Positions 1-64,000 of a stretch of DNA of 64,000 nt are shown here, one piece after another. Each line of letters starts with the position of its first letter. Positions within the stretch are counted from its first letter, which is position 1. The position numbers and the translations under genes are program-made. Source of the DNA: Herminiimonas contaminans (lineage in GTDB: Bacteria; Pseudomonadota; Gammaproteobacteria; Burkholderiales; Burkholderiaceae_D); the NCBI RefSeq assembly GCF_015645465.1, contig NZ_JADOEL010000017.1, positions 1 to 64,000 of the forward strand. The letters run 5' to 3'. The notes below the pieces were generated by a model that worked only from the letters and a program-made list of their open reading frames with translations, did not search any database and was not told where the DNA came from.

Positions 1-97
1 CTACATTCGCTTTTACAATCATCATCGCCGCCATTCGACATTAGGGTATTTGACCCCAGCGGAATTCGAGCAGCGCCAATTAGCACTCAGTGCTTAA
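1..97 (+). pseudogene. 3' end of an IS3-family transposase (OrfB), cut by window edge
   Basis: The reading frame from base 2 to the TAA at 95-97 gives 31 residues. They match the end of the DDE integrase domain of IS3-family OrfB proteins: an aromatic YIRFYN start, then RRHSTLGYLTP and the PAEFE tail. Only the C-terminus lies in the window, so I cannot tell whether the element is intact to the left. The GC-rich stretch at about 101-127 just after the stop (GGCCGGGACAGACCA near its end) could be the right terminal inverted repeat, but its partner is outside the window. Confidence 0.75.
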
Positions 98-298
98 CCT
101 TGTGTCCATTGAGGCCGGGACAGACCAGACTAATAGTTTTTGATGCAAATCAAATTTCGACGCACTTCCTGGATTTAGCATGAAAACGTACTGACACAGC
201 GATGTTTAGTGCAATTCAAACGAGATGAAAAACAGTGTAAATCTTCAATTCGACCTTTTCAGCAAGCATCCTACAATCAATTTTCAGAAAGAAACATC

Positions 299-502
299 AT
301 GGAAACAGGCACAGTAAAGTGGTTTAGTGACAGCAAGGGTTTTGGATTTATCACTCCGGATAATGGCAATGAAGATTTGTTTGCGCACATTTCAGCCATA
401 ACTATGGGAGGCGTCAAGACCTTGAAGGAAGGACAAAAAGTAAATTTCGAGGTCATACAAGGGCCCAAAGGCAAGCAGGCAACAAATATCCTGTGCGAAT
501 AA
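299..502 (+). CDS. Cold-shock domain protein (CspA family)
   Basis: A 67-residue single-domain cold-shock protein that binds single-stranded RNA/DNA and acts as an RNA chaperone. The two RNP motifs are visible: KGFGFI near residues 14-19 and DLFAHIS near 29-35. Length and the GTVKWF start are typical of the family. I chose the ATG at 299 because the frame can be extended upstream to 209, but those 30 extra residues are unlike any Csp N-terminus. The upstream sequence more likely forms the long 5' leader usual for csp mRNAs. It lies between an IS3 fragment and an IS21-like unit with no operon partner. Confidence 0.93.
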
Positions 503-526
503 GAGCTAGAATTTATTCGTTTAAAT

Positions 527-577
527 CCTGTGGGAGCTGCTTTTGTTTAAGCGACTCGCTTACTAAGCTCCCACAGG
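527..577. repeat. Nested inverted repeat downstream of csp
   Basis: The outer arms CCTGTGGGAGCT (527-538) and AGCTCCCACAGG (566-577) are perfectly complementary over 12 bp. Inside the loop a second stem, AAGCG (549-553) with CGCTT (557-561), gives a cruciform-like structure. It may end csp transcription, but there is no T-run after it. The TGTGGGAGC arm resembles intergenic palindromes (REP-like) of gamma-proteobacteria such as Pseudomonas, so a repeat element is an alternative. Confidence 0.6.
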
Positions 578-795
578 TGTGAACAACGAAGCGGATATTC
601 CCCAAGATGCCTTCCCCAGCGCGATGCATATATATGCATATGCAGGCCTCATCATTTCAATCCATAAATAAAATCCCAGCACTCCCCCCCTGAACGCGCG
701 GTCATCAATCGCCCCACAACGTTGGATCTGATCGAATAAAAAAACAGCGTCAATTCTTTTACTTCACGCCAACCTCTTTGACTGGGTTGGCATAT

Positions 796-1270
796 TGTTG
801 ATTTGCATCGAAAACTGACCCACTTAGCCGCATAATTTGCATCCAAAACTGACCCACGTTTAGAACACAATCCTACTTACCAAAGTGAGTGGGAGATTGG
901 AGTGATCGACGTGGCATTACTTGGAATTATTCGACGCTGGCACCTTCGTGACGACGTGTCCTTGAGAGAAATATCCAAACGACTGGGTATCTCTCGAAAT
1001 ACCGTCCGGCGTTATCTACGCGCTGAAACTGTCGAGCCAGCCTATGCTGATCGACGTTCCCCGACTTCTCTCGACAAATACGCGTTCAAGCTTTCAGCCT
1101 GGTTAAAGACCGAGGCAACAAAGTCACGTAAGCAACTTCGGACCTTAAAACAGATGCACATCGATCTGTGTGCGTTGGGATTTGAAGGGTCATACGACCG
1201 GGTCGTAGCCTTCGCCAGACAGTGGAAGGTGGATCAGTTAGAGAGGGTCAACTCTGCGAGCAAATCAACA
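796..1270 (+). mobile_element. MITE-like IS21-derived unit, copy 1
   Basis: The unit starts with TGTTGATTTGC (796-806) and ends with the exact inverse GCAAATCAACA (1260-1270), giving 11-bp terminal inverted repeats. Inside are two tandem copies of a CAAAACTGACCCAC-type repeat at the left end, as in IS21 family ends, and the first part of an istA gene. No istB and no transposase catalytic domain are present, so it is non-autonomous. A degenerate inverted copy lies at 11720-12159 and ends at the same two points, so the unit appears to have moved as such. I see no clear target-site duplication. Confidence 0.75.
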
Positions 1271-1279
1271 AGTTATTGA
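902..1279 (+). pseudogene. Truncated IS21-family transposase IstA (N-terminal 125 aa)
   Basis: The product keeps only the N-terminal DNA-binding part of IstA: a helix-turn-helix around residues 18-40 (VSLREISKRLGISRNTVRRY) and the following region with GFEGSYDRV and FARQW. Full IstA is roughly 350-500 residues with a DDE domain, and all of that is missing. The frame runs three codons past the end of the MITE-like unit into flanking DNA before a TGA. It cannot be a functional transposase, though the DNA-binding fragment could in principle still bind related ends. Confidence 0.85.
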
Positions 1280-1323
1280 CACGCCTAAGTTGAGCTATCT
1301 CTGCACGTTTGTGCTCCGTCGTA

Positions 1324-2127
1324 TCAAATCGACTTTAAAAGCATCACGCAGGCCGCCAGTATTGTCACCGCCGCGAAAATACATTGCAGTGCGCGGAGCG
1401 CGACATATCGAGAAAGCCAGCGTCCGAAAAGTGTGCCAACTCCCGCAGCACCAGCAAACCAGAGCCCAGACACAGGAACACTTGCGCCATGCACCATCAT
1501 TGCCAACGCTGAAAAGATAGATATAGTCGCAATGACCATAAGCGATGTTGCCACCCCGCTACGCATGTCCAGGTCGCTCACACGCCGCAATCCCGGCACG
1601 ATGACAAAGCCCCCGCCTACTCCGAACAATCCCGTCAAAAAGCCAGCATATGCACCTACCTGCAGCAGTGATCGCACACATCTTGGTGTCCAGCGTAAGC
1701 GCCCGGTATTCGCATCGAGCAAACAGTCACCAGTCATGTCATTTGACAAAGGCGATGTTGAGGACTGCTTAAATCGCAAACTGCGTATAAGACGAAGCGC
1801 ACTGAAAGCCATCAGCCCGCTGAATAAAATCCCACCGACGCGCTCCGGCATCCACTGCGACAGCGAGGAACCAATCGGCGTGACCAGTAGCCCTACTGCC
1901 GCCATCCATAATGCAGCACGATAGCGTACCAATCCTTGACGCCATCCATCCATGCATCCCAAAAATGCAGCTAGACCGATAGCGATGAGCGCTATCGGCT
2001 TTGCTTCAGTAAGCGTAAATCCCATGCCTACAACCAATGCGGGCACGGCAAGAATGCCACCTCCGGCTCCAGTCAATCCAAGCAGCAGACCAATGCTACC
2101 GCCCATCAATAGCCCACTCAGCAGCAT
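1324..2127 (-). CDS. TauE/SafE-family membrane exporter
   Basis: A 267-residue polytopic inner-membrane protein with the two repeated halves of the TauE/SafE (DUF81) family. Each half has a glycine-rich motif: LGLTGAGGGILAVPAL near residue 16 and LTGLFGVGGGFVIVPGL near 164. Members export sulfite, sulfoacetate or related anions. The ATG at 2127 follows a good GGAGG ribosome site. It is the last gene of the sigma-54 operon, 40 bp after a Blh-type sulfur enzyme. The same pair occurs in bigR operons, where sulfide is oxidised and sulfite exported. The substrate here is inferred from that context. Confidence 0.85.
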   Translation of the reverse strand: MLLSGLLMGGSIGLLLGLTGAGGGILAVPALVVGMGFTLTEAKPIALIAIGLAAFLGCMDGWRQGLVRYRAALWMAAVGLLVTPIGSSLSQWMPERVGGILFSGLMAFSALRLIRSLRFKQSSTSPLSNDMTGDCLLDANTGRLRWTPRCVRSLLQVGAYAGFLTGLFGVGGGFVIVPGLRRVSDLDMRSGVATSLMVIATISIFSALAMMVHGASVPVSGLWFAGAAGVGTLFGRWLSRYVALRALQCIFAAVTILAACVMLLKSI

Positions 2128-2167
2128 GTGGCCTCCATGATGGCAGCAAGTATTGAATACAAAAATG

Positions 2168-3031
2168 TCATAGCACGTCCAGAGGGATTCTCAGATAGCG
2201 CACGCCATTACTTTCTGCCGTTGGCAACTCACCCGCGCGAATATTGATCTGAACTGCGGGCAGCATCAAGACTGGCGGCGACAAGATGATGTCACGCGCA
2301 TCGCGCAATGCCACAAATGCGTTCTTGCTGATGCCCGCACGAATGTGCAAATTATTGTTGTTTTGATCGTCAACATTTGTGATGTATGCCGGCTCACGCC
2401 CGTTAGGTGGATAGTCATGACACACATATAGATATGTGGAAGGCGGCATCGCTAGAATGCGCCGTATCGATCGATACAGAATCTCAGCGTTACCACCAGG
2501 AAAATCGCACCGCGCCGTACCTACATCAGGCATAAACAAAGTATCGCCGACGAATACTGCTTTACCGTCAATCACATAGGCGGTATCGGCCGGCGTGTGT
2601 CCAGGCACATGCCATGCGCTAACCTTGATATTGCCAATAACAAAAGCTTCATCTGCTTCAAACAAATGATCGAAATAGCCAAAACGGTCCTTGCCTGCTT
2701 CTTCCAAATTGTAGATTTCCCCGAAAGTCTTTTGTACTTCACGAATACCTGAACCAACAGCAATTTTCCCGCCCAATTTGCTTTTTAGATAGCGCGCTGC
2801 AGAAATATGATCTGCGTGCGCATGAGTCTCGAGCAGCCATTCGACTTCTAAAGAATTTTCTTTAACAAACTCAATAATTTCATCTGCTGACTTTGTTGAA
2901 GTCCGTCCCCACTTGATATCGAAATCCAATACCGAATCGAGGACGGCGCACACACTGCCATGCCCACTGTGAAGCACATAACTGAACGTCGACGAGACCG
3001 GATCGAAGAAAGACTTCACCTCATACGCCAT
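2168..3031 (-). CDS. Blh/persulfide-dioxygenase-like metallo-beta-lactamase-fold protein
   Basis: A 287-residue MBL-fold enzyme. Metal ligands are visible: THAHADH (H70, H72, D74, H75), H145 in HVPGHT, D163 in VGDTLF and H205 in CHDY. The GTARCDFPGG segment after the aspartate is the signature of the Blh group from bigR operons, close to ETHE1-type persulfide dioxygenases that oxidise glutathione persulfide to sulfite. I start it at 3031, where GGAGGG precedes the ATG. An in-frame codon at 3064 would overlap the cynS stop. Its place between cyanase and a TauE/SafE exporter suggests it disposes of reduced sulfur released upstream in the pathway. Confidence 0.82.
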   Translation of the reverse strand: MAYEVKSFFDPVSSTFSYVLHSGHGSVCAVLDSVLDFDIKWGRTSTKSADEIIEFVKENSLEVEWLLETHAHADHISAARYLKSKLGGKIAVGSGIREVQKTFGEIYNLEEAGKDRFGYFDHLFEADEAFVIGNIKVSAWHVPGHTPADTAYVIDGKAVFVGDTLFMPDVGTARCDFPGGNAEILYRSIRRILAMPPSTYLYVCHDYPPNGREPAYITNVDDQNNNNLHIRAGISKNAFVALRDARDIILSPPVLMLPAVQINIRAGELPTAESNGVRYLRIPLDVL

Positions 3032-3060
3032 AGACCCTCCTTCTATCCGGCCAACGTCAA

Positions 3061-3504
3061 TCAATATGTTTTGTAAGACAGGTATTTTCCGCTCATGACA
3101 ATCTGTACACGATCACCATTAGGGTCTGCCTGGCGTGTCATATCCATTTTGAAATCGATAGCACTCATAATCCCGTCGCCAAATTCTTCATGAATCAATT
3201 CTTTGAATGTGGTGCCATAGACCTGTACCAGTTCGTAAAAACGATAGATCGTCGGATCGGTAGGCACCGATGTCGATAGTGAGCCGCGATATGGGACGAC
3301 CATGAGCCATTTTTTTTCTTCTGCATTCAAATCAAAAATTTCAGCAATGGCGTCTGCAGCTTTGGCATCAAATGTCATCTGACCGTGACACCCAGCGGTA
3401 ACCCATTCTTTGCTGAGCCCGACTTTGGCTGCGACCTCTGACCATTTCAATCCTTTTGAGACTTTGGCAGCGATGATTTTTTCTGTAACGTCGAGACGAT
3501 TCAT
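3061..3504 (-). CDS. cynS: Cyanate hydratase (cyanase)
   Basis: A 147-residue cyanase that converts cyanate and bicarbonate to carbamate, which decays to ammonia and CO2. The N-terminal helical domain is followed by the dimer/decamer domain with the catalytic triad: R88 and E91 in YRFYE and S114 in GIMSAIDF, equivalent to R96, E99 and S122 of the E. coli enzyme. AAGGAG lies 8 bases before the ATG. It follows the three ABC importer genes in the same operon with a 22-bp gap. No LysR-type CynR regulator and no CynT carbonic anhydrase are nearby, so control passes to the sigma-54 system. Confidence 0.97.
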   Translation of the reverse strand: MNRLDVTEKIIAAKVSKGLKWSEVAAKVGLSKEWVTAGCHGQMTFDAKAADAIAEIFDLNAEEKKWLMVVPYRGSLSTSVPTDPTIYRFYELVQVYGTTFKELIHEEFGDGIMSAIDFKMDMTRQADPNGDRVQIVMSGKYLSYKTY

Positions 3505-3526
3505 TGTGTAACTCCTTGTTAGTAAT

Positions 3527-4453
3527 TCAGGCGATTAATTGCAGCGACTTTGCTGCGGGTTGTTGAACTGCAGATCCAAATAATGATTTTTCAGTATCAA
3601 GTCCCGGCGTGATCACGGGCGGATAAGAAGGAGCACGACCGTCCGAAAGATCCTTCGAGCGCGTAACCAAAAATTCGACAAGATGGTTACGAATTAGGTA
3701 GTACTGTGGGTCGTGATGTAATGTGGCTCGTTGTCTGTCACGCGACATTGTGTTCTGAACTATTTCTGCGACACGCGCCCTAGGGCCATTACTCATTAAG
3801 AGAATCTTGTCGGCAAGCAGCACTGCCTCATCGACATCGTGAGTAATCATAAAAACAGTTTGTTTTGTCTCAGCACAAATCCGTAGAAGTTCATCTTGAA
3901 TTGTTCCCCGAGTTAATGCATCTAACGCACCGAACGGCTCGTCAAGCAATAGCATCTTTGGCTCAATCGAAAACGCGCGGGCGATTCCAACACGCTGTTT
4001 CATACCACCAGACAATGTAGAAGGCTTCTTGTCGATCGCATGTTTGAGCCCAACTAACTCTACATATTTCTCAACCTGATGATTAATTTCTGTCTTGGAC
4101 CATTCCGGCCACTTGCTACGTACCGCAAATGCGATATTTTTACGGACAGTCAACCAAGGCATCAATGCATGGCCTTGAAATACCACGCCACGATCAAGAC
4201 TTGGACCTGCTACCTCCCTGCCGTTCATAAACACATTGCCGGTGCTAGCACTTTCAAGTCCGGCAAGGACGTTGAGGATAGTGGTTTTTCCGCAGCCAGA
4301 ATGACCGATGATGCATACAAACTCACCGCGATTGATACCAAAATTAACGTTATCAAAAACAGGCTGCGTAGCACCTGAATAAGTTTTTGAAAGATCTTCA
4401 ATTTTCAGAAACAAGTTTTTTTCTGAAGAGACTTGGGTATTGTTAGTCGACAT
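3527..4453 (-). CDS. ABC transporter ATPase, nitrate/cyanate/sulfonate (NrtD/CynD/SsuB) type
   Basis: A 308-residue nucleotide-binding subunit. Walker A GHSGCGKT is at 50-57, the signature LSGGMKQR at 147-154 and Walker B MLLLDEP at 167-173, followed by the FGALD D-loop and the switch H in MITHDVDEA. The C-terminal extension of about 50 residues resembles NrtD/CynD members. The ATG at 4453 overlaps the permease stop by 11 bp, so translation is probably coupled. A further in-frame upstream codon (4480) is less likely. It powers import by the adjacent permease and binding protein. Confidence 0.93.
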   Translation of the reverse strand: MSTNNTQVSSEKNLFLKIEDLSKTYSGATQPVFDNVNFGINRGEFVCIIGHSGCGKTTILNVLAGLESASTGNVFMNGREVAGPSLDRGVVFQGHALMPWLTVRKNIAFAVRSKWPEWSKTEINHQVEKYVELVGLKHAIDKKPSTLSGGMKQRVGIARAFSIEPKMLLLDEPFGALDALTRGTIQDELLRICAETKQTVFMITHDVDEAVLLADKILLMSNGPRARVAEIVQNTMSRDRQRATLHHDPQYYLIRNHLVEFLVTRSKDLSDGRAPSYPPVITPGLDTEKSLFGSAVQQPAAKSLQLIA

Positions 4454-5318
4454 AAGTGACCACCTTCTGCGCTTTGGCAAATATCAGATCCAATATCATT
4501 CCGACAGTACCTATCATTAAGATCGCAAAGATCACGTTGGTGAGCGAAAGATTGTTCCATTCGTTCCAAACGAAATAACCTATTCCGGTACCGCCTACCA
4601 ACATCTCGGCAGCCACAATTACCAACCATGCGATGCCCATACTGATGCGCATACCGGTAAGAATGGTTGGTGCTGCGGCAGGTAAGATGACTTCAATCGC
4701 TTTCCGTATGGGACTGACTTGCAATGTCCGTGCAACATTCATCCATTCGCGTCTTACGCCTGCGACACCAAACGCGGTGTTCACAAGCATGGGCCAAATC
4801 GAACAAATGAAAATCACAAAAATTCCTGACAGCGACGCGTCCTTAATGGTGTAGAGCGCAATTGGCATCCAAGCAAGTGGTGATATTGGTTTCAATATTT
4901 GGATAAAGGGATCGAGAATACGATAGGCTAATGGGCTCATTCCAATTACGAATCCAAGCGGAATCGCAACCAATGCCGCCAATCCAAATCCCATTCCTAC
5001 ACGTGCTAAGGAATGTAAAATTTGAATACCAATTCCTTTGTCATTAGGCCCATTGTCATAAAACGGATCACTAAGTTGCTGGACGATTGTGCGTCCCATA
5101 TCGGACGGTGTGGGAAAACCAGATTTGTTGGCTCCCTCGTTTTGCTCCGAAGACTTCCCCATTAATTTTGCGTAGTCAAGCTCTGCAGCTGTCATAGTAG
5201 GAGCTACTGTTTTCTTAGGCAGCGTTGCCAGTTGCCAAATGCCGAGTATTACGGCTAAGAGGAGTACCGATAGCAGAGGTGCCTTGAGCTTGTTTAGATA
5301 ATTGGCTTTCATCATCAA
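4443..5318 (-). CDS. ABC transporter permease, NrtB/CynB type
   Basis: A 291-residue inner-membrane subunit of the BPD_transp_1 family. An N-terminal membrane helix (about residues 13-31) is followed by a roughly 60-residue soluble loop, then five or more hydrophobic helices. The EAA-like coupling motif lies around RTLQVSPIRKAIEVILPAAAP, which contacts the ATPase. The start overlaps the stop of the binding-protein gene by 4 bp. Family members import nitrate, nitrite, cyanate, bicarbonate, taurine or sulfonates; the sequence alone does not decide. Position before cynS favours cyanate or a precursor of it. Confidence 0.92.
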   Translation of the reverse strand: MMMKANYLNKLKAPLLSVLLLAVILGIWQLATLPKKTVAPTMTAAELDYAKLMGKSSEQNEGANKSGFPTPSDMGRTIVQQLSDPFYDNGPNDKGIGIQILHSLARVGMGFGLAALVAIPLGFVIGMSPLAYRILDPFIQILKPISPLAWMPIALYTIKDASLSGIFVIFICSIWPMLVNTAFGVAGVRREWMNVARTLQVSPIRKAIEVILPAAAPTILTGMRISMGIAWLVIVAAEMLVGGTGIGYFVWNEWNNLSLTNVIFAILMIGTVGMILDLIFAKAQKVVTYVD

Positions 5319-6712
5319 ACTCGCTTAATAGGAAAACTATCGGCATAAGCGACAGCCTTATCCGCATCGAATGTCTTACCCATGATGTTAAATTTCGGAT
5401 AGCTACCTTCTGGCGTTTTTTGCCCGAGCTGCGCCATAGTTTTTTTGGCATCAGTGAGCAGGAACACTTTTTCAGCTACCTGTTTATAGTTGATGTCGCC
5501 TTTCATGTAACCCCAACGTTTCATTTGTGTCAGCATCCACACGGCCATGCTCTGCCAAGGAATAGGATCGAAATCAACTCGGTCAGGCACGTTCACTATA
5601 TTGCCCAGGCCATCAGCAAATTTGCCTGTAAGCACTTGAGTCACCACCGCTTCAGGTTGATTTAGATACGCTTGTGGAGAGATCACCTTGGCAATCAGTT
5701 CACGGTTCTTTTGATCACGAGCCATGGCAGCCGATGTCAACACTGCACGATAAAGTGCAGCAAATGTATTTGGATTTTTCTGAATAAAATCTGTTGATGT
5801 GCCGAATGCACAGCATGGATGTCCATTCCAAATATCTTTTGTCAGAAGATGGATGAAACCAACCTCCTCATATACTGCCCGTTGATTAAAAGGGTCAGGC
5901 CCAAGGAATCCATCAATATTGCCAGCGCGAAGATTGGCGACCATTTCAGCCGGCGGTACCACACGCAATTGCACATCCTTATCTGGGTCAATCCCCGCTT
6001 CAGCCAGGTAATATCGCAAAAGCATGTTGTGCATAGAAAACTCAAATGGAATAGCAAACTTGAAGCCTTTCCAGTTTTTTGGATCCCGATTATTTTTGTG
6101 TTTTAACGCAAGAGTTATTGCTTGGCCATTGACGTTTTGGATAGTGGCGACATTCATCGGCTGAGGGTTAGATCCCAACCCAAGAGAAATTGCCAATGGC
6201 ATGGGTGAAAGAAAATGAGTAGCGTCGTATTCCTTGTTCATCATCTTGTCGCGCACCAGCGCCCAACCTGCTGTCTTCAACAACTGAACATTCAGCCCTT
6301 GCTTTGAATAAAAGCCAAGCGGATGCGCCATGATCAATGGCGTCGCGCAGGTAATTGGAATAAATCCGATCTTTAAATCCTTTTTCTCCAGTGCGCCCTT
6401 TTCCTGCGCCATGGCTTGCAAGCTGGCAATCGGCAACACGCTAGATATTGCTGCCATCGCAGTAGTTTTTCCTACTGCTCGCAGAAATAGGCGACGCGTT
6501 TCATCTTGCGGAAAAATCGCTTTTACTAGTGCAGCTTCAATAAATTCATTCGAATACGTTTCAAATTCAGAAGTCTCGCTGCGACGCTTTAGTTCTGCGA
6601 CGGCATTTGCGACACTGGCGTTTCGATGCTCATCTTCCGATGCATGACGTCCGCAAGAGCAATTCATCATCAAGGATCGATCGGCGTCGTACGGGGAAAA
6701 ATATTTGCTCAT
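5315..6712 (-). CDS. ABC substrate-binding protein, NrtA/CmpA/CynA family, with CxCGRH leader and Tat-like signal
   Basis: A 465-residue periplasmic binding protein. Residues 1-70 form an unusual leader with a CSCGRH motif (C18, C20). A twin-arginine signal follows: RRLFLRAVG at 73-81 and a hydrophobic stretch ending near ALQAMA at about residue 100. The mature NMT1/ThiY-like domain starts at KIGFIPITCATPLIMAHPLG and contains the GFLGPDPFN and GHPCCAFG segments of the NrtA family. It lies 37 bp after the rubredoxin-reductase gene and overlaps the permease gene. The leader cysteines occur in other beta-proteobacterial NrtA relatives; their role is unknown to me. Confidence 0.88.
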   Translation of the reverse strand: MSKYFSPYDADRSLMMNCSCGRHASEDEHRNASVANAVAELKRRSETSEFETYSNEFIEAALVKAIFPQDETRRLFLRAVGKTTAMAAISSVLPIASLQAMAQEKGALEKKDLKIGFIPITCATPLIMAHPLGFYSKQGLNVQLLKTAGWALVRDKMMNKEYDATHFLSPMPLAISLGLGSNPQPMNVATIQNVNGQAITLALKHKNNRDPKNWKGFKFAIPFEFSMHNMLLRYYLAEAGIDPDKDVQLRVVPPAEMVANLRAGNIDGFLGPDPFNQRAVYEEVGFIHLLTKDIWNGHPCCAFGTSTDFIQKNPNTFAALYRAVLTSAAMARDQKNRELIAKVISPQAYLNQPEAVVTQVLTGKFADGLGNIVNVPDRVDFDPIPWQSMAVWMLTQMKRWGYMKGDINYKQVAEKVFLLTDAKKTMAQLGQKTPEGSYPKFNIMGKTFDADKAVAYADSFPIKRV

Positions 6713-6749
6713 GATTTTCCTTCTATAGGTTGATTGATGAATACGTCAC

Positions 6750-7988
6750 TTAAATCGTGAAACTACGTGAGCTTGTTTTGACGCGTACAACAGGACGTCT
6801 ACTTAAATAAGCATCTGCCTTATTACCGGTCAGGTGTGCGGCGATAATTCGAGCTTGCCGATTGATCGGCTCGATGAATCTGTAAGCATCGCCATCAATG
6901 CTGATACAGTCGCCTAGCGCGTGGATATTGGAGATATTCGTGCGTAGCGTGAGCGGATCAACAGCGATACCGTTATTCCATGTCAAGCCTGCCGTACGCG
7001 CCAACTGACTTGGAGTGGTTAGACCGGTTGCAGATATCACGTGGTCTACGTCAAAGATTTGTCCATCATGTGTTTGTATGCGACGCTTACCGTCTACTAG
7101 ATGAACACTAGAAATTTGCACCGACCCAACATATTGCAAAGGCAGATTTTCCCAAGCATGTAGCAGATCCGCCGACTCTAGATCACTAATTACTCCCTGC
7201 AGAGGGCGCGCGTTTATATCTAAGAGGCAAACATTGTGTCCTGCAAGAGCGAGATCATTTGCAAGCTCGCACCCCACCAATCCCGCACCAACTATTGCGA
7301 TCTGCTGCGACTCTTTTTTTGCTTGCGCTTCGATGCGTTTACGGAATGCTCCATACGCCTGCAGATCGTTGATACGCCAGCATAATTCTTCAGGGAGCTC
7401 TGGAAGTTGGCGTTGCGTCGCGCCATGCGCCAGCACTAGATTCTGGTAAGAAAGCGTACCGCGTGTGGTGCGCAGTGCTGATGCATTTGCAGATACGCTA
7501 ACAGCATGTGTCTGTATCAACAAACGTACGTTCAATCGCTCTGCTGCTTCCGATGCTGTTTCTTTTACCAGCCGCTCAAGGGGCAATTTCTTTGCGATTG
7601 CGACGGAAAGCAAGGGTTTGTCATATACATCACCACTACAGCCCGTGACGATGGTGATTGGCACCTGCGAATCCAAATCACGCAATGCACTGGCCATTTG
7701 CCATCCTGCGCAACCTGCGCCGACGATAACGATGCCAGCCTGTCCACGCGTTCCAGATGCACTTGGCAGTTTAACGCCGATGGTCGGGGGAATTGACACT
7801 GCGATATACAGCTCAAAATCTGCTTTTGTCACTCCGCACAAGGGGCAGGACCAATCGTCAGGAATGTCCTCATATCTGGTGCCCGCCTGTAGACCGCTAT
7901 CCGGATCGCCCTCTTTCTCGTCATAGATCAGTCCGCATGCACGGCAAATATATTGCCGCCAAGCGGCCTCGACTAAACGCGCACTCAT
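6750..7988 (-). CDS. Rubredoxin / FAD-dependent NAD(P)H reductase fusion
   Basis: A 412-residue electron-transfer protein joining two partners that are often separate. Residues 10-60 are rubredoxin with the iron ligands C15, C18, C48 and C51 (YICRACGLIYDE and WSCPLCG). The rest is a pyridine-nucleotide disulfide oxidoreductase-type reductase with an FAD motif VIVGAGCAG near 86, an NAD(P)H motif IVGAGLVG near 230, and the second FAD motif IHALGDC. It would pass electrons from NAD(P)H to the iron site and on to an oxygenase. Its ATG overlaps the stop of the ACAD-fold gene by 4 bp, which makes that protein the likely partner. A paralogue without rubredoxin is encoded at 30036. Confidence 0.9.
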   Translation of the reverse strand: MSARLVEAAWRQYICRACGLIYDEKEGDPDSGLQAGTRYEDIPDDWSCPLCGVTKADFELYIAVSIPPTIGVKLPSASGTRGQAGIVIVGAGCAGWQMASALRDLDSQVPITIVTGCSGDVYDKPLLSVAIAKKLPLERLVKETASEAAERLNVRLLIQTHAVSVSANASALRTTRGTLSYQNLVLAHGATQRQLPELPEELCWRINDLQAYGAFRKRIEAQAKKESQQIAIVGAGLVGCELANDLALAGHNVCLLDINARPLQGVISDLESADLLHAWENLPLQYVGSVQISSVHLVDGKRRIQTHDGQIFDVDHVISATGLTTPSQLARTAGLTWNNGIAVDPLTLRTNISNIHALGDCISIDGDAYRFIEPINRQARIIAAHLTGNKADAYLSRRPVVRVKTSSRSFTI

Positions 7989-9142
7989 GACGGCACACCG
8001 TTGATGCTGAGTCGAGCGATTTCCTTGCGAAGATGCTTCAAAGCTGGCGTAACGATTGCAACGAAATGCGATTCACGCACACGCCGTTGTACAGGAGATG
8101 TGAGTAGATATCCCCGCGCACCGTGATGTAGAAGTGCCGACTGCGCTGCACGTAGTGCAATCTCTGATGCGTGCGCACGCACGTCCAGAACATCAATAAG
8201 AAATTGCTTGTCCTTCTTGAACGGCGTTTTAGCGAGCAACATCGTGCGCCGACTCAGTTCATCCAATTCATTTTGCAAATCCTGAGGACGGTCCTCCAGA
8301 TATTGGTTGACATGACCAAGCTGCCCTTCGACGCCAACCATCGAATCGATCGCACCCTGCGCCACACCCAATCCCATTCCGCATTGCAGCAAAATGAATC
8401 CAGCACGAATGTGCTCGATCAACGGACGTACTGGATCGGCAATCATGTTCTGTTCATCAACCCTGAAATTCGTCAGGCGCACACCCCAAGTACCGGTGCC
8501 CTCCATGGCTGAAAATGATGGACATTCACGTAATTCGACGCCTGCAGCAGCGCAGTCAACCATGAACATAATCTCGTGCGGTTGATCTGCGTTGTCCGAC
8601 TCAAGCATAGCAATGGCACCGAAATAATGATCGCTGCCCAGATTGCTGACCCATGGCAACGTGCCATTGACGACATAAGCTCCGTCGACTTTGGTTGCAC
8701 GGAGCAACATCGACTCAATTCCAGCAAATGTTTTCATCGGATTGCTCAGTGCCGTGCCGCCTAGCGTTTGCGCATTACCATGTCGCTCTAGCGTAGCCCC
8801 CTGCAATGCGGGATTGTTTGAGTACTCCATGTACATCCCGCACACATCGTGGCACCACATCATGAAGCCAGTTGCGCCACATACTTGGGATACTTCGGCA
8901 ATTGCCTGAATAGCTGCCCCGTAATCCAGCTCGCCATCCAACGCCATGTGGGCGTTGAAGGCACCGGCCTCCCCCAACTCTTTCAAAATGTTTGAGGGAT
9001 ACGTTCCTACGCGATCGATCTCATCGGCAAGTTTCGCCAACGGACCCTCTGCTATCTTGCGTACAGTGGACAACATCGTGTCGCGTTGGCTGACTACAAG
9101 CGAACTGATCGCAATGTCCAGATTACCCAGGGCGGCTGACAT
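7985..9142 (-). CDS. Acyl-CoA-dehydrogenase-fold flavoprotein, probably a monooxygenase
   Basis: A 385-residue member of the ACAD superfamily: helical N-domain, central beta domain (GGTALSNPMK to about 230), and C-terminal four-helix domain with HHGARGYLLTSPVQRRVRE. In true dehydrogenases the segment after this arginine-rich helix carries the catalytic EGT motif. Here it reads FVAIVTPAL, so the base is absent. That pattern is seen in DszC-, SfnC- and HpaB-like flavin hydroxylases. No acyl-CoA gene is nearby, while a rubredoxin reductase is co-translated. I therefore infer an oxygenase acting on the imported compound. A dehydrogenase with a relocated glutamate is the alternative. Confidence 0.75.
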   Translation of the reverse strand: MSAALGNLDIAISSLVVSQRDTMLSTVRKIAEGPLAKLADEIDRVGTYPSNILKELGEAGAFNAHMALDGELDYGAAIQAIAEVSQVCGATGFMMWCHDVCGMYMEYSNNPALQGATLERHGNAQTLGGTALSNPMKTFAGIESMLLRATKVDGAYVVNGTLPWVSNLGSDHYFGAIAMLESDNADQPHEIMFMVDCAAAGVELRECPSFSAMEGTGTWGVRLTNFRVDEQNMIADPVRPLIEHIRAGFILLQCGMGLGVAQGAIDSMVGVEGQLGHVNQYLEDRPQDLQNELDELSRRTMLLAKTPFKKDKQFLIDVLDVRAHASEIALRAAQSALLHHGARGYLLTSPVQRRVRESHFVAIVTPALKHLRKEIARLSINGVPS

Positions 9143-9162
9143 AAAGACTCCTTATTCGCGTG

Positions 9163-9729
9163 TTAAGCCATCTTGATGTCGAATGGAATCGGATTGCGCA
9201 TTGTGTTGGCAACAGGCGAGAAGAAATTAGCATGTTTGACGATGTCATCGAGTTCTTCGCGGCTTGCATCGCCTTCAACTAAAACCTTGACGCGGATTGC
9301 TTGAAAGCCCATGTCCTTTGGCTCCATGACTGCGCCACCTGCACCCCATGCAGCCGGATTGCCGATGTCACCTTCGAGGAAAATTTCCAGTTTGCTCAGC
9401 TTCACCCGGCGATGCGTTGCAACCGCTGTGATGCCCACGACCAGACAGCCGCCAAGACCTGACAAAGCGACTTCACCTGGAGCCGGAGCAGTGTCTTGCC
9501 CGAACAGATGAGGTGGCTCATCGACGATCACAGGAGCATGGTTACCAACGTAGCTTTCTGTGCGGAATTGGCCGTCCGCAATGGTATGAACCTTATTGGT
9601 TCCACGCTGAGCCGGATTGCCGCGCCCTTTTTCGGCGAAGACCATCAAACCGTCGCGATCAATTGGACGCAAATAGGTTTTGACTGTAGTTGTTGGCTCG
9701 GTAACGAAAGTCGATACGGATGAGGACAT
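9163..9729 (-). CDS. OsmC/Ohr-fold protein with one of two usual cysteines replaced
   Basis: A 188-residue OsmC-family protein, first gene of the operon and directly behind the sigma-54 promoter. AGGAG precedes the ATG. OsmC and Ohr reduce organic peroxides with two cysteines. The one in the central helix is present (C95 in LGGCLVVG). The other, normally in a CPV motif, is a serine here (S171 in NFFSPVANT), although R56 and E58 of the active-site network seem kept. It may be a non-peroxidase binding protein or use a different mechanism. A job in protecting against by-products of the oxygenase is inference. Confidence 0.82.
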   Translation of the reverse strand: MSSSVSTFVTEPTTTVKTYLRPIDRDGLMVFAEKGRGNPAQRGTNKVHTIADGQFRTESYVGNHAPVIVDEPPHLFGQDTAPAPGEVALSGLGGCLVVGITAVATHRRVKLSKLEIFLEGDIGNPAAWGAGGAVMEPKDMGFQAIRVKVLVEGDASREELDDIVKHANFFSPVANTMRNPIPFDIKMA

Positions 9730-9768
9730 GTGGCACTCCTTTAAATAGTTAGGTTTGTTCCCTACTAT

Positions 9769-9784
9769 TGCAAACAGTGTGCCA
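9769..9784 (-). promoter_or_regulatory. Sigma-54 (-24/-12) promoter of the osmC-to-tauE operon
   Basis: On the minus strand the sequence reads TGGCACACTGTTTGCA: TGGCAC, five bases, TTGCA. This is the full sigma-54 consensus with correct spacing. It lies 40 bp before the OsmC-like start, giving a predicted transcript start near 9757 and a short leader with AGGAG. The gene directly upstream encodes a sigma-54 activator, which supports the call. Confidence 0.88.
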
Positions 9785-9897
9785 CGTCCAACATTTGAAA
9801 ATGGATATCGCTTGAAAGCCTTTACCGGCTTGGGTTTACAGGATTTTTACTGGATATCTTTAAAGAAAATTGGTAACAATAAAAAATTATAATTAAG

Positions 9898-9928
9898 ACA
9901 AAATGGCGACATTTTGTCGCCATTTTGT
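9898..9928 (-). promoter_or_regulatory. Perfect 14-bp inverted repeat between regulator and operon
   Basis: The arms ACAAAATGGCGACA (9898-9911) and TGTCGCCATTTTGT (9915-9928) are exact complements around a 3-base centre. It lies 4 bp after the regulator stop and about 130 bp before the sigma-54 promoter. It is followed on the minus strand by an AT-rich, T-containing stretch. It could be the terminator of the regulator gene, the upstream activator site for that regulator, or both. Its distance suits an enhancer site. Confidence 0.7.
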
Positions 9929-9932
9929 AAAT

Positions 9933-11564
9933 TTAATTTTTCATTATTCCGAGTTTACGTAGTCGGTAAACAAATTGACGTGGCGTCAATCCCAACGAAT
10001 ATGCGGCACGCGATTGGTTACCGTTATGCATTGCCAAAGCCTGTTGCAACGTCAGTGCGTCATGCGAATGCGAAGGCAGGTATTCACGCACGACTGGCAT
10101 TGTAGACAAGCCAGCTGGAATCGATTCGATCTTTTCAGTGCTATTTGTAAAAGCTGGAATAAAGCGCTCAACTTCCGCTTTTGAAATAACCGCATGATCG
10201 GTCAGCAGCACCATCCGCTCAATGACATTTGCAAGCTCACGGATATTGCCCGGCCACGCATATGCTTCAAGTTCATCCAATGCCTGCGGCGATAAATTGA
10301 CGTTACGATTATTTGCTTGATTGACTCGATTAAGGAAGTGCAAAGAAAGTGGTCGAATGTCCTGTTTCCGTTGCAGCAAGGAAGGCAAGCGGATTGGAAT
10401 CACGTTCAAGCGATAATACAAATCACGCCTGAACGTACCGCGATCAACTTCGAAAGACAAATCACGATTGGTTGCGGTAACCACACGAATATCGACCTTG
10501 ATTTCTCTATCACCACCGAGGCGGACGATCGTCCCTTCCTGCAAAGTGCGCAGCAACTTAGTCTGCATCGCCAATGGCATCTCGCCGATTTCATCGAGAA
10601 ATATGGTGCCGTGATCGGCCTGCTCAAACAAGCCGATTCTTGATTTCATCGCGCCGGTAAACGCGCCTTTTTCATGACCGAACAACTCAGACTCAAACAA
10701 GGTTTCTGGAATTGCAGCGCAATTGACTTTAATAAAAGGTGCATCGCGACGCAGGCTGGACAGATGCAAGGCACGAGCAAACAACTCTTTTCCAGTTCCT
10801 GATTCTCCGAGCAGCAATACGCTTGCGGTTGCCTGAGCAACGCGCTCCAGTTCTTCCAACGCTTGCAGCAAAGCTGGTGATGTACCCACAATGCCGTAAC
10901 GTGCTGCAGCGGATTCCAGTGCACGGGCCAATAGTTCGTTCTTATCCTGCAACGCCTTGGTCTTTTCTTCTACTAAGGATTGCAATTGAAGCAGCTGACC
11001 GGCAAGTGTCGCCAGAATTTTCATGACAGCGACGTCATCATTCAAGGAACGATTGCGCTGACGAATGCGGTGAGCGGCCAGCACACCCACTGTCCGCCGG
11101 TTCGTTTGAATCGGCACGACAATAAATGCAACTGTCTCTTGCGGCAGATTCGCTCTCTTCACTGACCGCGATAAGAATCGAGGTTCTGCATCTATATCCT
11201 GCACGATTATTGATTGCCCGATGGCCAATGCAGCTCCGGTAATTCCTTCACCTACAAAATAGGTACCGCGCGCAATTTCTGCTTTGGTCAAACCATAAGC
11301 GAAGCGAATCCGGGAAATCGGAGCGCTTGTATTTTTAGTCTGTTTGGTTTCTGCATCAAATGCATCGATGAGTACGATGCGCCCACGATTAAGTCCAAGT
11401 AACTCTGACATTAGGTGCAACATCTCGCGGAACACCATATCCGGAGCCAAACTTCTTCCTACCAGACGCATTACTTCGCCAAGTAGTAAGCGCTCCTGCT
11501 CCCGCCATGGCGGCGCCGAAGGTTCTTCCGATCTAGCATTGCTCCCATTTTTTACTACACTCAT
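9933..11564 (-). CDS. Sigma-54-dependent transcriptional activator (GAF-AAA+-Fis)
   Basis: A 543-residue NifA/NorR-type bacterial enhancer-binding protein. A GAF sensor domain spans about 40-195, followed by a short coiled linker. The AAA+ domain has Walker A GESGTGKE at 253-260, the sigma-54-contacting GAFTGA at 300-305 and Walker [12 protein letters not shown] Fis-type helix-turn-helix lies at about 505-540 ([20 protein letters not shown]). The GAF domain suggests a small-molecule effector, presumably the substrate of the operon or a product of it. It is upstream of, and in line with, the operon that starts with a sigma-54 promoter, so it is almost certainly its activator. Confidence 0.92.
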
Positions 11565-11719
11565 TTGTTATGCGTCCATTTGGTAGCCAGAGCCATAAAA
11601 TATTGAAGCTCTTTTTTATTCTAGATGGTTATTCGTCATTTGCGTTGAAGTAATTAATGAATACAGATTGAACCAGGTGAAGAAAAATTACGACTAGTTT
11701 GATCCGGGTTAGCACTTAT

Positions 11720-12159
11720 TGTTGATTTGCTCGCAGAGTAGCCCCTCTCTAGCTAATCCAACTTCCACTGCCTTGGGAGGGCTGCGACCCGGTCATACGG
11801 CCCTTCAAATCCCAATGCACACAAGTCGATGTGCATCTGTTTCAAGGTCCGTCGTTGTTTACATGACTTCATTCTCTCGGTCTTTAACCAAGCTAAACGC
11901 TTGAATGGGTATTTGTTGAGAAAAGTCGGGGAGCGCCGATCAGCCTAGCCTCGCTCTATTGTTTCAAAGCGTAGATCGCGCCGGACGGTATTTCGTGAAA
12001 TACCAAGTTGGTTGATATCTCTATCAATGAGATCTGCTCACGAAGTACCAGCGTCGAATAATTTCAAGTAATGCCACGTCGATCACTTCAATCTCCCTAC
12101 CCACTTTGTTAAGTAGGATCGTGTTCTAAATGTGGGTCAGTTTTCGATACAAATCAACA
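11720..12159 (-). mobile_element. MITE-like IS21-derived unit, copy 2 (inverted, decayed)
   Basis: On the minus strand this is a degenerate copy of the unit at 796-1270. It has the same TGTTGATTTG outer end (12150-12159), the same TGACCCAC motif (once, not twice), the istA start region and the same inner end GCAAATCAACA (minus strand, 11720-11730). Several in-frame stops and small deletions kill the istA frame. The two copies face each other and enclose the regulator plus operon. I see no direct repeats at its borders. It interrupts a small gene on its right side. Confidence 0.75.
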
Positions 12160-12325
12160 CGCATGGTTCAAACAGAAAGTACAATCCTCCATATTCAAGC
12201 CATGTTGCAGCTTGCGTATTCTTTGCCGCAAGCGCATACGAAATCGAAAGCGCAATCGAACTGAACAGGATCGCAAGTAATGCGATCCTGTTCACGAACG
12301 CGCGGGGATAACGCTTCAACGTCAT
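12137..12325 (-). pseudogene. DUF2946-like small membrane protein truncated by IS21-like unit
   Basis: The 62-residue frame begins with a hydrophobic N-terminus and a segment (ALLAILFSSIALSISYALA, then TWLEY) that aligns by eye with the intact DUF2946 protein at 13195-13593 (AVFAILMSALAPSFSHAVS, then VWIEIC). After about residue 54 it enters the inverted repeat of the mobile unit and stops there. The cysteine-containing C-terminal part of the family is missing, so it is a broken gene of the copper group. The remainder is not at the other end of the island. Confidence 0.6.
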
Positions 12326-12363
12326 TCAGGCTTCCCAATTCTCATCAACCAAGCCATGTTCTT

Positions 12364-12831
12364 TTAATGCCCCGAATGCATTTTTTCGGTCGGATTGACT
12401 GACACCGCATTGTTTAATGCTCTTGCAGGCACTTTTAATTCTACTGTTTCGCGCTTCCTATCCTTACTCTCAAAAACCAACGTTAGCGGTATGACATCGC
12501 CTTCCTTGATTTGCTTTTTAATGTCAAAAAACATTACGTGGTAACTACCTGGTTTGAGTTCCACTGATTTCCCTGCGGGCAGATCTAAGCCATCAATCTG
12601 ACGCATGCGCATCACGTCGTCTTTCATTGCCATCTCGTGGATTTCAGTTACCAGACCCGGCGAACGCGCTTCTATCAATCGCGCGTCTGTCTTACTTGTT
12701 AATTGCATGAACGCGCCAGTCGCTTTTTGCGTTGGGACGGTGGCACGCACCCATGGATCAGTAACTGTGACTTGTGCCAGCAAAATATTAGGGGCAATGC
12801 AAAGCATAGAAGCAAGTAAATATTTTTTCAT
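12364..12831 (-). CDS. PCuAC-type periplasmic copper chaperone (DUF461)
   Basis: A 155-residue exported protein: signal peptide 1-19 (LLASMLCIAPNILLA), then a cupredoxin-like domain. The Cu(I)-binding residues of the family are present: HEMAM near residue 66 and HVMFF near 97, with intervening methionines (VMRMR). Such proteins deliver copper to the CuA site of cytochrome c oxidase, often together with Sco proteins, and a Sco gene lies 900 bp away on the other strand. The tail ends in a His-containing MHSGH. I am confident of family; the target oxidase is outside the window. Confidence 0.93.
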   Translation of the reverse strand: MKKYLLASMLCIAPNILLAQVTVTDPWVRATVPTQKATGAFMQLTSKTDARLIEARSPGLVTEIHEMAMKDDVMRMRQIDGLDLPAGKSVELKPGSYHVMFFDIKKQIKEGDVIPLTLVFESKDRKRETVELKVPARALNNAVSVNPTEKMHSGH

Positions 12832-12896
12832 TTTGTTGATTCCTAAAAAATTGAACAGCTATGGTGGTTGGAGAAAAAACTCAATTAGTCACTTGC

Positions 12897-13112
12897 TTAA
12901 ACCAAGTTCTGAACGAATAGTAATGACGCAATATGGGTACAGCCCGATGACTTGTCCGAGGTCATCGTTTTAATAGGAACAAGCTGCATTTCTACAGTCG
13001 GGCCATAAACTTTGTATTGAGAAGGGGTATTGCGGTAAGTCGCGTATGAAAATATCGCGCTGCAGATAGAAATGATGTTAAGGGCGATGAAAAACTTGCG
13101 TCGTGTAGACAT
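12897..13112 (-). CDS. Small hypothetical protein with N-terminal membrane segment
   Basis: A 71-residue product that I do not recognise. A ribosome site AGGAG lies 7 bases before the ATG. Residues 8-27 are hydrophobic and could anchor it in the membrane. The remainder (YKVYGPTVEMQLVPIKT) would face the periplasm, and a single cysteine lies in SSGCTH. It sits between the PCuAC chaperone and a DUF2946 protein in the same orientation, so a minor copper-handling role is possible. The last 20 residues look uncharacteristic, so the gene might be shortened by a frameshift. Confidence 0.45.
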   Translation of the reverse strand: MSTRRKFFIALNIISICSAIFSYATYRNTPSQYKVYGPTVEMQLVPIKTMTSDKSSGCTHIASLLFVQNLV

Positions 13113-13194
13113 GACAAGCTCCTGACTCGATATGAATAAACACCAACAGGCAAGCGCTTTATCAAAAAGTGCGACTATAGGTACTCAGCAAAGA

Positions 13195-13593
13195 TCAGGA
13201 GATTACTGGGGGAGCGCGAGGCTGTGCTGCAGCCCATGCAAAAAGCGGCTGCGATGTTTGATAAAACAGGGAAGGTAGAACATGGTCGCCACTAATAAAT
13301 GGCATAACAAAATTAGCTGCAGGTGGCAGACCGAGAGAAACGGCATGATTCAAACAAAATGGGCAATGCTCGACGTGTGTAATTTTTTGATCGTTCCCAG
13401 GAGCTTGCGATGCAGTGTTATCACCTGTTTGAACTAATTTTTTACCCGTAACACTACAGATTTCTATCCAAACATTGGATGTACTGTTTGCTGTACTCAC
13501 TGCATGAGAAAACGACGGCGCAAGCGCAGACATCAGGATGGCAAAAACAGCAGTCCAAGTCGCTATGCACTGAGTTAATTGGGTCATTCTCAT
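13195..13593 (-). CDS. DUF2946 family protein, copper-cluster associated
   Basis: A 132-residue DUF2946 protein. A signal-like hydrophobic N-terminus (residues 11-31, ATWTAVFAILMSALAPSFSHA) is followed by VWIEICSVTG and a CPFC motif in HCPFCLNHA, the typical metal- or thiol-type signature of the family. A second hydrophobic region and a C-terminal AWAAAQPRAPP tail follow. Function is not established, but genes of this family recur beside copper chaperones and TonB receptors. It is the first gene of the minus-strand copper group and lies back to back with the Sco gene. Confidence 0.8.
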   Translation of the reverse strand: MRMTQLTQCIATWTAVFAILMSALAPSFSHAVSTANSTSNVWIEICSVTGKKLVQTGDNTASQAPGNDQKITHVEHCPFCLNHAVSLGLPPAANFVMPFISGDHVLPSLFYQTSQPLFAWAAAQPRAPPVIS

Positions 13594-13747
13594 GGCGCAG
13601 ATACTAGCACCGAAATTTTGGTGGAATAAAAGTTTGCAAGCTGTTGGGACAATTTGTCATATGTGTGCAACAACGGTTTTGACCTATATTGGATCGCTCT
13701 AACCCGCAGACATAGCGGCAGTCAGTAAGACTGCATTTAAGGATTGA

Positions 13748-14332
13748 ATGACACATTCGCGACTTCTCGCAGTTCTTCTCACGCTTTGTGTTTTGCTGAC
13801 TGGCTGCGTACCGCGAGAAAAAATGTCGCCAACTGCAATCGACATTACTGGCCTCGAATATGGAAAAGATTTTAAGCTGAGTGATCCAGGTGGCAAGGAG
13901 AGGACACTGAAAGAATTCCGAGGCAAAGTTGTAATGGTGTTTTTTGGATTTACCCAATGTCCTGACGTTTGTCCAACTGCACTGTACCGCGCGGCTGAAG
14001 TAAAGAAAAAACTCGGTGAAGAAGGATCCAAATTTCAAACCATTTTTGTAACTGTTGATCCCGAGCGAGACACACCCACCCTTCTCAAAGACTATACCCA
14101 TGCGTTCGACGATTCCTTTTTAGGCTTATACACAGATCTGGAAAATACGCGTAAAACTGCAGATGATTTTCGCATCTACTATGCCAAGGTTTCGACAGGT
14201 AGTACATACACAATGGATCACACAGCAATTAGCTATCTCTACGACACCAAAGGAAATATACGCATTGGGATAAAGCCAAACGCGTCTATCGATGACGTCA
14301 CTCAGGACGTAAGATTTTTACTGCAAAATTGA
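13748..14332 (+). CDS. SCO1/SenC/PrrC family lipoprotein
   Basis: A 194-residue thioredoxin-fold copper protein for assembly of the CuA centre of cytochrome oxidase. The lipobox LLTGC puts the lipidated cysteine at residue 20. The copper ligands are CPDVC in GFTQCPDVCPTAL and the distal histidine in YTMDHTAISYLYD. Length matches the family. It is divergent from the DUF2946/PCuAC group with 154 bp between, which probably holds both promoters. Regulation by copper is plausible but I see no clear CueR box. Confidence 0.95.
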   Translation: MTHSRLLAVLLTLCVLLTGCVPREKMSPTAIDITGLEYGKDFKLSDPGGKERTLKEFRGKVVMVFFGFTQCPDVCPTALYRAAEVKKKLGEEGSKFQTIFVTVDPERDTPTLLKDYTHAFDDSFLGLYTDLENTRKTADDFRIYYAKVSTGSTYTMDHTAISYLYDTKGNIRIGIKPNASIDDVTQDVRFLLQN

Positions 14333-14356
14333 GCAATGAAATTCAAATAAATTACA

Positions 14357-15343
14357 TCATTTTCGTCTGTTCGAACGAAATGTCCGTTTAGTTTCACAAA
14401 AGAGACGTCGGTAGGAAGACGGAGACGTATGTAACTGAGTCGCAAAATGCTGCCGTAACGTCAGTGCGGAGCCAAAGCCGACCTCGGAAGCAATGCATTC
14501 AATCGACAAATCCGTGGTTTCCAGCAATAGCTGCGTTCTTGCAATGCGCTCTGCAGCTAGCCACTTAAGGACGGTAGCTCCCGTAGCCTCGCGAAAGCGT
14601 CTTGTAAATGTTCGGCGACTCATCCGTGCTACGTCAGCGAGCACGTCTACAGATAACGGCTCTGATAAATGTTTTCTTGCCCATTCCAGAACACCAGGCA
14701 GACGATTCTCGCTGTGAGAGGAAGGAACCGGCTGCTCAATATACTGCGCTTGTCCACCCTGACGATGCGGTGGCGTCACCAGCAATCTAGCCACGCGGTT
14801 CGCAACGTCCGCGCCGTCACGTTGGCGTACAAGATTCAAGCAACAATCAATCGCCGCAACGGTCCCTGCGGAAGTTATGACATTTCCCTCATCGACATAA
14901 AGTACGTCTGGAAGAAAGTTAGCCATGGGGAATCGCTGAATGAAGAGCTCGCGACAAGCCCAATGCGTAGTAGCACGCCGTCCATCTAATAAGCCTGCAT
15001 CGCCCAGCACGAAAGCGCCGAGGCATAGACCAACCACTTGAGCACCGCGTAAATGCGCTCTTTGCAGTGCTGCCGTTAGCGCTGCTGGGGCAGTACGTTC
15101 TGGGTGGTTCCATGACGGGACAATAACTATGTCTGCATGTTCCATAGCTTCAAGTCCACCCGGCACATCTATTTCCATGCCTTGGTCGCAACGAACCCTG
15201 CCTGGGGTCGGCGCGCAGTACAACACTTCATAAGGAGCTAACCCGCTCGGGACGGGACGTACGCCGAACACCATACCTGGCACCGAAAGATGAAAAAGAC
15301 TTGCGCCCTCAAAAGCAAGGACAGCGACACGGACGACTTGCAT
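14357..15343 (-). CDS. GlxA/FtrA-type transcriptional regulator (DJ-1/PfpI domain plus AraC HTH)
   Basis: A 328-residue regulator. Residues 1-180 form a class-I glutamine amidotransferase-like domain with the nucleophile-elbow cysteine in GLCLGAFVLG. The C-terminal 100 residues carry two AraC-type helix-turn-helix motifs (LADVARMSRRTFTRRFRE and IASEVGFGSALTLRQHF). I prefer the ATG at 15343; the upstream in-frame TTG at 15376 adds 11 unlikely residues. It is divergent from an isochorismatase-family hydrolase gene, a common pairing in which the regulator controls the hydrolase. Confidence 0.92.
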   Translation of the reverse strand: MQVVRVAVLAFEGASLFHLSVPGMVFGVRPVPSGLAPYEVLYCAPTPGRVRCDQGMEIDVPGGLEAMEHADIVIVPSWNHPERTAPAALTAALQRAHLRGAQVVGLCLGAFVLGDAGLLDGRRATTHWACRELFIQRFPMANFLPDVLYVDEGNVITSAGTVAAIDCCLNLVRQRDGADVANRVARLLVTPPHRQGGQAQYIEQPVPSSHSENRLPGVLEWARKHLSEPLSVDVLADVARMSRRTFTRRFREATGATVLKWLAAERIARTQLLLETTDLSIECIASEVGFGSALTLRQHFATQLHTSPSSYRRLFCETKRTFRSNRRK

Positions 15344-15492
15344 TGAATATCCAAAATATGGTGGAGATTGGCCCAATTTTAACTAAATTAGTTATTTGGG
15401 CCTATTTTCTGATTGTTCTCGCTTAACCAAAATATAGGCAATCTAAGGCAGTTTAAAAATTAGGCAGCATCTAACGTATAAAAGGAAACTCA

Positions 15493-15981
15493 ATGAAAGC
15501 AGCATTAATAGTGATTGATATTCAGAATGACTACTTTTCTGGCGGTGCATTCACCTTGGAAAATGCCGATGGCGCATGTAAAGGTGCCGTCGAAGCAATT
15601 GAGCAAGCGAAGCGCGACGGATGGCTAGTCATTGGGGTTCAGCACATCAGTACAAACGATGCACCTCTATTCAAACCCAATACCGACGGTGTAAAAATCC
15701 ATGGCGCTATTTCTGTCGCATTGGCCGATGCTCCAATCGTTGTAAAAAAAGAGGCCGACAGCTTCTTCGAAACCAATTTGGAACAACTCATACGCGACGC
15801 AGGCATTACCGATATTTATCTCACTGGCATGATGACTCAGCATTGCGTGACCCACACTGCCCTGTCTCCGCAATCAAGCGGCATGACCGTTCACATCATC
15901 GCAAAAGGCTGTGCGGCCCCCACTCAAGCACTCAGTGACTTGGCCTTGCAAGGTTTGAGCGCAAGATGCAAGGTCGAGTAA
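15493..15981 (+). CDS. Isochorismatase-family cysteine hydrolase
   Basis: A 162-residue single-domain hydrolase. The catalytic triad of the family can be placed: D8 in VIDIQNDYF, the lysine in VVKKEADSF and the nucleophilic cysteine in GMMTQHCV. Relatives hydrolyse nicotinamide, N-carbamoyl compounds, isochorismate or other amides; the substrate cannot be named from sequence. AAAGGAA precedes the ATG by 6 bases. It is transcribed away from the GlxA-type regulator across a 149-bp intergenic region and has no downstream partner. Confidence 0.88.
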   Translation: MKAALIVIDIQNDYFSGGAFTLENADGACKGAVEAIEQAKRDGWLVIGVQHISTNDAPLFKPNTDGVKIHGAISVALADAPIVVKKEADSFFETNLEQLIRDAGITDIYLTGMMTQHCVTHTALSPQSSGMTVHIIAKGCAAPTQALSDLALQGLSARCKVE

Positions 15982-16527
15982 CAATAGTAAAAACAAACTC
16001 TTACTGGATGACCTGCGGAACTAGGGCGACGCAATAACAAAAATTACCCGTGGCTTTTTCGGTGTAGATGTCCGCTATTGGCCGATAGCAGACGGCCATA
16101 ACTCGCATAGGAAGCCTTCGCCGCCGCTAAACTCAGGGAATGTCTTAAATAGTTAGTCGACTTCAAACCGCTAGGTTGTCGCCATCAACCGAGGAATTTC
16201 TGAACATTCAGTGGATGAAAAGATTCCCTCGGACAGTAAGTAAAACGCTCACCGCGGACGTTTTGGTATCCGAACCGATTCCTTTTGTTCTTCGCAAACG
16301 CGAGATAGAAAATTGAAAGATAGAGTTTTATATAAAAGAGAAGTGCAATTGCTTAAATCTGTTGTGTATTAAAAAAACTACAAGTCAAAAAAATTATTTG
16401 ATCAACTAATGTCTTTTTTGGGCCGGAAAGCGAAGCCCAGAAAACCTGAATTTTTTGCATCCACGCTTGCATCCATCCTCAGAATGAAAACATAAAAACA
16501 CATATGAAATAAGGTTTTCAGACGATT

Positions 16528-16550
16528 ATTCGATTCCGGCTCTCGCACCA
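16528..16550 (+). other. tRNA 3'-end-like fragment (possible att scar)
   Basis: The sequence ATTCGATTCCGGCTCTCGC followed by ACCA looks like a T-loop, half a T-stem, a 3' acceptor strand and CCA. The acceptor strand would fit a tRNA-Leu starting GCGAGAG. No 5' half exists upstream and counting back from CCA leaves the T-loop one base out of register, so it is not a functional tRNA. Such 3' fragments are left by integrases that recombine in tRNA genes. A terminator follows directly. Confidence 0.5.
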
Positions 16551-16562
16551 ATAAGTCATATC

Positions 16563-16598
16563 AAAAACCCGTTTGTCTTCTGACATAACGGGTTTTTT
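16563..16598 (+). terminator. Rho-independent terminator after tRNA-like scar
   Basis: The arms AAAAACCCGTT (16563-16573) and AACGGGTTTTTT (16587-16598) enclose a 13-base loop and end in a T-run. It has no intact gene in front of it on the plus strand, which fits a terminator orphaned from a tRNA gene. Confidence 0.85.
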
Positions 16599-16822
16599 GT
16601 TATTCAAGTCATTCTGCATTCTGCATATTGCATAATGACTCCAGCCCTCCTGAACCACACTTCAGTTCCGACATTAGCGCGCATCGATAAGCGACATGCT
16701 TATCTCCTCATAGAACAAAGCTTTCAGATCAAGCGCACTAAAACAAAAGTGCGGATAGAAGTAAATCTACAAAACCTCGTTTCCAAATAGTAATATGCGA
16801 TGAAACATCTATAGGTGTAGCC

Positions 16823-18664
16823 ATGGCCACTCTCATCCCTGCAATCGGTGCGTGTAAGTCCCGCATGACTAGCGGCGAAAAACGTTTGGCCGAACGCTTA
16901 GAAGAAAAGCTTGAGGACGATTACCTGTGCTGGTATGACGTATCGATCGGCGAGAAGACGCGGCACCCGGATTTCGTTATCTTTCATCCCAGTCGTGGCT
17001 TGCTGGTAATCGAGGTCAAGGATTGGAAACTCACGTCCATCCAGAGCATAGACAAACAAAGCGTTGTTCTTCACACCGACCATGGCATCAAACATGAATT
17101 GAATCCGCTAGAGCAAGCGCGACAATACATGTATGTCATAACCAATAAACTCGAACGTGATCCACAGTTAATTTGGCCAAACGGATCGTTAAAAGGAAAG
17201 CCAGCCTTCCCTTATGGGCATGGCGTGGCATTGACCAACATTGACCGTAAGCAGTTCGATGATCACAACATGGAGAATGTGCTACCGGCACATCTTGTCA
17301 TTTGCAAAGACGAAATGACACAAAGTGTTGACGCCGAAGAATTTCAAAAACGCCTGTGGGATATGTTCCCGTACAAGTTTGCACGCACACTTTCGTTGCC
17401 CCAAATCGACCGCGTGCGCTGGCACATGTTTCCAGAAATTCGCATCCCTGCACAGGCGGATATATTTTCAGACAACAGCCAAAAAGAAATTGAAATCCCA
17501 GATGTATTGCGCGTCATGGATATCCAGCAGGAACAACTGGCACGTAGCCTAGGCGAAGGACATCGTGTCATTCATGGAGTAGCCGGATCAGGTAAGACAC
17601 TAATCCTAGGCTACCGAGCAGAACATCTGGCAAAAATGTGCCAACGCCCCATACTCGTACTTTGCTATAACAAGACGCTGGCGGCCAAGCTTGCCAGCAC
17701 TATGGCGACCAAGGGATTACAGAACAAAGTCAATGTCGTCAATTTTCATGCCTGGTGTGTGAGGCAATTAAAAGCTTATAACGTAGGCATGCCACCAAAT
17801 AATACCGATATGGATGGCTTCTTCGAAGCTTGTATCGAAAAAGTTATTCGATCCGTCGATCAAAAGTTGATCCCGTCAGCTCAATATGATGCTGTGCTTA
17901 TCGATGAAGGACATGACTTTAGAGCAGAATGGCTCAAATTGGTGGTACAGATGATTCATCCTGATACGAATTCATTGCTGGTGTTATATGACGATGCACA
18001 ATCGATTTATAACGGCCCCAAGAAATTACGTTTCTCGTTTTCCAGCGTTGGGGTACAGGCTAAAGGCCGTACAACCATACTCAAATTAAATTATCGTAAC
18101 ACCGCTGAAATCCTGGCAGTCGCGCGTGCCTTCGCCGACGACTTGCTCTCCACGAAAGACACTGAAGAAGATCAAATGCCAACGGTACAACCCATGAGCA
18201 CAGGGCGACATGGACCGAAGCCATTACTCATTAAGTTTCCGAAATTGAGCGCTGAGATTGAGCACTTGGCCGAAAGACTAATCAACGCCAACAAAACGGG
18301 AATGCCCTGGAGTCAGATGGCAGTAATTTATCGAAATTACGGCATCGGCAAGGAAGTAAGTCAGGCACTTAACCGCAAAGGTATTCCCTTCGAATGGCAA
18401 CAAGACAAGAATAAAAAATTCGACCTAAATCACGAGAGTGTAAAAATCGTGACTATGCACAGCAGCAAAGGATTGGAGTTTCCATTAGTTTGCATTCCCG
18501 CTGTCGGAACCACTACAAAGCACGTAGAACCAGAAGAAGACGAGGCACGATTGCTTTATGTAGCGATGACACGAGCAACACATGAGTTAGTAATGACATA
18601 TGGAGAAGATTCAATGATTACAGGGAAGATGCAAAGGGCAATGACGACCTTAAATTTCATTTGA
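16823..18664 (+). CDS. NERD nuclease-domain / UvrD-type SF1 helicase
   Basis: A 613-residue protein. Residues 15-110 are a nuclease-related (NERD) domain with a PD-(D/E)xK-like core: D50, E64 and K66 in VIEVKDW. The SF1 helicase part has Walker A GVAGSGKT at 252-259, Walker B LIDEGHDF near 355, the UvrD_C_2 motif VKIVTMHSSKGLEFP, and motif VI LLYVAMTRATHELVM. It should unwind and possibly cut DNA in an ATP-dependent way. It stands alone, next to a tRNA-like scar and in AT-rich DNA, which suggests transfer. Stand-alone NERD helicases occur in some defence loci, but no partner gene is visible here. Confidence 0.9.
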   Translation: MATLIPAIGACKSRMTSGEKRLAERLEEKLEDDYLCWYDVSIGEKTRHPDFVIFHPSRGLLVIEVKDWKLTSIQSIDKQSVVLHTDHGIKHELNPLEQARQYMYVITNKLERDPQLIWPNGSLKGKPAFPYGHGVALTNIDRKQFDDHNMENVLPAHLVICKDEMTQSVDAEEFQKRLWDMFPYKFARTLSLPQIDRVRWHMFPEIRIPAQADIFSDNSQKEIEIPDVLRVMDIQQEQLARSLGEGHRVIHGVAGSGKTLILGYRAEHLAKMCQRPILVLCYNKTLAAKLASTMATKGLQNKVNVVNFHAWCVRQLKAYNVGMPPNNTDMDGFFEACIEKVIRSVDQKLIPSAQYDAVLIDEGHDFRAEWLKLVVQMIHPDTNSLLVLYDDAQSIYNGPKKLRFSFSSVGVQAKGRTTILKLNYRNTAEILAVARAFADDLLSTKDTEEDQMPTVQPMSTGRHGPKPLLIKFPKLSAEIEHLAERLINANKTGMPWSQMAVIYRNYGIGKEVSQALNRKGIPFEWQQDKNKKFDLNHESVKIVTMHSSKGLEFPLVCIPAVGTTTKHVEPEEDEARLLYVAMTRATHELVMTYGEDSMITGKMQRAMTTLNFI

Positions 18665-18691
18665 TATCTAATCTGGCCTAAAGTCTGAGAC

Positions 18692-18730
18692 AAATAAAAT
18701 CGCTCCTACTTTGCAAGAGCGATTTTATTT
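18692..18730. terminator. Bidirectional terminator
   Basis: AAATAAAATCGCTC (18692-18705) pairs with GAGCGATTTTATTT (18717-18730) around an 11-base loop, with T-runs on both strands. It separates the convergent helicase gene and the RcsB-like regulator gene. Confidence 0.9.
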
Positions 18731-18756
18731 TTGAGTGGCAATATTCAGATTAATGC

Positions 18757-19407
18757 TCACTGAAACAAGCCCGTCTCCAGACAAAACGCAATCAACTCCT
18801 GATCCGTCTTCACATTCAGCTTGTGCATGGCGGCGATTTTCTGACCACTGACAGTCTTGATACTGCGATTCAAATGCAAGGCCACCTGCATGATGGGCTT
18901 GCCCTGTATGAAGTAGCGCAAGACTTCAAACTCCTTGGGCGACAGGCTGTTAATCCTCTCACCGATGAACTTGGTGCGTTCATTCGCCTTGCTATCCTTT
19001 TGAAAACCGGGCGGGAAGTATTTACGCCCGAGTCGCAGTATATGCAAGGCGGCGATGAATTCAGCCGGATCGTCACTCTTCCTGACAACTGCATACACAC
19101 CGGCATCGTAAAGTGCAGAGATGATCATCGGATTGGACATCATGGTCACGATCAGTATCTTGGTTTGCGGGAAATGCCTGATCAGATACTTGATCAGACG
19201 TATGCCATCGCCATAGACATCATCGCCCGGCATCGAGTAATCAGTAATGAATATCTCGGCTGGATTCTCGCGCGCCAGTGCTATCAAGGCACTGGAACTG
19301 GACACCGCACCTGTCAGTTCAAAACTGGTGTCTTTTTCCACTAGGTCTCGTAATCCCATCAAAATCAAAGGATGGTCATCAGCAATAATGACGGTCTGTT
19401 TTTTCAT
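18757..19407 (-). CDS. RcsB-like response regulator (REC-LuxR HTH)
   Basis: A 216-residue response regulator. The receiver domain has the acidic pocket D10/D11, phosphoacceptor D56 in ITDYSMPGDD and a lysine in VVRKSDD. A LuxR-type helix-turn-helix follows (LSPKEFEVLRYFIQG to KTVSGQKIAAMHKL). The D56 context and the YGDGIRLIKYL stretch closely resemble enterobacterial RcsB. I use the ATG at 19407, behind an AGGTG site; a GTG at 19419 is in frame. It is the last gene of a three-gene phosphorelay set. Confidence 0.92.
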   Translation of the reverse strand: MKKQTVIIADDHPLILMGLRDLVEKDTSFELTGAVSSSSALIALARENPAEIFITDYSMPGDDVYGDGIRLIKYLIRHFPQTKILIVTMMSNPMIISALYDAGVYAVVRKSDDPAEFIAALHILRLGRKYFPPGFQKDSKANERTKFIGERINSLSPKEFEVLRYFIQGKPIMQVALHLNRSIKTVSGQKIAAMHKLNVKTDQELIAFCLETGLFQ

Positions 19408-19433
19408 AACAATAATCACCTACTATGGTTAAA

Positions 19434-19925
19434 TTAAATCGTGTGTTGCCACTGCACCATGCGCATTAAATCCTGCGCCAGTTCCTTGATGTCTTTTTTC
19501 AGTTCATCTTCCATACCTAGCAAGCCCCCTGTTCTTCCTAACAATTCACATCGTTGCGCAAACTCCGTCATGCCGACGGCAACCAATGCACCATGCATAC
19601 GGTGCAACATGCTCAGCACCGCCCTTGTGCGATCTTCTTGCAATGCCTGATTCAAAATACCCAGGTCTTCTTCCATGGTTTGTACAAAGACCTCACGGTA
19701 TCTGGCGGGCACTTCCACATAAAATTGCGGTGTGTATATAAGTTCTTTGGTATTTCCCATCGCCTTCCTGCAAGCTGCATCCCTTCTCTGCTGATTTCTT
19801 TTACGTATGCGAGAGAGCACATAGGCAAATCCGGACAACAGCAAGGCAATCGCCGCGCATAACAATAGCCAGAACTTGTCACTGGAAAAGTTCCCATACG
19901 AACTGAATTGAATTGCAATCGACAT
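19434..19925 (-). CDS. Membrane-anchored histidine phosphotransfer (Hpt) protein
   Basis: A 163-residue protein with one transmembrane helix (about 18-38) and a cytoplasmic Hpt helical bundle. The phosphorylated histidine is H108 in LHRMHGAL; the usual HxxKG reads HRMHG, so the lysine is replaced. It should shuttle phosphate between the hybrid kinase encoded just upstream (4-bp gap) and the RcsB-like regulator encoded downstream. Function matches RcsD, though RcsD is much larger; here the membrane anchor replaces the RcsD sensory part. Confidence 0.85.
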   Translation of the reverse strand: MSIAIQFSSYGNFSSDKFWLLLCAAIALLLSGFAYVLSRIRKRNQQRRDAACRKAMGNTKELIYTPQFYVEVPARYREVFVQTMEEDLGILNQALQEDRTRAVLSMLHRMHGALVAVGMTEFAQRCELLGRTGGLLGMEDELKKDIKELAQDLMRMVQWQHTI

Positions 19926-19929
19926 ACTC

Positions 19930-22743
19930 TTATCCTTGTATGCTTTGCAGCTCAGCTTGCAGAACAGCGATAGACAGGGGCTTGGTCAACACCCTGTTCA
20001 TGCCGACCGCCAGACAACGTTGCTCATCTTCCGGAATCGCATTGGCGGTAATGCCAAAGATAGGTTTGCGATATTCCATCTTGCGCAAACGCTCAGTCAG
20101 TTCATAACCATCAACCACGGGCATATTTACATCAGTCAATATGATGTCGAACTCCATCAGGTCTGCACGATCCAGCGCTTCGCGCCCGTTGCCGGCAAAC
20201 TCGACTTCGCAACCCAGATGCGACAGTTGCTCTTTCAAAATCATGCGGTTAATGGGGTTGTCTTCCACCGTCAGTATGCGTAGCTCCATAGGCGCAGCCT
20301 GCGGCTCCACTTCCGTGGTTTCTATGACATCGTGCAGACGCTGCACGCGATCGATTGCTTTTGCGATCGCCCGCACGCTGTAGATATGTACCAACTGCGA
20401 TTTATTCTTCGCATCATCATCCAGCGATGATCCGGGCAGCTTTGCTACGATGCGTGGCCCGCTCCATGCAATCCCGCCCTGTTTCCTGGATGACGCGATA
20501 TCCAGCAGGATGGCTTTACCGTCGTCCTGATGCAGCGCCTTGTCATAGCGTATGGCAGCGCCTCCCCACGCTGCCAACCAGCCACATATGTTTGCAGACA
20601 GATCGCGGAAACCTGAGTGCACGTATAGCTTTACATCATCAAGAACCGGCACATCTTGCGATACAGCACTCTTGTTGATCGGTAGCGACAAGGTCAAAGA
20701 GAAGATGCTGCCCACCCCGGGCTGACTGGTCGCATCCATAGTGCCACCCAGGATTTGGGCAAAGCGCCAGCAAATCGATAAGCCCAGGCCTGTGCCATTT
20801 TTCAGCAAGGCATCCTGCTCGACCTGATAGAACGGTTCAAATATATGCACCAGATCTTCTGAGGCTATGCCACGCCCGGTGTCTTCCACCCGTATGGCCA
20901 GCGTCACCATGTCATCCGTTGTAGCCAGCAACTCTGACCGGACGACGACGCGCCCTGTTTGGGTAAACTTGATGGCGTTGGTCATCAGGTTGTTGAGTAT
21001 CTGCTTGACCCGTATCACGTCACCGATCAAGGCATCCGGTATGCGGGGGTCAGGCAGGCTGTAGATATCCAGCGATTTACGTTCCGCCCGCGCGGCATAG
21101 ACCGCGACCACTTCCTCGACCAGCGCCACGGGTGAGAACGAGCTTGCTTCAAGCTTTACCTGACCAGCTTCTATCCTCGAAATATCGAGCGTATCGCTCA
21201 CCACATTCAAAAGAATCGACGACGACTGTTGCATCGCGTTCAGATACATCCTTTGCTGGTTCGTCACCGTAGTCATGGAAAACAATTCCAGTGCACCCAA
21301 CATGCCATACAAAGGTGTACGCAATTCGTGGCTCATCGTGGTAAGAAAAATCGTCTTGGCCGTATTCGCTTCATCGGCACTGATCTTTGCCTGCAGCAAT
21401 GACGTCTCTATCCGTTTATGTGCTGTTATATCAATGAAAGCACATAGCAAGACTTCCTCACCACGGTAACGCGTAGGTGCTATCGTCAGGTAGACGTCGC
21501 GGCCATCACGCAAAATCATTTCCCTGTCTTTGTCGCCGTAAGGATTAGTCAGTACCTTCGCTTGCCAGTCCTCCTCACCGTCCAGCCAGCTACGCGTCAA
21601 TTCATTCGCCAGGGCCACGCTGCCGTTTTCACGCCGCAATACACACAGAGCCACCGGCGCGGTTTCTATCATGGTCTGGCTAAAGGAAGCCATATCCAGC
21701 AAGGCATCGTATTGCTTGGTCGCTGGAACAATCAGGTAATCACGGATATAGCGCATACCGAGGAATACTGCCGCTATGAGCAAGGCACAAAGAAGCAGCG
21801 CAAGCTGGATAGCCACTCTGCCGTCGTATAGCAAGTGACCTATGGGTATGTAATAGACTAAATTCCAGCCCGCTTCGCCTACCCGTTTGTTAAGTGCCAT
21901 GTAGTCGGGCCAAAAATTATTGCCGTACAAACCGAAGGCATCTTGCTGAAAGCTTTTCCTGAATTGCTCCGGCATTTCCAACTGAGGCACGCTCTGCAGA
22001 ACTGCGTCCTGATTCTGATCCAGCAAGACATAGCTGCTGCCATGGATACTGGGGAATTCAATCCCGCTATCTATGCTGTGCAACTCCAGCCCTAACCAGC
22101 CAGCTGCAGGTTGCCTAGGATCCAGCAGGCTGAATATATAAAGACTGTCACGCATTTTTCCGGACACATCCAGCCACACCATTTTTTGCACTTGCGACTT
22201 ATCAGCGGCAAGCTCTACCTTCATCAATTCCTGCTCTATCAGTTTCGCTTGCTGTGGATTCACAATTGCATCCGGGCTCTCGGCAGGCCAGATAGAAGTG
22301 GTCTTTATGCCCTGCCGCGGCAAGAAATGAATCAGACGTGTATACGCCGAGCTGATTGCGTGCAGGTCACGCTTGGTAAGCAGTAAAGCCCAGCTGCTTG
22401 CAGGATCTCCGCTTGGTAGCGGCGCAGCCATCACGCCATCACCTTTCATTTCAGCATAGAGATGTAGGGATGGTGAAGATGCAGGTATACGTATCGCGGA
22501 ATTCTTAAGAGAGCGCAATAATTCTTCACGCTGATCGAAATAAATCTGCGCACTATAGGCAGCAGCATTCATCTGCCGCCGGTGGACAGATACCAGGTTA
22601 CTGAAGTGCCAGTACAAGAACAGCGCTGTACCGGCGACTATACAAAGCAACAACGCTAACGCTAAAAATTTCAGGAGTGCCGCCGGCGCACCAGGTGCCA
22701 ACGACGGATAATTGTCACTCCCTTTTTTCCTCTTATTTGTCAT
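19930..22743 (-). CDS. RcsC-like hybrid sensor histidine kinase
   Basis: A 937-residue membrane kinase. A first membrane helix near residues 25-45, a periplasmic sensory domain of about 280 residues and a second helix (LALLLCALLIAAVFLGM) come first. Then a PAS-like region, HisKA with TMSHELRTPLYGM, HATPase with GRG and GTGLGLSICWR, a degenerate receiver-like domain (VKLYVHSGFRDLSANICGW, no phosphoacceptor apparent) and a full C-terminal receiver with ILTDVNMPVVDG. The order matches RcsC with its ABL domain. ATG at 22743 is preferred; an in-frame TTG at 22812 adds 23 residues. It forms an operon with the Hpt and regulator genes. Confidence 0.9.
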   Translation of the reverse strand: MTNKRKKGSDNYPSLAPGAPAALLKFLALALLLCIVAGTALFLYWHFSNLVSVHRRQMNAAAYSAQIYFDQREELLRSLKNSAIRIPASSPSLHLYAEMKGDGVMAAPLPSGDPASSWALLLTKRDLHAISSAYTRLIHFLPRQGIKTTSIWPAESPDAIVNPQQAKLIEQELMKVELAADKSQVQKMVWLDVSGKMRDSLYIFSLLDPRQPAAGWLGLELHSIDSGIEFPSIHGSSYVLLDQNQDAVLQSVPQLEMPEQFRKSFQQDAFGLYGNNFWPDYMALNKRVGEAGWNLVYYIPIGHLLYDGRVAIQLALLLCALLIAAVFLGMRYIRDYLIVPATKQYDALLDMASFSQTMIETAPVALCVLRRENGSVALANELTRSWLDGEEDWQAKVLTNPYGDKDREMILRDGRDVYLTIAPTRYRGEEVLLCAFIDITAHKRIETSLLQAKISADEANTAKTIFLTTMSHELRTPLYGMLGALELFSMTTVTNQQRMYLNAMQQSSSILLNVVSDTLDISRIEAGQVKLEASSFSPVALVEEVVAVYAARAERKSLDIYSLPDPRIPDALIGDVIRVKQILNNLMTNAIKFTQTGRVVVRSELLATTDDMVTLAIRVEDTGRGIASEDLVHIFEPFYQVEQDALLKNGTGLGLSICWRFAQILGGTMDATSQPGVGSIFSLTLSLPINKSAVSQDVPVLDDVKLYVHSGFRDLSANICGWLAAWGGAAIRYDKALHQDDGKAILLDIASSRKQGGIAWSGPRIVAKLPGSSLDDDAKNKSQLVHIYSVRAIAKAIDRVQRLHDVIETTEVEPQAAPMELRILTVEDNPINRMILKEQLSHLGCEVEFAGNGREALDRADLMEFDIILTDVNMPVVDGYELTERLRKMEYRKPIFGITANAIPEDEQRCLAVGMNRVLTKPLSIAVLQAELQSIQG

Positions 22744-23279
22744 TGAGATCAGTCTAGGGAGAATAAACTTGATACGTACCAAGATTAGTCTTGATCGACT
22801 ACTACGTCCCAATTAACGGAGAATGATCGTTCGATTATTTGCGCATCCGTTAACGCTTTTGCATCTTCATTGCCATATTCAAATTCCCGTACGACATTTT
22901 CAGTACAAACGTGCAGACCATCGTCATATTTCTAAACGCGTGACATCTGTAATCTGAAAACATTTATGCGGCATGCGCACTGACTATGCATATGCAAACG
23001 AGCAGCGCGAGCAATGGAAAGAACATCGATGCAGCATCGATGAGGTGAAATGCAGGAAGAGTGATGGAGCGCGGACAGAAATGAAGTAAGAACTTGCGCC
23101 AGCTACAGACAAGCAATTCAGCAGAGTTTTTAAGTCGCTACCAGTACGACTGGACGCAACATCCAACAGCATGCGTGTAGAAGTGACACAGCCAGCGGGG
23201 CTAGCGCTGGCTGTGCCTATCATGCTCACCATCCGGCACGCTTATGAGCACGCACCGGATGACGACCAGATACCCGTCA
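22744..23279. other. Intergenic region between hmp and the hybrid kinase gene
   Basis: Both flanking genes are on the minus strand, so this holds the 3' end of the hmp transcript and the kinase promoter. Apart from the hairpin at 23187-23215 I see no feature. An 82-codon minus-strand frame (22984-23232) lacks a ribosome site and family resemblance. Confidence 0.6.
23187..23215 (-). terminator. Hairpin downstream of hmp
   Basis: CACAGCCAGCG (23187-23197) and CGCTGGCTGTG (23205-23215) are perfect 11-bp complements around a 7-base loop, 65 bp beyond the hmp stop. No T-run follows on the minus strand, so it may stabilise the mRNA 3' end or mark a Rho-dependent stop. Confidence 0.55.
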
Positions 23280-24482
23280 TCAGATTAGATGATCCAGCAT
23301 GTCCGGACCAAAGACTTCACGATGCAAGTTCTTGACCGGCACACCAGAAGCTACCAGATCCGCCCATTGTGTTTGCATGAAAGGCAAAGGACCGCACATA
23401 TACACTTTGGTATTGGCAACATCCCATTGCGGTAGTTTCTTCAGCTGCATACGACCCGGCAAAGCATGTGCACTGCTTTGTTCAGCGGCCTCTTCTTCAT
23501 AGAAGGTCACGCTCTGCAGATTAGGCATCAGCGCCGCTGCTTTTGCAATATCTGCACGATGCGGATGATGACTTGCATTGCGTGCGGCATGCGCAAAGAT
23601 CACACGTCTTTGTGGCGCCACATAAGCAATGCGGTTCAACGCCGAAATCATAGGCGTGATGCCGACGCCTGCCGACAACAGAACAATAGGCTCTTCGCTA
23701 TCGGTATCCGGTGTGAAGTCACCGAATGGCTTGCTGACCGACAGCACGCTGCCCACTTGTACATGGTCGTGCAACCAATTGGAAACCATACCGGCGGGTG
23801 TTTCCTTGCCAGCGACTTCGCGCTTGACCGAGATGCGCAAGTGGCGATGATCCGGCGCATCCGACAAGCTGTACTGACGTAGCTGGCGCAGACCATGCGA
23901 CAGGTGCACTGCCACGCTGACATACTGGCCTGGACGGAATGCAGGTGTAGTGCTGCCATCCTTGGGTACCAGCGTGAACGATTTGACCTGCTCGCTTTCC
24001 TGTTCGACTGCCGTGACGTTCATCTCGAACAGATCACCCGGGTTCACACCAGCAGCAGCATACAGACGGCTTTCTTCGTCGATCAGCGCTTGTGCCAGGA
24101 TGCCATAGGCTTCTGCCCACGCCGCGATAAGTTCTGGCGTGGCGGCATCGCCCAGCACTTGCTTGATCGCGCCCAGCAAATGCTCGCCGACTATCGGATA
24201 GTGCGCAGCAGTCACGCCCAGCGACACATGCTTATGCACGATGCGCGAGATAACAGGTGCCAACGCGGAAGGGTTATCGATGTTGGCAGCATAGGCAAAT
24301 ACGGCAGAAGCCAGCGACTGCTGCTGCGCACCGTTAGCCTGGTTGCCAGCATTAAAAATATTGTGCAGCTGCGGGTGTGAGATAAACAGGTTTTTGTAAA
24401 AGGCCTGGGTAATGGCCAAACCATGTTCACGCAGGACAGGAACACTGGCGTCTATATAAGGACGGGATGCTGCAGACAACAT
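23280..24482 (-). CDS. hmp: Flavohaemoprotein nitric oxide dioxygenase
   Basis: A 400-residue flavohaemoglobin that oxidises NO to nitrate with O2 and NAD(P)H. The globin domain (1-140) has the proximal haem histidine H85 in IVHKHVSLG and an aromatic/glutamine distal pocket. A ferredoxin-reductase FAD domain (RPGQYVSVAV, RQYSLSD) and an NAD domain (LLSAGVGITPMISAL, VYMCGPLPFM) follow. The ATG at 24482 has AGGAGTG in front. A longer in-frame start at 24512 would place coding inside the NsrR operator and is rejected. The repressor gene nsrR lies directly upstream. Confidence 0.97.
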   Translation of the reverse strand: MLSAASRPYIDASVPVLREHGLAITQAFYKNLFISHPQLHNIFNAGNQANGAQQQSLASAVFAYAANIDNPSALAPVISRIVHKHVSLGVTAAHYPIVGEHLLGAIKQVLGDAATPELIAAWAEAYGILAQALIDEESRLYAAAGVNPGDLFEMNVTAVEQESEQVKSFTLVPKDGSTTPAFRPGQYVSVAVHLSHGLRQLRQYSLSDAPDHRHLRISVKREVAGKETPAGMVSNWLHDHVQVGSVLSVSKPFGDFTPDTDSEEPIVLLSAGVGITPMISALNRIAYVAPQRRVIFAHAARNASHHPHRADIAKAAALMPNLQSVTFYEEEAAEQSSAHALPGRMQLKKLPQWDVANTKVYMCGPLPFMQTQWADLVASGVPVKNLHREVFGPDMLDHLI

Positions 24483-24492
24483 AATCACTCCT

Positions 24493-24515
24493 ATGATGCA
24501 TTTAAAATGCAACTT
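24493..24515 (-). promoter_or_regulatory. NsrR operator upstream of hmp
   Basis: The 23-bp site matches the NsrR palindrome at 20 of 23 positions, with the core TGCATTTAAAATGCA (two TGCA blocks 7 bp apart). It ends 10 bp before the hmp start codon, placing it over the promoter/leader. NO binding to the NsrR cluster would release hmp. Confidence 0.88.
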
Positions 24516-24568
24516 TAAACTTATTAAAAAGGGCCCGATCCAGGCCCGACCATACCAACCAATTCAAC

Positions 24569-25027
24569 TTATGCGATAGCTGCGCGATCCATCAGGAAAT
24601 TGCGATGCATCATGACGATGTGCTCACCCGTATTACCGGAAACAATATCGGCCAGCGTGTACTCATCCATCGCATTGTAGAAAGCATCAACACCTATCTT
24701 CAAGGCATTGCGCAAACGACAATCCCCAGAAAGACGGCAGCCTATCCCTTCACAATCGATGGCTTCGTCATCACCTTCCAGCACGCGCAGGATGCTGCCT
24801 ATATGCAGCGACTCCGGACTGGCAGCCAGACTGATACCGCCGTTACGTCCACGCACAGCATCTATCCAGCCCATCTTTGCCATCATGCCAACTACTTTGA
24901 CCAGATGGTTATGCGGCACATCGAACTGCATCGCGACCTCTGCCACTGTAACCGACGGGCTGCGCGACTCCCGTGCCAAATACATCAGCACTCGCAATCC
25001 TATGTCCGAAAACCGGGTCAGTTTCAT
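24569..25027 (-). CDS. nsrR: NO-sensing Rrf2-family repressor NsrR
   Basis: A 152-residue winged-helix repressor. The N-terminal HTH is followed by three cluster-ligating cysteines, C92, C97 and C103 (DCEGIGCRLSGDC), spaced as in characterised NsrR proteins. It holds an iron-sulfur cluster that reacts with NO, relieving repression of NO-detoxifying genes. It is transcribed in the same direction as hmp, 86 bp upstream of it, with a GC-rich inverted repeat (GGGCC/GGCCC, near 24532) between. A second NsrR-like box in front of nsrR suggests autoregulation. Confidence 0.95.
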   Translation of the reverse strand: MKLTRFSDIGLRVLMYLARESRSPSVTVAEVAMQFDVPHNHLVKVVGMMAKMGWIDAVRGRNGGISLAASPESLHIGSILRVLEGDDEAIDCEGIGCRLSGDCRLRNALKIGVDAFYNAMDEYTLADIVSGNTGEHIVMMHRNFLMDRAAIA

Positions 25028-25061
25028 AAGCTATCGCTCTCCAGTGATACACATTCTATTA

Positions 25062-25084
25062 AATATGCATATTGAACGCAACAT
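25062..25084 (-). promoter_or_regulatory. Candidate NsrR box upstream of nsrR
   Basis: A 23-bp window matches the NsrR consensus at 17 of 23 positions, including one perfect TGCA and one CGCA at the proper 7-bp spacing. It lies 35 bp before the nsrR start, consistent with weak autorepression. Confidence 0.55.
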
Positions 25085-25192
25085 ATTTGATTCCCTGACG
25101 TCGTTTCCTTGCCGCAGCGCAGCAGCGAAAACCGCTCATCAGCAAATATCCGGATGCTAGAATGCAGACACATCTGTCAATAGGGAAACATC

Positions 25193-25453
25193 ATGTTGCT
25201 AGGCTTCATTGGGCTCTTCATTGTGTACGCGTTATCGCATTACTGGATCACAATCGAACGGCGCGACTTTTTCGCGACCGTCCTCGTCATCGTCCTGCCT
25301 TTCGTCGGTGTTTACTACCTCGGCTGGATGGCTTTGCTGTACTGCGTACTGGCGGCATATCTCGGTACCAAAGCAGGCCTTAAAAAACTGCATCGCACCC
25401 GTACCTTGCGCGTCTCGTTTTACGAAGACGGCGAAGACAAACCACAACAGTAA
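25193..25453 (+). CDS. Small conserved-looking membrane protein, unknown function
   Basis: An 86-residue protein with about three hydrophobic segments (1-17, 27-45, 47-62), then a basic and a polar acidic tail (YEDGEDKPQQ). AGGGA lies 7 bases before the ATG. I do not recognise the family. It is convergent with the YkvA-family gene, separated by a perfect hairpin, and divergent from nsrR. The clean ribosome site and coherent membrane topology make it likely real. Confidence 0.6.
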   Translation: MLLGFIGLFIVYALSHYWITIERRDFFATVLVIVLPFVGVYYLGWMALLYCVLAAYLGTKAGLKKLHRTRTLRVSFYEDGEDKPQQ

Positions 25454-25463
25454 ATTCTTCAAA

Positions 25464-25487
25464 GAGAGCGGTACGCCTACCGCTCTC
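25464..25487. terminator. Hairpin between convergent genes
   Basis: GAGAGCGGTA (25464-25473) pairs perfectly with TACCGCTCTC (25478-25487) over a 4-base loop. There is no strong T-run, but the position right after a stop codon and between convergent genes suggests termination. Confidence 0.65.
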
Positions 25488-25506
25488 ACTTCAGGCATAT
25501 GGCCGG

Positions 25507-25887
25507 CTACTGCGCCAACCAGCGCCAGCACAAATAAGCTAGCAAGCACCATACCAGCACGATCAGCGCACCGCCTATATAGCTCTTGGGCTTGCGTGCG
25601 TATTTGGTAATCCACTCCTCCGCCTGCACCCGACATTGCTGCAACACCTGCGGTGGCAACAGGCGCAAAGCCAGCCAAATCAAACCGGGCACCAGCAATA
25701 CGTCGTCCAGATAACCGAGGATAGGAATAAAGTCGGGGATCAGGTCGATAGGACTCAGTGCATACGCCACTGCAATCACGCATACCGCTTTCGCCATGAA
25801 GGGCGTATCCGGATGCTTGCGGGCGAACCATAAAACGATGATATCGCTCTTGATACGTCTCGCCCATTTCCTGATGGTTGCCAGCAT
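25507..25887 (-). CDS. YkvA family (DUF1232) membrane protein
   Basis: A 126-residue DUF1232 protein. The family core PDTPFMAKAVCVIAVAYALSPIDLIPDFIPILGYLDD is present, with the diagnostic YALSPIDLIPD motif, followed by a hydrophobic C-terminal segment (105-122) that could anchor it. The role of the family is not established. It is monocistronic and convergent with the small membrane-protein gene at 25193. Confidence 0.85.
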   Translation of the reverse strand: MLATIRKWARRIKSDIIVLWFARKHPDTPFMAKAVCVIAVAYALSPIDLIPDFIPILGYLDDVLLVPGLIWLALRLLPPQVLQQCRVQAEEWITKYARKPKSYIGGALIVLVWCLLAYLCWRWLAQ

Positions 25888-26020
25888 TGCGCTCTCAGAT
25901 AAAGGTTCAGCAGGTGTAGCAAGCAGGAATGTTTATAATGATCCCGACCTGAACCTGCAAAGTAATCCCGCAATTATGCCCTTTGCACACCATTCCTGAT
26001 ACCTGGAAGAAAAGCCCTAC

Positions 26021-26938
26021 ATGCCCGTTTCACTAGACCGCCTGCTGGTAGTTGGAATCTCATCCCGCGCACTCTTTGACCTCGAAGTCGAAGAAGCCAT
26101 CTTTCGCACCCAGGGCCTGGAAGCCTATCGCCAGCACCAGCTCGACAATGAAGGAGAAATCCTCAAGCTGGGTGCCGGTTTTGCGCTGGTGCGTGCACTA
26201 CTGAAACTCAATGCGCTGGCTCCCGGCCAACGCTTCGTTGAAGTCGTCATCATGTCGCGCAACTCGACCGAGACCTCGATGCGCATCTTCAACTCGATCA
26301 AACACTACGATCTCGACATCACCAGAGCCGTTCTGTCCGGTGGTGCATCGCTAGCCCCTTATCTGCACGCCTTCAACGTCAGCCTGTTCCTGTCGCTGCA
26401 TGAAGATGACGTACAGGCGGCGATCGATTCAGGTACCGCGGCTGCGCTGCTGTATCAAAAACCGGCAAACGCCTTTGAAGAGCTGGATCAAATCCGCATC
26501 GCCTTCGACGGTGATGCCGTCATCTTCTCCGACGAATCGGAACGCATCTACCAAACCCAGGGCATAGAAGCGTTTGAGAACCATGAACGCGAAAATGCAT
26601 TGAGGCCTTTGCCAGAAGGCCCGTTTGCGCGTCTGCTCAAAGCCTTGTCCTTCATCCAGAACAGCTTCAAGAACTCGAGCGCACACAAAGCACCAATACG
26701 CACTGCTTTGGTGACTGCACGCTCGTCCCCGGCGCATGAGCGCGTCATCCGCACCTTGCGCGCATGGGACGTTACCATCGATGAAACCTTCTTCATGGGT
26801 GGCGTTTCCAAGTCCGATGTATTGGCGGCATTCAAACCGCATATGTTCTTCGACGACCAGCCCGGGCATTGCGATCGGGCTTCGCCGCTGGTGCAGACAG
26901 GGCGAGTGCCCTTAAAGGCTGAAGTTAAAGACAGCTAA
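26021..26938 (+). CDS. 5'-nucleotidase (cytosolic NT5C1-type)
   Basis: A 305-residue member of the PF06189 5'-nucleotidase family, which removes phosphate from nucleoside monophosphates. Typical segments are VVGISSRALFDLE, VEVVIMSRNSTETSMRIFNSI, RAVLSGGASLAPYLHAF and FFMGGVSKSDVLAAFKPHMFFDDQ; the latter carries the HAD-like acidic motif DDQ. Length is usual for bacterial members. It stands alone, with a palindromic repeat region directly downstream. Confidence 0.88.
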   Translation: MPVSLDRLLVVGISSRALFDLEVEEAIFRTQGLEAYRQHQLDNEGEILKLGAGFALVRALLKLNALAPGQRFVEVVIMSRNSTETSMRIFNSIKHYDLDITRAVLSGGASLAPYLHAFNVSLFLSLHEDDVQAAIDSGTAAALLYQKPANAFEELDQIRIAFDGDAVIFSDESERIYQTQGIEAFENHERENALRPLPEGPFARLLKALSFIQNSFKNSSAHKAPIRTALVTARSSPAHERVIRTLRAWDVTIDETFFMGGVSKSDVLAAFKPHMFFDDQPGHCDRASPLVQTGRVPLKAEVKDS

Positions 26939-26959
26939 ATTCCTTCAATAAAAGCGACC

Positions 26960-27290
26960 GCGTCGTTCACACAGAGGCCGTGGTTGTGATCCACTGTGAC
27001 GATGCCGTTTGTGCGGGACAGAAAATGGAAAAAGAAGTGGATGTGTTTGAGGTGTAGCAGGGAATTCGCGGAACACTGTTCCGCGCCTGCGTAACGGTAT
27101 CCGCTTGCAAGCGGATACGCGCCCTGCAAGGGTAGCGAGTTTCGTCCACTTCCCATTTTTTCTCCTGCACAAACGGGGACCTCGCAGGGGCAGCGGCGCC
27201 GTGGTCGCCTTTCTTTGCTTACTTTCTTTGGCGAAGCAAAGAAAGTGAGTGGCCGCCGGGCCACCCCCGGCAACCCAACACTGATCGAAG
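26960..27290. repeat. Cluster of palindromes in non-coding DNA
   Basis: About 330 bp packed with inverted repeats: CGCGGAAC/GTTCCGCG (27067-27085), a perfect 22-bp palindrome with half GTATCCGCTTG (27097-27118), ACTTTCTTTG/CAAAGAAAGT (27221-27246), which overlaps an alternative stem TTCTTTGCTT/AAGCAAAGAA (27211-27244), and GTGGC/GCCAC at about 27250-27265. The CTTTCTTTGC...GCAAAGAAAG block is a recurring intergenic element in beta- and gamma-proteobacteria. Frames on the minus strand here look like chance products. Confidence 0.7.
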
Positions 27291-27333
27291 AAAATACCGC
27301 ACCAGCAACACTAAACGAAATCAGACAAGCAAT

Positions 27334-27372
27334 AAAAAAAGCCGCCCTGCCTAAAGCAAGAGCGGCTTTTTT
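27334..27372 (-). terminator. Terminator of maeB
   Basis: AAAGCCGC and GCGGCTTT arms (27338-27345 and 27362-27369) with A/T-runs on both sides, 15 bp after the maeB stop. Reading on the minus strand it ends in a long T-run. Confidence 0.88.
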
Positions 27373-27386
27373 ATAAGAGCTACAGC

Positions 27387-29699
27387 TTAGCGTTCAGCCA
27401 CCGAATCTGCCACACACAAAGCCGTCATATTAACAATCCGACGTACAGTAGCCGACGGCGTCAAAATATGAACAGGCTTCTCGCAACCCAGCAAGATAGG
27501 ACCAATCGCAACGCCATTGCCAACAGTCGTCTTCAACAGGTTGTAAGTAATATTAGCCGCATCAATATTAGGCAAGATCAGCAGATTAGCATCACCCTTC
27601 AAAGTCGAGTCCGGCATAGCCGTTTTCAGCTGTGAAGAATTCAATGCGAGATCACCATGCATCTCGCCATCGATTTCGAGGTCAGGCGCACGTTCGCGTA
27701 CCAGTTGCAAAGTCTTGCGCATTTTTTGTGCAGACTCGCTATTGCTGGAACCGAAGTTCGAGTGCGACAACAGCGCAGCACGTGGCGCCAGGCCGAAGCG
27801 ACGCATTTCTTCTGCAGCCAGGATAGTGATCTCCGCCAGCTGTTCTGCAGTCGGATTTTCATTGACGTGTGTGTCTACGATAAACAATTGGCGATCCGAC
27901 AGAATCAGGCAATTCATCGCGGCATAGACATTCACACCGGCACGTTTGCCCAGCACCTGATCCACATAGTGCAGGTGCAGGTCATTGGTACCGAAGGTGC
28001 CGCAGATCATGCCGTCCGCATATTTCTTGTGAATAGCCATCGCGCCGATCAGCGTGTGACGACGACGCATTTCCAGCTTCGCGTATTGCTCGGTCACACC
28101 TTTGCGCATGGTCATCGCCAGGTAGGTTTGCCAGAAGTCGCGATAGCGATCATCGTGTTCCGGATTGATGATGGTGAAGTCCACGTCCGGTTTGATACGC
28201 AAACCAAAGCGTTCGATACGCTGCGCCAGCACTGCAGGACGACCGATCAGGATAGGGCGCGCGAGTTTTTCATCGACCACGACCTGCACCGCACGCAATA
28301 CGCGCTCTTCTTCCGCTTCCGCATACACGATGCGTTTCAGCTCTGGCGGTGTCGCCTTCGCAATCTGGAAGATAGGCTTCATGAAGGTGCCGCTGCGATA
28401 CACGAATTGCTGCAGGCGATCCGCGTAGGCTTCCATGTCGGTGATAGGACGTGCTGCCACACCGCACTCTTCCGCTGCTTTCGCAACCGCCATCGCGATC
28501 TTGATCATCAGGCGCGGGTCGAACGGCATCGGAATGATGTAATCCGGGCCGAAGCTCAGATTGTGGATACCGTATGTCGTCGCAACGATGTCCGATTGCT
28601 CGGCTTGCGCCAGTTGTGCAATCGCGTGCACCGCTGCGATTTCCATTTCCCGTGTAATCGTGGTGGCACCGCAATCCAATGCGCCGCGGAAAATGTACGG
28701 GAAGCACAGGACGTTGTTAACCTGGTTCGGGAAGTCGGAACGACCGGTTGCGATGACGGCGTCATCACGCACTGCACGGACTTCATCCGGCAGGATTTCC
28801 GGTGTCGGGTTCGCCAATGCAAGAATCACAGGACGCTTGGCCATCGCCGCCACCATCGCTGGTTTCAATACGCCGCCAGCCGACAGGCCGAGGAAGATAT
28901 CCGCATCAACAATGACTTCACCCAGGGTGCGGGCATCGGTTTTCTGTGCAAATTTTTCCTTGTCCGGATCCATTAGTTCAACGCGACCCTGATACACGAC
29001 GCCAGCCAGATCGGTGACGAAAATGTGTTCACGCGGGAAGCCGAGGTCTACCATCAGGTCCAGGCAAGCCAGCGCGGCAGCACCTGCGCCAGAGACCACC
29101 AGTTTCGCTTTTTTTACATCCTTGCCGACCACTTTCAGGCCGTTCAGGATAGCGGCTGCCACAATGATCGCGGTGCCGTGCTGATCGTCATGGAAGACCG
29201 GAATCTTCATGCGCTCGCGCAGTGTGCGTTCGATGTAGAAACATTCAGGTGCTTTGATGTCTTCGAGGTTGATACCGCCGAAGGTCGGCTCCAGCGATGC
29301 GATGATGTCGCACAGCTTGTCCGGATCAGTTTCATTGATTTCGATATCGAAGACGTCGATACCGGCAAACTTCTTGAACAGTACGCCCTTGCCTTCCATC
29401 ACTGGCTTGGCAGCTGCAGGACCGATGTTACCCAGGCCCAGCACGGCGGTACCGTTGGTAATGACAGCAACCAGATTGCCGCGTGCGGTGTAGCGATAAG
29501 AGTCGGCCGGATTAACGGCGATTTCTTCGCAAGCGACTGCCACGCCCGGCGTATAAGCCAGGGCCAGATCGCGCTGATTCGTTACTTGTTTGGTCGGAGT
29601 GACGCTGATTTTTCCTGGAGTCGGGAACTCGTGATACTCGAGTGCGGCTTGACGTAACTGAAGGCGGAGTTCTTCTTTTTTATCGGTGTTCGAATCCAT
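27387..29699 (-). CDS. maeB: NADP-dependent malic enzyme (MaeB type, with phosphotransacetylase-like domain)
   Basis: A 770-residue two-part enzyme. Residues 1-430 are malic enzyme (oxidative decarboxylation of malate to pyruvate with NADPH): TPGVA, the [15 protein letters not shown] substrate/metal region, [15 protein letters not shown] for the nucleotide and ALANPTPEI. Residues 440-770 are a phosphate-acetyltransferase-like domain that in MaeB proteins is regulatory. Length is exactly that of the fused class. It is monocistronic, with a terminator right after the stop. Confidence 0.96.
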
Positions 29700-30035
29700 A
29701 CTAAGCAGCCATCCTTTTTATATGCGGAAGCAATTCATTCTAGCAGAGCCGGAAGACGGTAATTTGTTTTTCTACGGGTTTCTACTGAGTCTCAAAAAAA
29801 TTAAAAATGCCGGCAAATGAATGAACATTGCCAGCACATCTGGGATTTTAGATGATATTTAAAATTAATAACAATAAGCAATGCATGCATGATTCAAGGC
29901 AAATAATAAGGTGTCGCTAATTGCTGCAAATTAAATGCAGCTTAAAAACCGGCTTTTGAGTAAACTGCGGCAATTGGATATCCGCGCGATATCAAGTACT
30001 GTCACGCATTACATTTTTTAGGCATAAGGATAAAT
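29700..30035. other. Divergent promoter region, maeB / flavoprotein
   Basis: Both genes are transcribed away from this 336-bp AT-rich region. It contains an NsrR-like palindrome (29921-29943) and two GATATC hexamers 5 bp apart (29977-29982, 29988-29993). No coding frame is visible. Confidence 0.65.
29921..29943 (+). promoter_or_regulatory. Candidate NsrR box upstream of flavoprotein gene
   Basis: The core CTGCAAATTAAATGCAG has two TGCA blocks exactly 7 bp apart, as in the hmp operator. On the minus strand 16 of 23 positions match the NsrR consensus. It lies about 92 bp before the ATG at 30036 and could cover that promoter. Confidence 0.45.
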
Positions 30036-31241
30036 ATGAAACCGATCATCATTATCGGAGCAGGACTGGCTGGTTACACCGTTGCACGCGAATTCCGCAA
30101 ACTGGATAAAACCACTCCCCTAATCATGATCACGGCAGACAGCGGCGGCTTCTACTCCAAACCTATGCTGTCGAATGCCTTTGCCCACGGCAAGCAAGCA
30201 GAACAAATGATTACGCACAGCGCGACGCAAATGGCCGAGCAGCTGAATGCGACCATCCAGGCCAACACGCATGTCACCGCCATCGATGCCGCGGCCAAAA
30301 CAGTCACTACTGACGCTGGCGTGTTTGAATATGAAAAGCTGGTACTGGCCAACGGCGCACAAGCAATACACCTCGGCCTGAAGGGCGAAGCGGCCGACCA
30401 GGTACTGTCGGTCAATCACGTCGACGACTATGCGAAATTCCGCGCGCATATCAATGCACCGAAAAATGCCCAACCAGTGCGCGTCACCATCCTCGGCGCA
30501 GGCCTGATCGGCTGCGAATTTGCTGATGACCTGGCAGGTGCTGGTCACAGCGTGACTCTGGTAGATCCTAGCGCGCGTCCGCTGGCCGCACTGGCGGCTC
30601 CAGCCTTGTCCGCCAAACTGCAAACTGCACTGGGTGCCCGTGGCGTTACCTTCCACCTGAATACCGTCGCCGAAAGCGTGGCTCATGGCGACAATGATTT
30701 GCAAGTATCGCTGGCCGACGGCAACACGGTAGCCGCCGATGTCGTACTGTCTGCAGTCGGATTGCGCCCTGACCTGCGCCTCGCGCACGCAGCCCAGCTG
30801 AAGACCAATCGCGGCATCATCATCGATACCTACGGTCAGACCAGTGCAGCAGATATCTACGCGCTGGGCGATTGCGCCGAATACACTTCGTTGACAGATG
30901 GCAGCACCCATACCCTGCCCTACATCACACCTATCATGACGGCCGGTCGCGCCATCGCCAAAACATTGACAGGCGAAAAGACCGTGATTGACCTGAAGCC
31001 GTCGCCAGTGCTGATCAAGACCCCTAGCTATCCACTGGCACTGATTCCGCCAGCACCGCATATCGTTGCGAACGGAAGCTGGCAGGATGAAACCACCGAA
31101 ACCGGCCGTTGCATCAGCCGCTTCTACGATGCCAACGGTGTACTCGCTGGTTTTGGCGTATCGCCGCATGACAATGCGATCCGGCAAGAATTGCTGGCTG
31201 GCCTCGGTCACCCTGCCAGCTCTCCGACAGCCGCCAGCTAA
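30036..31241 (+). CDS. Rubredoxin-NAD(+) reductase / NorW-like FAD oxidoreductase
   Basis: A 401-residue pyridine-nucleotide disulfide oxidoreductase-type flavoprotein. FAD motif IIIGAGLAG at residues 5-13, the SKPMLSNAF segment typical of rubredoxin/flavorubredoxin reductases, the NADH motif ILGAGLIG near 153, and the second FAD motif YALGDCAEY. AAGGATA precedes the ATG. It is a paralogue of the reductase part of the fusion at 6750-7988. No rubredoxin gene is adjacent. A candidate NsrR site upstream suggests a role in NO or redox stress, like NorW, but this is inference. Confidence 0.88.
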   Translation: MKPIIIIGAGLAGYTVAREFRKLDKTTPLIMITADSGGFYSKPMLSNAFAHGKQAEQMITHSATQMAEQLNATIQANTHVTAIDAAAKTVTTDAGVFEYEKLVLANGAQAIHLGLKGEAADQVLSVNHVDDYAKFRAHINAPKNAQPVRVTILGAGLIGCEFADDLAGAGHSVTLVDPSARPLAALAAPALSAKLQTALGARGVTFHLNTVAESVAHGDNDLQVSLADGNTVAADVVLSAVGLRPDLRLAHAAQLKTNRGIIIDTYGQTSAADIYALGDCAEYTSLTDGSTHTLPYITPIMTAGRAIAKTLTGEKTVIDLKPSPVLIKTPSYPLALIPPAPHIVANGSWQDETTETGRCISRFYDANGVLAGFGVSPHDNAIRQELLAGLGHPASSPTAAS

Positions 31242-31273
31242 TCACGGCGGCCACAGGCCGGGTCACATAAAAG

Positions 31274-31306
31274 CGCAGCTTGCCATCACCGGAAGCTGCG
31301 TTTTTT
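31274..31306 (+). terminator. Terminator after flavoprotein gene
   Basis: CGCAGCTT (31274-31281) pairs with AAGCTGCG (31293-31300), followed by TTTTTT. It lies 32 bp after the flavoprotein stop. Confidence 0.9.
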
Positions 31307-31361
31307 CTTATCAAATGCACTCCCATACGAAGAGCCGCACCGCATTCTGTACAATGACAGC

Positions 31362-32330
31362 ATGTTGTCCGAATTCGATCTCATTGCGCGCTACTTCGTG
31401 CGCCCTGGCCACCCCAAAAACCGAGCTACGCTGGGCATAGGGGATGATTGCGCTTTGCTGGCGCAGCAAGACGGCATGCAAATGGCCATCTCTTCCGACA
31501 TGCTGGTGGAAGGACGTCATTTCTTTGTTGGGGCCGATCCGCGCAAGCTGGGCCATAAGTCACTGGCGGTGAATCTGTCCGACCTGGCCGCGATGGGAGC
31601 AGAGCCGACTGCCTTCACACTCGCCTTCTCCCTGCCGAGCGCAGAAGAAAAATGGCTGGCTGAATTTTCACGTGGCTTGTTTGAACTGGCCGATGCACAC
31701 GGTTGTGAACTGATAGGCGGCGATACCACCAAAGGCCCGCTGAACATTTGCATCACCGTATTTGGCACAACCCCGACCGGTGAAGCATTGCGCCGCGATA
31801 CCGCGCAGGCAGGTGACGATATCTGGGTCTCCGGTTCACTTGGCGATGCGCGCCTGGCACTCGGCGCGTTGTACAAGGAATACGAACTGGACGCGAAAGT
31901 CCTGGCCAAAGCTGAAGGTCGCCTGCACACACCGCAACCGCGTGTAGCGCTCGGTCTGGCACTGCGCGGCATTGCGCACTCGGCACTGGATGTCTCCGAC
32001 GGCCTGATCGGTGACCTCGGCCATATCCTGAAAAAATCTGGCGTCGGTGCCACCCTGCACGTCGATGACCTACCGGCAGGTCCCATGCTGCAAAAGCAGT
32101 CACAGGACATGCGTCGCCGCTTTACGCTGGCAGGTGGCGACGACTACGAATTGTGCTTTACAGCACCAGTCTCCAAACGCGAAGCTGTATTGGGCGCGGC
32201 AATGGCCGCCGATACCGTGGTCACCCGCATAGGTAGCATAGAAGCTGCTCCCGGCTTGCGCCTGCTGGACCAGGCTGGTCGGCCACTGGATCTCAATATC
32301 ACATCCTTCGACCACTTCGCTTCCCCATGA
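31362..32330 (+). CDS. thiL: Thiamine-monophosphate kinase
   Basis: A 322-residue kinase that phosphorylates thiamine phosphate to thiamine diphosphate. N-terminal AIR-synthase-like fold with IGDDCALL (metal/ATP), SSDMLVEGRHF, LSDLAAMGAEP and GGDTTKG; the C-terminal domain has ALDVSDGLIGDLGHIL and AGGDDYELCF. All are ThiL signatures. A TACAAT hexamer at 31350-31355 lies very close to the start, so the leader may be short or the promoter further up. The stop overlaps the pgpA start by 4 bp, so these genes form an operon. Confidence 0.96.
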   Translation: MLSEFDLIARYFVRPGHPKNRATLGIGDDCALLAQQDGMQMAISSDMLVEGRHFFVGADPRKLGHKSLAVNLSDLAAMGAEPTAFTLAFSLPSAEEKWLAEFSRGLFELADAHGCELIGGDTTKGPLNICITVFGTTPTGEALRRDTAQAGDDIWVSGSLGDARLALGALYKEYELDAKVLAKAEGRLHTPQPRVALGLALRGIAHSALDVSDGLIGDLGHILKKSGVGATLHVDDLPAGPMLQKQSQDMRRRFTLAGGDDYELCFTAPVSKREAVLGAAMAADTVVTRIGSIEAAPGLRLLDQAGRPLDLNITSFDHFASP

Positions 32331-32851
32331 ACGCATCCGAACCCGGCATCGTAAACAAATCCGTCAAATCCAATTCCAGTTTCATGCTGGCGCATCCGGC
32401 CCACATCATTGCGCAAGGCTTCGGCAGCGGCTTATCGAAAATCATGCCGGGTACCTTCGGCACTTTATTCGGCTGGCTCTCTTTCAATGTATTGAGCGCA
32501 CGCTGGCCGCTGTTCTTTACGCCATCCACCTGGTGGCTGGTGATCATAGGCGGCTTCATCGTCGGCGTCTGGGCATGCGCCAAAACCGGCCGCGACCTTG
32601 GCGTCTCCGATCACGGCAGCATGGTGTGGGATGAAGTGATTGCTTTCTGGCTGGTACTACTTTTTATTACGCCTGCCAGTTTGTGGATGCAGTTCTATGC
32701 CTTCCTCTGCTTCCGTTTTTTTGACATGGTCAAACCGCCGCCTATCGCTTACTTCGACAAGCGCTTCAAAGGTGGTTTCGGCGTCATGTTCGACGACATC
32801 GTGGCGGCGTTTTTCACGCTGTTGGTGTTCGCCATCTGGCGCTCTTTCTGA
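32327..32851 (+). CDS. pgpA: Phosphatidylglycerophosphatase A
   Basis: A 174-residue inner-membrane phosphatase that turns phosphatidylglycerophosphate into phosphatidylglycerol. Signature segments are GSGLSKIMPGTFGTLFG and DLGVSDHGSMVWDEVIAFW, with acidic catalytic residues, and FDMVKPPPIAYFD. Three to four hydrophobic segments are visible. The ATG overlaps the thiL stop, and pncC follows 14 bp after. thiL-pgpA linkage is widespread in proteobacteria. Confidence 0.95.
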   Translation: MNASEPGIVNKSVKSNSSFMLAHPAHIIAQGFGSGLSKIMPGTFGTLFGWLSFNVLSARWPLFFTPSTWWLVIIGGFIVGVWACAKTGRDLGVSDHGSMVWDEVIAFWLVLLFITPASLWMQFYAFLCFRFFDMVKPPPIAYFDKRFKGGFGVMFDDIVAAFFTLLVFAIWRSF

Positions 32852-32865
32852 GACAAGGAGCTGGC

Positions 32866-33360
32866 ATGCAAAACCTGATAGAACTGGCGACCGAGGTCGG
32901 GCAACGTTTGAAGGAACTCGGACTGATGCTGGCGACCGCTGAGTCGTGTACCGGCGGCGGCGTGGCACAGGCAATTACTGAAATTGCCGGTTCATCGGAT
33001 TGGTTTGAATGCGGCTTCGTGACGTATTCGAATGAAGCCAAGATCGCCATGCTGAAAGTGCCGGAAGAAGTACTGGCACGTCATGGCGCAGTCAGCAATG
33101 AAACCGCGCAGGCGATGGCACAGGGAGCGATCGCAAATAGCCGCGCCACCATCGCACTCTCCACTACCGGCATAGCCGGACCGGGTGGCGGCGTTCCGGG
33201 CAAGCCGGTCGGCATGGTGTGCTTTGGCTGGGCTTGGGGTGACGAAGTGCATGTCGATCACATGCTATTCAGTGGTGACCGCCACGCGGTACGTGAGCAA
33301 AGCGTTGAGCATGCCTTGCAGGGCTTGCTCAATTTCCTCGCGACAAATACTGCCAAGTAA
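32866..33360 (+). CDS. pncC: Nicotinamide-nucleotide amidohydrolase (CinA C-terminal type)
   Basis: A 164-residue stand-alone CinA C-terminal domain protein that deamidates NMN to NaMN in pyridine nucleotide salvage. Family motifs are TAESCTGGGVAQAITEIAGSS (with the catalytic serine), FVTYSNEAK and TTGIAGPGGGVPGKPVG. An AAGGAG ribosome site lies 6 bases before the ATG. It is the last gene of the thiL-pgpA-pncC operon and converges with pyrF, with only 5 bp between the stops and no hairpin. Confidence 0.95.
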   Translation: MQNLIELATEVGQRLKELGLMLATAESCTGGGVAQAITEIAGSSDWFECGFVTYSNEAKIAMLKVPEEVLARHGAVSNETAQAMAQGAIANSRATIALSTTGIAGPGGGVPGKPVGMVCFGWAWGDEVHVDHMLFSGDRHAVREQSVEHALQGLLNFLATNTAK

Positions 33361-33365
33361 ACAGC

Positions 33366-34181
33366 TTAAGCGCTGTAACGGTTAATGGCGTCACGCGTAT
33401 CCAGCGCAACCTGACGCGCAGCCTGCGCAAACGTCTCATCAGCTTTCGCATAGAGTATGGCACGCGATGAATTAATCATCATGCCGGTGCCATACGCGGT
33501 ACGTCCGGCTTCCACCGTCGCCTTAATGTCACCACCCTGCGCACCGATGCCTGGAATTAGCAAAGGCATATCACCGACCAGCGAGCGCACCTGCGCCAAC
33601 TCATTCGGGAAGGTCGCACCGACCACCAGTGCGCACTGACCGTTGGTATTCCATTTATCTGCAACCAGATGCGCGACGTGCTGATACAAAGGTTTCCCGT
33701 CTACATTCAGGAACTGCAAATCGGAACCACCCGCATTCGAGGTACGGCACAGCACGATCACGCCGCGATCCGGACGCTCCAGGTAAGGCTGTACCGAATC
33801 AAAGCCCATGTACGGGTTCACCGTCACCGCATCCGCACCGTAGCGATCAAACGCTTCGCGCGCATATTGCTCGGCAGTCGCACCTATATCGCCACGCTTG
33901 GCATCCAGCACGATAGGGATATGCGGATAACGTTCACGCAGGTAGCTGCAGATCTCTTCCAGCTGGTCTTCCGCACGCAAGGCTGCAAAATAGGCAATTT
34001 GCGGCTTGAAGGCGCAGGCGGTATCTGCGGTTGCATCGATGATTTCTTTGCAAAATGTCAGGATGGCATCAGGTTTACCCTGCAAATGGGCCGGAAATTT
34101 GGCCAAATCAGGGTCCAAACCTATGCAAAGTTGGGTTTTCTGGCTTTGCCAGACGGCGGATAATTTTTCGATGAAGGTCAC
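33366..34181 (-). CDS. pyrF: Orotidine-5'-phosphate decarboxylase (type 2)
   Basis: A 271-residue type-2 OMP decarboxylase, last step of UMP synthesis. The barrel motifs are [22 protein letters not shown] and the catalytic [16 protein letters not shown] with the conserved lysine, then [12 protein letters not shown] and a phosphate-binding [10 protein letters not shown] place the start at the GTG at 34181 because homologues begin with TFIEKL. The longest frame, from 34247, adds 22 residues and would overlap the divergent transporter gene. Confidence 0.93.
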
Positions 34182-34240
34182 GGCGGTATCTTTCTGTTTC
34201 AAACAATCCGTATTGTAACGCGCCATGTTATCGTGCCGGC

Positions 34241-35131
34241 ATGACATCGCTTTCCCGTAAAGACTGGCTATTGCTGGTTCTCCTGACTGTATGCTGGGGC
34301 ATCAACTGGCCCATCATGAAAATCGGCGTACAGTTTTTCCCGCCTATCGCCTTCCGTTCACTGTGCATGCTGGGCTCTATCCCGATTCTTTGGCTGGCGG
34401 TACGCTCGCAAGGCATTTCCTTAAAAATTCCCCAGGGCGACCTGGGAACCATTTTCAAGCTGACCTTCCCTAATGTGGTCATGTGGAATGTCTGCATCAT
34501 CGTCGGCGTCAAAATGCTGTCGTCCGGTCGTGCCGCCATCCTCGGTTATACGATGCCGATCTGGGCGGTGCTGTGCGGCCTGATATTTTTCCGCGACAAC
34601 ATCACCCGCGCGGGCTGGTGTGGCATCGCACTGGCACTCAGCGGCGCGCTATTATTACTATCCAGTGAATTTGTGAATATCGCCGGACAACCGATGGGTA
34701 GCATACTGGCGCTGATCGCCGCTGCGTCCTGGGGTTTTGGCACCGTATTGATGAAGCGCACGCGCCTGGGCATCGCGTCCATCGCGCTGACCTTCTGGAT
34801 GATTTTGCTGGGAGCGCTGTGTCTGGCGGTGATTTCCGCCGTGCTCGAATACGATGCATGGCGCATGCCTGATATGCGCGAATTCCTGGCAATTGCGTAT
34901 AACGCGGTACTGGTATTCGGTTTTGGCCAGGTAGTCTGGTTCTCGCTGGCGCGCAGCTTGCCGCCGATTGCATCCAGCCTGTCGGTGATGCTGATCCCGG
35001 TGCTGGGCGTGTTCTCCGGCATGTGGGTCTTGCAGGAAACACCGCACTGGCAGGATTATGCAGCCATGTTGCTGATACTGGCTGCGATGAGCACGGTACT
35101 ATTGAAACCACGCAGCAAGAGCATCACATAA
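34241..35131 (+). CDS. EamA/DMT-family permease
   Basis: A 296-residue inner-membrane transporter with ten predicted helices in two EamA repeats (about 10-140 and 150-290). Start segment [21 protein letters not shown] and the PPIAFRSLC stretch are typical of drug/metabolite transporters. Substrate cannot be told; relatives export amino acids, nucleosides or other metabolites. It is divergent from pyrF, with 59 bp between start codons, and upstream of the lemA operon with 54 bp between. Confidence 0.88.
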
Positions 35132-35185
35132 GCAGGCATCAAGTACTACCAACGGATTTTTGTAAGCTATACAAGGAGGAATCAA

Positions 35186-35782
35186 ATGACCAAATTATTT
35201 AAATGGATGGCTATCGCACTGCTGGCCTCTACCCTGAGCGCCTGCGGCTATAACGACTTCCAGAGCAAGGACGAATCCGTCAAAGCGGCCTGGGGTGAAG
35301 TCGTCAACCAATACCAACGCCGCGCCGACCTGATCCCCAACCTGGTGAATACCGTCAAAGGCTACGCGACGCATGAACGCGAAACCTTTGAAGCCGTGAC
35401 CAAGGCACGTGCTGCCGCCACTAGCTTCCAGATCACACCGGAAGTCCTGAACAATCCGGAAGCCTTCAGCAAATTCCAGCAAGTACAAGGCGAGTTGTCG
35501 TCCGCGCTGTCACGCCTGATGGCAGTATCGGAAAACTATCCGCAACTGAAAGCCGATACCGCATTCCGTGACCTGCAATCGCAGCTGGAAGGCACCGAGA
35601 ACCGCATCACGGTGGCACGTCAGCGCTACATCGTTGCAGTACAGGATTACAACATCCTGGCACGCAGCTTCCCGACCAATATCACTGCCAAAGTATTTGG
35701 CTATCCGGTCAAACCGTCATTCACAGTAGAGAATGAAAAGGCGATCTCTGCACCGCCAGCTGTGAATTTCGACAAGAAGTAA
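35186..35782 (+). CDS. lemA: LemA family lipoprotein
   Basis: A 198-residue LemA protein. The signal peptide ends in a lipobox LSAC (lipidated C20), unusual compared with the transmembrane N-terminus of many LemA proteins. The helical domain shows the family motifs AWGEVVNQYQRRADLIPNLVNTVKGYATHE and FRDLQSQLEGTENRITVARQRY. Function is not settled. GGAGG precedes the ATG. Two TPM-domain genes follow with 13 bp and an overlap, the usual lemA-TPM operon arrangement. Confidence 0.93.
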   Translation: MTKLFKWMAIALLASTLSACGYNDFQSKDESVKAAWGEVVNQYQRRADLIPNLVNTVKGYATHERETFEAVTKARAAATSFQITPEVLNNPEAFSKFQQVQGELSSALSRLMAVSENYPQLKADTAFRDLQSQLEGTENRITVARQRYIVAVQDYNILARSFPTNITAKVFGYPVKPSFTVENEKAISAPPAVNFDKK

Positions 35783-35795
35783 GACCTGAGCGTCC

Positions 35796-36620
35796 ATGAA
35801 AATCCTGCGCACCTTACTGGCCTGTACGCTCGCACTATTTTGCGTACTGGCCGGTGCCCAGAACCTGGTACCGGTACCGCCGCTCAAGGAGCGCGTGACC
35901 GACCTGGCCGGCATGCTGAATGCCCAACAGCGCGCTACGCTGGAAAATGTCCTGGCCGAGTATGAAACGCGTACCGGTAACCAGATCGCGATCCTGCTGC
36001 TGAAAAGCACTGAGCCGGAAGGCATAGAGCAATACAGCATACGCGTCGCGGATGCATGGAAGCTGGGACGCAAAGGCGTAGATGATGGCGTGCTCTTGCT
36101 GGTCGCCAAGGACAACTCGGCGGCTTCCGGTCGCCTGCGCATAGAAACCGGGCGCGGCGTACAAGGCGTGCTGACCGATGCGCAATCCAAACGCGTCTTG
36201 CAGGATGTGATTGCACCGCATTTCCGTCAGGGTGATTTCTACGGCGGCCTGGCATCCGGTGTTTCCGTCATTACCAGTTTGCTGGACAAGGAAGCCTTTC
36301 CCGAACCAGCGAAACGCGGCCAGGCAACGGCACAGGATGAAGCCTTTACCTGGGGTCCGTTCATCTTCTTTGCCATCCTGATCATCATCATGATGACGCG
36401 CAGCCGTGGTGGTCGCGGCCCGCGTGCACATAGCAGCAATGGCGACTGGGGCAATTCGGCTGGCGTCATCCTTGGCACTGCGATCGGCAATGAACTGGGG
36501 CGTCGCTCTGGTGGCGGCTTCGGTGGTTTTGGTGGTGGCGGCGGCGGTTTTGGCGGCGGTGGTGGATTCTCGGGCGGTGGCGGCGGTTTTGATGGCGGTG
36601 GCGCCTCGGGGAATTGGTAA
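35796..36620 (+). CDS. TPM-domain (YgcG-type) exported membrane protein
   Basis: A 274-residue protein: signal peptide 1-21, TPM domain about 28-165 (VTDLAGMLNAQQRATLENVLAEYE, LGRKGVDDGVLLLVA, RGVQGVLTDAQSKRVL), one membrane helix near 190-205 and a low-complexity Gly/Phe/Ser-rich tail of about 45 residues. TPM domains have been linked to phosphatase activity or photosystem assembly; the bacterial role is unclear. It follows lemA by 13 bp and its stop overlaps the next start. Confidence 0.9.
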   Translation: MKILRTLLACTLALFCVLAGAQNLVPVPPLKERVTDLAGMLNAQQRATLENVLAEYETRTGNQIAILLLKSTEPEGIEQYSIRVADAWKLGRKGVDDGVLLLVAKDNSAASGRLRIETGRGVQGVLTDAQSKRVLQDVIAPHFRQGDFYGGLASGVSVITSLLDKEAFPEPAKRGQATAQDEAFTWGPFIFFAILIIIMMTRSRGGRGPRAHSSNGDWGNSAGVILGTAIGNELGRRSGGGFGGFGGGGGGFGGGGGFSGGGGGFDGGGASGNW

Positions 36621-37120
36621 TGAATAAATTTTCACGCGCACTGCGCCACCTCAGTACTACCCGTTACAGCGGCAAGAAAGCTTTTCCCTGCGCGACCCTG
36701 ACTGCCATACAGAAAGCGATCGCGTCTGGCGAAACCGTACATCGTGCCGAGATACGCCTGATCGTCGAACCTTCACTGGAGTTTTCTGCCATTGTGGCGG
36801 GTATCAGTTCGCGCGAACGCGCACATGAATTGTTTTCGCAATACCGCATCTGGGATACCGAAGAAAACTCAGGCATTCTGATCTACATAGACCTCGCCGA
36901 TCATCAGGTAGAGATCGTGGCTGACCGCGGCATCTCACGTGTGATTCCGCAGCATCACTGGCATGCGGTCTGTAAAACCATGACCAGCGGTTTTGCCAGG
37001 GGCGAATACCATGACAGCGTCATCGCCGGGATACAGCAACTGAACGCAGCGCTGCAAGAACACTTCCCTGAAAACGGCGCGCAAGCAAATCAGTTATCGA
37101 ACAAACCCATACTGCTTTGA
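36620..37120 (+). CDS. Second TPM-domain protein, cytoplasmic or peripheral
   Basis: A 166-residue TPM-family protein without a signal peptide: AIASGETVHRAEIRLIVEPS, RAHELFSQYRIWDTEENSGILIYIDLADHQVEIVADRGI and a C-terminal helical part. The ATG at 36620 overlaps the stop of the first TPM gene by 1 bp, indicating coupling; a TTG two codons earlier is also in frame. Together with LemA and the first TPM protein it probably forms one envelope-associated system. A strong terminator follows. Confidence 0.88.
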   Translation: MNKFSRALRHLSTTRYSGKKAFPCATLTAIQKAIASGETVHRAEIRLIVEPSLEFSAIVAGISSRERAHELFSQYRIWDTEENSGILIYIDLADHQVEIVADRGISRVIPQHHWHAVCKTMTSGFARGEYHDSVIAGIQQLNAALQEHFPENGAQANQLSNKPILL

Positions 37121-37135
37121 TTTTTACGCAGGCAT

Positions 37136-37170
37136 AAAAAAACCGACCGCTTTTAAACGGTCGGTTTTTT
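37136..37170. terminator. Bidirectional terminator
   Basis: AAAAAACCGACCG (37137-37149) pairs with CGGTCGGTTTTTT (37158-37170). T-runs occur on both strands; it serves the lemA/TPM operon and the convergent ggt gene. Confidence 0.93.
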
Positions 37171-37187
37171 ATTGCGTCACTACCTGA

Positions 37188-38939
37188 TTAATAACCTGCA
37201 GCTACACCATCGCCGCGTGGGTCAGTCGCACCGTAGCGCACTTTGGTAGCCGGATCGATCCAGATCGCACCCGCATGTCCCATGGTGTCGGTGTAGTCTT
37301 CCACCACATTGATAGGATGGCCGCGTTTCTTCAACTCATCGGTCACTGCCAATGGGGTACGACCTTCTATCTTCAGATCATTCGAAACAGCGCCCCAGGT
37401 GCGGCCATGCAACCAGCGTGGGCCGTTGATCGCATCTTGTGGTGTCATACCGAAGTCGACGATGCGGGTGACGATCGCTGCCTGGGTCTGAGGCTGACCT
37501 TCACCGCCCATGGTGCCGTACACCAGCAATGGCTTGCCATCTTTCAGCAACATTGCAGGATTCAGCGTGTGGAAAGTGCGCTTGCCTGGTGCCAGATGAT
37601 TGATGTGCTGTTTATCCAGCGAGAAGAAGCTGCCGCGGTTTTGCAACAGCACGCCTGTACCTTCAGGCACGATGCCCGAACCAAAGTCGTGATACACACT
37701 CTGGATCAGCGACACTGCATTGCCATCCTTGTCGACTACGCCGAGCCAGATCGTATCGCCCTTAGGATCGAGTGGCTTGACTGCAGTCGCAGCGGTGGCC
37801 ATCTGGATGCGTTTGGCCTGATCGATACCATGCTGTTTGGACAGCAGGAAGTCGAGCGGAATCTTCACGAATTCAGGATCGGTCAAATACCGGTCGCGGT
37901 CGGCAAACGCTTCCTTGGTCGCTTCGATGATCAGGTGGTAGTAATCAGCACTACCTTCACCGAGTTTCTTGACGTCGAAGTTGTTCAGGACGTTCAGGAT
38001 TTCCAGTGACGCCATGCCTTGTGTATTCGGCGGCAGGTTGTATGCCATCGTATCGCGGTACGGCACTTTCAAAGGTGTGACCCAATTCGCCTTGTGGTTA
38101 GCGAAGTCCTTCAGCGTCAGCAAGCCACCGTTGCGCTGCAGTTCATCCACGATCTTCTTGGCGATAGGGCCTTGGTAGAAAGCTTTCGCGCCATCCTTTG
38201 CGATCATGCGCAAGGTAGCGGCCAGCTCTGGCTGCTTGAGCACTTCGCCGACCTGGTACACACTGCCATCCGCTTTCAGATAGGTTTTCTTGAAGCCTGC
38301 GAAGCGTTGCAGATTGCGGAATTCCTGGTCAGCCGGATTGACGTTGATCTGCGCCCATTTGGTCAGCGACGGTGTGACTGCGAAGCCATCTTGCGCATAG
38401 CCAATAGCGCTATCCATCAGTTGCGACCAGTTCAGTTTGCTGCCCATGCTTTGCTTGCCGTAACGGTAAGCCTCATCCCAGCCTGATATCACCCCAGGAA
38501 CCGTATTAGCGGCCAGATAACCGCGTGCCGGAATCTTGCTCAGGCCTTTTTGTTTGTAGAAATCGATAGTAGCTTTTTCACCAGCGCGACCACTCGCATT
38601 CAATGCGCGCATTTCGCCGGTCTTGGCGTTATGGATCAGCCAGAAGTTATCGCCGCCTATCGTCGTCATCTGCGGATAGACCACGGCCAGCGTCGCGGCA
38701 GCCGCAATCGCCGCATCGATGGCATTACCGCCATCGCGCAAGACCTTGAGGCCTGCCTGTGTCGCCAGATAATTGGACGTGGTGACCATGCCCTGGGTAG
38801 TAGCAGGATTCACACAACGTGAAGGTGTGTCGCAGTATTTGCCGGTGATGTCGAATGCGCCTGCGCTGGTGGTCGCCAGACCCAGCATGATGGCACCGGC
38901 CAGGCGTGCAGAACGGAACGGCAATGGGATTTTGCTCAT
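37188..38939 (-). CDS. ggt: Gamma-glutamyltransferase, exported
   Basis: A 583-residue Ntn-hydrolase precursor that cleaves gamma-glutamyl bonds of glutathione and related peptides in the periplasm. A signal peptide (1-28, ending TSAGA) is followed by VTTSNYLATQAGLKVLRDGGNAIDAAIAAAATLAVV. The autocatalytic site lies at GDTIWLGVVDKDGNAVSLIQS, where the threonine after GD becomes the N-terminus of the small subunit. GTMGGEGQPQTQA is the C-terminal GGT motif. It is monocistronic. A second, signal-less member is at 61199. Confidence 0.93.
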   Translation of the reverse strand: MSKIPLPFRSARLAGAIMLGLATTSAGAFDITGKYCDTPSRCVNPATTQGMVTTSNYLATQAGLKVLRDGGNAIDAAIAAAATLAVVYPQMTTIGGDNFWLIHNAKTGEMRALNASGRAGEKATIDFYKQKGLSKIPARGYLAANTVPGVISGWDEAYRYGKQSMGSKLNWSQLMDSAIGYAQDGFAVTPSLTKWAQINVNPADQEFRNLQRFAGFKKTYLKADGSVYQVGEVLKQPELAATLRMIAKDGAKAFYQGPIAKKIVDELQRNGGLLTLKDFANHKANWVTPLKVPYRDTMAYNLPPNTQGMASLEILNVLNNFDVKKLGEGSADYYHLIIEATKEAFADRDRYLTDPEFVKIPLDFLLSKQHGIDQAKRIQMATAATAVKPLDPKGDTIWLGVVDKDGNAVSLIQSVYHDFGSGIVPEGTGVLLQNRGSFFSLDKQHINHLAPGKRTFHTLNPAMLLKDGKPLLVYGTMGGEGQPQTQAAIVTRIVDFGMTPQDAINGPRWLHGRTWGAVSNDLKIEGRTPLAVTDELKKRGHPINVVEDYTDTMGHAGAIWIDPATKVRYGATDPRGDGVAAGY

Positions 38940-39170
38940 AGTCTCTTCTCCTTAGCATAGGCTTGTATAGCCAAAAATTATTTTTTTATTATCAAAACAA
39001 AATCTGGCACATTTGTGACATGTCAGATTTGATGCAGACGATATCATCAAAATATAAAAATTGGGTAGGGATTTTTGACAACTGTTAAATATTTTTTGAT
39101 GATTGCCGAACAGCAATTTTCGAAGGACCAAACACTGTTGAAGGCAGCCCTCTTCCAGTGACAAAAAATA

Positions 39171-39198
39171 AAAAGGGCGTCTGATGAGGCGCCCTTTT
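39171..39198 (-). terminator. Terminator of dacB
   Basis: AAAAGGGCG (39171-39179) and CGCCCTTTT (39190-39198) arms; the minus strand continues into an AT-rich T-run. It lies 26 bp beyond the dacB stop. Confidence 0.9.
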
Positions 39199-39223
39199 GG
39201 ATGGCTGGTGTAACGATGCGGCA

Positions 39224-40651
39224 TCAGCCGTTTTCGTATATCCACTGCAGCAAGGCATCATGCGCCGCCTGCCCGTTCGCAGCATTCGGATGATTGATAA
39301 TGCACACCACTGCATAGCGTTTGCCGGATGCCGCCAGCACATAACCGGCGATCGCACGCACATCGTTCAGCGTACCGGTCTTGATATGCGCACGCCCTGC
39401 CACTGTCTGTTTGGTCAGGCGCTTGCGCATGGTGCCGTCATAACCAACCAAGGGCAGCGACGACATGAATTCCGGCATAGTCGGTGACTGGAAAGTACTG
39501 ACCAGCATACGCCCCATCACACCGACCGGGATACGCTCGGTACGCGACAAACCCGAACCATTTTCGATCACGACTTGCGAGGTATCCATGCCCTTGTTCG
39601 CCAGCCAGGTCTTGACCACACGTGCACCACGTTCCGGCGATGCCGGTACTTTCAGCACGTCGGCCGCCACCGTCAACAGCAGTTGGCGCGCCATCACGTT
39701 ATTGCTGTACTTGTTAATATCGCGTATCACTTCCGGCAAGCTGGTCGACTGCCACTCGGTCACCAGACGCGCGCTTGGTGGTACCTGGCCGTTATTCACT
39801 GCACCGTTGAAGACGCCGCCGACATCCGTCCACAGTTGACGGAACACCACGCCGAAATATTCGCTATGGCTCATCAGGTAAGGATGCAAATACCAGGTCT
39901 TTTCACCACAGGCCGCAGAATAGCTGCCCGCGAAATTCGTGCTGACCCGTCCCATGGTCGGCATCAGCTTGCCCTGCCAGTCTACGCACGGGCCATTCGT
40001 CAATGCGGGTGCCATCACTGGATAGGTGGCGACCGGTGGATCTACGCTGATATCGACCTGGTTACGCGCCGGATTCGGCAGGAAGTGGAAGGCAAAGACT
40101 TTGTAGTTCAACAGCAGTGCATCCGGCCCTGCGTTGTATGGCTTTAAAGGGTCGCCATCGAACTGCGCCGCGTCATATGGCATCTCTTCAAAGATGCTGC
40201 GATCCAGGATCAGGTTGCCGCGTATCTCGCGTATGCCGGATGCGCGTATCTTGCGCAGGAATTGCCAGAAATTTTCGGTCACCAGCTTGGGATCGCCGCT
40301 ACCCTTGATAATCAGGTCGCCATCCAGCACATCGCCGTTCAGCGTGCCGGTCATATATGCTTGCGTCTTCCAGTTGAAAGTCGGCCCCAGCAATTCAAGT
40401 GCCGCATCGCTGGTCACCAACTTCATGGTCGAGGCTGGATTAAAGCCAGCCGTTTCATTCACTGCTATCCACGGCGCCTGCCCGGACACCTCCTGCACGT
40501 ATGTACCTACTGCGCTCTGCGGTATCGCGCTGCGCTTCAGTGCATCACTAACGACGGGAGGCAAGCCCTGCGCAGCGTATGACGCCAGCGGAGCGGCAGC
40601 AAAGGAAAAAATCAGGGTCAGGGCAAGTGGCAGGCGTGATGTAATTCGCAT
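39224..40651 (-). CDS. dacB: D-Ala-D-Ala carboxypeptidase/endopeptidase (PBP4 class)
   Basis: A 475-residue low-molecular-mass penicillin-binding protein of the S13 family that trims and hydrolyses peptidoglycan cross-links in the periplasm. A signal peptide (1-27) is followed by the catalytic motifs: S74-TMK in NPASTMK, the SNN motif in KYSNNVMAR and KTG in HIKTGTLNDVRA. Between SxxK and SxN lies the large insertion typical of PBP4. It is monocistronic with a terminator after it. Confidence 0.95.
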   Translation of the reverse strand: MRITSRLPLALTLIFSFAAAPLASYAAQGLPPVVSDALKRSAIPQSAVGTYVQEVSGQAPWIAVNETAGFNPASTMKLVTSDAALELLGPTFNWKTQAYMTGTLNGDVLDGDLIIKGSGDPKLVTENFWQFLRKIRASGIREIRGNLILDRSIFEEMPYDAAQFDGDPLKPYNAGPDALLLNYKVFAFHFLPNPARNQVDISVDPPVATYPVMAPALTNGPCVDWQGKLMPTMGRVSTNFAGSYSAACGEKTWYLHPYLMSHSEYFGVVFRQLWTDVGGVFNGAVNNGQVPPSARLVTEWQSTSLPEVIRDINKYSNNVMARQLLLTVAADVLKVPASPERGARVVKTWLANKGMDTSQVVIENGSGLSRTERIPVGVMGRMLVSTFQSPTMPEFMSSLPLVGYDGTMRKRLTKQTVAGRAHIKTGTLNDVRAIAGYVLAASGKRYAVVCIINHPNAANGQAAHDALLQWIYENG

Positions 40652-40884
40652 AGTCTGGAGTGTGAGGTGAGCTCGTGATTATTACATGCCAGACAGATAC
40701 CTACACGCACAGTTCCATACACATGAGCCACTCTCCTACTTGTCGCAGAGACATCAACTGTTGTGCAAAAGAGTCGGATCTGATGACGCACGTTAATCAC
40801 TTAATTTGAATGTTGCCACGCAGCATGCAGCCACAGCAATCAGCATTACAATAATAAAATTCCTAAATGCAACATGAGGCCGAT

Positions 40885-40983
40885 ATGGGCATGACTCTTT
40901 TTGCCACGCATCCGATGCAAGCAACACCAGTTGCCGCCACCAGCCTGATGTCGATGGCACCGACTTGTAAAGCTGCCAGCTAG
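40885..40983 (+). CDS. Possible 32-aa leader ORF coupled to the HEAT-repeat gene
   Basis: A short frame starts at an ATG with a TGAGG-type ribosome site 6 bases before it, and its TAG overlaps the GTG start of the HEAT-repeat gene by one base. The product begins MGMTLFATHPMQATP and resembles nothing I know; it has one cysteine and no long hydrophobic stretch. Overlap of stop and start suggests translational coupling, but chance is possible. Confidence 0.3.
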   Translation: MGMTLFATHPMQATPVAATSLMSMAPTCKAAS

Positions 40984-42032
40984 TGCCTGACCTTCTCTCC
41001 CATCCGCTGTTCGGTGCCTGGCTAGGCATAGGTGCTATCGCTTTAAGCCTGTTGCTCATCCTGTTGCTGGCTTATCTGCGCTTCTCACTCAGGCGACGCA
41101 CGCAAGCCGAACGTGCATTCCTCGCAAGCTGGCGTCCGCTGCTGCTCAGTTCCTTGCAATCATCGGTAGCCACGGTATTGCCCATGGTGGCGCGACACGA
41201 ACGTATTTATTTCCTGAAGTTGTGGAATCAGTTGATACGCAGCGCTGGCAGCAATGAAGCAGCAGAGAACCTGATCGCCATCGCTTACTCGGTCGGTGCT
41301 GATCGATACTCGCGACGATTTCTCACACGTGGCAAGCGTGTTGAGTGCCTGCTCGCGACACTGACGCTGGGACATCTGCGCGACCATGCATCATGGGATG
41401 CGCTGGTACTGCAAACCATGGCAGCCGACAATGCCACTTCCATCCATGCCTTCCAGGCGCTGGTGCAAATCGATGCGACGGCTGCCGCACAACAACTGAC
41501 ACCACTGATGCTGGCACGTAATGACTGGGCGATCGCGCACATCGCAGGCATCCTGCAACCAGCACACGCAGCCTTTATGCTGCCCTTGCTGGAAGCAGCC
41601 GATGAAATACGCGCCGCACATCTGGTCCGTGCCTTGCGCCTGATCGAGGCACTGCAACTGCCTTTGTCACATGCCGCCATCCTGAAGCTGCTGGATAAGG
41701 ACAACGAAACCGACATCATCATTGCCGCGCTGCGCATCGCCAGTGATGCCAGCCTGCTGCCGTATATACGCCCGCATTTGCAGCACCCGGACTGGCGCGT
41801 ACGCGGGCAAGCGGCGAAAGTCATAGGACGCATAGGCGAGCACCCGGACGTCAATCGCCTGATACCGCTGCTGGCCGATGCCGAATGGTGGGTGCGTTAT
41901 CGCGCAGCACAATCGCTGGTCGGCATCCCTTTCCTCAGCATGACTGAAATCGAATTACTGAGAAACAATCTGTCCGACCGTTTTGCACGTGACATGCTGA
42001 GCCAGGCCATCGCAGAAAGGCAAACCTTATGA
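40983..42032 (+). CDS. HEAT-repeat protein with N-terminal membrane anchor
   Basis: A 349-residue protein starting with GTG. A membrane helix (about 13-35, LGIGAIALSLLLILLLAYLRF) is followed by a helical domain with HEAT/PBS-lyase-type repeats, clearest at the C-terminus (HPDWRVRGQAAKVIGRIGEHPDVNRLIPLLADAEWWVRYRAAQSL). It is probably a scaffold. The stop overlaps the glycosyltransferase start by 4 bp, so the two proteins are likely made together and work together. This pair recurs in beta-proteobacteria; the polysaccharide involved is not known to me. Confidence 0.85.
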   Translation: MPDLLSHPLFGAWLGIGAIALSLLLILLLAYLRFSLRRRTQAERAFLASWRPLLLSSLQSSVATVLPMVARHERIYFLKLWNQLIRSAGSNEAAENLIAIAYSVGADRYSRRFLTRGKRVECLLATLTLGHLRDHASWDALVLQTMAADNATSIHAFQALVQIDATAAAQQLTPLMLARNDWAIAHIAGILQPAHAAFMLPLLEAADEIRAAHLVRALRLIEALQLPLSHAAILKLLDKDNETDIIIAALRIASDASLLPYIRPHLQHPDWRVRGQAAKVIGRIGEHPDVNRLIPLLADAEWWVRYRAAQSLVGIPFLSMTEIELLRNNLSDRFARDMLSQAIAERQTL

Positions 42033-43405
42033 GCCTGTCCGCACTCACATATGGCATAGCCTGGGCTATCTTCGCCTACTTCGTCATCTATCATCTCGGT
42101 TACTTCCTGCTGAATATCCTGGCGGTAGTGCGCATGCACGATGCCGAGCAAAGCAAGATACTGACTGACCTGCCGTATCTGCATTCCGAGCTGGAACCAC
42201 CGATCAGTGTCTTGCTGCCCGCGCACAAACATGCAGACACCATCGTACAGGCGACACAGGCACTGCTGCATCTGGACTACAGCAAATTCGAAGTCATCGT
42301 TATCAACGATGGCGCACAGGATGGCAGCCTGGAAGCGCTCACTACCGCGTTCGACCTGCATCCATTTCCGGAAGCCTATCGTGTACAACTGAAAACACAA
42401 GCAGTGAAATGCATCTACCGCTCCAGCCGTTATCCGCACTTGCGTGTGATCGACAAGGAATACGGCGGTACCGCAGATGCCCTGAATGCCGGCATCAATG
42501 CGTCACGATATCCATTGTTTTGCAGTCTGGATGCAGAAACGCAAGTGCAACGCGACAGCCTGCAATACCTGGCGACGCCTTTCCTCAATGATCATCATGT
42601 GATTGCCAGCGTCGCCGCGGCGCGCGTCGCATCACCGGGTGCGGGCTCGCCGACGCGCTGGGCCGCACTGTTCAAGATCGTTGATAGCTTGCGCAACCAG
42701 CTATATGCCTCCCTGGGCTGGTCTATGCTGAATGGCATGTTGATCGCCCCTGCAGGCATGATGTTGCTGCGCAAGGAAGCGGTGATTGCAGCCGGTGCGT
42801 ATAGCCGTGGTGCCCGTATCGCAGGAATGGAATTGATCACGCGTATGCACAGAATCATGCGGGACCGGCAACAAGCCTATCGAATACGCTTCATCGCTGA
42901 CCCGATTTGCTGGCAACAGGTGCCGGATAATTTTTCTGCTTTGAAAAATGATTGCGTACGCAGCCAGCAAGGTGTGGCCGACAGCCTGGCGCAGAATATG
43001 GGCTTGTTGTTCGCCAGACGCAGCGGCAGTGCCGGGCATCTCGCGTTTCCATTTCTCTTGCTGTTTGAAGTAGCGGGACCGCTACTGGAATGCCTGGCTT
43101 ATGTATTCGTACTGGGCGGCCTGGCTGTTGGCGTCATATCGTGGCCAGCATGCCTGGCCTTCCTGTCCGTCATGATCGCGCTGGGTATCTTGTTATCTGC
43201 TTCTGGCTTACTGCTGGAAGAAATGGCCTTCCACCTTTATCCAAAAACCGGTGATCTCTGCACCTTGATACTGGTCGCCATCATCAGCAACTTCGGCTAC
43301 CGCCAGCTCAACAGTCTCTGGCGCAGCATGGGATTGATCTCTTGGTACGCACATCGGAAACCAGGCGAGCTGCCTGAATACATCGCCCCCAAACGTATCA
43401 ATTAA
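42029..43405 (+). CDS. Family 2 glycosyltransferase, membrane-bound
   Basis: A 458-residue processive-type GT2 enzyme. An N-terminal membrane helix (6-32) is followed by the GT-A domain: ISVLLPAHKHADTIV, IVINDGAQDGS, GTADALNAGINAS and the acidic SLDAETQ motif. QQGVADSL lies where synthases carry QxxRW, so that motif is degenerate. Two or three C-terminal membrane helices follow (about 350-410). The architecture resembles BcsA/PgaC-like synthases. Coupled by overlap to the HEAT-repeat gene. The product sugar polymer cannot be named. Confidence 0.88.
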   Translation: MSLSALTYGIAWAIFAYFVIYHLGYFLLNILAVVRMHDAEQSKILTDLPYLHSELEPPISVLLPAHKHADTIVQATQALLHLDYSKFEVIVINDGAQDGSLEALTTAFDLHPFPEAYRVQLKTQAVKCIYRSSRYPHLRVIDKEYGGTADALNAGINASRYPLFCSLDAETQVQRDSLQYLATPFLNDHHVIASVAAARVASPGAGSPTRWAALFKIVDSLRNQLYASLGWSMLNGMLIAPAGMMLLRKEAVIAAGAYSRGARIAGMELITRMHRIMRDRQQAYRIRFIADPICWQQVPDNFSALKNDCVRSQQGVADSLAQNMGLLFARRSGSAGHLAFPFLLLFEVAGPLLECLAYVFVLGGLAVGVISWPACLAFLSVMIALGILLSASGLLLEEMAFHLYPKTGDLCTLILVAIISNFGYRQLNSLWRSMGLISWYAHRKPGELPEYIAPKRIN

Positions 43406-43414
43406 TCCAGCTGA

Positions 43415-46288
43415 TCAGATCAGCGACCCGCGCGTATCCACCTGTAAACGCCTGTCGTCTCTCAGCATGACTTCCAAAGCATCGGCAGTGATAGGACGGC
43501 TAAAGAAGTAACCCTGTATCTGGTCGCAGCCGTGCTGTTGCAGGTAGGCGAGTTGCTCTTCGGTTTCCACGCCTTCCGCAATCACGGTCAGACGCAGGCT
43601 ATGCGCTAGCGAAATGATGGAGGCGACAATCGCTGCATCATCCGGATCGGTCGTGATGTCATTGACGAAGGAGCGATCAATCTTCAATACATCGATAGGG
43701 AAACGCTTGAGGTAAGACAGGCTGGAGTAACCGGTACCGAAGTCATCAATCGACAGCTGCACACCCAGCGCCTTCAACTCGCGCAAGATACCGATCGCAT
43801 GATCCACGTCGGCCATAACCAGGCTTTCCGTCAATTCAATTTCCAGGCACTGCGGCGGTAGCTGTGTCTCTGCCAATGCCTGTGCAATCGACTCCAGCAA
43901 ATCCTGCTGTGCAAACTGACGTGCCGACAGATTGACCGACATACGCAAGGAGCCCAGGCCGCGTTCTTGCCACAGTTTGTTCTGACGACATGCCTCGCAT
44001 ATCACCCAGGCACCGATAGGCACAATCAAACCAGTCTCTTCTGCCAGGCCAATAAAGCGCACCGGCGGAATCATGCCCAGCTCCGGATGCTGCCAGCGTA
44101 TCAGCGCCTCGACGCCGACAATTTTTCCATTATGCAGATCCAGCTGCGGCTGGTAATGCAGGACGAACTCACCGCGCTCCAATGCGTTGCGTAAATCACC
44201 TTCCAGGCGCAAGCGTTCCAGCGCGCGTTCGTTCATCGCCGAGGTATAGAACTGGAAGTTATTGCGACCGGTTTCCTTGGCGCGATACATCGCGATATCG
44301 GCATGTTTGATCAGCTCTTCCGGCGTCACACCATCATTCGGATAAACCGCGACACCGATACTGCTGCTGATAAAAAATTCATGTCCTTCTATCGTCAGCG
44401 GTTTTGCGATGCCATCCATAATGCGTTGCACGATACCGGTCGATAAACCGGCGTCCGCGCGCTCTGGCAGGATCAGCACGAACTCATCGCCACCCATGCG
44501 CGACACGGTATCGGTATCGCGCACTGCACCTTGCAGGCGTTCGGCAATTGCTTTCAGCAGGATATCGCCAGCCTGATGACCGAGCGTGTCGTTGACGAAT
44601 TTGAAGCGATCCAGATCGACAAAGGCAATCCAGATCGGATGATTGTAGCGATGCGCATACGAAATCACCTGGCTCAGGCGGTCGCGCAGCAAGCTGCGAT
44701 TCGCGAGGCCGGTCAGTGCATCTCGATTGGTCTGGAACTCCAGCTCTGACTCATAGCGCTTGGTTGCAGTAATGTCGTATAGCGCAACCACGAAGTGACT
44801 GACTTCACCGGTATCGTCCTTGACCGGCGCGATATACAAATCACTCCAGAACAAAGCGCCATCCTTACGGTAATTACGCAGCACCGCATGGCCTTCACGC
44901 TTCTCCAGCGCGATCGAACGCAGTTCTTCTATACCCGGTTGTTCCCAATCCTTGCCCCACAGGAAACCGATATTGCGACCCAGCGCTTCTTCCGGCGAGT
45001 AACCAGTGATCCGGGTGAAAGCGGGATTGACGTATTCGAGCGGATAATCCGGTGCCGTGGCACGTGCAATGATGATGGCATTGGCACTGGCTTCGATCGC
45101 ACGGTCGCGCAATTGCAATTCATGCTCTGCATGTTTGCGTGCTGCGATATCAGCGATCAAATCATCGTTCACTGTGCGCAGCTGCGCGGTTCGGTCGTCG
45201 ACCAGCAATTGGATGCGGCGTGAGCGGTCGACTATCAGTTGCAGATAGATCGCTGATACGACGCTCAGCAACAAGCCGACCAGGAACGCCCACAAGGCAC
45301 TGCTGCTGTTTTTCAGGAACAGGATAGGCGGTGTCGATACCACCATGCTCCAGGTCTTACCGGCTACATCAAAAGCATGCTGATAGGTTTCCGGCTGGTC
45401 GTAGAACAACCACGCAGGCAAACCGAAAGCTCCATGATGCAGAGTCGGCTCTACGCCCTTGCCAAACACCAGGCTATCCTCGCTATGCTCAGCGCTGGCA
45501 TACACGCTGACATCGACCGCCATATCGACATGCGATGTCAACAACAAGTCATTGGCCTCCAGTGCGCGCGAGATCAGGTCGTTGCTGCGAAACACGGCCG
45601 CGGTATCACCGATCACTGCCGCGCGGCGTGATGCGATATCCGACAACACTGCACCTTCCTTATAAACCGGCATCAGGACGATGAAGCCACGCTGTGCGCC
45701 ACGTTCCTGTATCAGGTGCAACAATCCGGTAGCCGACGGCTGGCCGGTATCCACTGCACGTTGCATCGCTGCGGTCTGGAAGTGATAGGAATCGGCATCG
45801 AAACCTAGCGCGGCTTCGTTCCCAGCCATAGGTACGATGTAATCCACCACGCGATAACGCGGACGCTCCGGTGCGGTCACCGCTCTACCGTCCACCATTT
45901 CGGTAATCGTGAAATTCGGAATGAGCTTGGCCATCTCCGCTTCATAAGCGGCACGTTCCTGATGCGACAGATAGCGATGGTAAGCAAAGCCCTGGATGTA
46001 GGGATTGCGCGCCAGCAAAGGCTGGGCAAAGGTTTTGAATTCTTCGCGACTGACTATGCCAAAGGTCTTGAACAATTGATTGATATCAGTCAGCACGCGC
46101 ATGGAACTATCCAGTCCATCCTGCACCGCTGCGACCCGCACTTTGGCTTGCTGCTGGAAATCGATATCGACCTTGTCGTGCTCCAGGCGACGCACCGAAG
46201 CAAACAACAACGCACTAATCAACAAACCGATGGCAAGCGTCAACAACGCGGAAAAAGACACAGAAAAAGCTGCGCGATGACGCATCAA
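43415..46288 (-). CDS. CHASE-PAS-GGDEF-EAL cyclic-di-GMP signalling protein
   Basis: A 957-residue membrane protein. One membrane helix (10-30), a periplasmic CHASE domain (about 75-300, [12 protein letters not shown]), a second helix (about 328-350), a PAS/PAC domain (395-510), a GGDEF domain with intact MGGDEF and the EAL domain with [20 protein letters not shown] and KIDRSFV, all catalytic residues apparent. It may both make and degrade cyclic-di-GMP, with EAL activity more likely dominant. It is convergent with the glycosyltransferase gene (9-bp gap), a polysaccharide enzyme it could influence. Confidence 0.93.
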
Positions 46289-46370
46289 TAAAAATTCCCT
46301 ATGCAGTATTTGTTAAAGTCGGCAGCGAGATCAGCGATCGACCGATACCGAGAAAATGTGTTCATACATA

Positions 46371-46398
46371 AAAAAACGCGCTGCATAGCGCGCTTTTT
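46371..46398 (-). terminator. Terminator of CobD/CbiB-family gene
   Basis: AAAAAACGCGC (46371-46381) pairs with GCGCGCTTTTT (46388-46398 region) around a short loop. On the minus strand it follows the CobD/CbiB-family stop by 17 bp and ends in T-run. Confidence 0.88.
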
Positions 46399-46414
46399 AT
46401 GTATGTGGCGCTTG

Positions 46415-47371
46415 TTAACCCAACCACTTCGCAATAGATAACAACAGAACCAGCAGCATCCACAAGAGCAATGCACGCCATACCAGGCCCACAGTGCTTT
46501 GCAGTGCGCGGCTGGACGCTTCTTCGCCGACTGGTGCTTCGGTCTCGATATTGATCGAATCCACCATCGCCGCGTCTGCAGGGATCACCTCAGCCACGGT
46601 TTCTACAGGTGCACCCAGGCGTATGCCCATCGCACCACCACCGGCGGACAAGATGATGCCGATAGCTTCATCCTGCCAGCGACCGGCAAAATTACGCCAG
46701 GCGTAAATCGCATCTTCGAAGTTGCCGACCACGGCAAAGGCAGCCGCCGTCAGGCGTGCCGGGATCCAGTCTATCCAGTAGAACGCTTGTGATGCGAAGC
46801 GACCAAACTCTTCGCGCTCAGCCATCTTCGGTTCGTTCCAGATGCGTGCCAGGTATTCGGCCACGCGGTACATCACGGCGCCGACCGGGCCCAGCGGGGT
46901 CAGGATCCAGAAGAACACGCCAAATACGTTGCGATGTGTCGTCACCAATGCAGTTTCAACTGCAATACGTGAGATTTCGCTGACATCCATGCCAGCGGTA
47001 TCGCGCTTGGTCCATTCAGCCAGCAAGGAGCGGGCGGTCGCTTCGTCGCCATTGTTCAAAGCCAGCTGGATAGAGGTGAAGAAATGGCTGTAATGACGGA
47101 AACCCAGTGTCAGATAAACTACACCGACATTCACGATCAAAGCAGCCAGCGGACCGAGTTTGACGCTGATCCAATATAACAACGCTACCGGCACGCAGAA
47201 CGCAGCGATCATCAGCGCCCATGCCAGCCGTCCGTGATGCGCCTGACCGGCGTTAAACGACCCTTCCAGCTTGGCAGCCAGTGCTCGCGCCCCGGCGTAG
47301 ACCGGATTATCGGCCCGCAACGGTTTTAATTGCTCGATCAATAGCGCAAAGAAGATGGAGAAAAATGTCAT
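46415..47371 (-). CDS. CobD/CbiB family membrane protein (AmpE-like)
   Basis: A 318-residue inner-membrane protein with about four helices (near 1-12, 47-70, 75-95, 290-315). Family segments are FFALLIEQLKPLRADNPVYAG, ARSLLAEWTKRDTAGMDVSEISRIAVETALVTTHRNVFGVFFW and AFYWIDWIPARLTAAAFAVVGNFEDAIYAWR. True CbiB acts in cobalamin synthesis, but no other cobalamin gene is here; in this lineage the protein is usually a stand-alone paralogue of unclear role, related to AmpE. It is followed by its own terminator. Confidence 0.85.
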   Translation of the reverse strand: MTFFSIFFALLIEQLKPLRADNPVYAGARALAAKLEGSFNAGQAHHGRLAWALMIAAFCVPVALLYWISVKLGPLAALIVNVGVVYLTLGFRHYSHFFTSIQLALNNGDEATARSLLAEWTKRDTAGMDVSEISRIAVETALVTTHRNVFGVFFWILTPLGPVGAVMYRVAEYLARIWNEPKMAEREEFGRFASQAFYWIDWIPARLTAAAFAVVGNFEDAIYAWRNFAGRWQDEAIGIILSAGGGAMGIRLGAPVETVAEVIPADAAMVDSINIETEAPVGEEASSRALQSTVGLVWRALLLWMLLVLLLSIAKWLG

Positions 47372-47491
47372 TAAAGCGCCTTAATAGTCAGTCAACCCAT
47401 ACGATAACGCAGCACTTCGCGAGAATCAAATAAAGCGAAACATAATAATTAGCGTTACAGCCAAACTCGGTAATCCACACGCGTAAACGAC

Positions 47492-48160
47492 TTACGCCCG
47501 GAGGAAATGAAATAGATTGCGTAACATGCCTGCAGTAGCGCCCCAGATAAAGAAGCGCTCATACGGCATCACATAAAAGGTGCGATTCCCGGTGACGAAC
47601 TCTGCGGTGCGGCGTTGGTGGTGCATGCCGTCCATCAGGAAAGCCAGCGGTACTTCAAACACCTCGGCTACCTCGAACGGATCGGCCTTTACTTCGAACG
47701 GCGGCTTCACGATGCCGACTACCGGCGTAACGCGGAAGCCGGTACCGGTATGGTATTCAGGCAAAGTCCCGATCACATCGATATGGCTGCGACTGATGCC
47801 GACCTCTTCTTCGGTTTCGCGCAATGCAGTTGCTATCGGCGATTCGTCATAGCTTTCCATGCGACCGCCGGGAAAGCTGATCTGTCCGGCATGGTCATTC
47901 AAATGTGCGGCACGCTGGGTGAACAGGATGGTCGGGCCATTCTCTTCACGCAACACGATAGGTAGCAAGACCGCCGCCTCAGTCAGGGGGCCGCTCATGG
48001 GGCGCACCAGGCGCTCCACGGTAATTTCCGGCGACCACGCTGGCGGGTTGGAAAAGCGTGCGCGTAAAGCTTCGTCCCGCAAGCGGTCAAGAGCAACGGC
48101 CTCTTCGCCGCCGAGCGAATCTACCGGCAATAATTCCGGATCAAAATGCAGTCTGGCCAA
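47492..48160 (-). CDS. CoA pyrophosphatase (NUDIX hydrolase)
   Basis: A 222-residue NUDIX enzyme of the CoA/acyl-CoA pyrophosphatase subgroup. The nudix box reads SFPGGRMESYDESPIATALR then ETEEEVGI, preceded by the subgroup signature (LFTQRAAHLNDHAGQISFPGG). It would cleave CoA, perhaps oxidised forms, to phosphopantetheine and 3',5'-ADP. The position next to rplS is conserved in related genomes. No clear terminator lies between it and the CobD/CbiB-family gene. Confidence 0.92.
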   Translation of the reverse strand: MARLHFDPELLPVDSLGGEEAVALDRLRDEALRARFSNPPAWSPEITVERLVRPMSGPLTEAAVLLPIVLREENGPTILFTQRAAHLNDHAGQISFPGGRMESYDESPIATALRETEEEVGISRSHIDVIGTLPEYHTGTGFRVTPVVGIVKPPFEVKADPFEVAEVFEVPLAFLMDGMHHQRRTAEFVTGNRTFYVMPYERFFIWGATAGMLRNLFHFLRA

Positions 48161-48341
48161 TTCAACTTCCTAATACAAAGTTAATCTATGTGCGCTCCAT
48201 CCGGATCGAATGAAGCAGCGATATCTAAACGGCCTGTGCCTGATACAAGACGCAAGTACGGACTTGCATCGGATTAACTGATGTTAAACCTGTCATCGCT
48301 TCAGCACCAAATTTAACAATCAAAAAATGCCTCCGGAAAAC

Positions 48342-48369
48342 AAAAAAGACACCCGAAGGTGTCTTTTTT
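48342..48369 (-). terminator. Terminator of the rpsP-rimM-trmD-rplS operon
   Basis: AAAAAAGACACC (48343-48354) pairs perfectly with GGTGTCTTTTTT (48358-48369 region) with a 4-base loop CGAA-type and T-runs both ways, 44 bp after the rplS stop. Confidence 0.95.
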
Positions 48370-48412
48370 GTTGCTACCGCAAGTATTGCCCGGACGTATC
48401 CGATATTGGCAA

Positions 48413-48796
48413 TTACTCCGCCGCTTTTGCTGCAGCGCGACGTTGTGGCAGTTTTTCTTTGATACGTGCCGATTTGCCCGAACGTTCGCGCAAGTAGTAC
48501 AGTTTTGCACGACGTACATCACCGCGACGTTTGACTTCGATCGATGCGATCAGCGGGGAATACAACTGGAACGTACGTTCGACGCCTTCACCGGACGAGA
48601 TTTTACGAACGATGAAGTTCGAGTTCAGGCCACGGTTACGACGGGAGATAACAACACCTTCGTAAGCCTGAGCACGTTTACGTGTGCCTTCAACTACGTT
48701 GACGTTGACGACCACTGTATCGCCAGGAGCGAAGTCAGGGATGTTTTTTGCCAGGCGAGCAATTTCTTCTTGCTCTAATGTTTGGATCAGATCCAT
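48413..48796 (-). CDS. rplS: 50S ribosomal protein L19
   Basis: A 127-residue ribosomal protein at the 30S-50S interface. Family segments [44 protein letters not shown] and [27 protein letters not shown] are all present. I start at the ATG at 48796 (MDLIQTLEQ), the usual L19 start; an upstream in-frame codon at 48817 adds seven residues unlike homologues. It is the last gene of the rpsP operon, 108 bp after trmD. Confidence 0.97.
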
Positions 48797-48904
48797 TTTT
48801 ATTACTCCAAAAACCATCGTGCCGGCGCCACGTATATATTTGCCCGGTAGAGGATGGGGTTACACATTGCAGGGCTGTTAATGCGCCCCGCTCGATACAA
48901 CAAA

Positions 48905-49651
48905 CTACAAACTGCTCAAAAACTTTTCATCGACACGTGTCAGCAATCCTGCCTCACGCGCCTTGACGATCAGGTCCGGGCGCTTCCTTGCGGTTGCTTC
49001 CAGCGCACGTTCGCGGCGCCATTTTTCGATCTCGACATGATGGCCACCCATCAACACTGCCGGTACCGCTGCGCCTTCGTAGACTTCAGGCCGCGTGTAA
49101 TGCGGACAATCGAGCAAGCCATTAACGAAGCTGTCTTCAACTGCCGATGCATCATCATGCAAGACCCCGGGCAACTGCCGGATCACCGCATCCATCAATG
49201 CCATCGCCGGAATTTCACCGCCTGACAGGACGAAATCGCCGAGGCTGATTTCTTCATCGACGCAGCTATCCAGAAAGCGCTGGTCTACTGCTTCATAACG
49301 TCCGCACAACAAAACCAGACCCGGCTCTGTCGTCAGCTGCATCACGCGTTCATGGGTCAATGCCTTGCCTTGCGGCGACAAATACACAACGCGAGGTGCA
49401 ACCAAACCTTGTTCTGTCTGCCTTGCCTTGGCTGCCTGTACGGCGGCCTCCAGCGGCTTAACCATCATCACCATGCCAGGACCACCACCATAGGGACGGT
49501 CATCAACGGTACGATGCTTATCGCTGGTGAAATCGCGCGGATTCCACAAAGACAATGCACATTTCTTTTGCTCAAACGCGCGTCGCGTAATACCCGACTG
49601 CGTTATCGCTGTGAACATTTCAGGGAATAGCGTGACGACATCAAATTGCAT
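48905..49651 (-). CDS. trmD: tRNA (guanine-37-N1)-methyltransferase
   Basis: A 248-residue SPOUT-class enzyme that methylates G37 of tRNAs reading CNN codons and prevents frameshifting. Visible motifs are [49 protein letters not shown] and the knot [23 protein letters not shown]. The ATG at 49651 gives the standard start; the frame extends to 49744 but overlaps rimM. It lies 22 bp after rimM in the operon. Confidence 0.97.
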
Positions 49652-49673
49652 CTCGCACACTCCTCTCATCGGA

Positions 49674-50213
49674 CTAGTAATCCAGTCCCCAGTCCACTGT
49701 AATTTTCTTTGCTGTTCGATCGACCGTGATGACGAACTGCTCAACGAACGGGATCAGCAACTCTTGCGACGCAGCCTTGGGATCAGCGGCATCAGCCGAC
49801 AGTGGCACAGCAACGCGCAAAATAGGATGCGCACCGTTGTCCATCATGTCACTGACCTGACCCAAGTGTTCGCCCTGCAGGTTCTCGACTTCCAGGCCGA
49901 TCAGGTCGACCCAATAGAATTCATTATCCGACAGAGCGGGGAAATGACTACGCGGAATCTGCACGGTTGCACCTTTCAGCGCCTCCGCAGCATCTCGCCC
50001 TGCCACACCCATCAACTTTGCGACTACATCACCGGTATGCATCTTGGACTGCATCATTTCCACGTCATGGAATTCAGGCTTATCCAGCCACCATGTCTTG
50101 GCAGTTAACAATGCATCAGCATCGGCCGAATAGGGTCTGACCCTTACCCAGCCATTCAATCCATACGCACCGGAGATGTAACCAACCAGCACCAAATCTT
50201 CAGGAACTTTCAT
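49674..50213 (-). CDS. rimM: Ribosome maturation factor RimM
   Basis: A 179-residue two-domain protein (N-terminal RimM domain with [22 protein letters not shown]-terminal PRC barrel with [14 protein letters not shown] and [13 protein letters not shown]) that helps mature the 30S head with S19. I use the ATG at 50213; an in-frame TTG at 50237 would add eight residues and end 3 bp from the rpsP stop, so it cannot be ruled out. It lies between rpsP and trmD as in most bacteria. Confidence 0.95.
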
Positions 50214-50240
50214 TCCCGATGCCGTTTGATTCGACAAAAC

Positions 50241-50492
50241 TTAAGCGGCTTTTTTGCCGACTTGGCTAACCAGGCGAGCTACTGTAGGCGACAGTTGTGC
50301 GCCCACGCCTTGCCAGTAGGCCAGACGGTCTTGCACAATGCGGACGCTTTCTTCAGCGCCGGAAGCTACCGGGTTGTAGAAACCGATGCGTTCGATGAAG
50401 CGACCATCGCGGCGATTGCGCGAATCTGTAGCAACAATGTTAAAGAAAGGGCGCTTTTTTGCACCACCACGAGCTAAACGAATGACGACCAT
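50241..50492 (-). CDS. rpsP: 30S ribosomal protein S16
   Basis: An 83-residue S16 protein with the canonical start [20 protein letters not shown] and the segments [19 protein letters not shown] and [18 protein letters not shown]. It is the first gene of the rpsP-rimM-trmD-rplS operon; the promoter lies in the 316-bp divergent region upstream. Confidence 0.98.
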
Positions 50493-50808
50493 AATATTTC
50501 CAAAAAGTGTCTGAACACGGAAAAAGCCGCAAATTATAGCCCAGGTAGCACAGCACCTGCAACCTCATTCATTGAGATCAGCAATATCGGTGTGGCAAAT
50601 CGGGCAATCAGACTATTCCACTATGGAAAAGCTTTTGCGGCGCGTAGTCCATCTGCCCGTACAATAGGTAAAAACCGGGTCAGACAGATGGTATTTGATT
50701 TAATTTTGATTAAAAACCGGAGTTTGCACGCATTTTCACACGTTTTTTAATCAAAAAAGCTGATTTTTATATAAAAATCAGCCTTTTCACCGAAAAAATA
50801 GCAGGAAT
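50493..50808. other. Divergent intergenic region rpsP / TM2 gene
   Basis: It should hold the rpsP operon promoter and the TM2-gene promoter. A perfect 24-bp palindrome lies at 50759-50782. Two similar TAAAAACCGG blocks (about 50668 and 50711) are seen. No frame looks coding. Confidence 0.6.
50759..50782. repeat. Perfect 24-bp AT-rich palindrome
   Basis: GCTGATTTTTAT (50759-50770) is followed directly by its exact inverse. It lies 27 bp before the TM2-gene ATG and is followed by CTTTTC. It could be an operator, or a terminator/attenuator for readthrough on the plus strand. Confidence 0.6.
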
Positions 50809-51159
50809 ATGCCAAATTCGCACAAAAACAAAACCCTAAGCACCCTATTAGCCGCCTTATTTGGCTGGCTCGGCCTGCATCGCTTTTATTTGTACGGCAA
50901 GAAAGATTTCTGGGCCTGGGCGCACCTCGCCTTCCCGCCGCTGTCGGTATTTGCCGGTTTTATCGGCGCGCTGGTCATCGGCCTGACCCCGGATGAGAAA
51001 TGGGATGCGCAACACAATGCCGATTCCGGCCAGATTTCCAACTCCGGCTGGCCCGTCATCGTGCTGGTGGTACTGACTTTTGCGCTTGGCTCCACCGCCC
51101 TGATCGCGACCATCGCGCGCGGCTTCGACCTCTACCTGACCGGCGGCGCTTTCGGCTGA
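50809..51159 (+). CDS. TM2-domain membrane protein
   Basis: A 116-residue protein with the TM2 signature: LSTLLAALFGWLGLHRFYLYGKKDFWAW, in which two helices are joined by the HRFYLY turn. A third hydrophobic segment lies at 79-100 (PVIVLVVLTFALGSTALIATIA). AGCAGGAAT precedes the ATG. TM2 proteins are found across bacteria and eukaryotes; function is mostly unknown. It is monocistronic. Confidence 0.82.
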   Translation: MPNSHKNKTLSTLLAALFGWLGLHRFYLYGKKDFWAWAHLAFPPLSVFAGFIGALVIGLTPDEKWDAQHNADSGQISNSGWPVIVLVVLTFALGSTALIATIARGFDLYLTGGAFG

Positions 51160-51289
51160 GCCCATTCCACCGGCTTGCCATCGCCCCAGCGCAGTGCAAG
51201 CCGTCCTCCGCGTGACCTGCGTCAGTGCGCGTAACCGCTATCAGCCGCACTGACTGCCCGCTTTTCCCTCCCTCAACTGATAATTCGCA

Positions 51290-51305
51290 TGGCACACATA
51301 GTGCT
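51290..51305 (+). promoter_or_regulatory. Candidate sigma-54 promoter of amtB
   Basis: TGGCACACATAGTGCT carries the full -24 TGGCAC and a -12 GTGCT (consensus TTGCW, one mismatch) with proper spacing. It lies 57 bp before the amtB ATG. Control of amtB by sigma-54 and NtrC is well established in other proteobacteria. I see no clear NtrC palindrome upstream. Confidence 0.65.
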
Positions 51306-51361
51306 TTTATGAAACTTGCCGTGGCATCGCCACATGGCTCAATCAGTCCTCAGGGAGTTTC

Positions 51362-52819
51362 ATGATTATGCGTACTGCGTCCTTCGCATCCGCCACATCC
51401 ATCAAGATGGCGTTGACCATCCTCGTTTCTGCCTTTGTCTTCAGCAACGCTCACGCGCAAACCCCGGCACCGGAAAACACAACACCGGCTGCCGAAACGC
51501 AGGCTGCGCCGTTGACCATGCCGATGATTAACGAGCAGACCGAAACGGCAACGCCGGAACCGGTCACAGAAGCGCCACTCACCAAACCCACTGTAGTCGA
51601 CGCCAGCAAGATCAGCGCGGGCGATACCGCCTGGTTACTGGCGTCAACAGCGCTGGTGCTATTCATGACCATCCCCGGCCTGGCCTTGTTCTATGCGGGT
51701 ATGGTGCGCAAGAAGAATGTACTGGCGACGATGGCGCACAGCTTTGCCGTCACCTGCCTGGTCACCGTGATCTGGGTCGTCATCGGTTACAGCCTCGCCT
51801 TTACACCCGGCTCTCCGTATATAGGAGGACTGGACCGGGTACTGCTCAGCGGCATGGAATTCGTCAAGGAAACCGGCAAGCTCAGCGTCAGCGAAATCGC
51901 TCCGACGATACCTGAAAGCGTCTTCATCATGTTCCAGATGACCTTTGCCATCATCACCCCGGCACTGATCACCGGCGCTTTCGCCGAACGCATGAAATTC
52001 TCCGCGCTGCTGATCTTCATCACGCTGTGGTCCATCTTCGTCTACGCACCGGTCGCACACTGGGTATGGGAACCGGGCGGCTGGCTGGCAATGCGCGGCG
52101 TACTCGACTTCGCTGGCGGCACCGTGGTTCACATCAATGCCGGGGTCTCCGGCCTGGTTGCCGCCATCATCATCGGACCGCGCCTGGGCTTCGGCAAGGA
52201 ACCTATGCCGCCACACAATCTGGTGCTGACCGTGATCGGTGCCTGCATGCTGTGGGTGGGCTGGTTTGGCTTCAATGCAGGCTCGGCGGTGGCAGCTGAT
52301 GGCCGCGCAGGTATGGCGATGCTGGCGACACAAATCGCAACAGCGGTCGGCGCGCTGTCATGGATGATCATCGAATGGCTGCGTCGCGGCAAACCGTCGG
52401 TACTCGGCCTGGTCTCCGGCGCAGTATCCGGCCTGGTGGCAATCACACCGGCTTCCGGTTTCGTCGGTGTCAGCGGTGCGCTGGTGATAGGCGCCGCCGC
52501 TGGCCTCGCCTGCTACTGGGGCGCAACCACACTCAAATCCAAACTCGGTTATGACGACTCACTGGATGTGTTCGGCGTCCATGCCGTCGGCGGCATAGTC
52601 GGCGCGTTGTTGACAGGTGTGTTCGCAGTCGAAAGCATAGGCGGTGCAAGCAGCAGCTTCGGCAATCAAGCCTTCGGTGTGATCGTCACCGTGGTCTACT
52701 CGGCTGTCATGACCGCCCTCATCCTCGGCATCGTCAGCGCACTGGTCGGCTTGCGCGTCACACCGGAAGCAGAAATCGAAGGCCTGGATCTGGAACAACA
52801 CGGCGAGCACGTACTATGA
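51362..52819 (+). CDS. amtB: Ammonium transporter AmtB
   Basis: A 485-residue Amt channel. An N-terminal signal peptide (about 1-32, ending NAHA) and a Pro/Thr/Glu-rich linker of about 50 residues precede the eleven-helix core, longer than the usual AmtB N-terminus. Core motifs are FYAGMVRKKNVLATMAHSF, ITGAFAERMKFSALLIF, DFAGGTVVHINAGVSGLVAA, and FGVHAVGGIVGALLTGVFA with pore residues H in each half. GGGAG lies just before the ATG. No glnK accompanies it; instead a small unknown gene overlaps its stop by 4 bp. Confidence 0.96.
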   Translation: MIMRTASFASATSIKMALTILVSAFVFSNAHAQTPAPENTTPAAETQAAPLTMPMINEQTETATPEPVTEAPLTKPTVVDASKISAGDTAWLLASTALVLFMTIPGLALFYAGMVRKKNVLATMAHSFAVTCLVTVIWVVIGYSLAFTPGSPYIGGLDRVLLSGMEFVKETGKLSVSEIAPTIPESVFIMFQMTFAIITPALITGAFAERMKFSALLIFITLWSIFVYAPVAHWVWEPGGWLAMRGVLDFAGGTVVHINAGVSGLVAAIIIGPRLGFGKEPMPPHNLVLTVIGACMLWVGWFGFNAGSAVAADGRAGMAMLATQIATAVGALSWMIIEWLRRGKPSVLGLVSGAVSGLVAITPASGFVGVSGALVIGAAAGLACYWGATTLKSKLGYDDSLDVFGVHAVGGIVGALLTGVFAVESIGGASSSFGNQAFGVIVTVVYSAVMTALILGIVSALVGLRVTPEAEIEGLDLEQHGEHVL

Positions 52820-53196
52820 CCGAAGAACACCACTCACGTGCAGAGCTGGAAACCCATGCGTTTGCATTAATGGGCAGGCTGCACGTGAACCTGAGACGGC
52901 AAAGCGGCCGCGTGATCGATATCGAATACATGCGCATCGATCCGGGCTACTGCCGCTATCTGTTGAAGATGGCATCGCTCTCCACCAGCGAAGAGGTGCA
53001 GGAGTTGGGGCAAAAATTGCAGGAAGTTTTTTTTGGTACTGAAGGCTTGTTTGTGCGCACCGAACCGCGTCAACCCTTGTTGACGCGACTGCAGGAACCC
53101 GCCACTGAACCGGCTGCGGCGGCACCGAGCGCAGCACCCGCCGCACCGGAAACCGGTGACCCGGTTGATCGTGGCTATATAGGACGCTTGCGCTGA
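52816..53196 (+). CDS. Unknown protein translationally coupled to amtB
   Basis: A 126-residue soluble protein. Residues 1-80 look like a compact alpha/beta domain (RLHVNLRRQSGRVIDIEYMRIDPGYCRYLLKMASLSTSEEVQELG); an Ala/Pro/Glu linker (about 90-115) and a short conserved-looking tail RGYIGRLR follow. I do not recognise the family. The ATG overlaps the amtB stop (ATGA), the spot where glnK is often found, so a link with ammonium uptake or nitrogen status is possible. It does not resemble PII proteins. Confidence 0.75.
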   Translation: MTEEHHSRAELETHAFALMGRLHVNLRRQSGRVIDIEYMRIDPGYCRYLLKMASLSTSEEVQELGQKLQEVFFGTEGLFVRTEPRQPLLTRLQEPATEPAAAAPSAAPAAPETGDPVDRGYIGRLR

Positions 53197-53212
53197 AACA
53201 GACTACGTAAAC

Positions 53213-55003
53213 TCAGAACTGCGCTTCATCCAGCGCCAGCACACCCGCACTGCCGCTGACGATGGCACTGCGATAAGCGACCGCCTGCGACAGGAAGTAA
53301 TCAGCGAAGAAACGCGCCGTCGCAATCTTGGCCTGATAAAACTTCGCATCACCACTGCCCGCATCCAGCTTCGCCTGCGCAATCAGGGCGGCACGCCCCA
53401 TCTGCCAGCCGCAGAGCACAATGCCTGCGAGTTTGAGGTAAGGCACGCTACCAGCGAACACACCCTTGATATCGGACTGAATATTCGCGACGACATAGGC
53501 GACGACCTCTTCCAGCGCCGTCGATGCCTCAGCCAGATGTACGCCTATCGCTTTCAAATCCGGTGCGGTCGACTTGGCCAATTCTGCTTCGGTCGCACGC
53601 ACGGCAGCGATGATACCGCGCGCCACCGCACCGCCATCTCGCACGGTTTTACGACCAACCAGATCATTTGCCTGGATCGCTGTCGTGCCTTCATAAATCG
53701 TCAGAATGCGCGCATCGCGATAGTACTGCGCAGCACCTGTTTCTTCGATGAAGCCCATGCCACCGTGGATTTGCAAACCAGTCGACGCCACATCAATCGA
53801 CATCTCGGTAGACCAGCCCTTGATCACCGGCACCAGGAATTCGTAGAAAGCCTGCTGTGCATTGCGCACTTTTTCATCCGGATGATGATGTGCGATATCG
53901 AAGGCGGCCGCACCGACATAAGCCAGTGCACGCGCTCCTTCTATCTGCGCCTTCATCGACATCAGCATGCGCCGCACATCCGGTTGATGGATGATGGAGA
54001 CTGCGGTCGCCGAACCCTCCAGGTCTTTCGACTGTACGCGATCTTTCGCATAGGCGACGGCTTTTTGATACGCGCGCTCTGCCACGCTGATACCTTGTAT
54101 ACCAACTGCGAAGCGCGCCGCATTCATCATGATGAACATGGTTTCCAGCCCGCGATTCTCTTGCCCGATCAGCGTACCGATTGCACCGCCGTGGTCGCCG
54201 AATTGCAATACTGCAGTCGGGCTCGCCTTGATGCCGAGCTTGTGTTCGATGGAGACGCAGAACGCATCATTGCGCTCACCGAGCGAGCCATCTTCATTCA
54301 CCAGGAATTTAGGCACCAGAAACAGCGAAATACCTTTCACCCCTTCCGGTGCATCCGGCGTACGGGCCAACACCAGGTGGATGATGTTCTCCGCCATATC
54401 GTGTTCGCCGTAAGTGATGAAAATCTTGGTGCCGGAAATTTTGTATGTACCATCGCCCTGCGGCACTGCACGCGAACGCACCAGCGCCAGATCGGAACCG
54501 GCCTGCGGCTCGGTCAGGTTCATGGTGCCGGTCCACTTACCAGCGATGAAGTTAGGAAGGAATTTTTCTTTTTGCTGATCCGAGCCTGCGGTCATCAATG
54601 CTTCGATTGCACCGTCGGTCAGCAAGGGACAAAGCGCAAACGAGAGGCTGGCCGAGTTCAGCATTTCCATGCACGGTGTCGCCACCAGCTTGGGCAAACC
54701 CTGGCCACCAAAATCTGTTGGATGCTGCACACCTTGCCAGCCAGCTTCAGCATAGGCCTTGAACGCTTCCTTGAAACCCGGCGTGGTAGTGACCTTGCCG
54801 TCTTTCCACTCACTCGGATGCCGGTCACCGGCCTGGTTCAGTGGTGCGATCACTTCACCGCAAAAGCGTGCATTTTCTTCCAGTACCGCTTCCACTGTTT
54901 CCGGTGTCGCATCTTCACAGCCGGGCAAGGCATTGATCGCAGCCAGATCGGCCAGTTCGTTCATCACGAACAACATGTCTTTCAAGGGGGCAACGTAACT
55001 CAT
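53213..55003 (-). CDS. Acyl-CoA dehydrogenase (large, DmdC/FadE-like class)
   Basis: A 596-residue acyl-CoA dehydrogenase with the extended C-terminal domain of the large class. Motifs are MNLTEPQAGSDLALVRSRA, KIFITYGEHD, LQIHGGMGFIEETGAAQYYRDARI and the catalytic glutamate in IYEGTTAIQANDL. It oxidises an acyl-CoA and passes electrons to the ETF encoded 150 bp away on the same strand. Relatives act on fatty acyl-CoAs or methylmercaptopropionyl-CoA; the substrate is not decidable here. Confidence 0.93.
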   Translation of the reverse strand: MSYVAPLKDMLFVMNELADLAAINALPGCEDATPETVEAVLEENARFCGEVIAPLNQAGDRHPSEWKDGKVTTTPGFKEAFKAYAEAGWQGVQHPTDFGGQGLPKLVATPCMEMLNSASLSFALCPLLTDGAIEALMTAGSDQQKEKFLPNFIAGKWTGTMNLTEPQAGSDLALVRSRAVPQGDGTYKISGTKIFITYGEHDMAENIIHLVLARTPDAPEGVKGISLFLVPKFLVNEDGSLGERNDAFCVSIEHKLGIKASPTAVLQFGDHGGAIGTLIGQENRGLETMFIMMNAARFAVGIQGISVAERAYQKAVAYAKDRVQSKDLEGSATAVSIIHQPDVRRMLMSMKAQIEGARALAYVGAAAFDIAHHHPDEKVRNAQQAFYEFLVPVIKGWSTEMSIDVASTGLQIHGGMGFIEETGAAQYYRDARILTIYEGTTAIQANDLVGRKTVRDGGAVARGIIAAVRATEAELAKSTAPDLKAIGVHLAEASTALEEVVAYVVANIQSDIKGVFAGSVPYLKLAGIVLCGWQMGRAALIAQAKLDAGSGDAKFYQAKIATARFFADYFLSQAVAYRSAIVSGSAGVLALDEAQF

Positions 55004-55154
55004 GCAAGACTCCTAAAAGAAAATGGGCAGGACGTTCAGCTCTTGCAGTGTGCCAGAAAACATCCTGTACGCACCACATCTGCTGCTCGTCCTGCCCATT
55101 TAAGCTGTAACGACACTGCCCGCTACGGCTCCCTGCATATTAGCTGGCCCGGTA

Positions 55155-56084
55155 TTAACCCAGCTCGGTCACCAGTTGCGGCACGATTTCAAACAAATCG
55201 CCAACGATGCCGTAATCCGCTACCGAGAATATCGGTGCTTCCGGATCCTTGTTGATAGCAACGATGGTTTTGGAATCTTTCATACCAGCCAGATGCTGGA
55301 TCGCCCCCGAGATACCGACCGCGATGTACAGCTCCGGTGCCACGATCTTGCCAGTCTGGCCGACTTGCCAATCGTTAGGCACGTAGCCAGCGTCAACTGC
55401 TGCGCGCGATGCACCCATCGCTGCGCCCAGTTTGTCAGCCAGTGGCTCGAGGATTTTGAAGCTTTCTTCCGACCCCAGGCCACGACCACCGGATACGACG
55501 ATCTTGGCAGCGGTCAATTCAGGACGTGCCGAGGTTGCCAGTTCGCGCGATACGAACGACGACTTGCCGGAATCAGCTACGGCCGTAACGTTTTCAACTG
55601 TCGCCGAGCCGCCTTCAGCTGCGGAATCAAAAGCGGTACCGCGCACGGTGATGACTTTGACCGCATCTGCCGACTGCACGGTGGCAATCGCGTTACCGGC
55701 GTAGAACGGACGCTCGAAGGTATCGGCCGAAACGACTTTGGTGATTTCAGAAATTTGCGCGACGTCCAGCTTGGCGGCGACGCGTGGCAGGATGTTTTTA
55801 CCGTATGCGGTAGCCGGTGCCAGGATGTGCGAGTAATTGGCAGCCAGTGCCAGTGCTTGCGCCGCAACGTTTTCGGCCAGGCCGTCGGCGAATTGTGCGC
55901 CGTCCGCTACCAGTACCTTGGTGACACCTGCAATTTTTGCGGCAGCCTGTACCGCTGCATCAGCCTGGTGACCTGCGACCAGGACGTGAACTTCGCCACC
56001 GCATTGAGCAGCGGCGGTAACGGTATGCAGGGTGCTGCCTTTCAGGGAGGCATTATCGTGTTCGGCAATGACGAGTGCTGTCAT
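55155..56084 (-). CDS. etfA: Electron transfer flavoprotein alpha subunit
   Basis: A 309-residue ETF alpha subunit. The C-terminal FAD domain has [71 protein letters not shown] and [21 protein letters not shown] use the ATG at 56084 ([10 protein letters not shown]); a longer frame from 56129 is less likely. It follows etfB by 61 bp and precedes the acyl-CoA dehydrogenase gene, the classic functional grouping. Confidence 0.96.
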
Positions 56085-56145
56085 GGTGAATTCCTGTGAT
56101 GTATGCAATATAGCGACGGTGCCGGGCACACATCGCTACAGATAA

Positions 56146-56895
56146 TTAAATGACTTTGGCGTCGTTCTTGAGTTTTTCGACCAGCGTTTTTACGTCCGGC
56201 ACGATGATGCCGGCCGAGCGCTTCGCAGGCTCTTCGACTTTCAAGGTTTTCAGGCGCGGGGTGACATCAACGCCGAGGTCGGCTGGCTTGAAGTTTTCCA
56301 GGGTCTTTTTCTTTGCCTTCATGATGTTAGGCAAAGTCACATAACGCGGTTCGTTCAGGCGCAGGTCAGTGGTCACGATCGCTGGCAGTGTCAGCGCGAC
56401 CACTTCCAGGCCGCCATCCACTTCACGGGTGACTTTGATCTTGTCGCCTTCGATTTCGATCTTCGATGCATAGGTCGCTTGCGGCCAATCCAGCAAGGCG
56501 GCCAGCATCTGGCCAGTCTGGTTCGCATCATCATCAATCGCTTGCTTGCCGAGGATGATCAGTTGCGGTTGTTCTTTATCAGCAACTGCCTTGAGCAATT
56601 TGGCGACGGCCAACGGTTGTAACTCAACATCGGTTTCTACCAGCACTGCACGATCGGCACCAATGGCCATCGCGGTACGCAGGGTTTCCTGCGATTGCAG
56701 GATGCCGCAGGAGACGGCGATGATTTCTGTAGCTTTACCGGCTTCTTTCAAGCGGGTCGCTTCTTCCACAGCGATTTCATCGAAGGGGTTCATCGACATT
56801 TTGACGTTGGCGATATCGACGCCGGACTGATCCGATTTGACGCGGACCTTGACGTTGAAATCAACCACACGTTTGACTGGAACCAACACTTTCAT
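56146..56895 (-). CDS. etfB: Electron transfer flavoprotein beta subunit
   Basis: A 249-residue ETF beta subunit that binds AMP and contacts the dehydrogenases. The start [20 protein letters not shown], the [18 protein letters not shown] and [31 protein letters not shown] segments are diagnostic; the recognition-loop leucine region lies near 190-200. It is the first gene of an etfB-etfA-dehydrogenase unit. Confidence 0.97.
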
Positions 56896-57086
56896 AGCTA
56901 TGCCTTTGAAAAAGTCACAAGGACGTAAATGTAAACTAGGAAAGATTATAAACGGAAGTGGCGCAGATGCTCAGTTCTGGACACTATGACCAGTCTGGCG
57001 GTAGGGATAAGGCGGGAAATCGGAGGTACGGAAACAGGCGTATTGCCAGCATGCGCCGTGGCCTGGCCGCAGCACATGCATCCGTA

Positions 57087-57320
57087 TTATTTGCGTTGCA
57101 TGAAGAAGGTGAAGACTTCGTCTTGCTGGCTTTGCTCCAGCAATTGATTACCGGTCTGTTTGGCGAAGGCCTGGAAGTCGCGTACCGAACCTGGATCGGT
57201 AGCTTGCACACGCAAGACCTCACCGCTCACCATTTCGGCCAAGGCTTTCTTGGTCTTCAAAATTGGCAGAGGGCAATTCAAACCCCGTGCATCGAGGTCT
57301 TTGGTAAATTCCATGGTCAT
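57087..57320 (-). CDS. tusA: TusA-family sulfurtransferase
   Basis: A 77-residue TusA/SirA/YedF-type sulfur carrier. The N-terminal motif LDARGLNCPLPILKTKKAL contains the persulfide-carrying cysteine C16 in CPxP; the C-terminal beta-strand YTFFMQ-like end is present. It passes sulfur to tRNA thiolation or other acceptors. It lies downstream of alaS on the same strand, behind a strong terminator, and is transcribed alone. Confidence 0.9.
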   Translation of the reverse strand: MTMEFTKDLDARGLNCPLPILKTKKALAEMVSGEVLRVQATDPGSVRDFQAFAKQTGNQLLEQSQQDEVFTFFMQRK

Positions 57321-57453
57321 ACTCTCACATCAGTACATGCGATTGATTCTACTCTCAAACGCAACAGGGGAATGGCCGGAGGCCGGGTATACAACTTATT
57401 TAACAATTGCTTGCAACTACACACCTGCTTTTAATGCCCTGCGGAAAAAGCAA

Positions 57454-57489
57454 ACGGCGCAAGCAGGTCAACACTCCTGCTTGCGCCGT
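57454..57489 (-). terminator. Terminator of alaS
   Basis: ACGGCGCAAGCAGG (57454-57467) and CCTGCTTGCGCCGT (57476-57489) are perfect 14-bp complements with an 8-base loop; the minus strand continues TTGCTTTTT. It begins 11 bp after the alaS stop. Confidence 0.95.
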
Positions 57490-57499
57490 CAGGTATGAA

Positions 57500-60109
57500 T
57501 TAAGCGCGTTCGCCGACCCAGGCTGCGACGCCTTGCAAGGCATTCGGCAAACCACTGGCATCGGTACCACCGGCTTGAGCCATATCCGGCTTGCCGCCGC
57601 CCTTGCCGCCGACTTGCTGCGCGACAAAGTTGACCAGTTCACCAGCTTTAACCTTACCGATGGAATCAGCGGTCACACCTGCAATCAGGCTGACTTTACC
57701 GTCGTTCACAGCTGCCAACACGATGGCGGCTGTTTTCAGTTTGTCTTTCAGCTTGTCCATGGTGTTGCGCAGGGTCGCGACATCGGCACCTTCCAGCACC
57801 GCTGCCAGTACCTTGATGCCTTTGACATCAACCGCCTGCTCGACCAGTTCATCACCTTGCGACGACGCCAGCTTGCCTTTCAGCGCGCCGACTTCACGCT
57901 CCAGCGCTTTCATCTGATCCAGTACTTGCGCCAGACGTGGCTCCAGTTCTGCCGGCTGGGTTTTCATCATCGCTGCTGCGCTATGGATCACTGCTTCCAG
58001 CTCCTGCACATAGGCCAGCGCCTTCGCACCAGTAATCGCTTCGATACGACGCACGCCAGCAGCTACGCCGCTTTCGCTCATGACTTTGAACAAACCGATA
58101 TCGCCGGTACGGCTGACGTGGGTACCACCGCACAGCTCACGGCTGGAACCAATATCCAGTACGCGTACGGTTTCGCCGTACTTTTCACCGAACAACATCA
58201 GCGCGCCAGTTTTTTGTGCGGATTCGATATCCATCACACGTGCCTGCGTATCCGAGTTCAACAGGATTTCTGCATTCACGCGTTTTTCGATTTCGAGGAT
58301 TTGCTCACGGGTAACCGGCGCATTGTGCGCAAAGTCGAAACGTGTTTTGTCCGGATCAACCAGCGAACCTTTTTGCTGCACGTGTGCACCCAGCACTTCA
58401 CGCAAAGCCTTATGCATGATGTGGGTGACCGAGTGGTTGCGCATGGTGGCGGCACGACGTGCGCCATCCACTGCGGCCTTGACCTTGTCGCCAACTGTCA
58501 ACGCACCCTGGGTCTGTACACCGTGGTGGCCATAAACATCCGCTTTGATTTTCTGTGTGTCTTCAACGCCGAACTGCACACCTTCAGCACTGATGAAGCC
58601 CTGGTCGCCAACCTGACCACCGCTTTCCGAGTAGAACGGAGTGGTGTCCAGCACGACGATACCGGCCTGGCCTTCTTTCAGCGTCTGCACGGCAGTACCT
58701 TCGAAGTACAAGCCGACGACCGTGGCTTGCTCTTCCAGGTGTTCGTAACCGGTGAAGGTATTGCCTGCGCCGGTGTATTCGACCGCGCGTTCCATTTTGA
58801 ATTTACCAGCAGCACGACCTGCTGCTTTTTGTTTTTCCATCGCAGCAGCAAAGCCAGCTTCATCGACACTCAGACCACGTTCGCGGCATACGTCCGCCGA
58901 CAGATCGAGCGGGAAGCCGAAAGTGTCATGCAACTTGAATGCGACTTCACCCGGCAATACCTTGGCGTCGCCAGCCAGCGCTGCGTCAAGGATTTCCATG
59001 CCGTTGGCCAGCGTTTCAAAGAAGCGTTCTTCTTCCGCTTTCAATACTTCGGTAATGCGTTGTGCATCCGCTTTCAGTTTTGGATAAGCGTCGCCCATTT
59101 GCACGACCAGGTCTTGCACCAGCTTGTGGAAGAAAGGCTTCTTCTGGCCGAGTTTGTAACCGTGGCGGATCGCGCGGCGGATGATGCGGCGTTGTACATA
59201 GCCACGACCTTCATTGCTCGGGATCACGCCGTCAGCCACCAGGAATGCGGTCGCGCGGATATGGTCGGCGATGACTTTCAGCGAGTTATTGCTGAGGTCT
59301 TGCGTATGGGTTTCACGCGCAGCAGCTTTGATCAAAGCCTCGAAGGTATCGATTTCGTAGTTGCTGTGTACGTGTTGCAGGATCGCGGCCAGGCGTTCCA
59401 GGCCCATGCCGGTATCGACGCAAGGTGCAGGCAACGGTTTGACCGAGCCATCTTCTGCCATGTCGAATTGCATGAAAACGTTGTTCCAGATTTCGATGAA
59501 ACGATCACCGTCTTCATCCGGGCTGCCTGGAGGACCGCCAGCGATGTGCGGACCGTGGTCATAGAAGATTTCCGAGCAAGGACCGCATGGACCGGTATCG
59601 GCCATCATCCAGAAGTTATCTGATTTATAGCGACCACCCTTGTTGTCGCCGATGCGGATAACGCGCTCAGGCGGCAAGCCGATTTCCTTGGTCCAGATGT
59701 CGTAGGCTTCCTGGTCTTCGATATAAACCGTCGCCAGCAATTTCTCGCCTGGCAAACCGTAAACCTGTGTCAACAGTTCCCACGACCATTTCAGCGCGTC
59801 GCGCTTGAAGTAGTCGCCGAAGCTCCAGTTACCCAGCATTTCAAAGAAAGTATGGTGACGTGCGGTGTAGCCGACGTTTTCCAGATCGTTGTGTTTGCCG
59901 CCAGCGCGCAGGCAGGCTTGTACCGAGGTGGCACGTACATACGGACGCTTGTCGCTGCCGAGGAATACATCCTTGAACTGCACCATCCCCGAGTTGGTGA
60001 ACATCAGCGTCGGATCATTGCCCGGTACCAGCGGACTGGACGGCACGATCGTGTGGCCTTTGGATTCAAAGAACTTCAGGAATTTTTCGCGGATTTCGGA
60101 CGAGTTCAT
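57500..60109 (-). CDS. alaS: Alanine-tRNA ligase
   Basis: An 869-residue class II synthetase. The catalytic core shows [28 protein letters not shown] and [11 protein letters not shown]; the editing domain has the zinc-binding [12 protein letters not shown] and [13 protein letters not shown] motifs; the C-terminal DHHA1 region ends [15 protein letters not shown]. Length is standard. It is monocistronic, with a strong terminator. Long antisense frames over it reflect codon bias. Confidence 0.98.
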
Positions 60110-60212
60110 GTTCTGGCTAAAAGTAAGGAAATTGGTGGTGCAAACGATAGATTATACGTGATATGGGCGCGATAACCCTCCCCTTCTCATGGTTGAAACC
60201 ACAAGGGAGCGC

Positions 60213-60995
60213 TTAGCGTGACGAAGGGGAAATATGAGCCGGTTCCTCGCCAAAGCGTGGCCCGATCAGGTCGATACGGTCGGTACAGAAGCCATCCACG
60301 CCCCAGGACAGGATTTCCTGCGCCCGTGCCGGTTCGTTGACGGTATAGCAAAACAGGCCAAATCCGGCCTCTTTCACAGCGCGCGCCAGCAACGGCGTCA
60401 GGTGTTTGTGGTTGGTATTGAGCGAAATCGCACCCAGCGCCAACAGGCGTTCATGCCAATCCGGCGTCACCTCATCCATCAGGAAAGCACGCGGGATGTC
60501 CGGTGCCGCCAGTTGCGCCGCCCGCAAAGCGTCGAAGGAAAATGAAGACAGCAAGGGCAAAGCGCCCGGGGTACGATCCAGTGAGTGTTCAAACAGGCGC
60601 TTGACCGCCTGCGCCACCACCCAGCCGGTCTGATCTTCAAACCCCGGCACCGGCTTGATCTCGATATTCATCCAGATATTGTGGTGTATGCAGAAATGCG
60701 CGACTTGCTCAAAGCTGGGTACTGGCTCACCGATGAAATTCACGCCAAACCAGGCCCCTGCATCCAGCTCCATCAATTCCTGCGCGGTGTAGTCGGCTAT
60801 GCTGCCCTCACCCTGCACGGTACGTCCCAGCTCGGGGTCGTGCATGACCATGGGCACACCGTCTTTAGACAGCATCACGTCGAACTCGACCGCATAAAAA
60901 CCGTGCGTCAGCCCGCAACGCATCGCAGCTATCGTGTTTTCAGGTGCCAGCACGCCGCCACCGCGATGCGCAACAATCTTGGGATAGGGCCACAT
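60213..60995 (-). CDS. Glycerophosphodiester phosphodiesterase
   Basis: A 260-residue cytoplasmic GDPD (UgpQ-like) enzyme that hydrolyses glycerophosphodiesters to glycerol-3-phosphate and an alcohol. Motifs are the start IVAHRGGGVLAPENTIAAMRCGL with catalytic histidine and arginine, EFDVMLSKDGVPMVMHDPELGRT with the acid pair and second histidine, and MNIEIKPVPG. No signal peptide is present, so it acts inside the cell. It is 103 bp upstream of alaS on the same strand and probably separate. Confidence 0.94.
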   Translation of the reverse strand: MWPYPKIVAHRGGGVLAPENTIAAMRCGLTHGFYAVEFDVMLSKDGVPMVMHDPELGRTVQGEGSIADYTAQELMELDAGAWFGVNFIGEPVPSFEQVAHFCIHHNIWMNIEIKPVPGFEDQTGWVVAQAVKRLFEHSLDRTPGALPLLSSFSFDALRAAQLAAPDIPRAFLMDEVTPDWHERLLALGAISLNTNHKHLTPLLARAVKEAGFGLFCYTVNEPARAQEILSWGVDGFCTDRIDLIGPRFGEEPAHISPSSR

Positions 60996-61198
60996 GGTGT
61001 TATTCCAATCGACTCAAGAGCGCACAGTGTATATCAGCGTGCTGCTCTTAATATAGCCGGACTTCTTGCATTTTCAACACGAGACCTGAAACACAACAAC
61101 AGATAAAATGTCAGCCGCTATCGTGACTGCCGGATGGCCGCGCCATCTGGCGCGCCCCGGCCACGCATTTACCCGTAACGACCACCTCAGGATTACAC

Positions 61199-62797
61199 AT
61201 GCCAACTTTTGACTGGGCCAATCCCTACCCATCAATCCGCGCCCCGCTGTTTGCGCGCAACGTCGTTTCAACCTCGCAACCGCTGGCGGCACAAGCCGGC
61301 CTGCGCATGCTGCTCAAAGGCGGCAATGCGGTCGACGCCGCGATTGCCGCTGCAGCCGCCATCACCATAGTTGAACCGGTTTCCTGCGGCCTCGGCAGCG
61401 ACGCTTTTGCACTGGTATGGGATGGCAATCAATTGCACGGCCTGAACAGCTCCGGCACCTCGCCGGCAGCGTGGACGCCTGAATACTTCAAGCAAAAGCA
61501 CAACAACCTGATGCCGGAACGCGGCTGGGACTCTGTTACCGTACCGGGCGCGATCGCAGGCTGGGTCGCGCTCTCGCAAAAATTCGGCAAATTGCCTTTC
61601 GCCGACCTGCTGGAACCAGCGATCGAACTGGCGGCACGCGGCCACATGGTGGCACCTGTCGTACAGAAAAAATGGAATAACGCGATTCCTATCCTGAAGA
61701 ACCAACCCGGCTTTGCGCAAGCCTTCATGCCGCATGGCCGTGCCCCGCATGTAGGTGAGCAATTCGTCTTCAGCGATGCCGCCAAAACGCTGACCAAAAT
61801 CGCTGAAAGCAATGGCGAATCCTTCTACCGTGGCGAGCTGGCTGAATCCATCGTCAACTACGCCAAGGAAAACGGCGCAGCCATGACGCTGGCTGACCTC
61901 GCTGGCTTCCAGCCGGAATGGGTCACGCCTATCCAGAAAAACTACGGTGGACACACCGTGCACGAAATCCCGCCGAATGGCCAGGGTATCGCAGCACTGA
62001 TCGCACTCGGCATCCTCGACAAGTTGGACATCACACGCTATCCGGTAGATTCGGTCGAAGCGCAACACATGCAAATTGAAGCGATGAAACTGGCGTTTGC
62101 CGATACCTACAAATGGGTCGCCGACGAGAAGTACATGACTGAAGTCACGGTCAAGGACTTGCTGAGTGATGGCTACCTGAGCGAGCGCGCCAAACTGATC
62201 AATATGGACCAGGCCACACGCGCCAGCCACGGCACGCCACCAAAAGGCGGCACCATCTACCTGACCGCAGCAGATGAAAGCGGCATGATGGTCAGCTTCA
62301 TCCAGTCCAACTACATGGGCTTCGGCTCTGGCGTCGTGGTACCAGGCACCGGCATCAGCCTGCAAAATCGCGGCTTCGGTTTCAACACCATTGCGCGCCA
62401 TGCAAACTGTGTCGCGCCAAACAAGCGTCCGTTCCACACCATCATCCCTGGCTTCCTCAGCAAGGATGGCAAACCGGAAATGAGCTTCGGCGTCATGGGC
62501 GGCAACATGCAGCCGCAAGGCCATGTGCAAACCCTGATCCGCATGCTGTCCTATAACCAGCAACCACAAGCGGCATGCGATGCACCGCGCTGGAAGGTGA
62601 ATGTCGGCATGTCGGTAGACGTCGAAGAAACCATGCCACCAGATGTACGCGCTGCGCTGCAGGCACGTGGCCACAAAATCGAAAACATCGCCGACAGCTA
62701 TATGGATTTCGGCGCCGGTCAATTCATCTGGAAAACCGAACACGGCTACATCGCTGCCAGCGATCCACGTCGCGACGGACAGGCAGTCGGTTATTGA
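61199..62797 (+). CDS. Gamma-glutamyltransferase family protein without signal peptide
   Basis: A 532-residue Ntn-hydrolase of the GGT family. It has VSTSQPLAAQAGLRMLLKGGNAVDAAIAAAAAITIV at the start, the autocleavage site GGTIYLTAADESGMMVSFIQS (nucleophilic threonine after GG) and a C-terminal FGVMGGNMQPQGH motif. Unlike the enzyme at 37188 it has no export signal, so it is probably cytoplasmic and may act on other gamma-glutamyl or amide substrates (acylase-like members exist). It is divergent from the GDPD gene. Confidence 0.9.
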   Translation: MPTFDWANPYPSIRAPLFARNVVSTSQPLAAQAGLRMLLKGGNAVDAAIAAAAAITIVEPVSCGLGSDAFALVWDGNQLHGLNSSGTSPAAWTPEYFKQKHNNLMPERGWDSVTVPGAIAGWVALSQKFGKLPFADLLEPAIELAARGHMVAPVVQKKWNNAIPILKNQPGFAQAFMPHGRAPHVGEQFVFSDAAKTLTKIAESNGESFYRGELAESIVNYAKENGAAMTLADLAGFQPEWVTPIQKNYGGHTVHEIPPNGQGIAALIALGILDKLDITRYPVDSVEAQHMQIEAMKLAFADTYKWVADEKYMTEVTVKDLLSDGYLSERAKLINMDQATRASHGTPPKGGTIYLTAADESGMMVSFIQSNYMGFGSGVVVPGTGISLQNRGFGFNTIARHANCVAPNKRPFHTIIPGFLSKDGKPEMSFGVMGGNMQPQGHVQTLIRMLSYNQQPQAACDAPRWKVNVGMSVDVEETMPPDVRAALQARGHKIENIADSYMDFGAGQFIWKTEHGYIAASDPRRDGQAVGY

Positions 62798-62914
62798 TTA
62801 CTGGCTGACTCACCCGACACTGCACACCAGGCGGCCGCACTCCCATATTCATGGGGATGTTTATGCGGCCGCTTTCGGGTCTAATGTGCGCTGATTTTTT
62901 CCCACGAGAATGAC

Positions 62915-63436
62915 ATGTCCGAAGTTGCATCCGCTCCAGCAGTCCCTGCACCTGAACCATCCGGCATAGGCGGCTGGCTGCTGCTGCCCGCCATCGCCCT
63001 CATCATCAGCCCGTTGCGGATGATCTATGAATTCCATCAGACATTCTTGGACCTGCTGCGCCCGTCGGTATGGATCTCGCTGCTGAGCACGAAGTCGCCG
63101 AACTATAGCCCGGTGTTAGCCACCGTACTCGGCTGGGAAATCCTGGCCAACCTTGCCTTGTTTGCCCTCACCATCTGGCTGGGCTACCTCTTCTTCCGGA
63201 AGCGCAAGCTCGCGCCCGCCATATTCATACTCTGGATAGTGGTCAGCGCCGTACTGCAACTGGCGGACCTCATGCTGACTTCGCTGCTGGGTCTCGACGC
63301 GCAACAAAGCAATTCCCGTTCGGTCATCGAACTGGTTAAGAGCGGCATAGGCGCAGCCATCTGGGTGCCCTACTTCCTGCGTTCGGTGCGCGTCAAAAAC
63401 ACCTTTGTGCACCATGCAGCCAAGCCCGACTACTAA
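62915..63436 (+). CDS. DUF2569 family membrane protein
   Basis: A 173-residue protein with four hydrophobic segments (about 17-38, 65-90, 98-120, 140-160). The opening GIGGWLLLPAIALIISPLRM is the DUF2569 signature. Function is unknown. It follows the GGT-family gene by 117 bp on the same strand; a short inverted GCGGCCGC-type repeat (GCGGCCGC at 62831 and 62864 regions) lies between them and may end the previous transcript. Confidence 0.82.
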   Translation: MSEVASAPAVPAPEPSGIGGWLLLPAIALIISPLRMIYEFHQTFLDLLRPSVWISLLSTKSPNYSPVLATVLGWEILANLALFALTIWLGYLFFRKRKLAPAIFILWIVVSAVLQLADLMLTSLLGLDAQQSNSRSVIELVKSGIGAAIWVPYFLRSVRVKNTFVHHAAKPDY

Positions 63437-63623
63437 ACTACAGCGTGGCGGCAAATACATCTTTTTCACATTCTCGTAACCACACTGTCATCGCTTTATG
63501 AGAGTATTGCTTCAGGTATCTGAAGCAAGTCGTTCCTGCCCACGATTCCTATAGCTATCGTGCGCCGCCTCGCTTGTGTCATTTACCGTGCCTGAACATT
63601 GTTTTTGCATGGAGTGAGAATCG

Positions 63624-64000
63624 ATGAAGCGTAGTGAAATGCGTCACAAGATTCAAAATAGCAGCCTCGGTTTCCTGGCTGGCTATGTGGACACATTAGG
63701 TTTCGTTGCACTGTTTGGTTTATTTACCGCGCACGTCACCGGCAACTTTGTACTGATCGGCGCAGAGATGGCGCACCCGCAAGGCGGGCCGCTGCTCCTC
63801 AAAATTCTCGCCTTTCCCGCCTTCGTCTTTGGCGTGGTCTTCGCCCGCCTGTTCATTGCATCCCTGCTCAAACGCGGCCGCCACGCGCTGTGGTACGCCT
63901 ACATCCTGCAGCTCGTCCTGCTGATTGCCTTCATGGTGCTCGGCTATATCGCCAGCCCTATCGGCAATGAACCCACACTGATGGCAGAACTGGCAGGTAT
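63624..64000 (+). CDS. YoaK family (DUF1275) membrane protein, 5' part only
   Basis: The frame from the ATG at 63624 stays open to the window edge (125 codons). The segment GFLAGYVDTLGFVALFGLFTAHVTGNFVLIGAEM is diagnostic of DUF1275/YoaK proteins, followed by further hydrophobic helices (KILAFPAFVFGVVFARLFIASL, YILQLVLLIAFMVLGYI). GGAGTGAGAATCG precedes the start. The family averages about 220-240 residues, so roughly half is seen. Function is not established. Confidence 0.88.
   Translation, partial: MKRSEMRHKIQNSSLGFLAGYVDTLGFVALFGLFTAHVTGNFVLIGAEMAHPQGGPLLLKILAFPAFVFGVVFARLFIASLLKRGRHALWYAYILQLVLLIAFMVLGYIASPIGNEPTLMAELAG

Follow-up and report, generated by a model that had tools for sequence, protein, structure and literature searches.

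A candidate thiocyanate oxygenase of the ACAD fold in a cyanase operon of Herminiimonas contaminans

Thiocyanate (SCN-) is degraded by two described enzymatic routes, and both come from specialised sulfur oxidisers. The enzymes are thiocyanate hydrolase, encoded by scnABC, and thiocyanate dehydrogenase (TcDH), which yields cyanate and sulfur. It has been reported that scnABC operons also hold a NitT/TauT ABC importer and, in Thiobacillus, a cyanase (PMC5328954). Heterotrophs of several genera use thiocyanate as a nitrogen source, but no enzyme was found named for them there. Cyanate itself is assimilated through clusters such as cynFABDS of Pseudomonas pseudoalcaligenes (PMC5333837), in which cyanase is accompanied by an NrtABD-like importer. 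CynF is a sigma54 activator. Another group of interest is formed by SfnB and DszC, monooxygenases which share the ACAD fold with acyl-CoA dehydrogenases but act on organosulfur compounds. The dehydrogenases carry their catalytic Glu in an EGT motif or, as in isovaleryl-CoA dehydrogenase, at an alternative position.

Here, a 64,000-nt stretch of H. contaminans (assembly GCF_015645465.1, contig NZ_JADOEL010000017.1, positions 1 to 64,000, forward strand), referred to as the window, was analysed. It contains an operon in which a protein annotated as an acyl-CoA dehydrogenase lies among sulfur-handling and cyanate-degrading genes. The protein is probably a flavin oxygenase acting on thiocyanate or a similar small sulfur compound.

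An ACAD-fold protein without the catalytic glutamate

In a preliminary description, the gene at 7985-9142 was said to encode an ACAD-fold protein lacking the EGT motif, a substitution taken to mark flavin hydroxylases of this fold. It was further said to be co-translated with a rubredoxin reductase rather than ETF, unlike a true dehydrogenase at 53213-55003, which keeps IYEGT. The observation is confirmed. The ORF runs from 9142 to 7985 on the minus strand, starts with ATG and encodes 385 aa; an AlphaFold model (pLDDT 88) shows the ACAD fold. The C-terminus reads RRVRESHFVAIVTPALKHLRKEIAR, and on alignment with canonical enzymes the catalytic Glu of EGT falls on Thr365. The ACAD at 53213-55003 does keep IYEGT. 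The ACAD stop and the ATG of the next gene overlap by 4 nt (7985-7988), which fits translational coupling. However, the next gene encodes a rubredoxin fused to an NADH:rubredoxin-reductase-type domain and not a reductase alone. No ETF gene was found among the nine neighbours scanned, and no acyl-CoA genes were seen in the operon scan.

A glutamate at the alternative position would have spoken for a dehydrogenase, and it was looked for in 116 sequences. Residue 365 is T in 112 and S in 4 of them, and residue 366 is P in 116 of 116. Residue 248, aligned with the alternative Glu of isovaleryl-CoA dehydrogenase, is A/G/S/P in 116 of 116; this position rests on sequence alignment and not on a residue-level superposition. 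An acyl-CoA dehydrogenase with an alternative Glu was thus rejected by 116 of 116 sequences.

The Pfam model Acyl-CoA_dh_2 matches 41 of 52 members of the family, against 11 of 52 for the classical Acyl-CoA_dh_1. Only 52 of the 80 scan loci (51 plus the window as first row) went into the structure alignment. An unrooted tree splits this family, a sister family (with TPS at the motif), the DszC-like sequences and SfnB from the EGT enzymes, 43 sequences against 14, with support 100. Two overlong ORFs, one each from the groups labelled B and S, were dropped from it. The DszC-like rows (group D) are below the cut-off of the DszC model, which 0 of 120 genomes exceeded, and long branches could distort the tree. 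The best NCBIfam match of the sister family is SfnB (sulfur acquisition).

The interpretation of the preliminary description is only partly supported. A flavin oxygenase remains the best reading, but it is not supported that the substitution marks the known hydroxylases. SfnB and the DszC-like sequences used here have HDS/HDP at this place, whereas this family has VTPA in 23 of 23 rows (22 with A and 1 with S as the fourth residue). Together with its sister it forms a clade of its own. Filing it under DszC/SfnB was therefore rejected as membership, by motif and clade, and kept as an analogy. The solved structures nearest by sequence and by fold are dehydrogenases, and the DszC model scores only 21.8 bits. 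HpaB and DszC structures did not appear among the first 50 rows of Foldseek or VIA-align, a scope that does not rule out such matches, and HsaA-type hydroxylases (2rfq, 3afe) and XiaF (5lvu) did appear in a profile search with short matches.

The operon and its recurrence

The preliminary description had not mentioned the cyanase, the sulfur genes or the sigma54 promoter. The region is a sigma54 operon with the order OsmC, ACAD, rubredoxin/reductase, ABC importer, cyanase, persulfide dioxygenase and TauE, and it is bracketed by IS21 remnants. Its features are as follows.

835-1271, no strand given: IS21 istA remnant, left arm of an inverted pair (NF033546 fragment, 77 bits, below the cut-off for a whole protein)
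1324-2127, minus strand: TauE/SafE-family permease (PF01925), possible sulfite exporter
2168-3064, minus strand: metallo-beta-lactamase-fold, persulfide-dioxygenase-like protein, start codon uncertain (NF040641, 343 bits over its C-terminal half, below the cut-off of the two-domain model; H/D ligand residues kept in 9 of 9)
3061-3504, minus strand: cyanase CynS, 147 aa (TIGR00673, 170.8 bits, cut-off 113.3; the catalytic residues R88, E91 and S114 kept in at least 97% of 49)
3527-4480, minus strand: ABC ATPase (NtrCD-type), start codon uncertain
4443-5318, minus strand: ABC permease (NtrB-type), start codon uncertain
5315-6712, minus strand: NrtA/CynA-type substrate-binding protein of an ABC importer (clade I)
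6750-7988, minus strand: rubredoxin fused to NADH:rubredoxin reductase, proposed electron donor (rubredoxin cysteines kept in 90 of 91 homologues)
7985-9142, minus strand: ACAD-fold flavoprotein with VTPA in place of EGT, proposed monooxygenase
9163-9729, minus strand: OsmC-family protein, proposed sulfur acceptor, with a single conserved Cys95 (100 of 100) and Ser171-Pro-Val (Ser171 in at least 97%) where OsmC/Ohr proteins have their second Cys
9769-9784, minus strand: sigma54 promoter TGGCACACTGTTTGCA, 40 nt before the OsmC start
9898-9928, minus strand: terminator-like hairpin after the activator gene
9933-11564, minus strand: GAF-AAA+-Fis activator of sigma54, NifA-like but below the NifA cut-off
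11719-12154, no strand given: IS21 istA remnant, right arm of the inverted pair

The promoter is the only exact match to the sigma54 consensus in the window. The same consensus lies upstream of the first gene in 34 of 101 loci, where about 0.6 were expected. With one mismatch allowed, such sites are not enriched in the window (4 found, 4.2 expected), and it is the exact site and its recurrence that carry the argument. Sigma70-like and terminator-like sites are not enriched over shuffles in the region.

In 398 genomes across the phylum, 13 of 16 with the ACAD family have cyanase, against 54 of 382 without it (Fisher p 1e-8), on the assumption that the two scans drew the same genomes. In 10 of the 13, both genes lie on the same contig within 11 kb. 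Rhodanese or persulfide-dioxygenase genes flank 11 of 15 phylum-sample ACAD loci; when rhodanese, PDO or TauE are counted, the figures are 11 of 15 and 66 of 107 overall. At cyanase loci from ACAD-negative genomes, it is 0 of 40. Six of the 15 loci come from one family, and the tests are, therefore, not phylogenetically independent. The 107 loci comprise the window, 80 betaproteobacterial loci (the best 80 of a scan, and so biased to close relatives), 6 plasmid loci and 20 genome stretches; they were not de-duplicated, and many are cut by contig ends. The controls are 40 of the 54 cyanase-positive, ACAD-negative genomes, taken from the list and not at random; two are short, and some of these genomes carry the sister ACAD elsewhere.

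A thiol partner, OsmC or AhpD-like, is present in 106 of 107 loci, the exception being cut off by its contig. Other partners are less constant. Cyanase lies within the locus in only 50 of 107 (39 of 69 with at least 8 kb on each side) and rhodanese in 57 of 107, while the window has no rhodanese hit in its first 20 kb. Rubredoxin reductase is found at 90 of 107 loci overall but at 3 of 15 in the phylum-wide sample.

The importers fall into two clades. Clade II occurs only at ACAD loci, 11 of 13 without cyanase and 0 of 11 control loci, so it should import the ACAD substrate and not cyanate. Its relatives serve the sister ACAD in 10 of 13 further places and on the Synechococcus elongatus plasmid pANL. 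The importer of the window, however, is of clade I and 80% identical to that of a cyanase locus without this ACAD; here it may carry cyanate, which leaves the entry of SCN- unexplained. In another view, the cyanase-transporter part is an ordinary cynFABDS cluster and the OsmC-ACAD-rubredoxin part is an independent unit (peroxide or redox stress, or another flavin reaction) that merely shares the regulator. In favour of it, cyn clusters with a clade I importer exist without the ACAD (10 of 11 importer-bearing control loci fall in clade I), and the ACAD unit exists without cyanase in 30 of 69 loci with full flanks. Nevertheless, the linkage is recurrent in several families of the phylum, and the sulfur genes follow the ACAD and not the cyanase (0 of 40). 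This view is considered very unlikely.

A proposed route for thiocyanate

It is proposed that the protein is a flavin monooxygenase in a module for using thiocyanate as nitrogen and/or sulfur source. NADH would reduce the flavin, in this operon through the fused rubredoxin/rubredoxin reductase, and the reduced flavin with O2 would transfer oxygen to the sulfur of SCN-, giving cyanate and sulfane sulfur. In the most specific version, the product is hypothiocyanite, which the single cysteine of the OsmC protein (an AhpD-like CxxC protein in other lineages) would take up as Cys-S-S-CN; hydrolysis would then free cyanate and leave a cysteine persulfide. Cyanase would turn cyanate into ammonia and CO2. 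Rhodanese or persulfide dioxygenase would take the sulfur on to cysteine synthesis or to sulfite, and TauE would export the excess.

What the analysis demonstrates is the gene order, the missing Glu, the conserved linkages, the one-cysteine OsmC and the promoter, whereas the oxygenase activity, the absence of acyl-CoA oxidation, the substrate, the transport, the use of thiocyanate for growth and each chemical step are inferred from sequence and context. A flavin oxygenase or oxidase, and not an acyl-CoA dehydrogenase, is regarded as quite likely. Thiocyanate as the substrate is only somewhat more likely than not, and the hypothiocyanite/OsmC step is tentative. It was also cautioned that cyanase beside thiocyanate genes does not prove a cyanate pathway, since COS-pathway bacteria have it too (PMC5328954).

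Two other substrates can be considered. The enzyme may oxygenate another small sulfur-nitrogen compound (organic thiocyanate or isothiocyanate, thiocarbamate, thiourea-like), with cyanate arising from it or being a parallel nitrogen source. The linkage to sulfur genes and cyanase fits as well. In two loci the sister family lies next to ORFs, read from sequence, for a sulfonate-type binding protein and a luciferase-like monooxygenase, which points to organosulfur use, and the SfnB/DszC-like relatives act on such compounds. On the other hand, the NitT/TauT-type importer has solved relatives that include nitrate, bicarbonate, taurine and sulfonate binders, which fits small anions but does not exclude sulfonates. 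No gene for handling a larger carbon skeleton recurs among the clustered neighbours. This alternative is thought unlikely.

Less likely still is a cyanide monooxygenase, converting CN- to OCN-, with cyanase downstream and rhodanese as a second detoxifier. Cyanase and rhodanese do occur in the same module, and such an enzyme was proposed but has not been demonstrated (PMC11049912). However, HCN needs no ABC importer, and persulfide dioxygenase, TauE and the place of the sister among sulfur genes on pANL are not predicted. No cyanide-insensitive oxidase or nitrilase was named among the ten recurrent neighbour clusters that were annotated, which did not cover every neighbour.

If the tentative hypothiocyanite version holds, it would be a third biochemical route for thiocyanate, in which a rubredoxin-fed ACAD-fold monooxygenase makes hypothiocyanite inside the cell and a one-cysteine OsmC (or AhpD-like) protein captures it and splits it into cyanate and a protein persulfide. 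The same superfamily would serve heterotrophic proteobacteria, Deinococcus, cyanobacteria and host-associated Neisseria and Moraxella, which live with thiocyanate from saliva and mucosa. The module gives a concrete candidate, with importer, oxygenase, sulfur carrier and end enzymes, for a step for which common bacteria have no known enzyme. It would also correct an annotation, as the proteins are listed as acyl-CoA dehydrogenase family. If right, it bears on cyanide and thiocyanate waste treatment, on sulfur scavenging and on how mucosal bacteria meet host thiocyanate. A literature search limited to open-licence PMC papers listed none on a thiocyanate or cyanate role for this ACAD family.

Comparison with described systems

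With the SfnB/DszC group, the protein shares the ACAD fold, the absence of the catalytic Glu, the side of the unrooted tree and the sulfur context. It differs in the motif, the separate clade, the rubredoxin-type donor in many loci and the cyanase linkage. Short-chain and isovaleryl-CoA dehydrogenases give the best sequence matches in the PDB and the best fold matches (4kto, Z 39.7, 354 residues, 2.6 A; 1ivh, Z 39.5, 361 residues, 2.6 A), but their Glu is absent here at both positions.

Like the cynFABDS cluster, the operon has a sigma54-type activator and promoter, a CynA-type importer and a cyanase with its catalytic residues; OsmC, ACAD, rubredoxin/reductase, persulfide dioxygenase and TauE are in addition. 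As in scn loci, an importer of the NitT/TauT type is present and, as in those of Thiobacillus, a cyanase; TcDH also yields cyanate and sulfur. Yet no homologue of thiocyanate hydrolase or TcDH appeared in Pfam and NCBIfam scans of ten window proteins (nine from the operon region, and cyanase), and the proposed enzyme is a cytoplasmic flavoprotein.

A cysR/thiocyanate phenotype is reported for S. elongatus PCC 7942. On pANL of S. elongatus, the srp region, whose srp genes respond to sulfur starvation (PMC8049743, which supports this for the srp genes and not for the ACAD gene itself), holds a sister ACAD, 26% identical to that of the window. It has a DUF4242 protein in place of OsmC and no cyanase in the stretch examined, but it comes with a clade II importer, beside cysteine-synthesis genes.

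An ACAD-fold protein without the catalytic glutamate

The ORF lies at 7985-9142 on the - strand, as the preliminary description had it. As per Pfam, it contains the ACAD N-terminal domain (38.3 bits), followed by a C-terminal match to Acyl-CoA_dh_2 that is just over its cut-off (23.3 against 22.7). Across 52 family members, Acyl-CoA_dh_2 matches 41, and the classical Acyl-CoA_dh_1 matches 11 at E 0.01. NCBIfam gave only weak matches far under every cut-off, the best being acryloyl-CoA reductase with 55.7 bits, while DszC scored 21.8. An AlphaFold model built from 52 sequences has a mean pLDDT of 88.3 and a pTM of 0.89. Through Foldseek and VIA-align, it was observed that acyl-CoA dehydrogenases stand at the top, with 4kto at Z 39.7 over 354 residues at 2.6 A, and human isovaleryl-CoA dehydrogenase 1ivh at Z 39.5 over 361 residues at 2.6 A. 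Thus, the fold is certain, though it says nothing about activity.

In an alignment with canonical enzymes (IYEGT), the catalytic Glu falls on Thr365 of VTPA. Over 116 sequences, residue 365 is T in 112 and S in 4, whereas residue 366 is P in 116. A glutamate at the alternative, isovaleryl-type position had been named beforehand as a finding that would speak against the reading. This position, placed at residue 248 by sequence alignment, is A in 84, G in 29, S in 2 and P in 1, and the glutamate is therefore excluded at the sequence level. The residues that are invariant in those 116 include Trp96, Cys88, Ser133, Asn134, Lys137, Trp164, Gln253 and Glu357, while His339 is H in 115. In the same genome family, close relatives number 10 of 145 genomes at E 1e-40, including the window's own, and 4 of 8 in its genus.

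An unrooted tree of 57 sequences was built from this family, a sister family, SfnB sequences (over that model's cut-off), DszC-like sequences (none over its cut-off) and canonical ACADs. The support is 98 for this family, 95 for the sister, 100 for both together and 100 for canonical enzymes against all the rest. However, an earlier tree with two canonical rows gave the family itself only 68, and long branches and the absence of a root limit this result. The motif is VTPA here (one row VTPS), TPS in 12 of 12 sisters, HDS or HDP in SfnB and DszC-like sequences, and YEGT, WEGT, YEGA or YEGS in canonical ones. The window's own genome, G000 (a handle of the genome searches), holds a DszC-like and an SfnB ACAD (G000:C14:65030-66169 and G000:C4:8615-9766), so it has several sulfur-type ACAD-fold enzymes.

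The operon and its neighbourhoods

Reading on the - strand, the operon runs as follows:
11564-9933 (-), sigma54 activator
hairpin
9784-9769 (-), exact sigma54 promoter
OsmC
9142-7985 (-), ACAD
rubredoxin-rubredoxin reductase
binding protein
permease
ATPase
3504-3061 (-), cyanase, 147 aa
persulfide-dioxygenase-like MBL protein
TauE

The same exact promoter consensus stands within 400 nt before the first gene of the unit in 34 of 101 loci, against about 0.6 expected from its density in the same loci. When a rhodanese gene heads the unit, the site lies before the rhodanese. The whole operon is bracketed by inverted IS21 istA remnants at 835-1271 and 11719-12154, which are 83-96% alike, and it looks like a mobile cassette; only 4 of 8 genus members sampled have the ACAD. 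The GC content is 45-50% here, but low GC continues to about 20 kb, so it does not delimit the insert. At 12364-15376 lie ORFs that, by reading of the sequence alone, look like a copper chaperone, an SCO-type protein and a GlxA-like AraC regulator.

The neighbourhoods were compared over 107 loci, comprising the window, the 80 best relatives, 6 plasmid records and 20 genome stretches. OsmC was found at 101 of these, an AhpD-like protein at 5, rubredoxin reductase at 90, rhodanese at 57, cyanase at 50, the sigma54 activator at 66, the binding protein at 63, persulfide dioxygenase (PDO) at 9 and TauE at 4. A thiol partner, either OsmC or AhpD-like, is present at 106, and the exception starts at a contig end. 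A PAS sensor kinase and LuxR-type response regulator pair also recurs beside the importer-cyanase unit (neighbour clusters c9 in 19 and c10 in 16 of 87 loci; loci L017, L033, L043, L053, L054 and others).

As this set is biased, the unbiased test is a draw of 398 genomes across the phylum. The ACAD family is found in 16 of these, cyanase over cut-off in 67, and both in 13 (Fisher p 1e-8 with the window, 5e-8 without). In 10 of the 13, both lie on one contig within 11 kb, whereas in three they are on different contigs. At the 15 non-window loci, a thiol partner is present at 15, rhodanese at 9, PDO at 2, cyanase at 8, rubredoxin reductase at 3 and the binding protein at 12. Six of these 15 loci are from one family of genomes, and five from one genus, so the p-values are optimistic. 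As a control, 40 cyanase loci from genomes without the ACAD family have OsmC 0, rhodanese 0, PDO 0, TauE 0, rubredoxin reductase 0 and the binding protein 11. The sulfur genes therefore follow the ACAD, not the cyanase.

Importers, the sister family and partner proteins

The 76 binding proteins from these loci fall into two clades. Clade I is CynA-like and holds that of the window and those of 10 of 11 importer-bearing control loci. Clade II, with 13 members and a support of 1.0, is found only at ACAD loci, and 11 of the 13 loci have no cyanase in range. Thus, by its gene context, clade II should be the importer of the ACAD substrate, different from the cyanate-type importer. Its profile hits 17 places in 16 of 398 genomes at E below 1e-160, with the next match at 1e-49. 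Four of these are beside this ACAD family. Of the 13 others, 10 are beside a sister ACAD, most with the AhpD-like protein, and two are beside large sensor-like ORFs. Clade II binding proteins without any ACAD, next to large sensor-like ORFs, are seen at loci L214 and L215.

The sister family also occurs with a clade II importer on plasmids of Variovorax and Deinococcus, and on the 46-kb plasmid of Synechococcus elongatus PCC 7942, where it lies between cysteine synthase and gamma-glutamyltransferase-family genes and the importer. In this plasmid (pANL, locus L216), the stretch 11385-15844 carries the sister ACAD, a DUF4242 protein and the clade II ABC importer among cysteine-synthesis genes. 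The plasmid carries genes induced by sulfur starvation (PMC8049743). Its regulator CysR is reportedly needed for growth on thiocyanate as sole sulfur source. In a Neisseria gonorrhoeae record (locus L266, 6303-8356), an AhpD-like gene, an ACAD of this family (39.6% identity) and a stand-alone rubredoxin stand in a row, with no importer, OsmC or cyanase hit in the 15 kb examined.

Among the partner proteins, OsmC keeps one Cys (95) in 100 of 100 sequences and has Ser-Pro-Val-Ala-Asn at 171-175 in at least 97%. OsmC/Ohr peroxidases have a second Cys at this place. The rhodanese has both domain cysteines in 56 of 56, and the cyanase and dioxygenase residues are kept. It is inferred that a one-cysteine OsmC beside rhodanese or persulfide dioxygenase suits a sulfur carrier better than a peroxidase.

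Proposed function and relation to known systems

The cyanase points to cyanate, while rhodanese, persulfide dioxygenase and TauE point to sulfane sulfur and sulfite, and a NitT/TauT-type importer points to a small anion. Thiocyanate is the simple anion that yields both. The missing glutamate and the gene linkages were observed directly, whereas the oxygenase activity, the substrate and the sulfur-carrier role of OsmC are inferred from sequence and gene context alone. The window's own cyanate-type importer and the loci without cyanase or rhodanese are further weak points of this reading. Among the alternatives, another small S/N compound as the substrate is unlikely, cyanide is somewhat less likely still, and an accidental union of the genes is the least likely.

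The observation made in the preliminary description was right. Its interpretation, that the substitution marks flavin hydroxylases on the ACAD fold, is partly supported, as the direction is right but the named signature is not that of DszC or HpaB; the important part is the operon. The known scn loci share the importer type and, in Thiobacillus, the cyanase, although the same study warns that cyanase is not proof of a cyanate route (PMC5328954). While ACAD-fold oxygenases are already known, the present family is proposed as an oxygenase clade of this fold with a new genomic role, and as a candidate for the missing heterotrophic thiocyanate enzyme.
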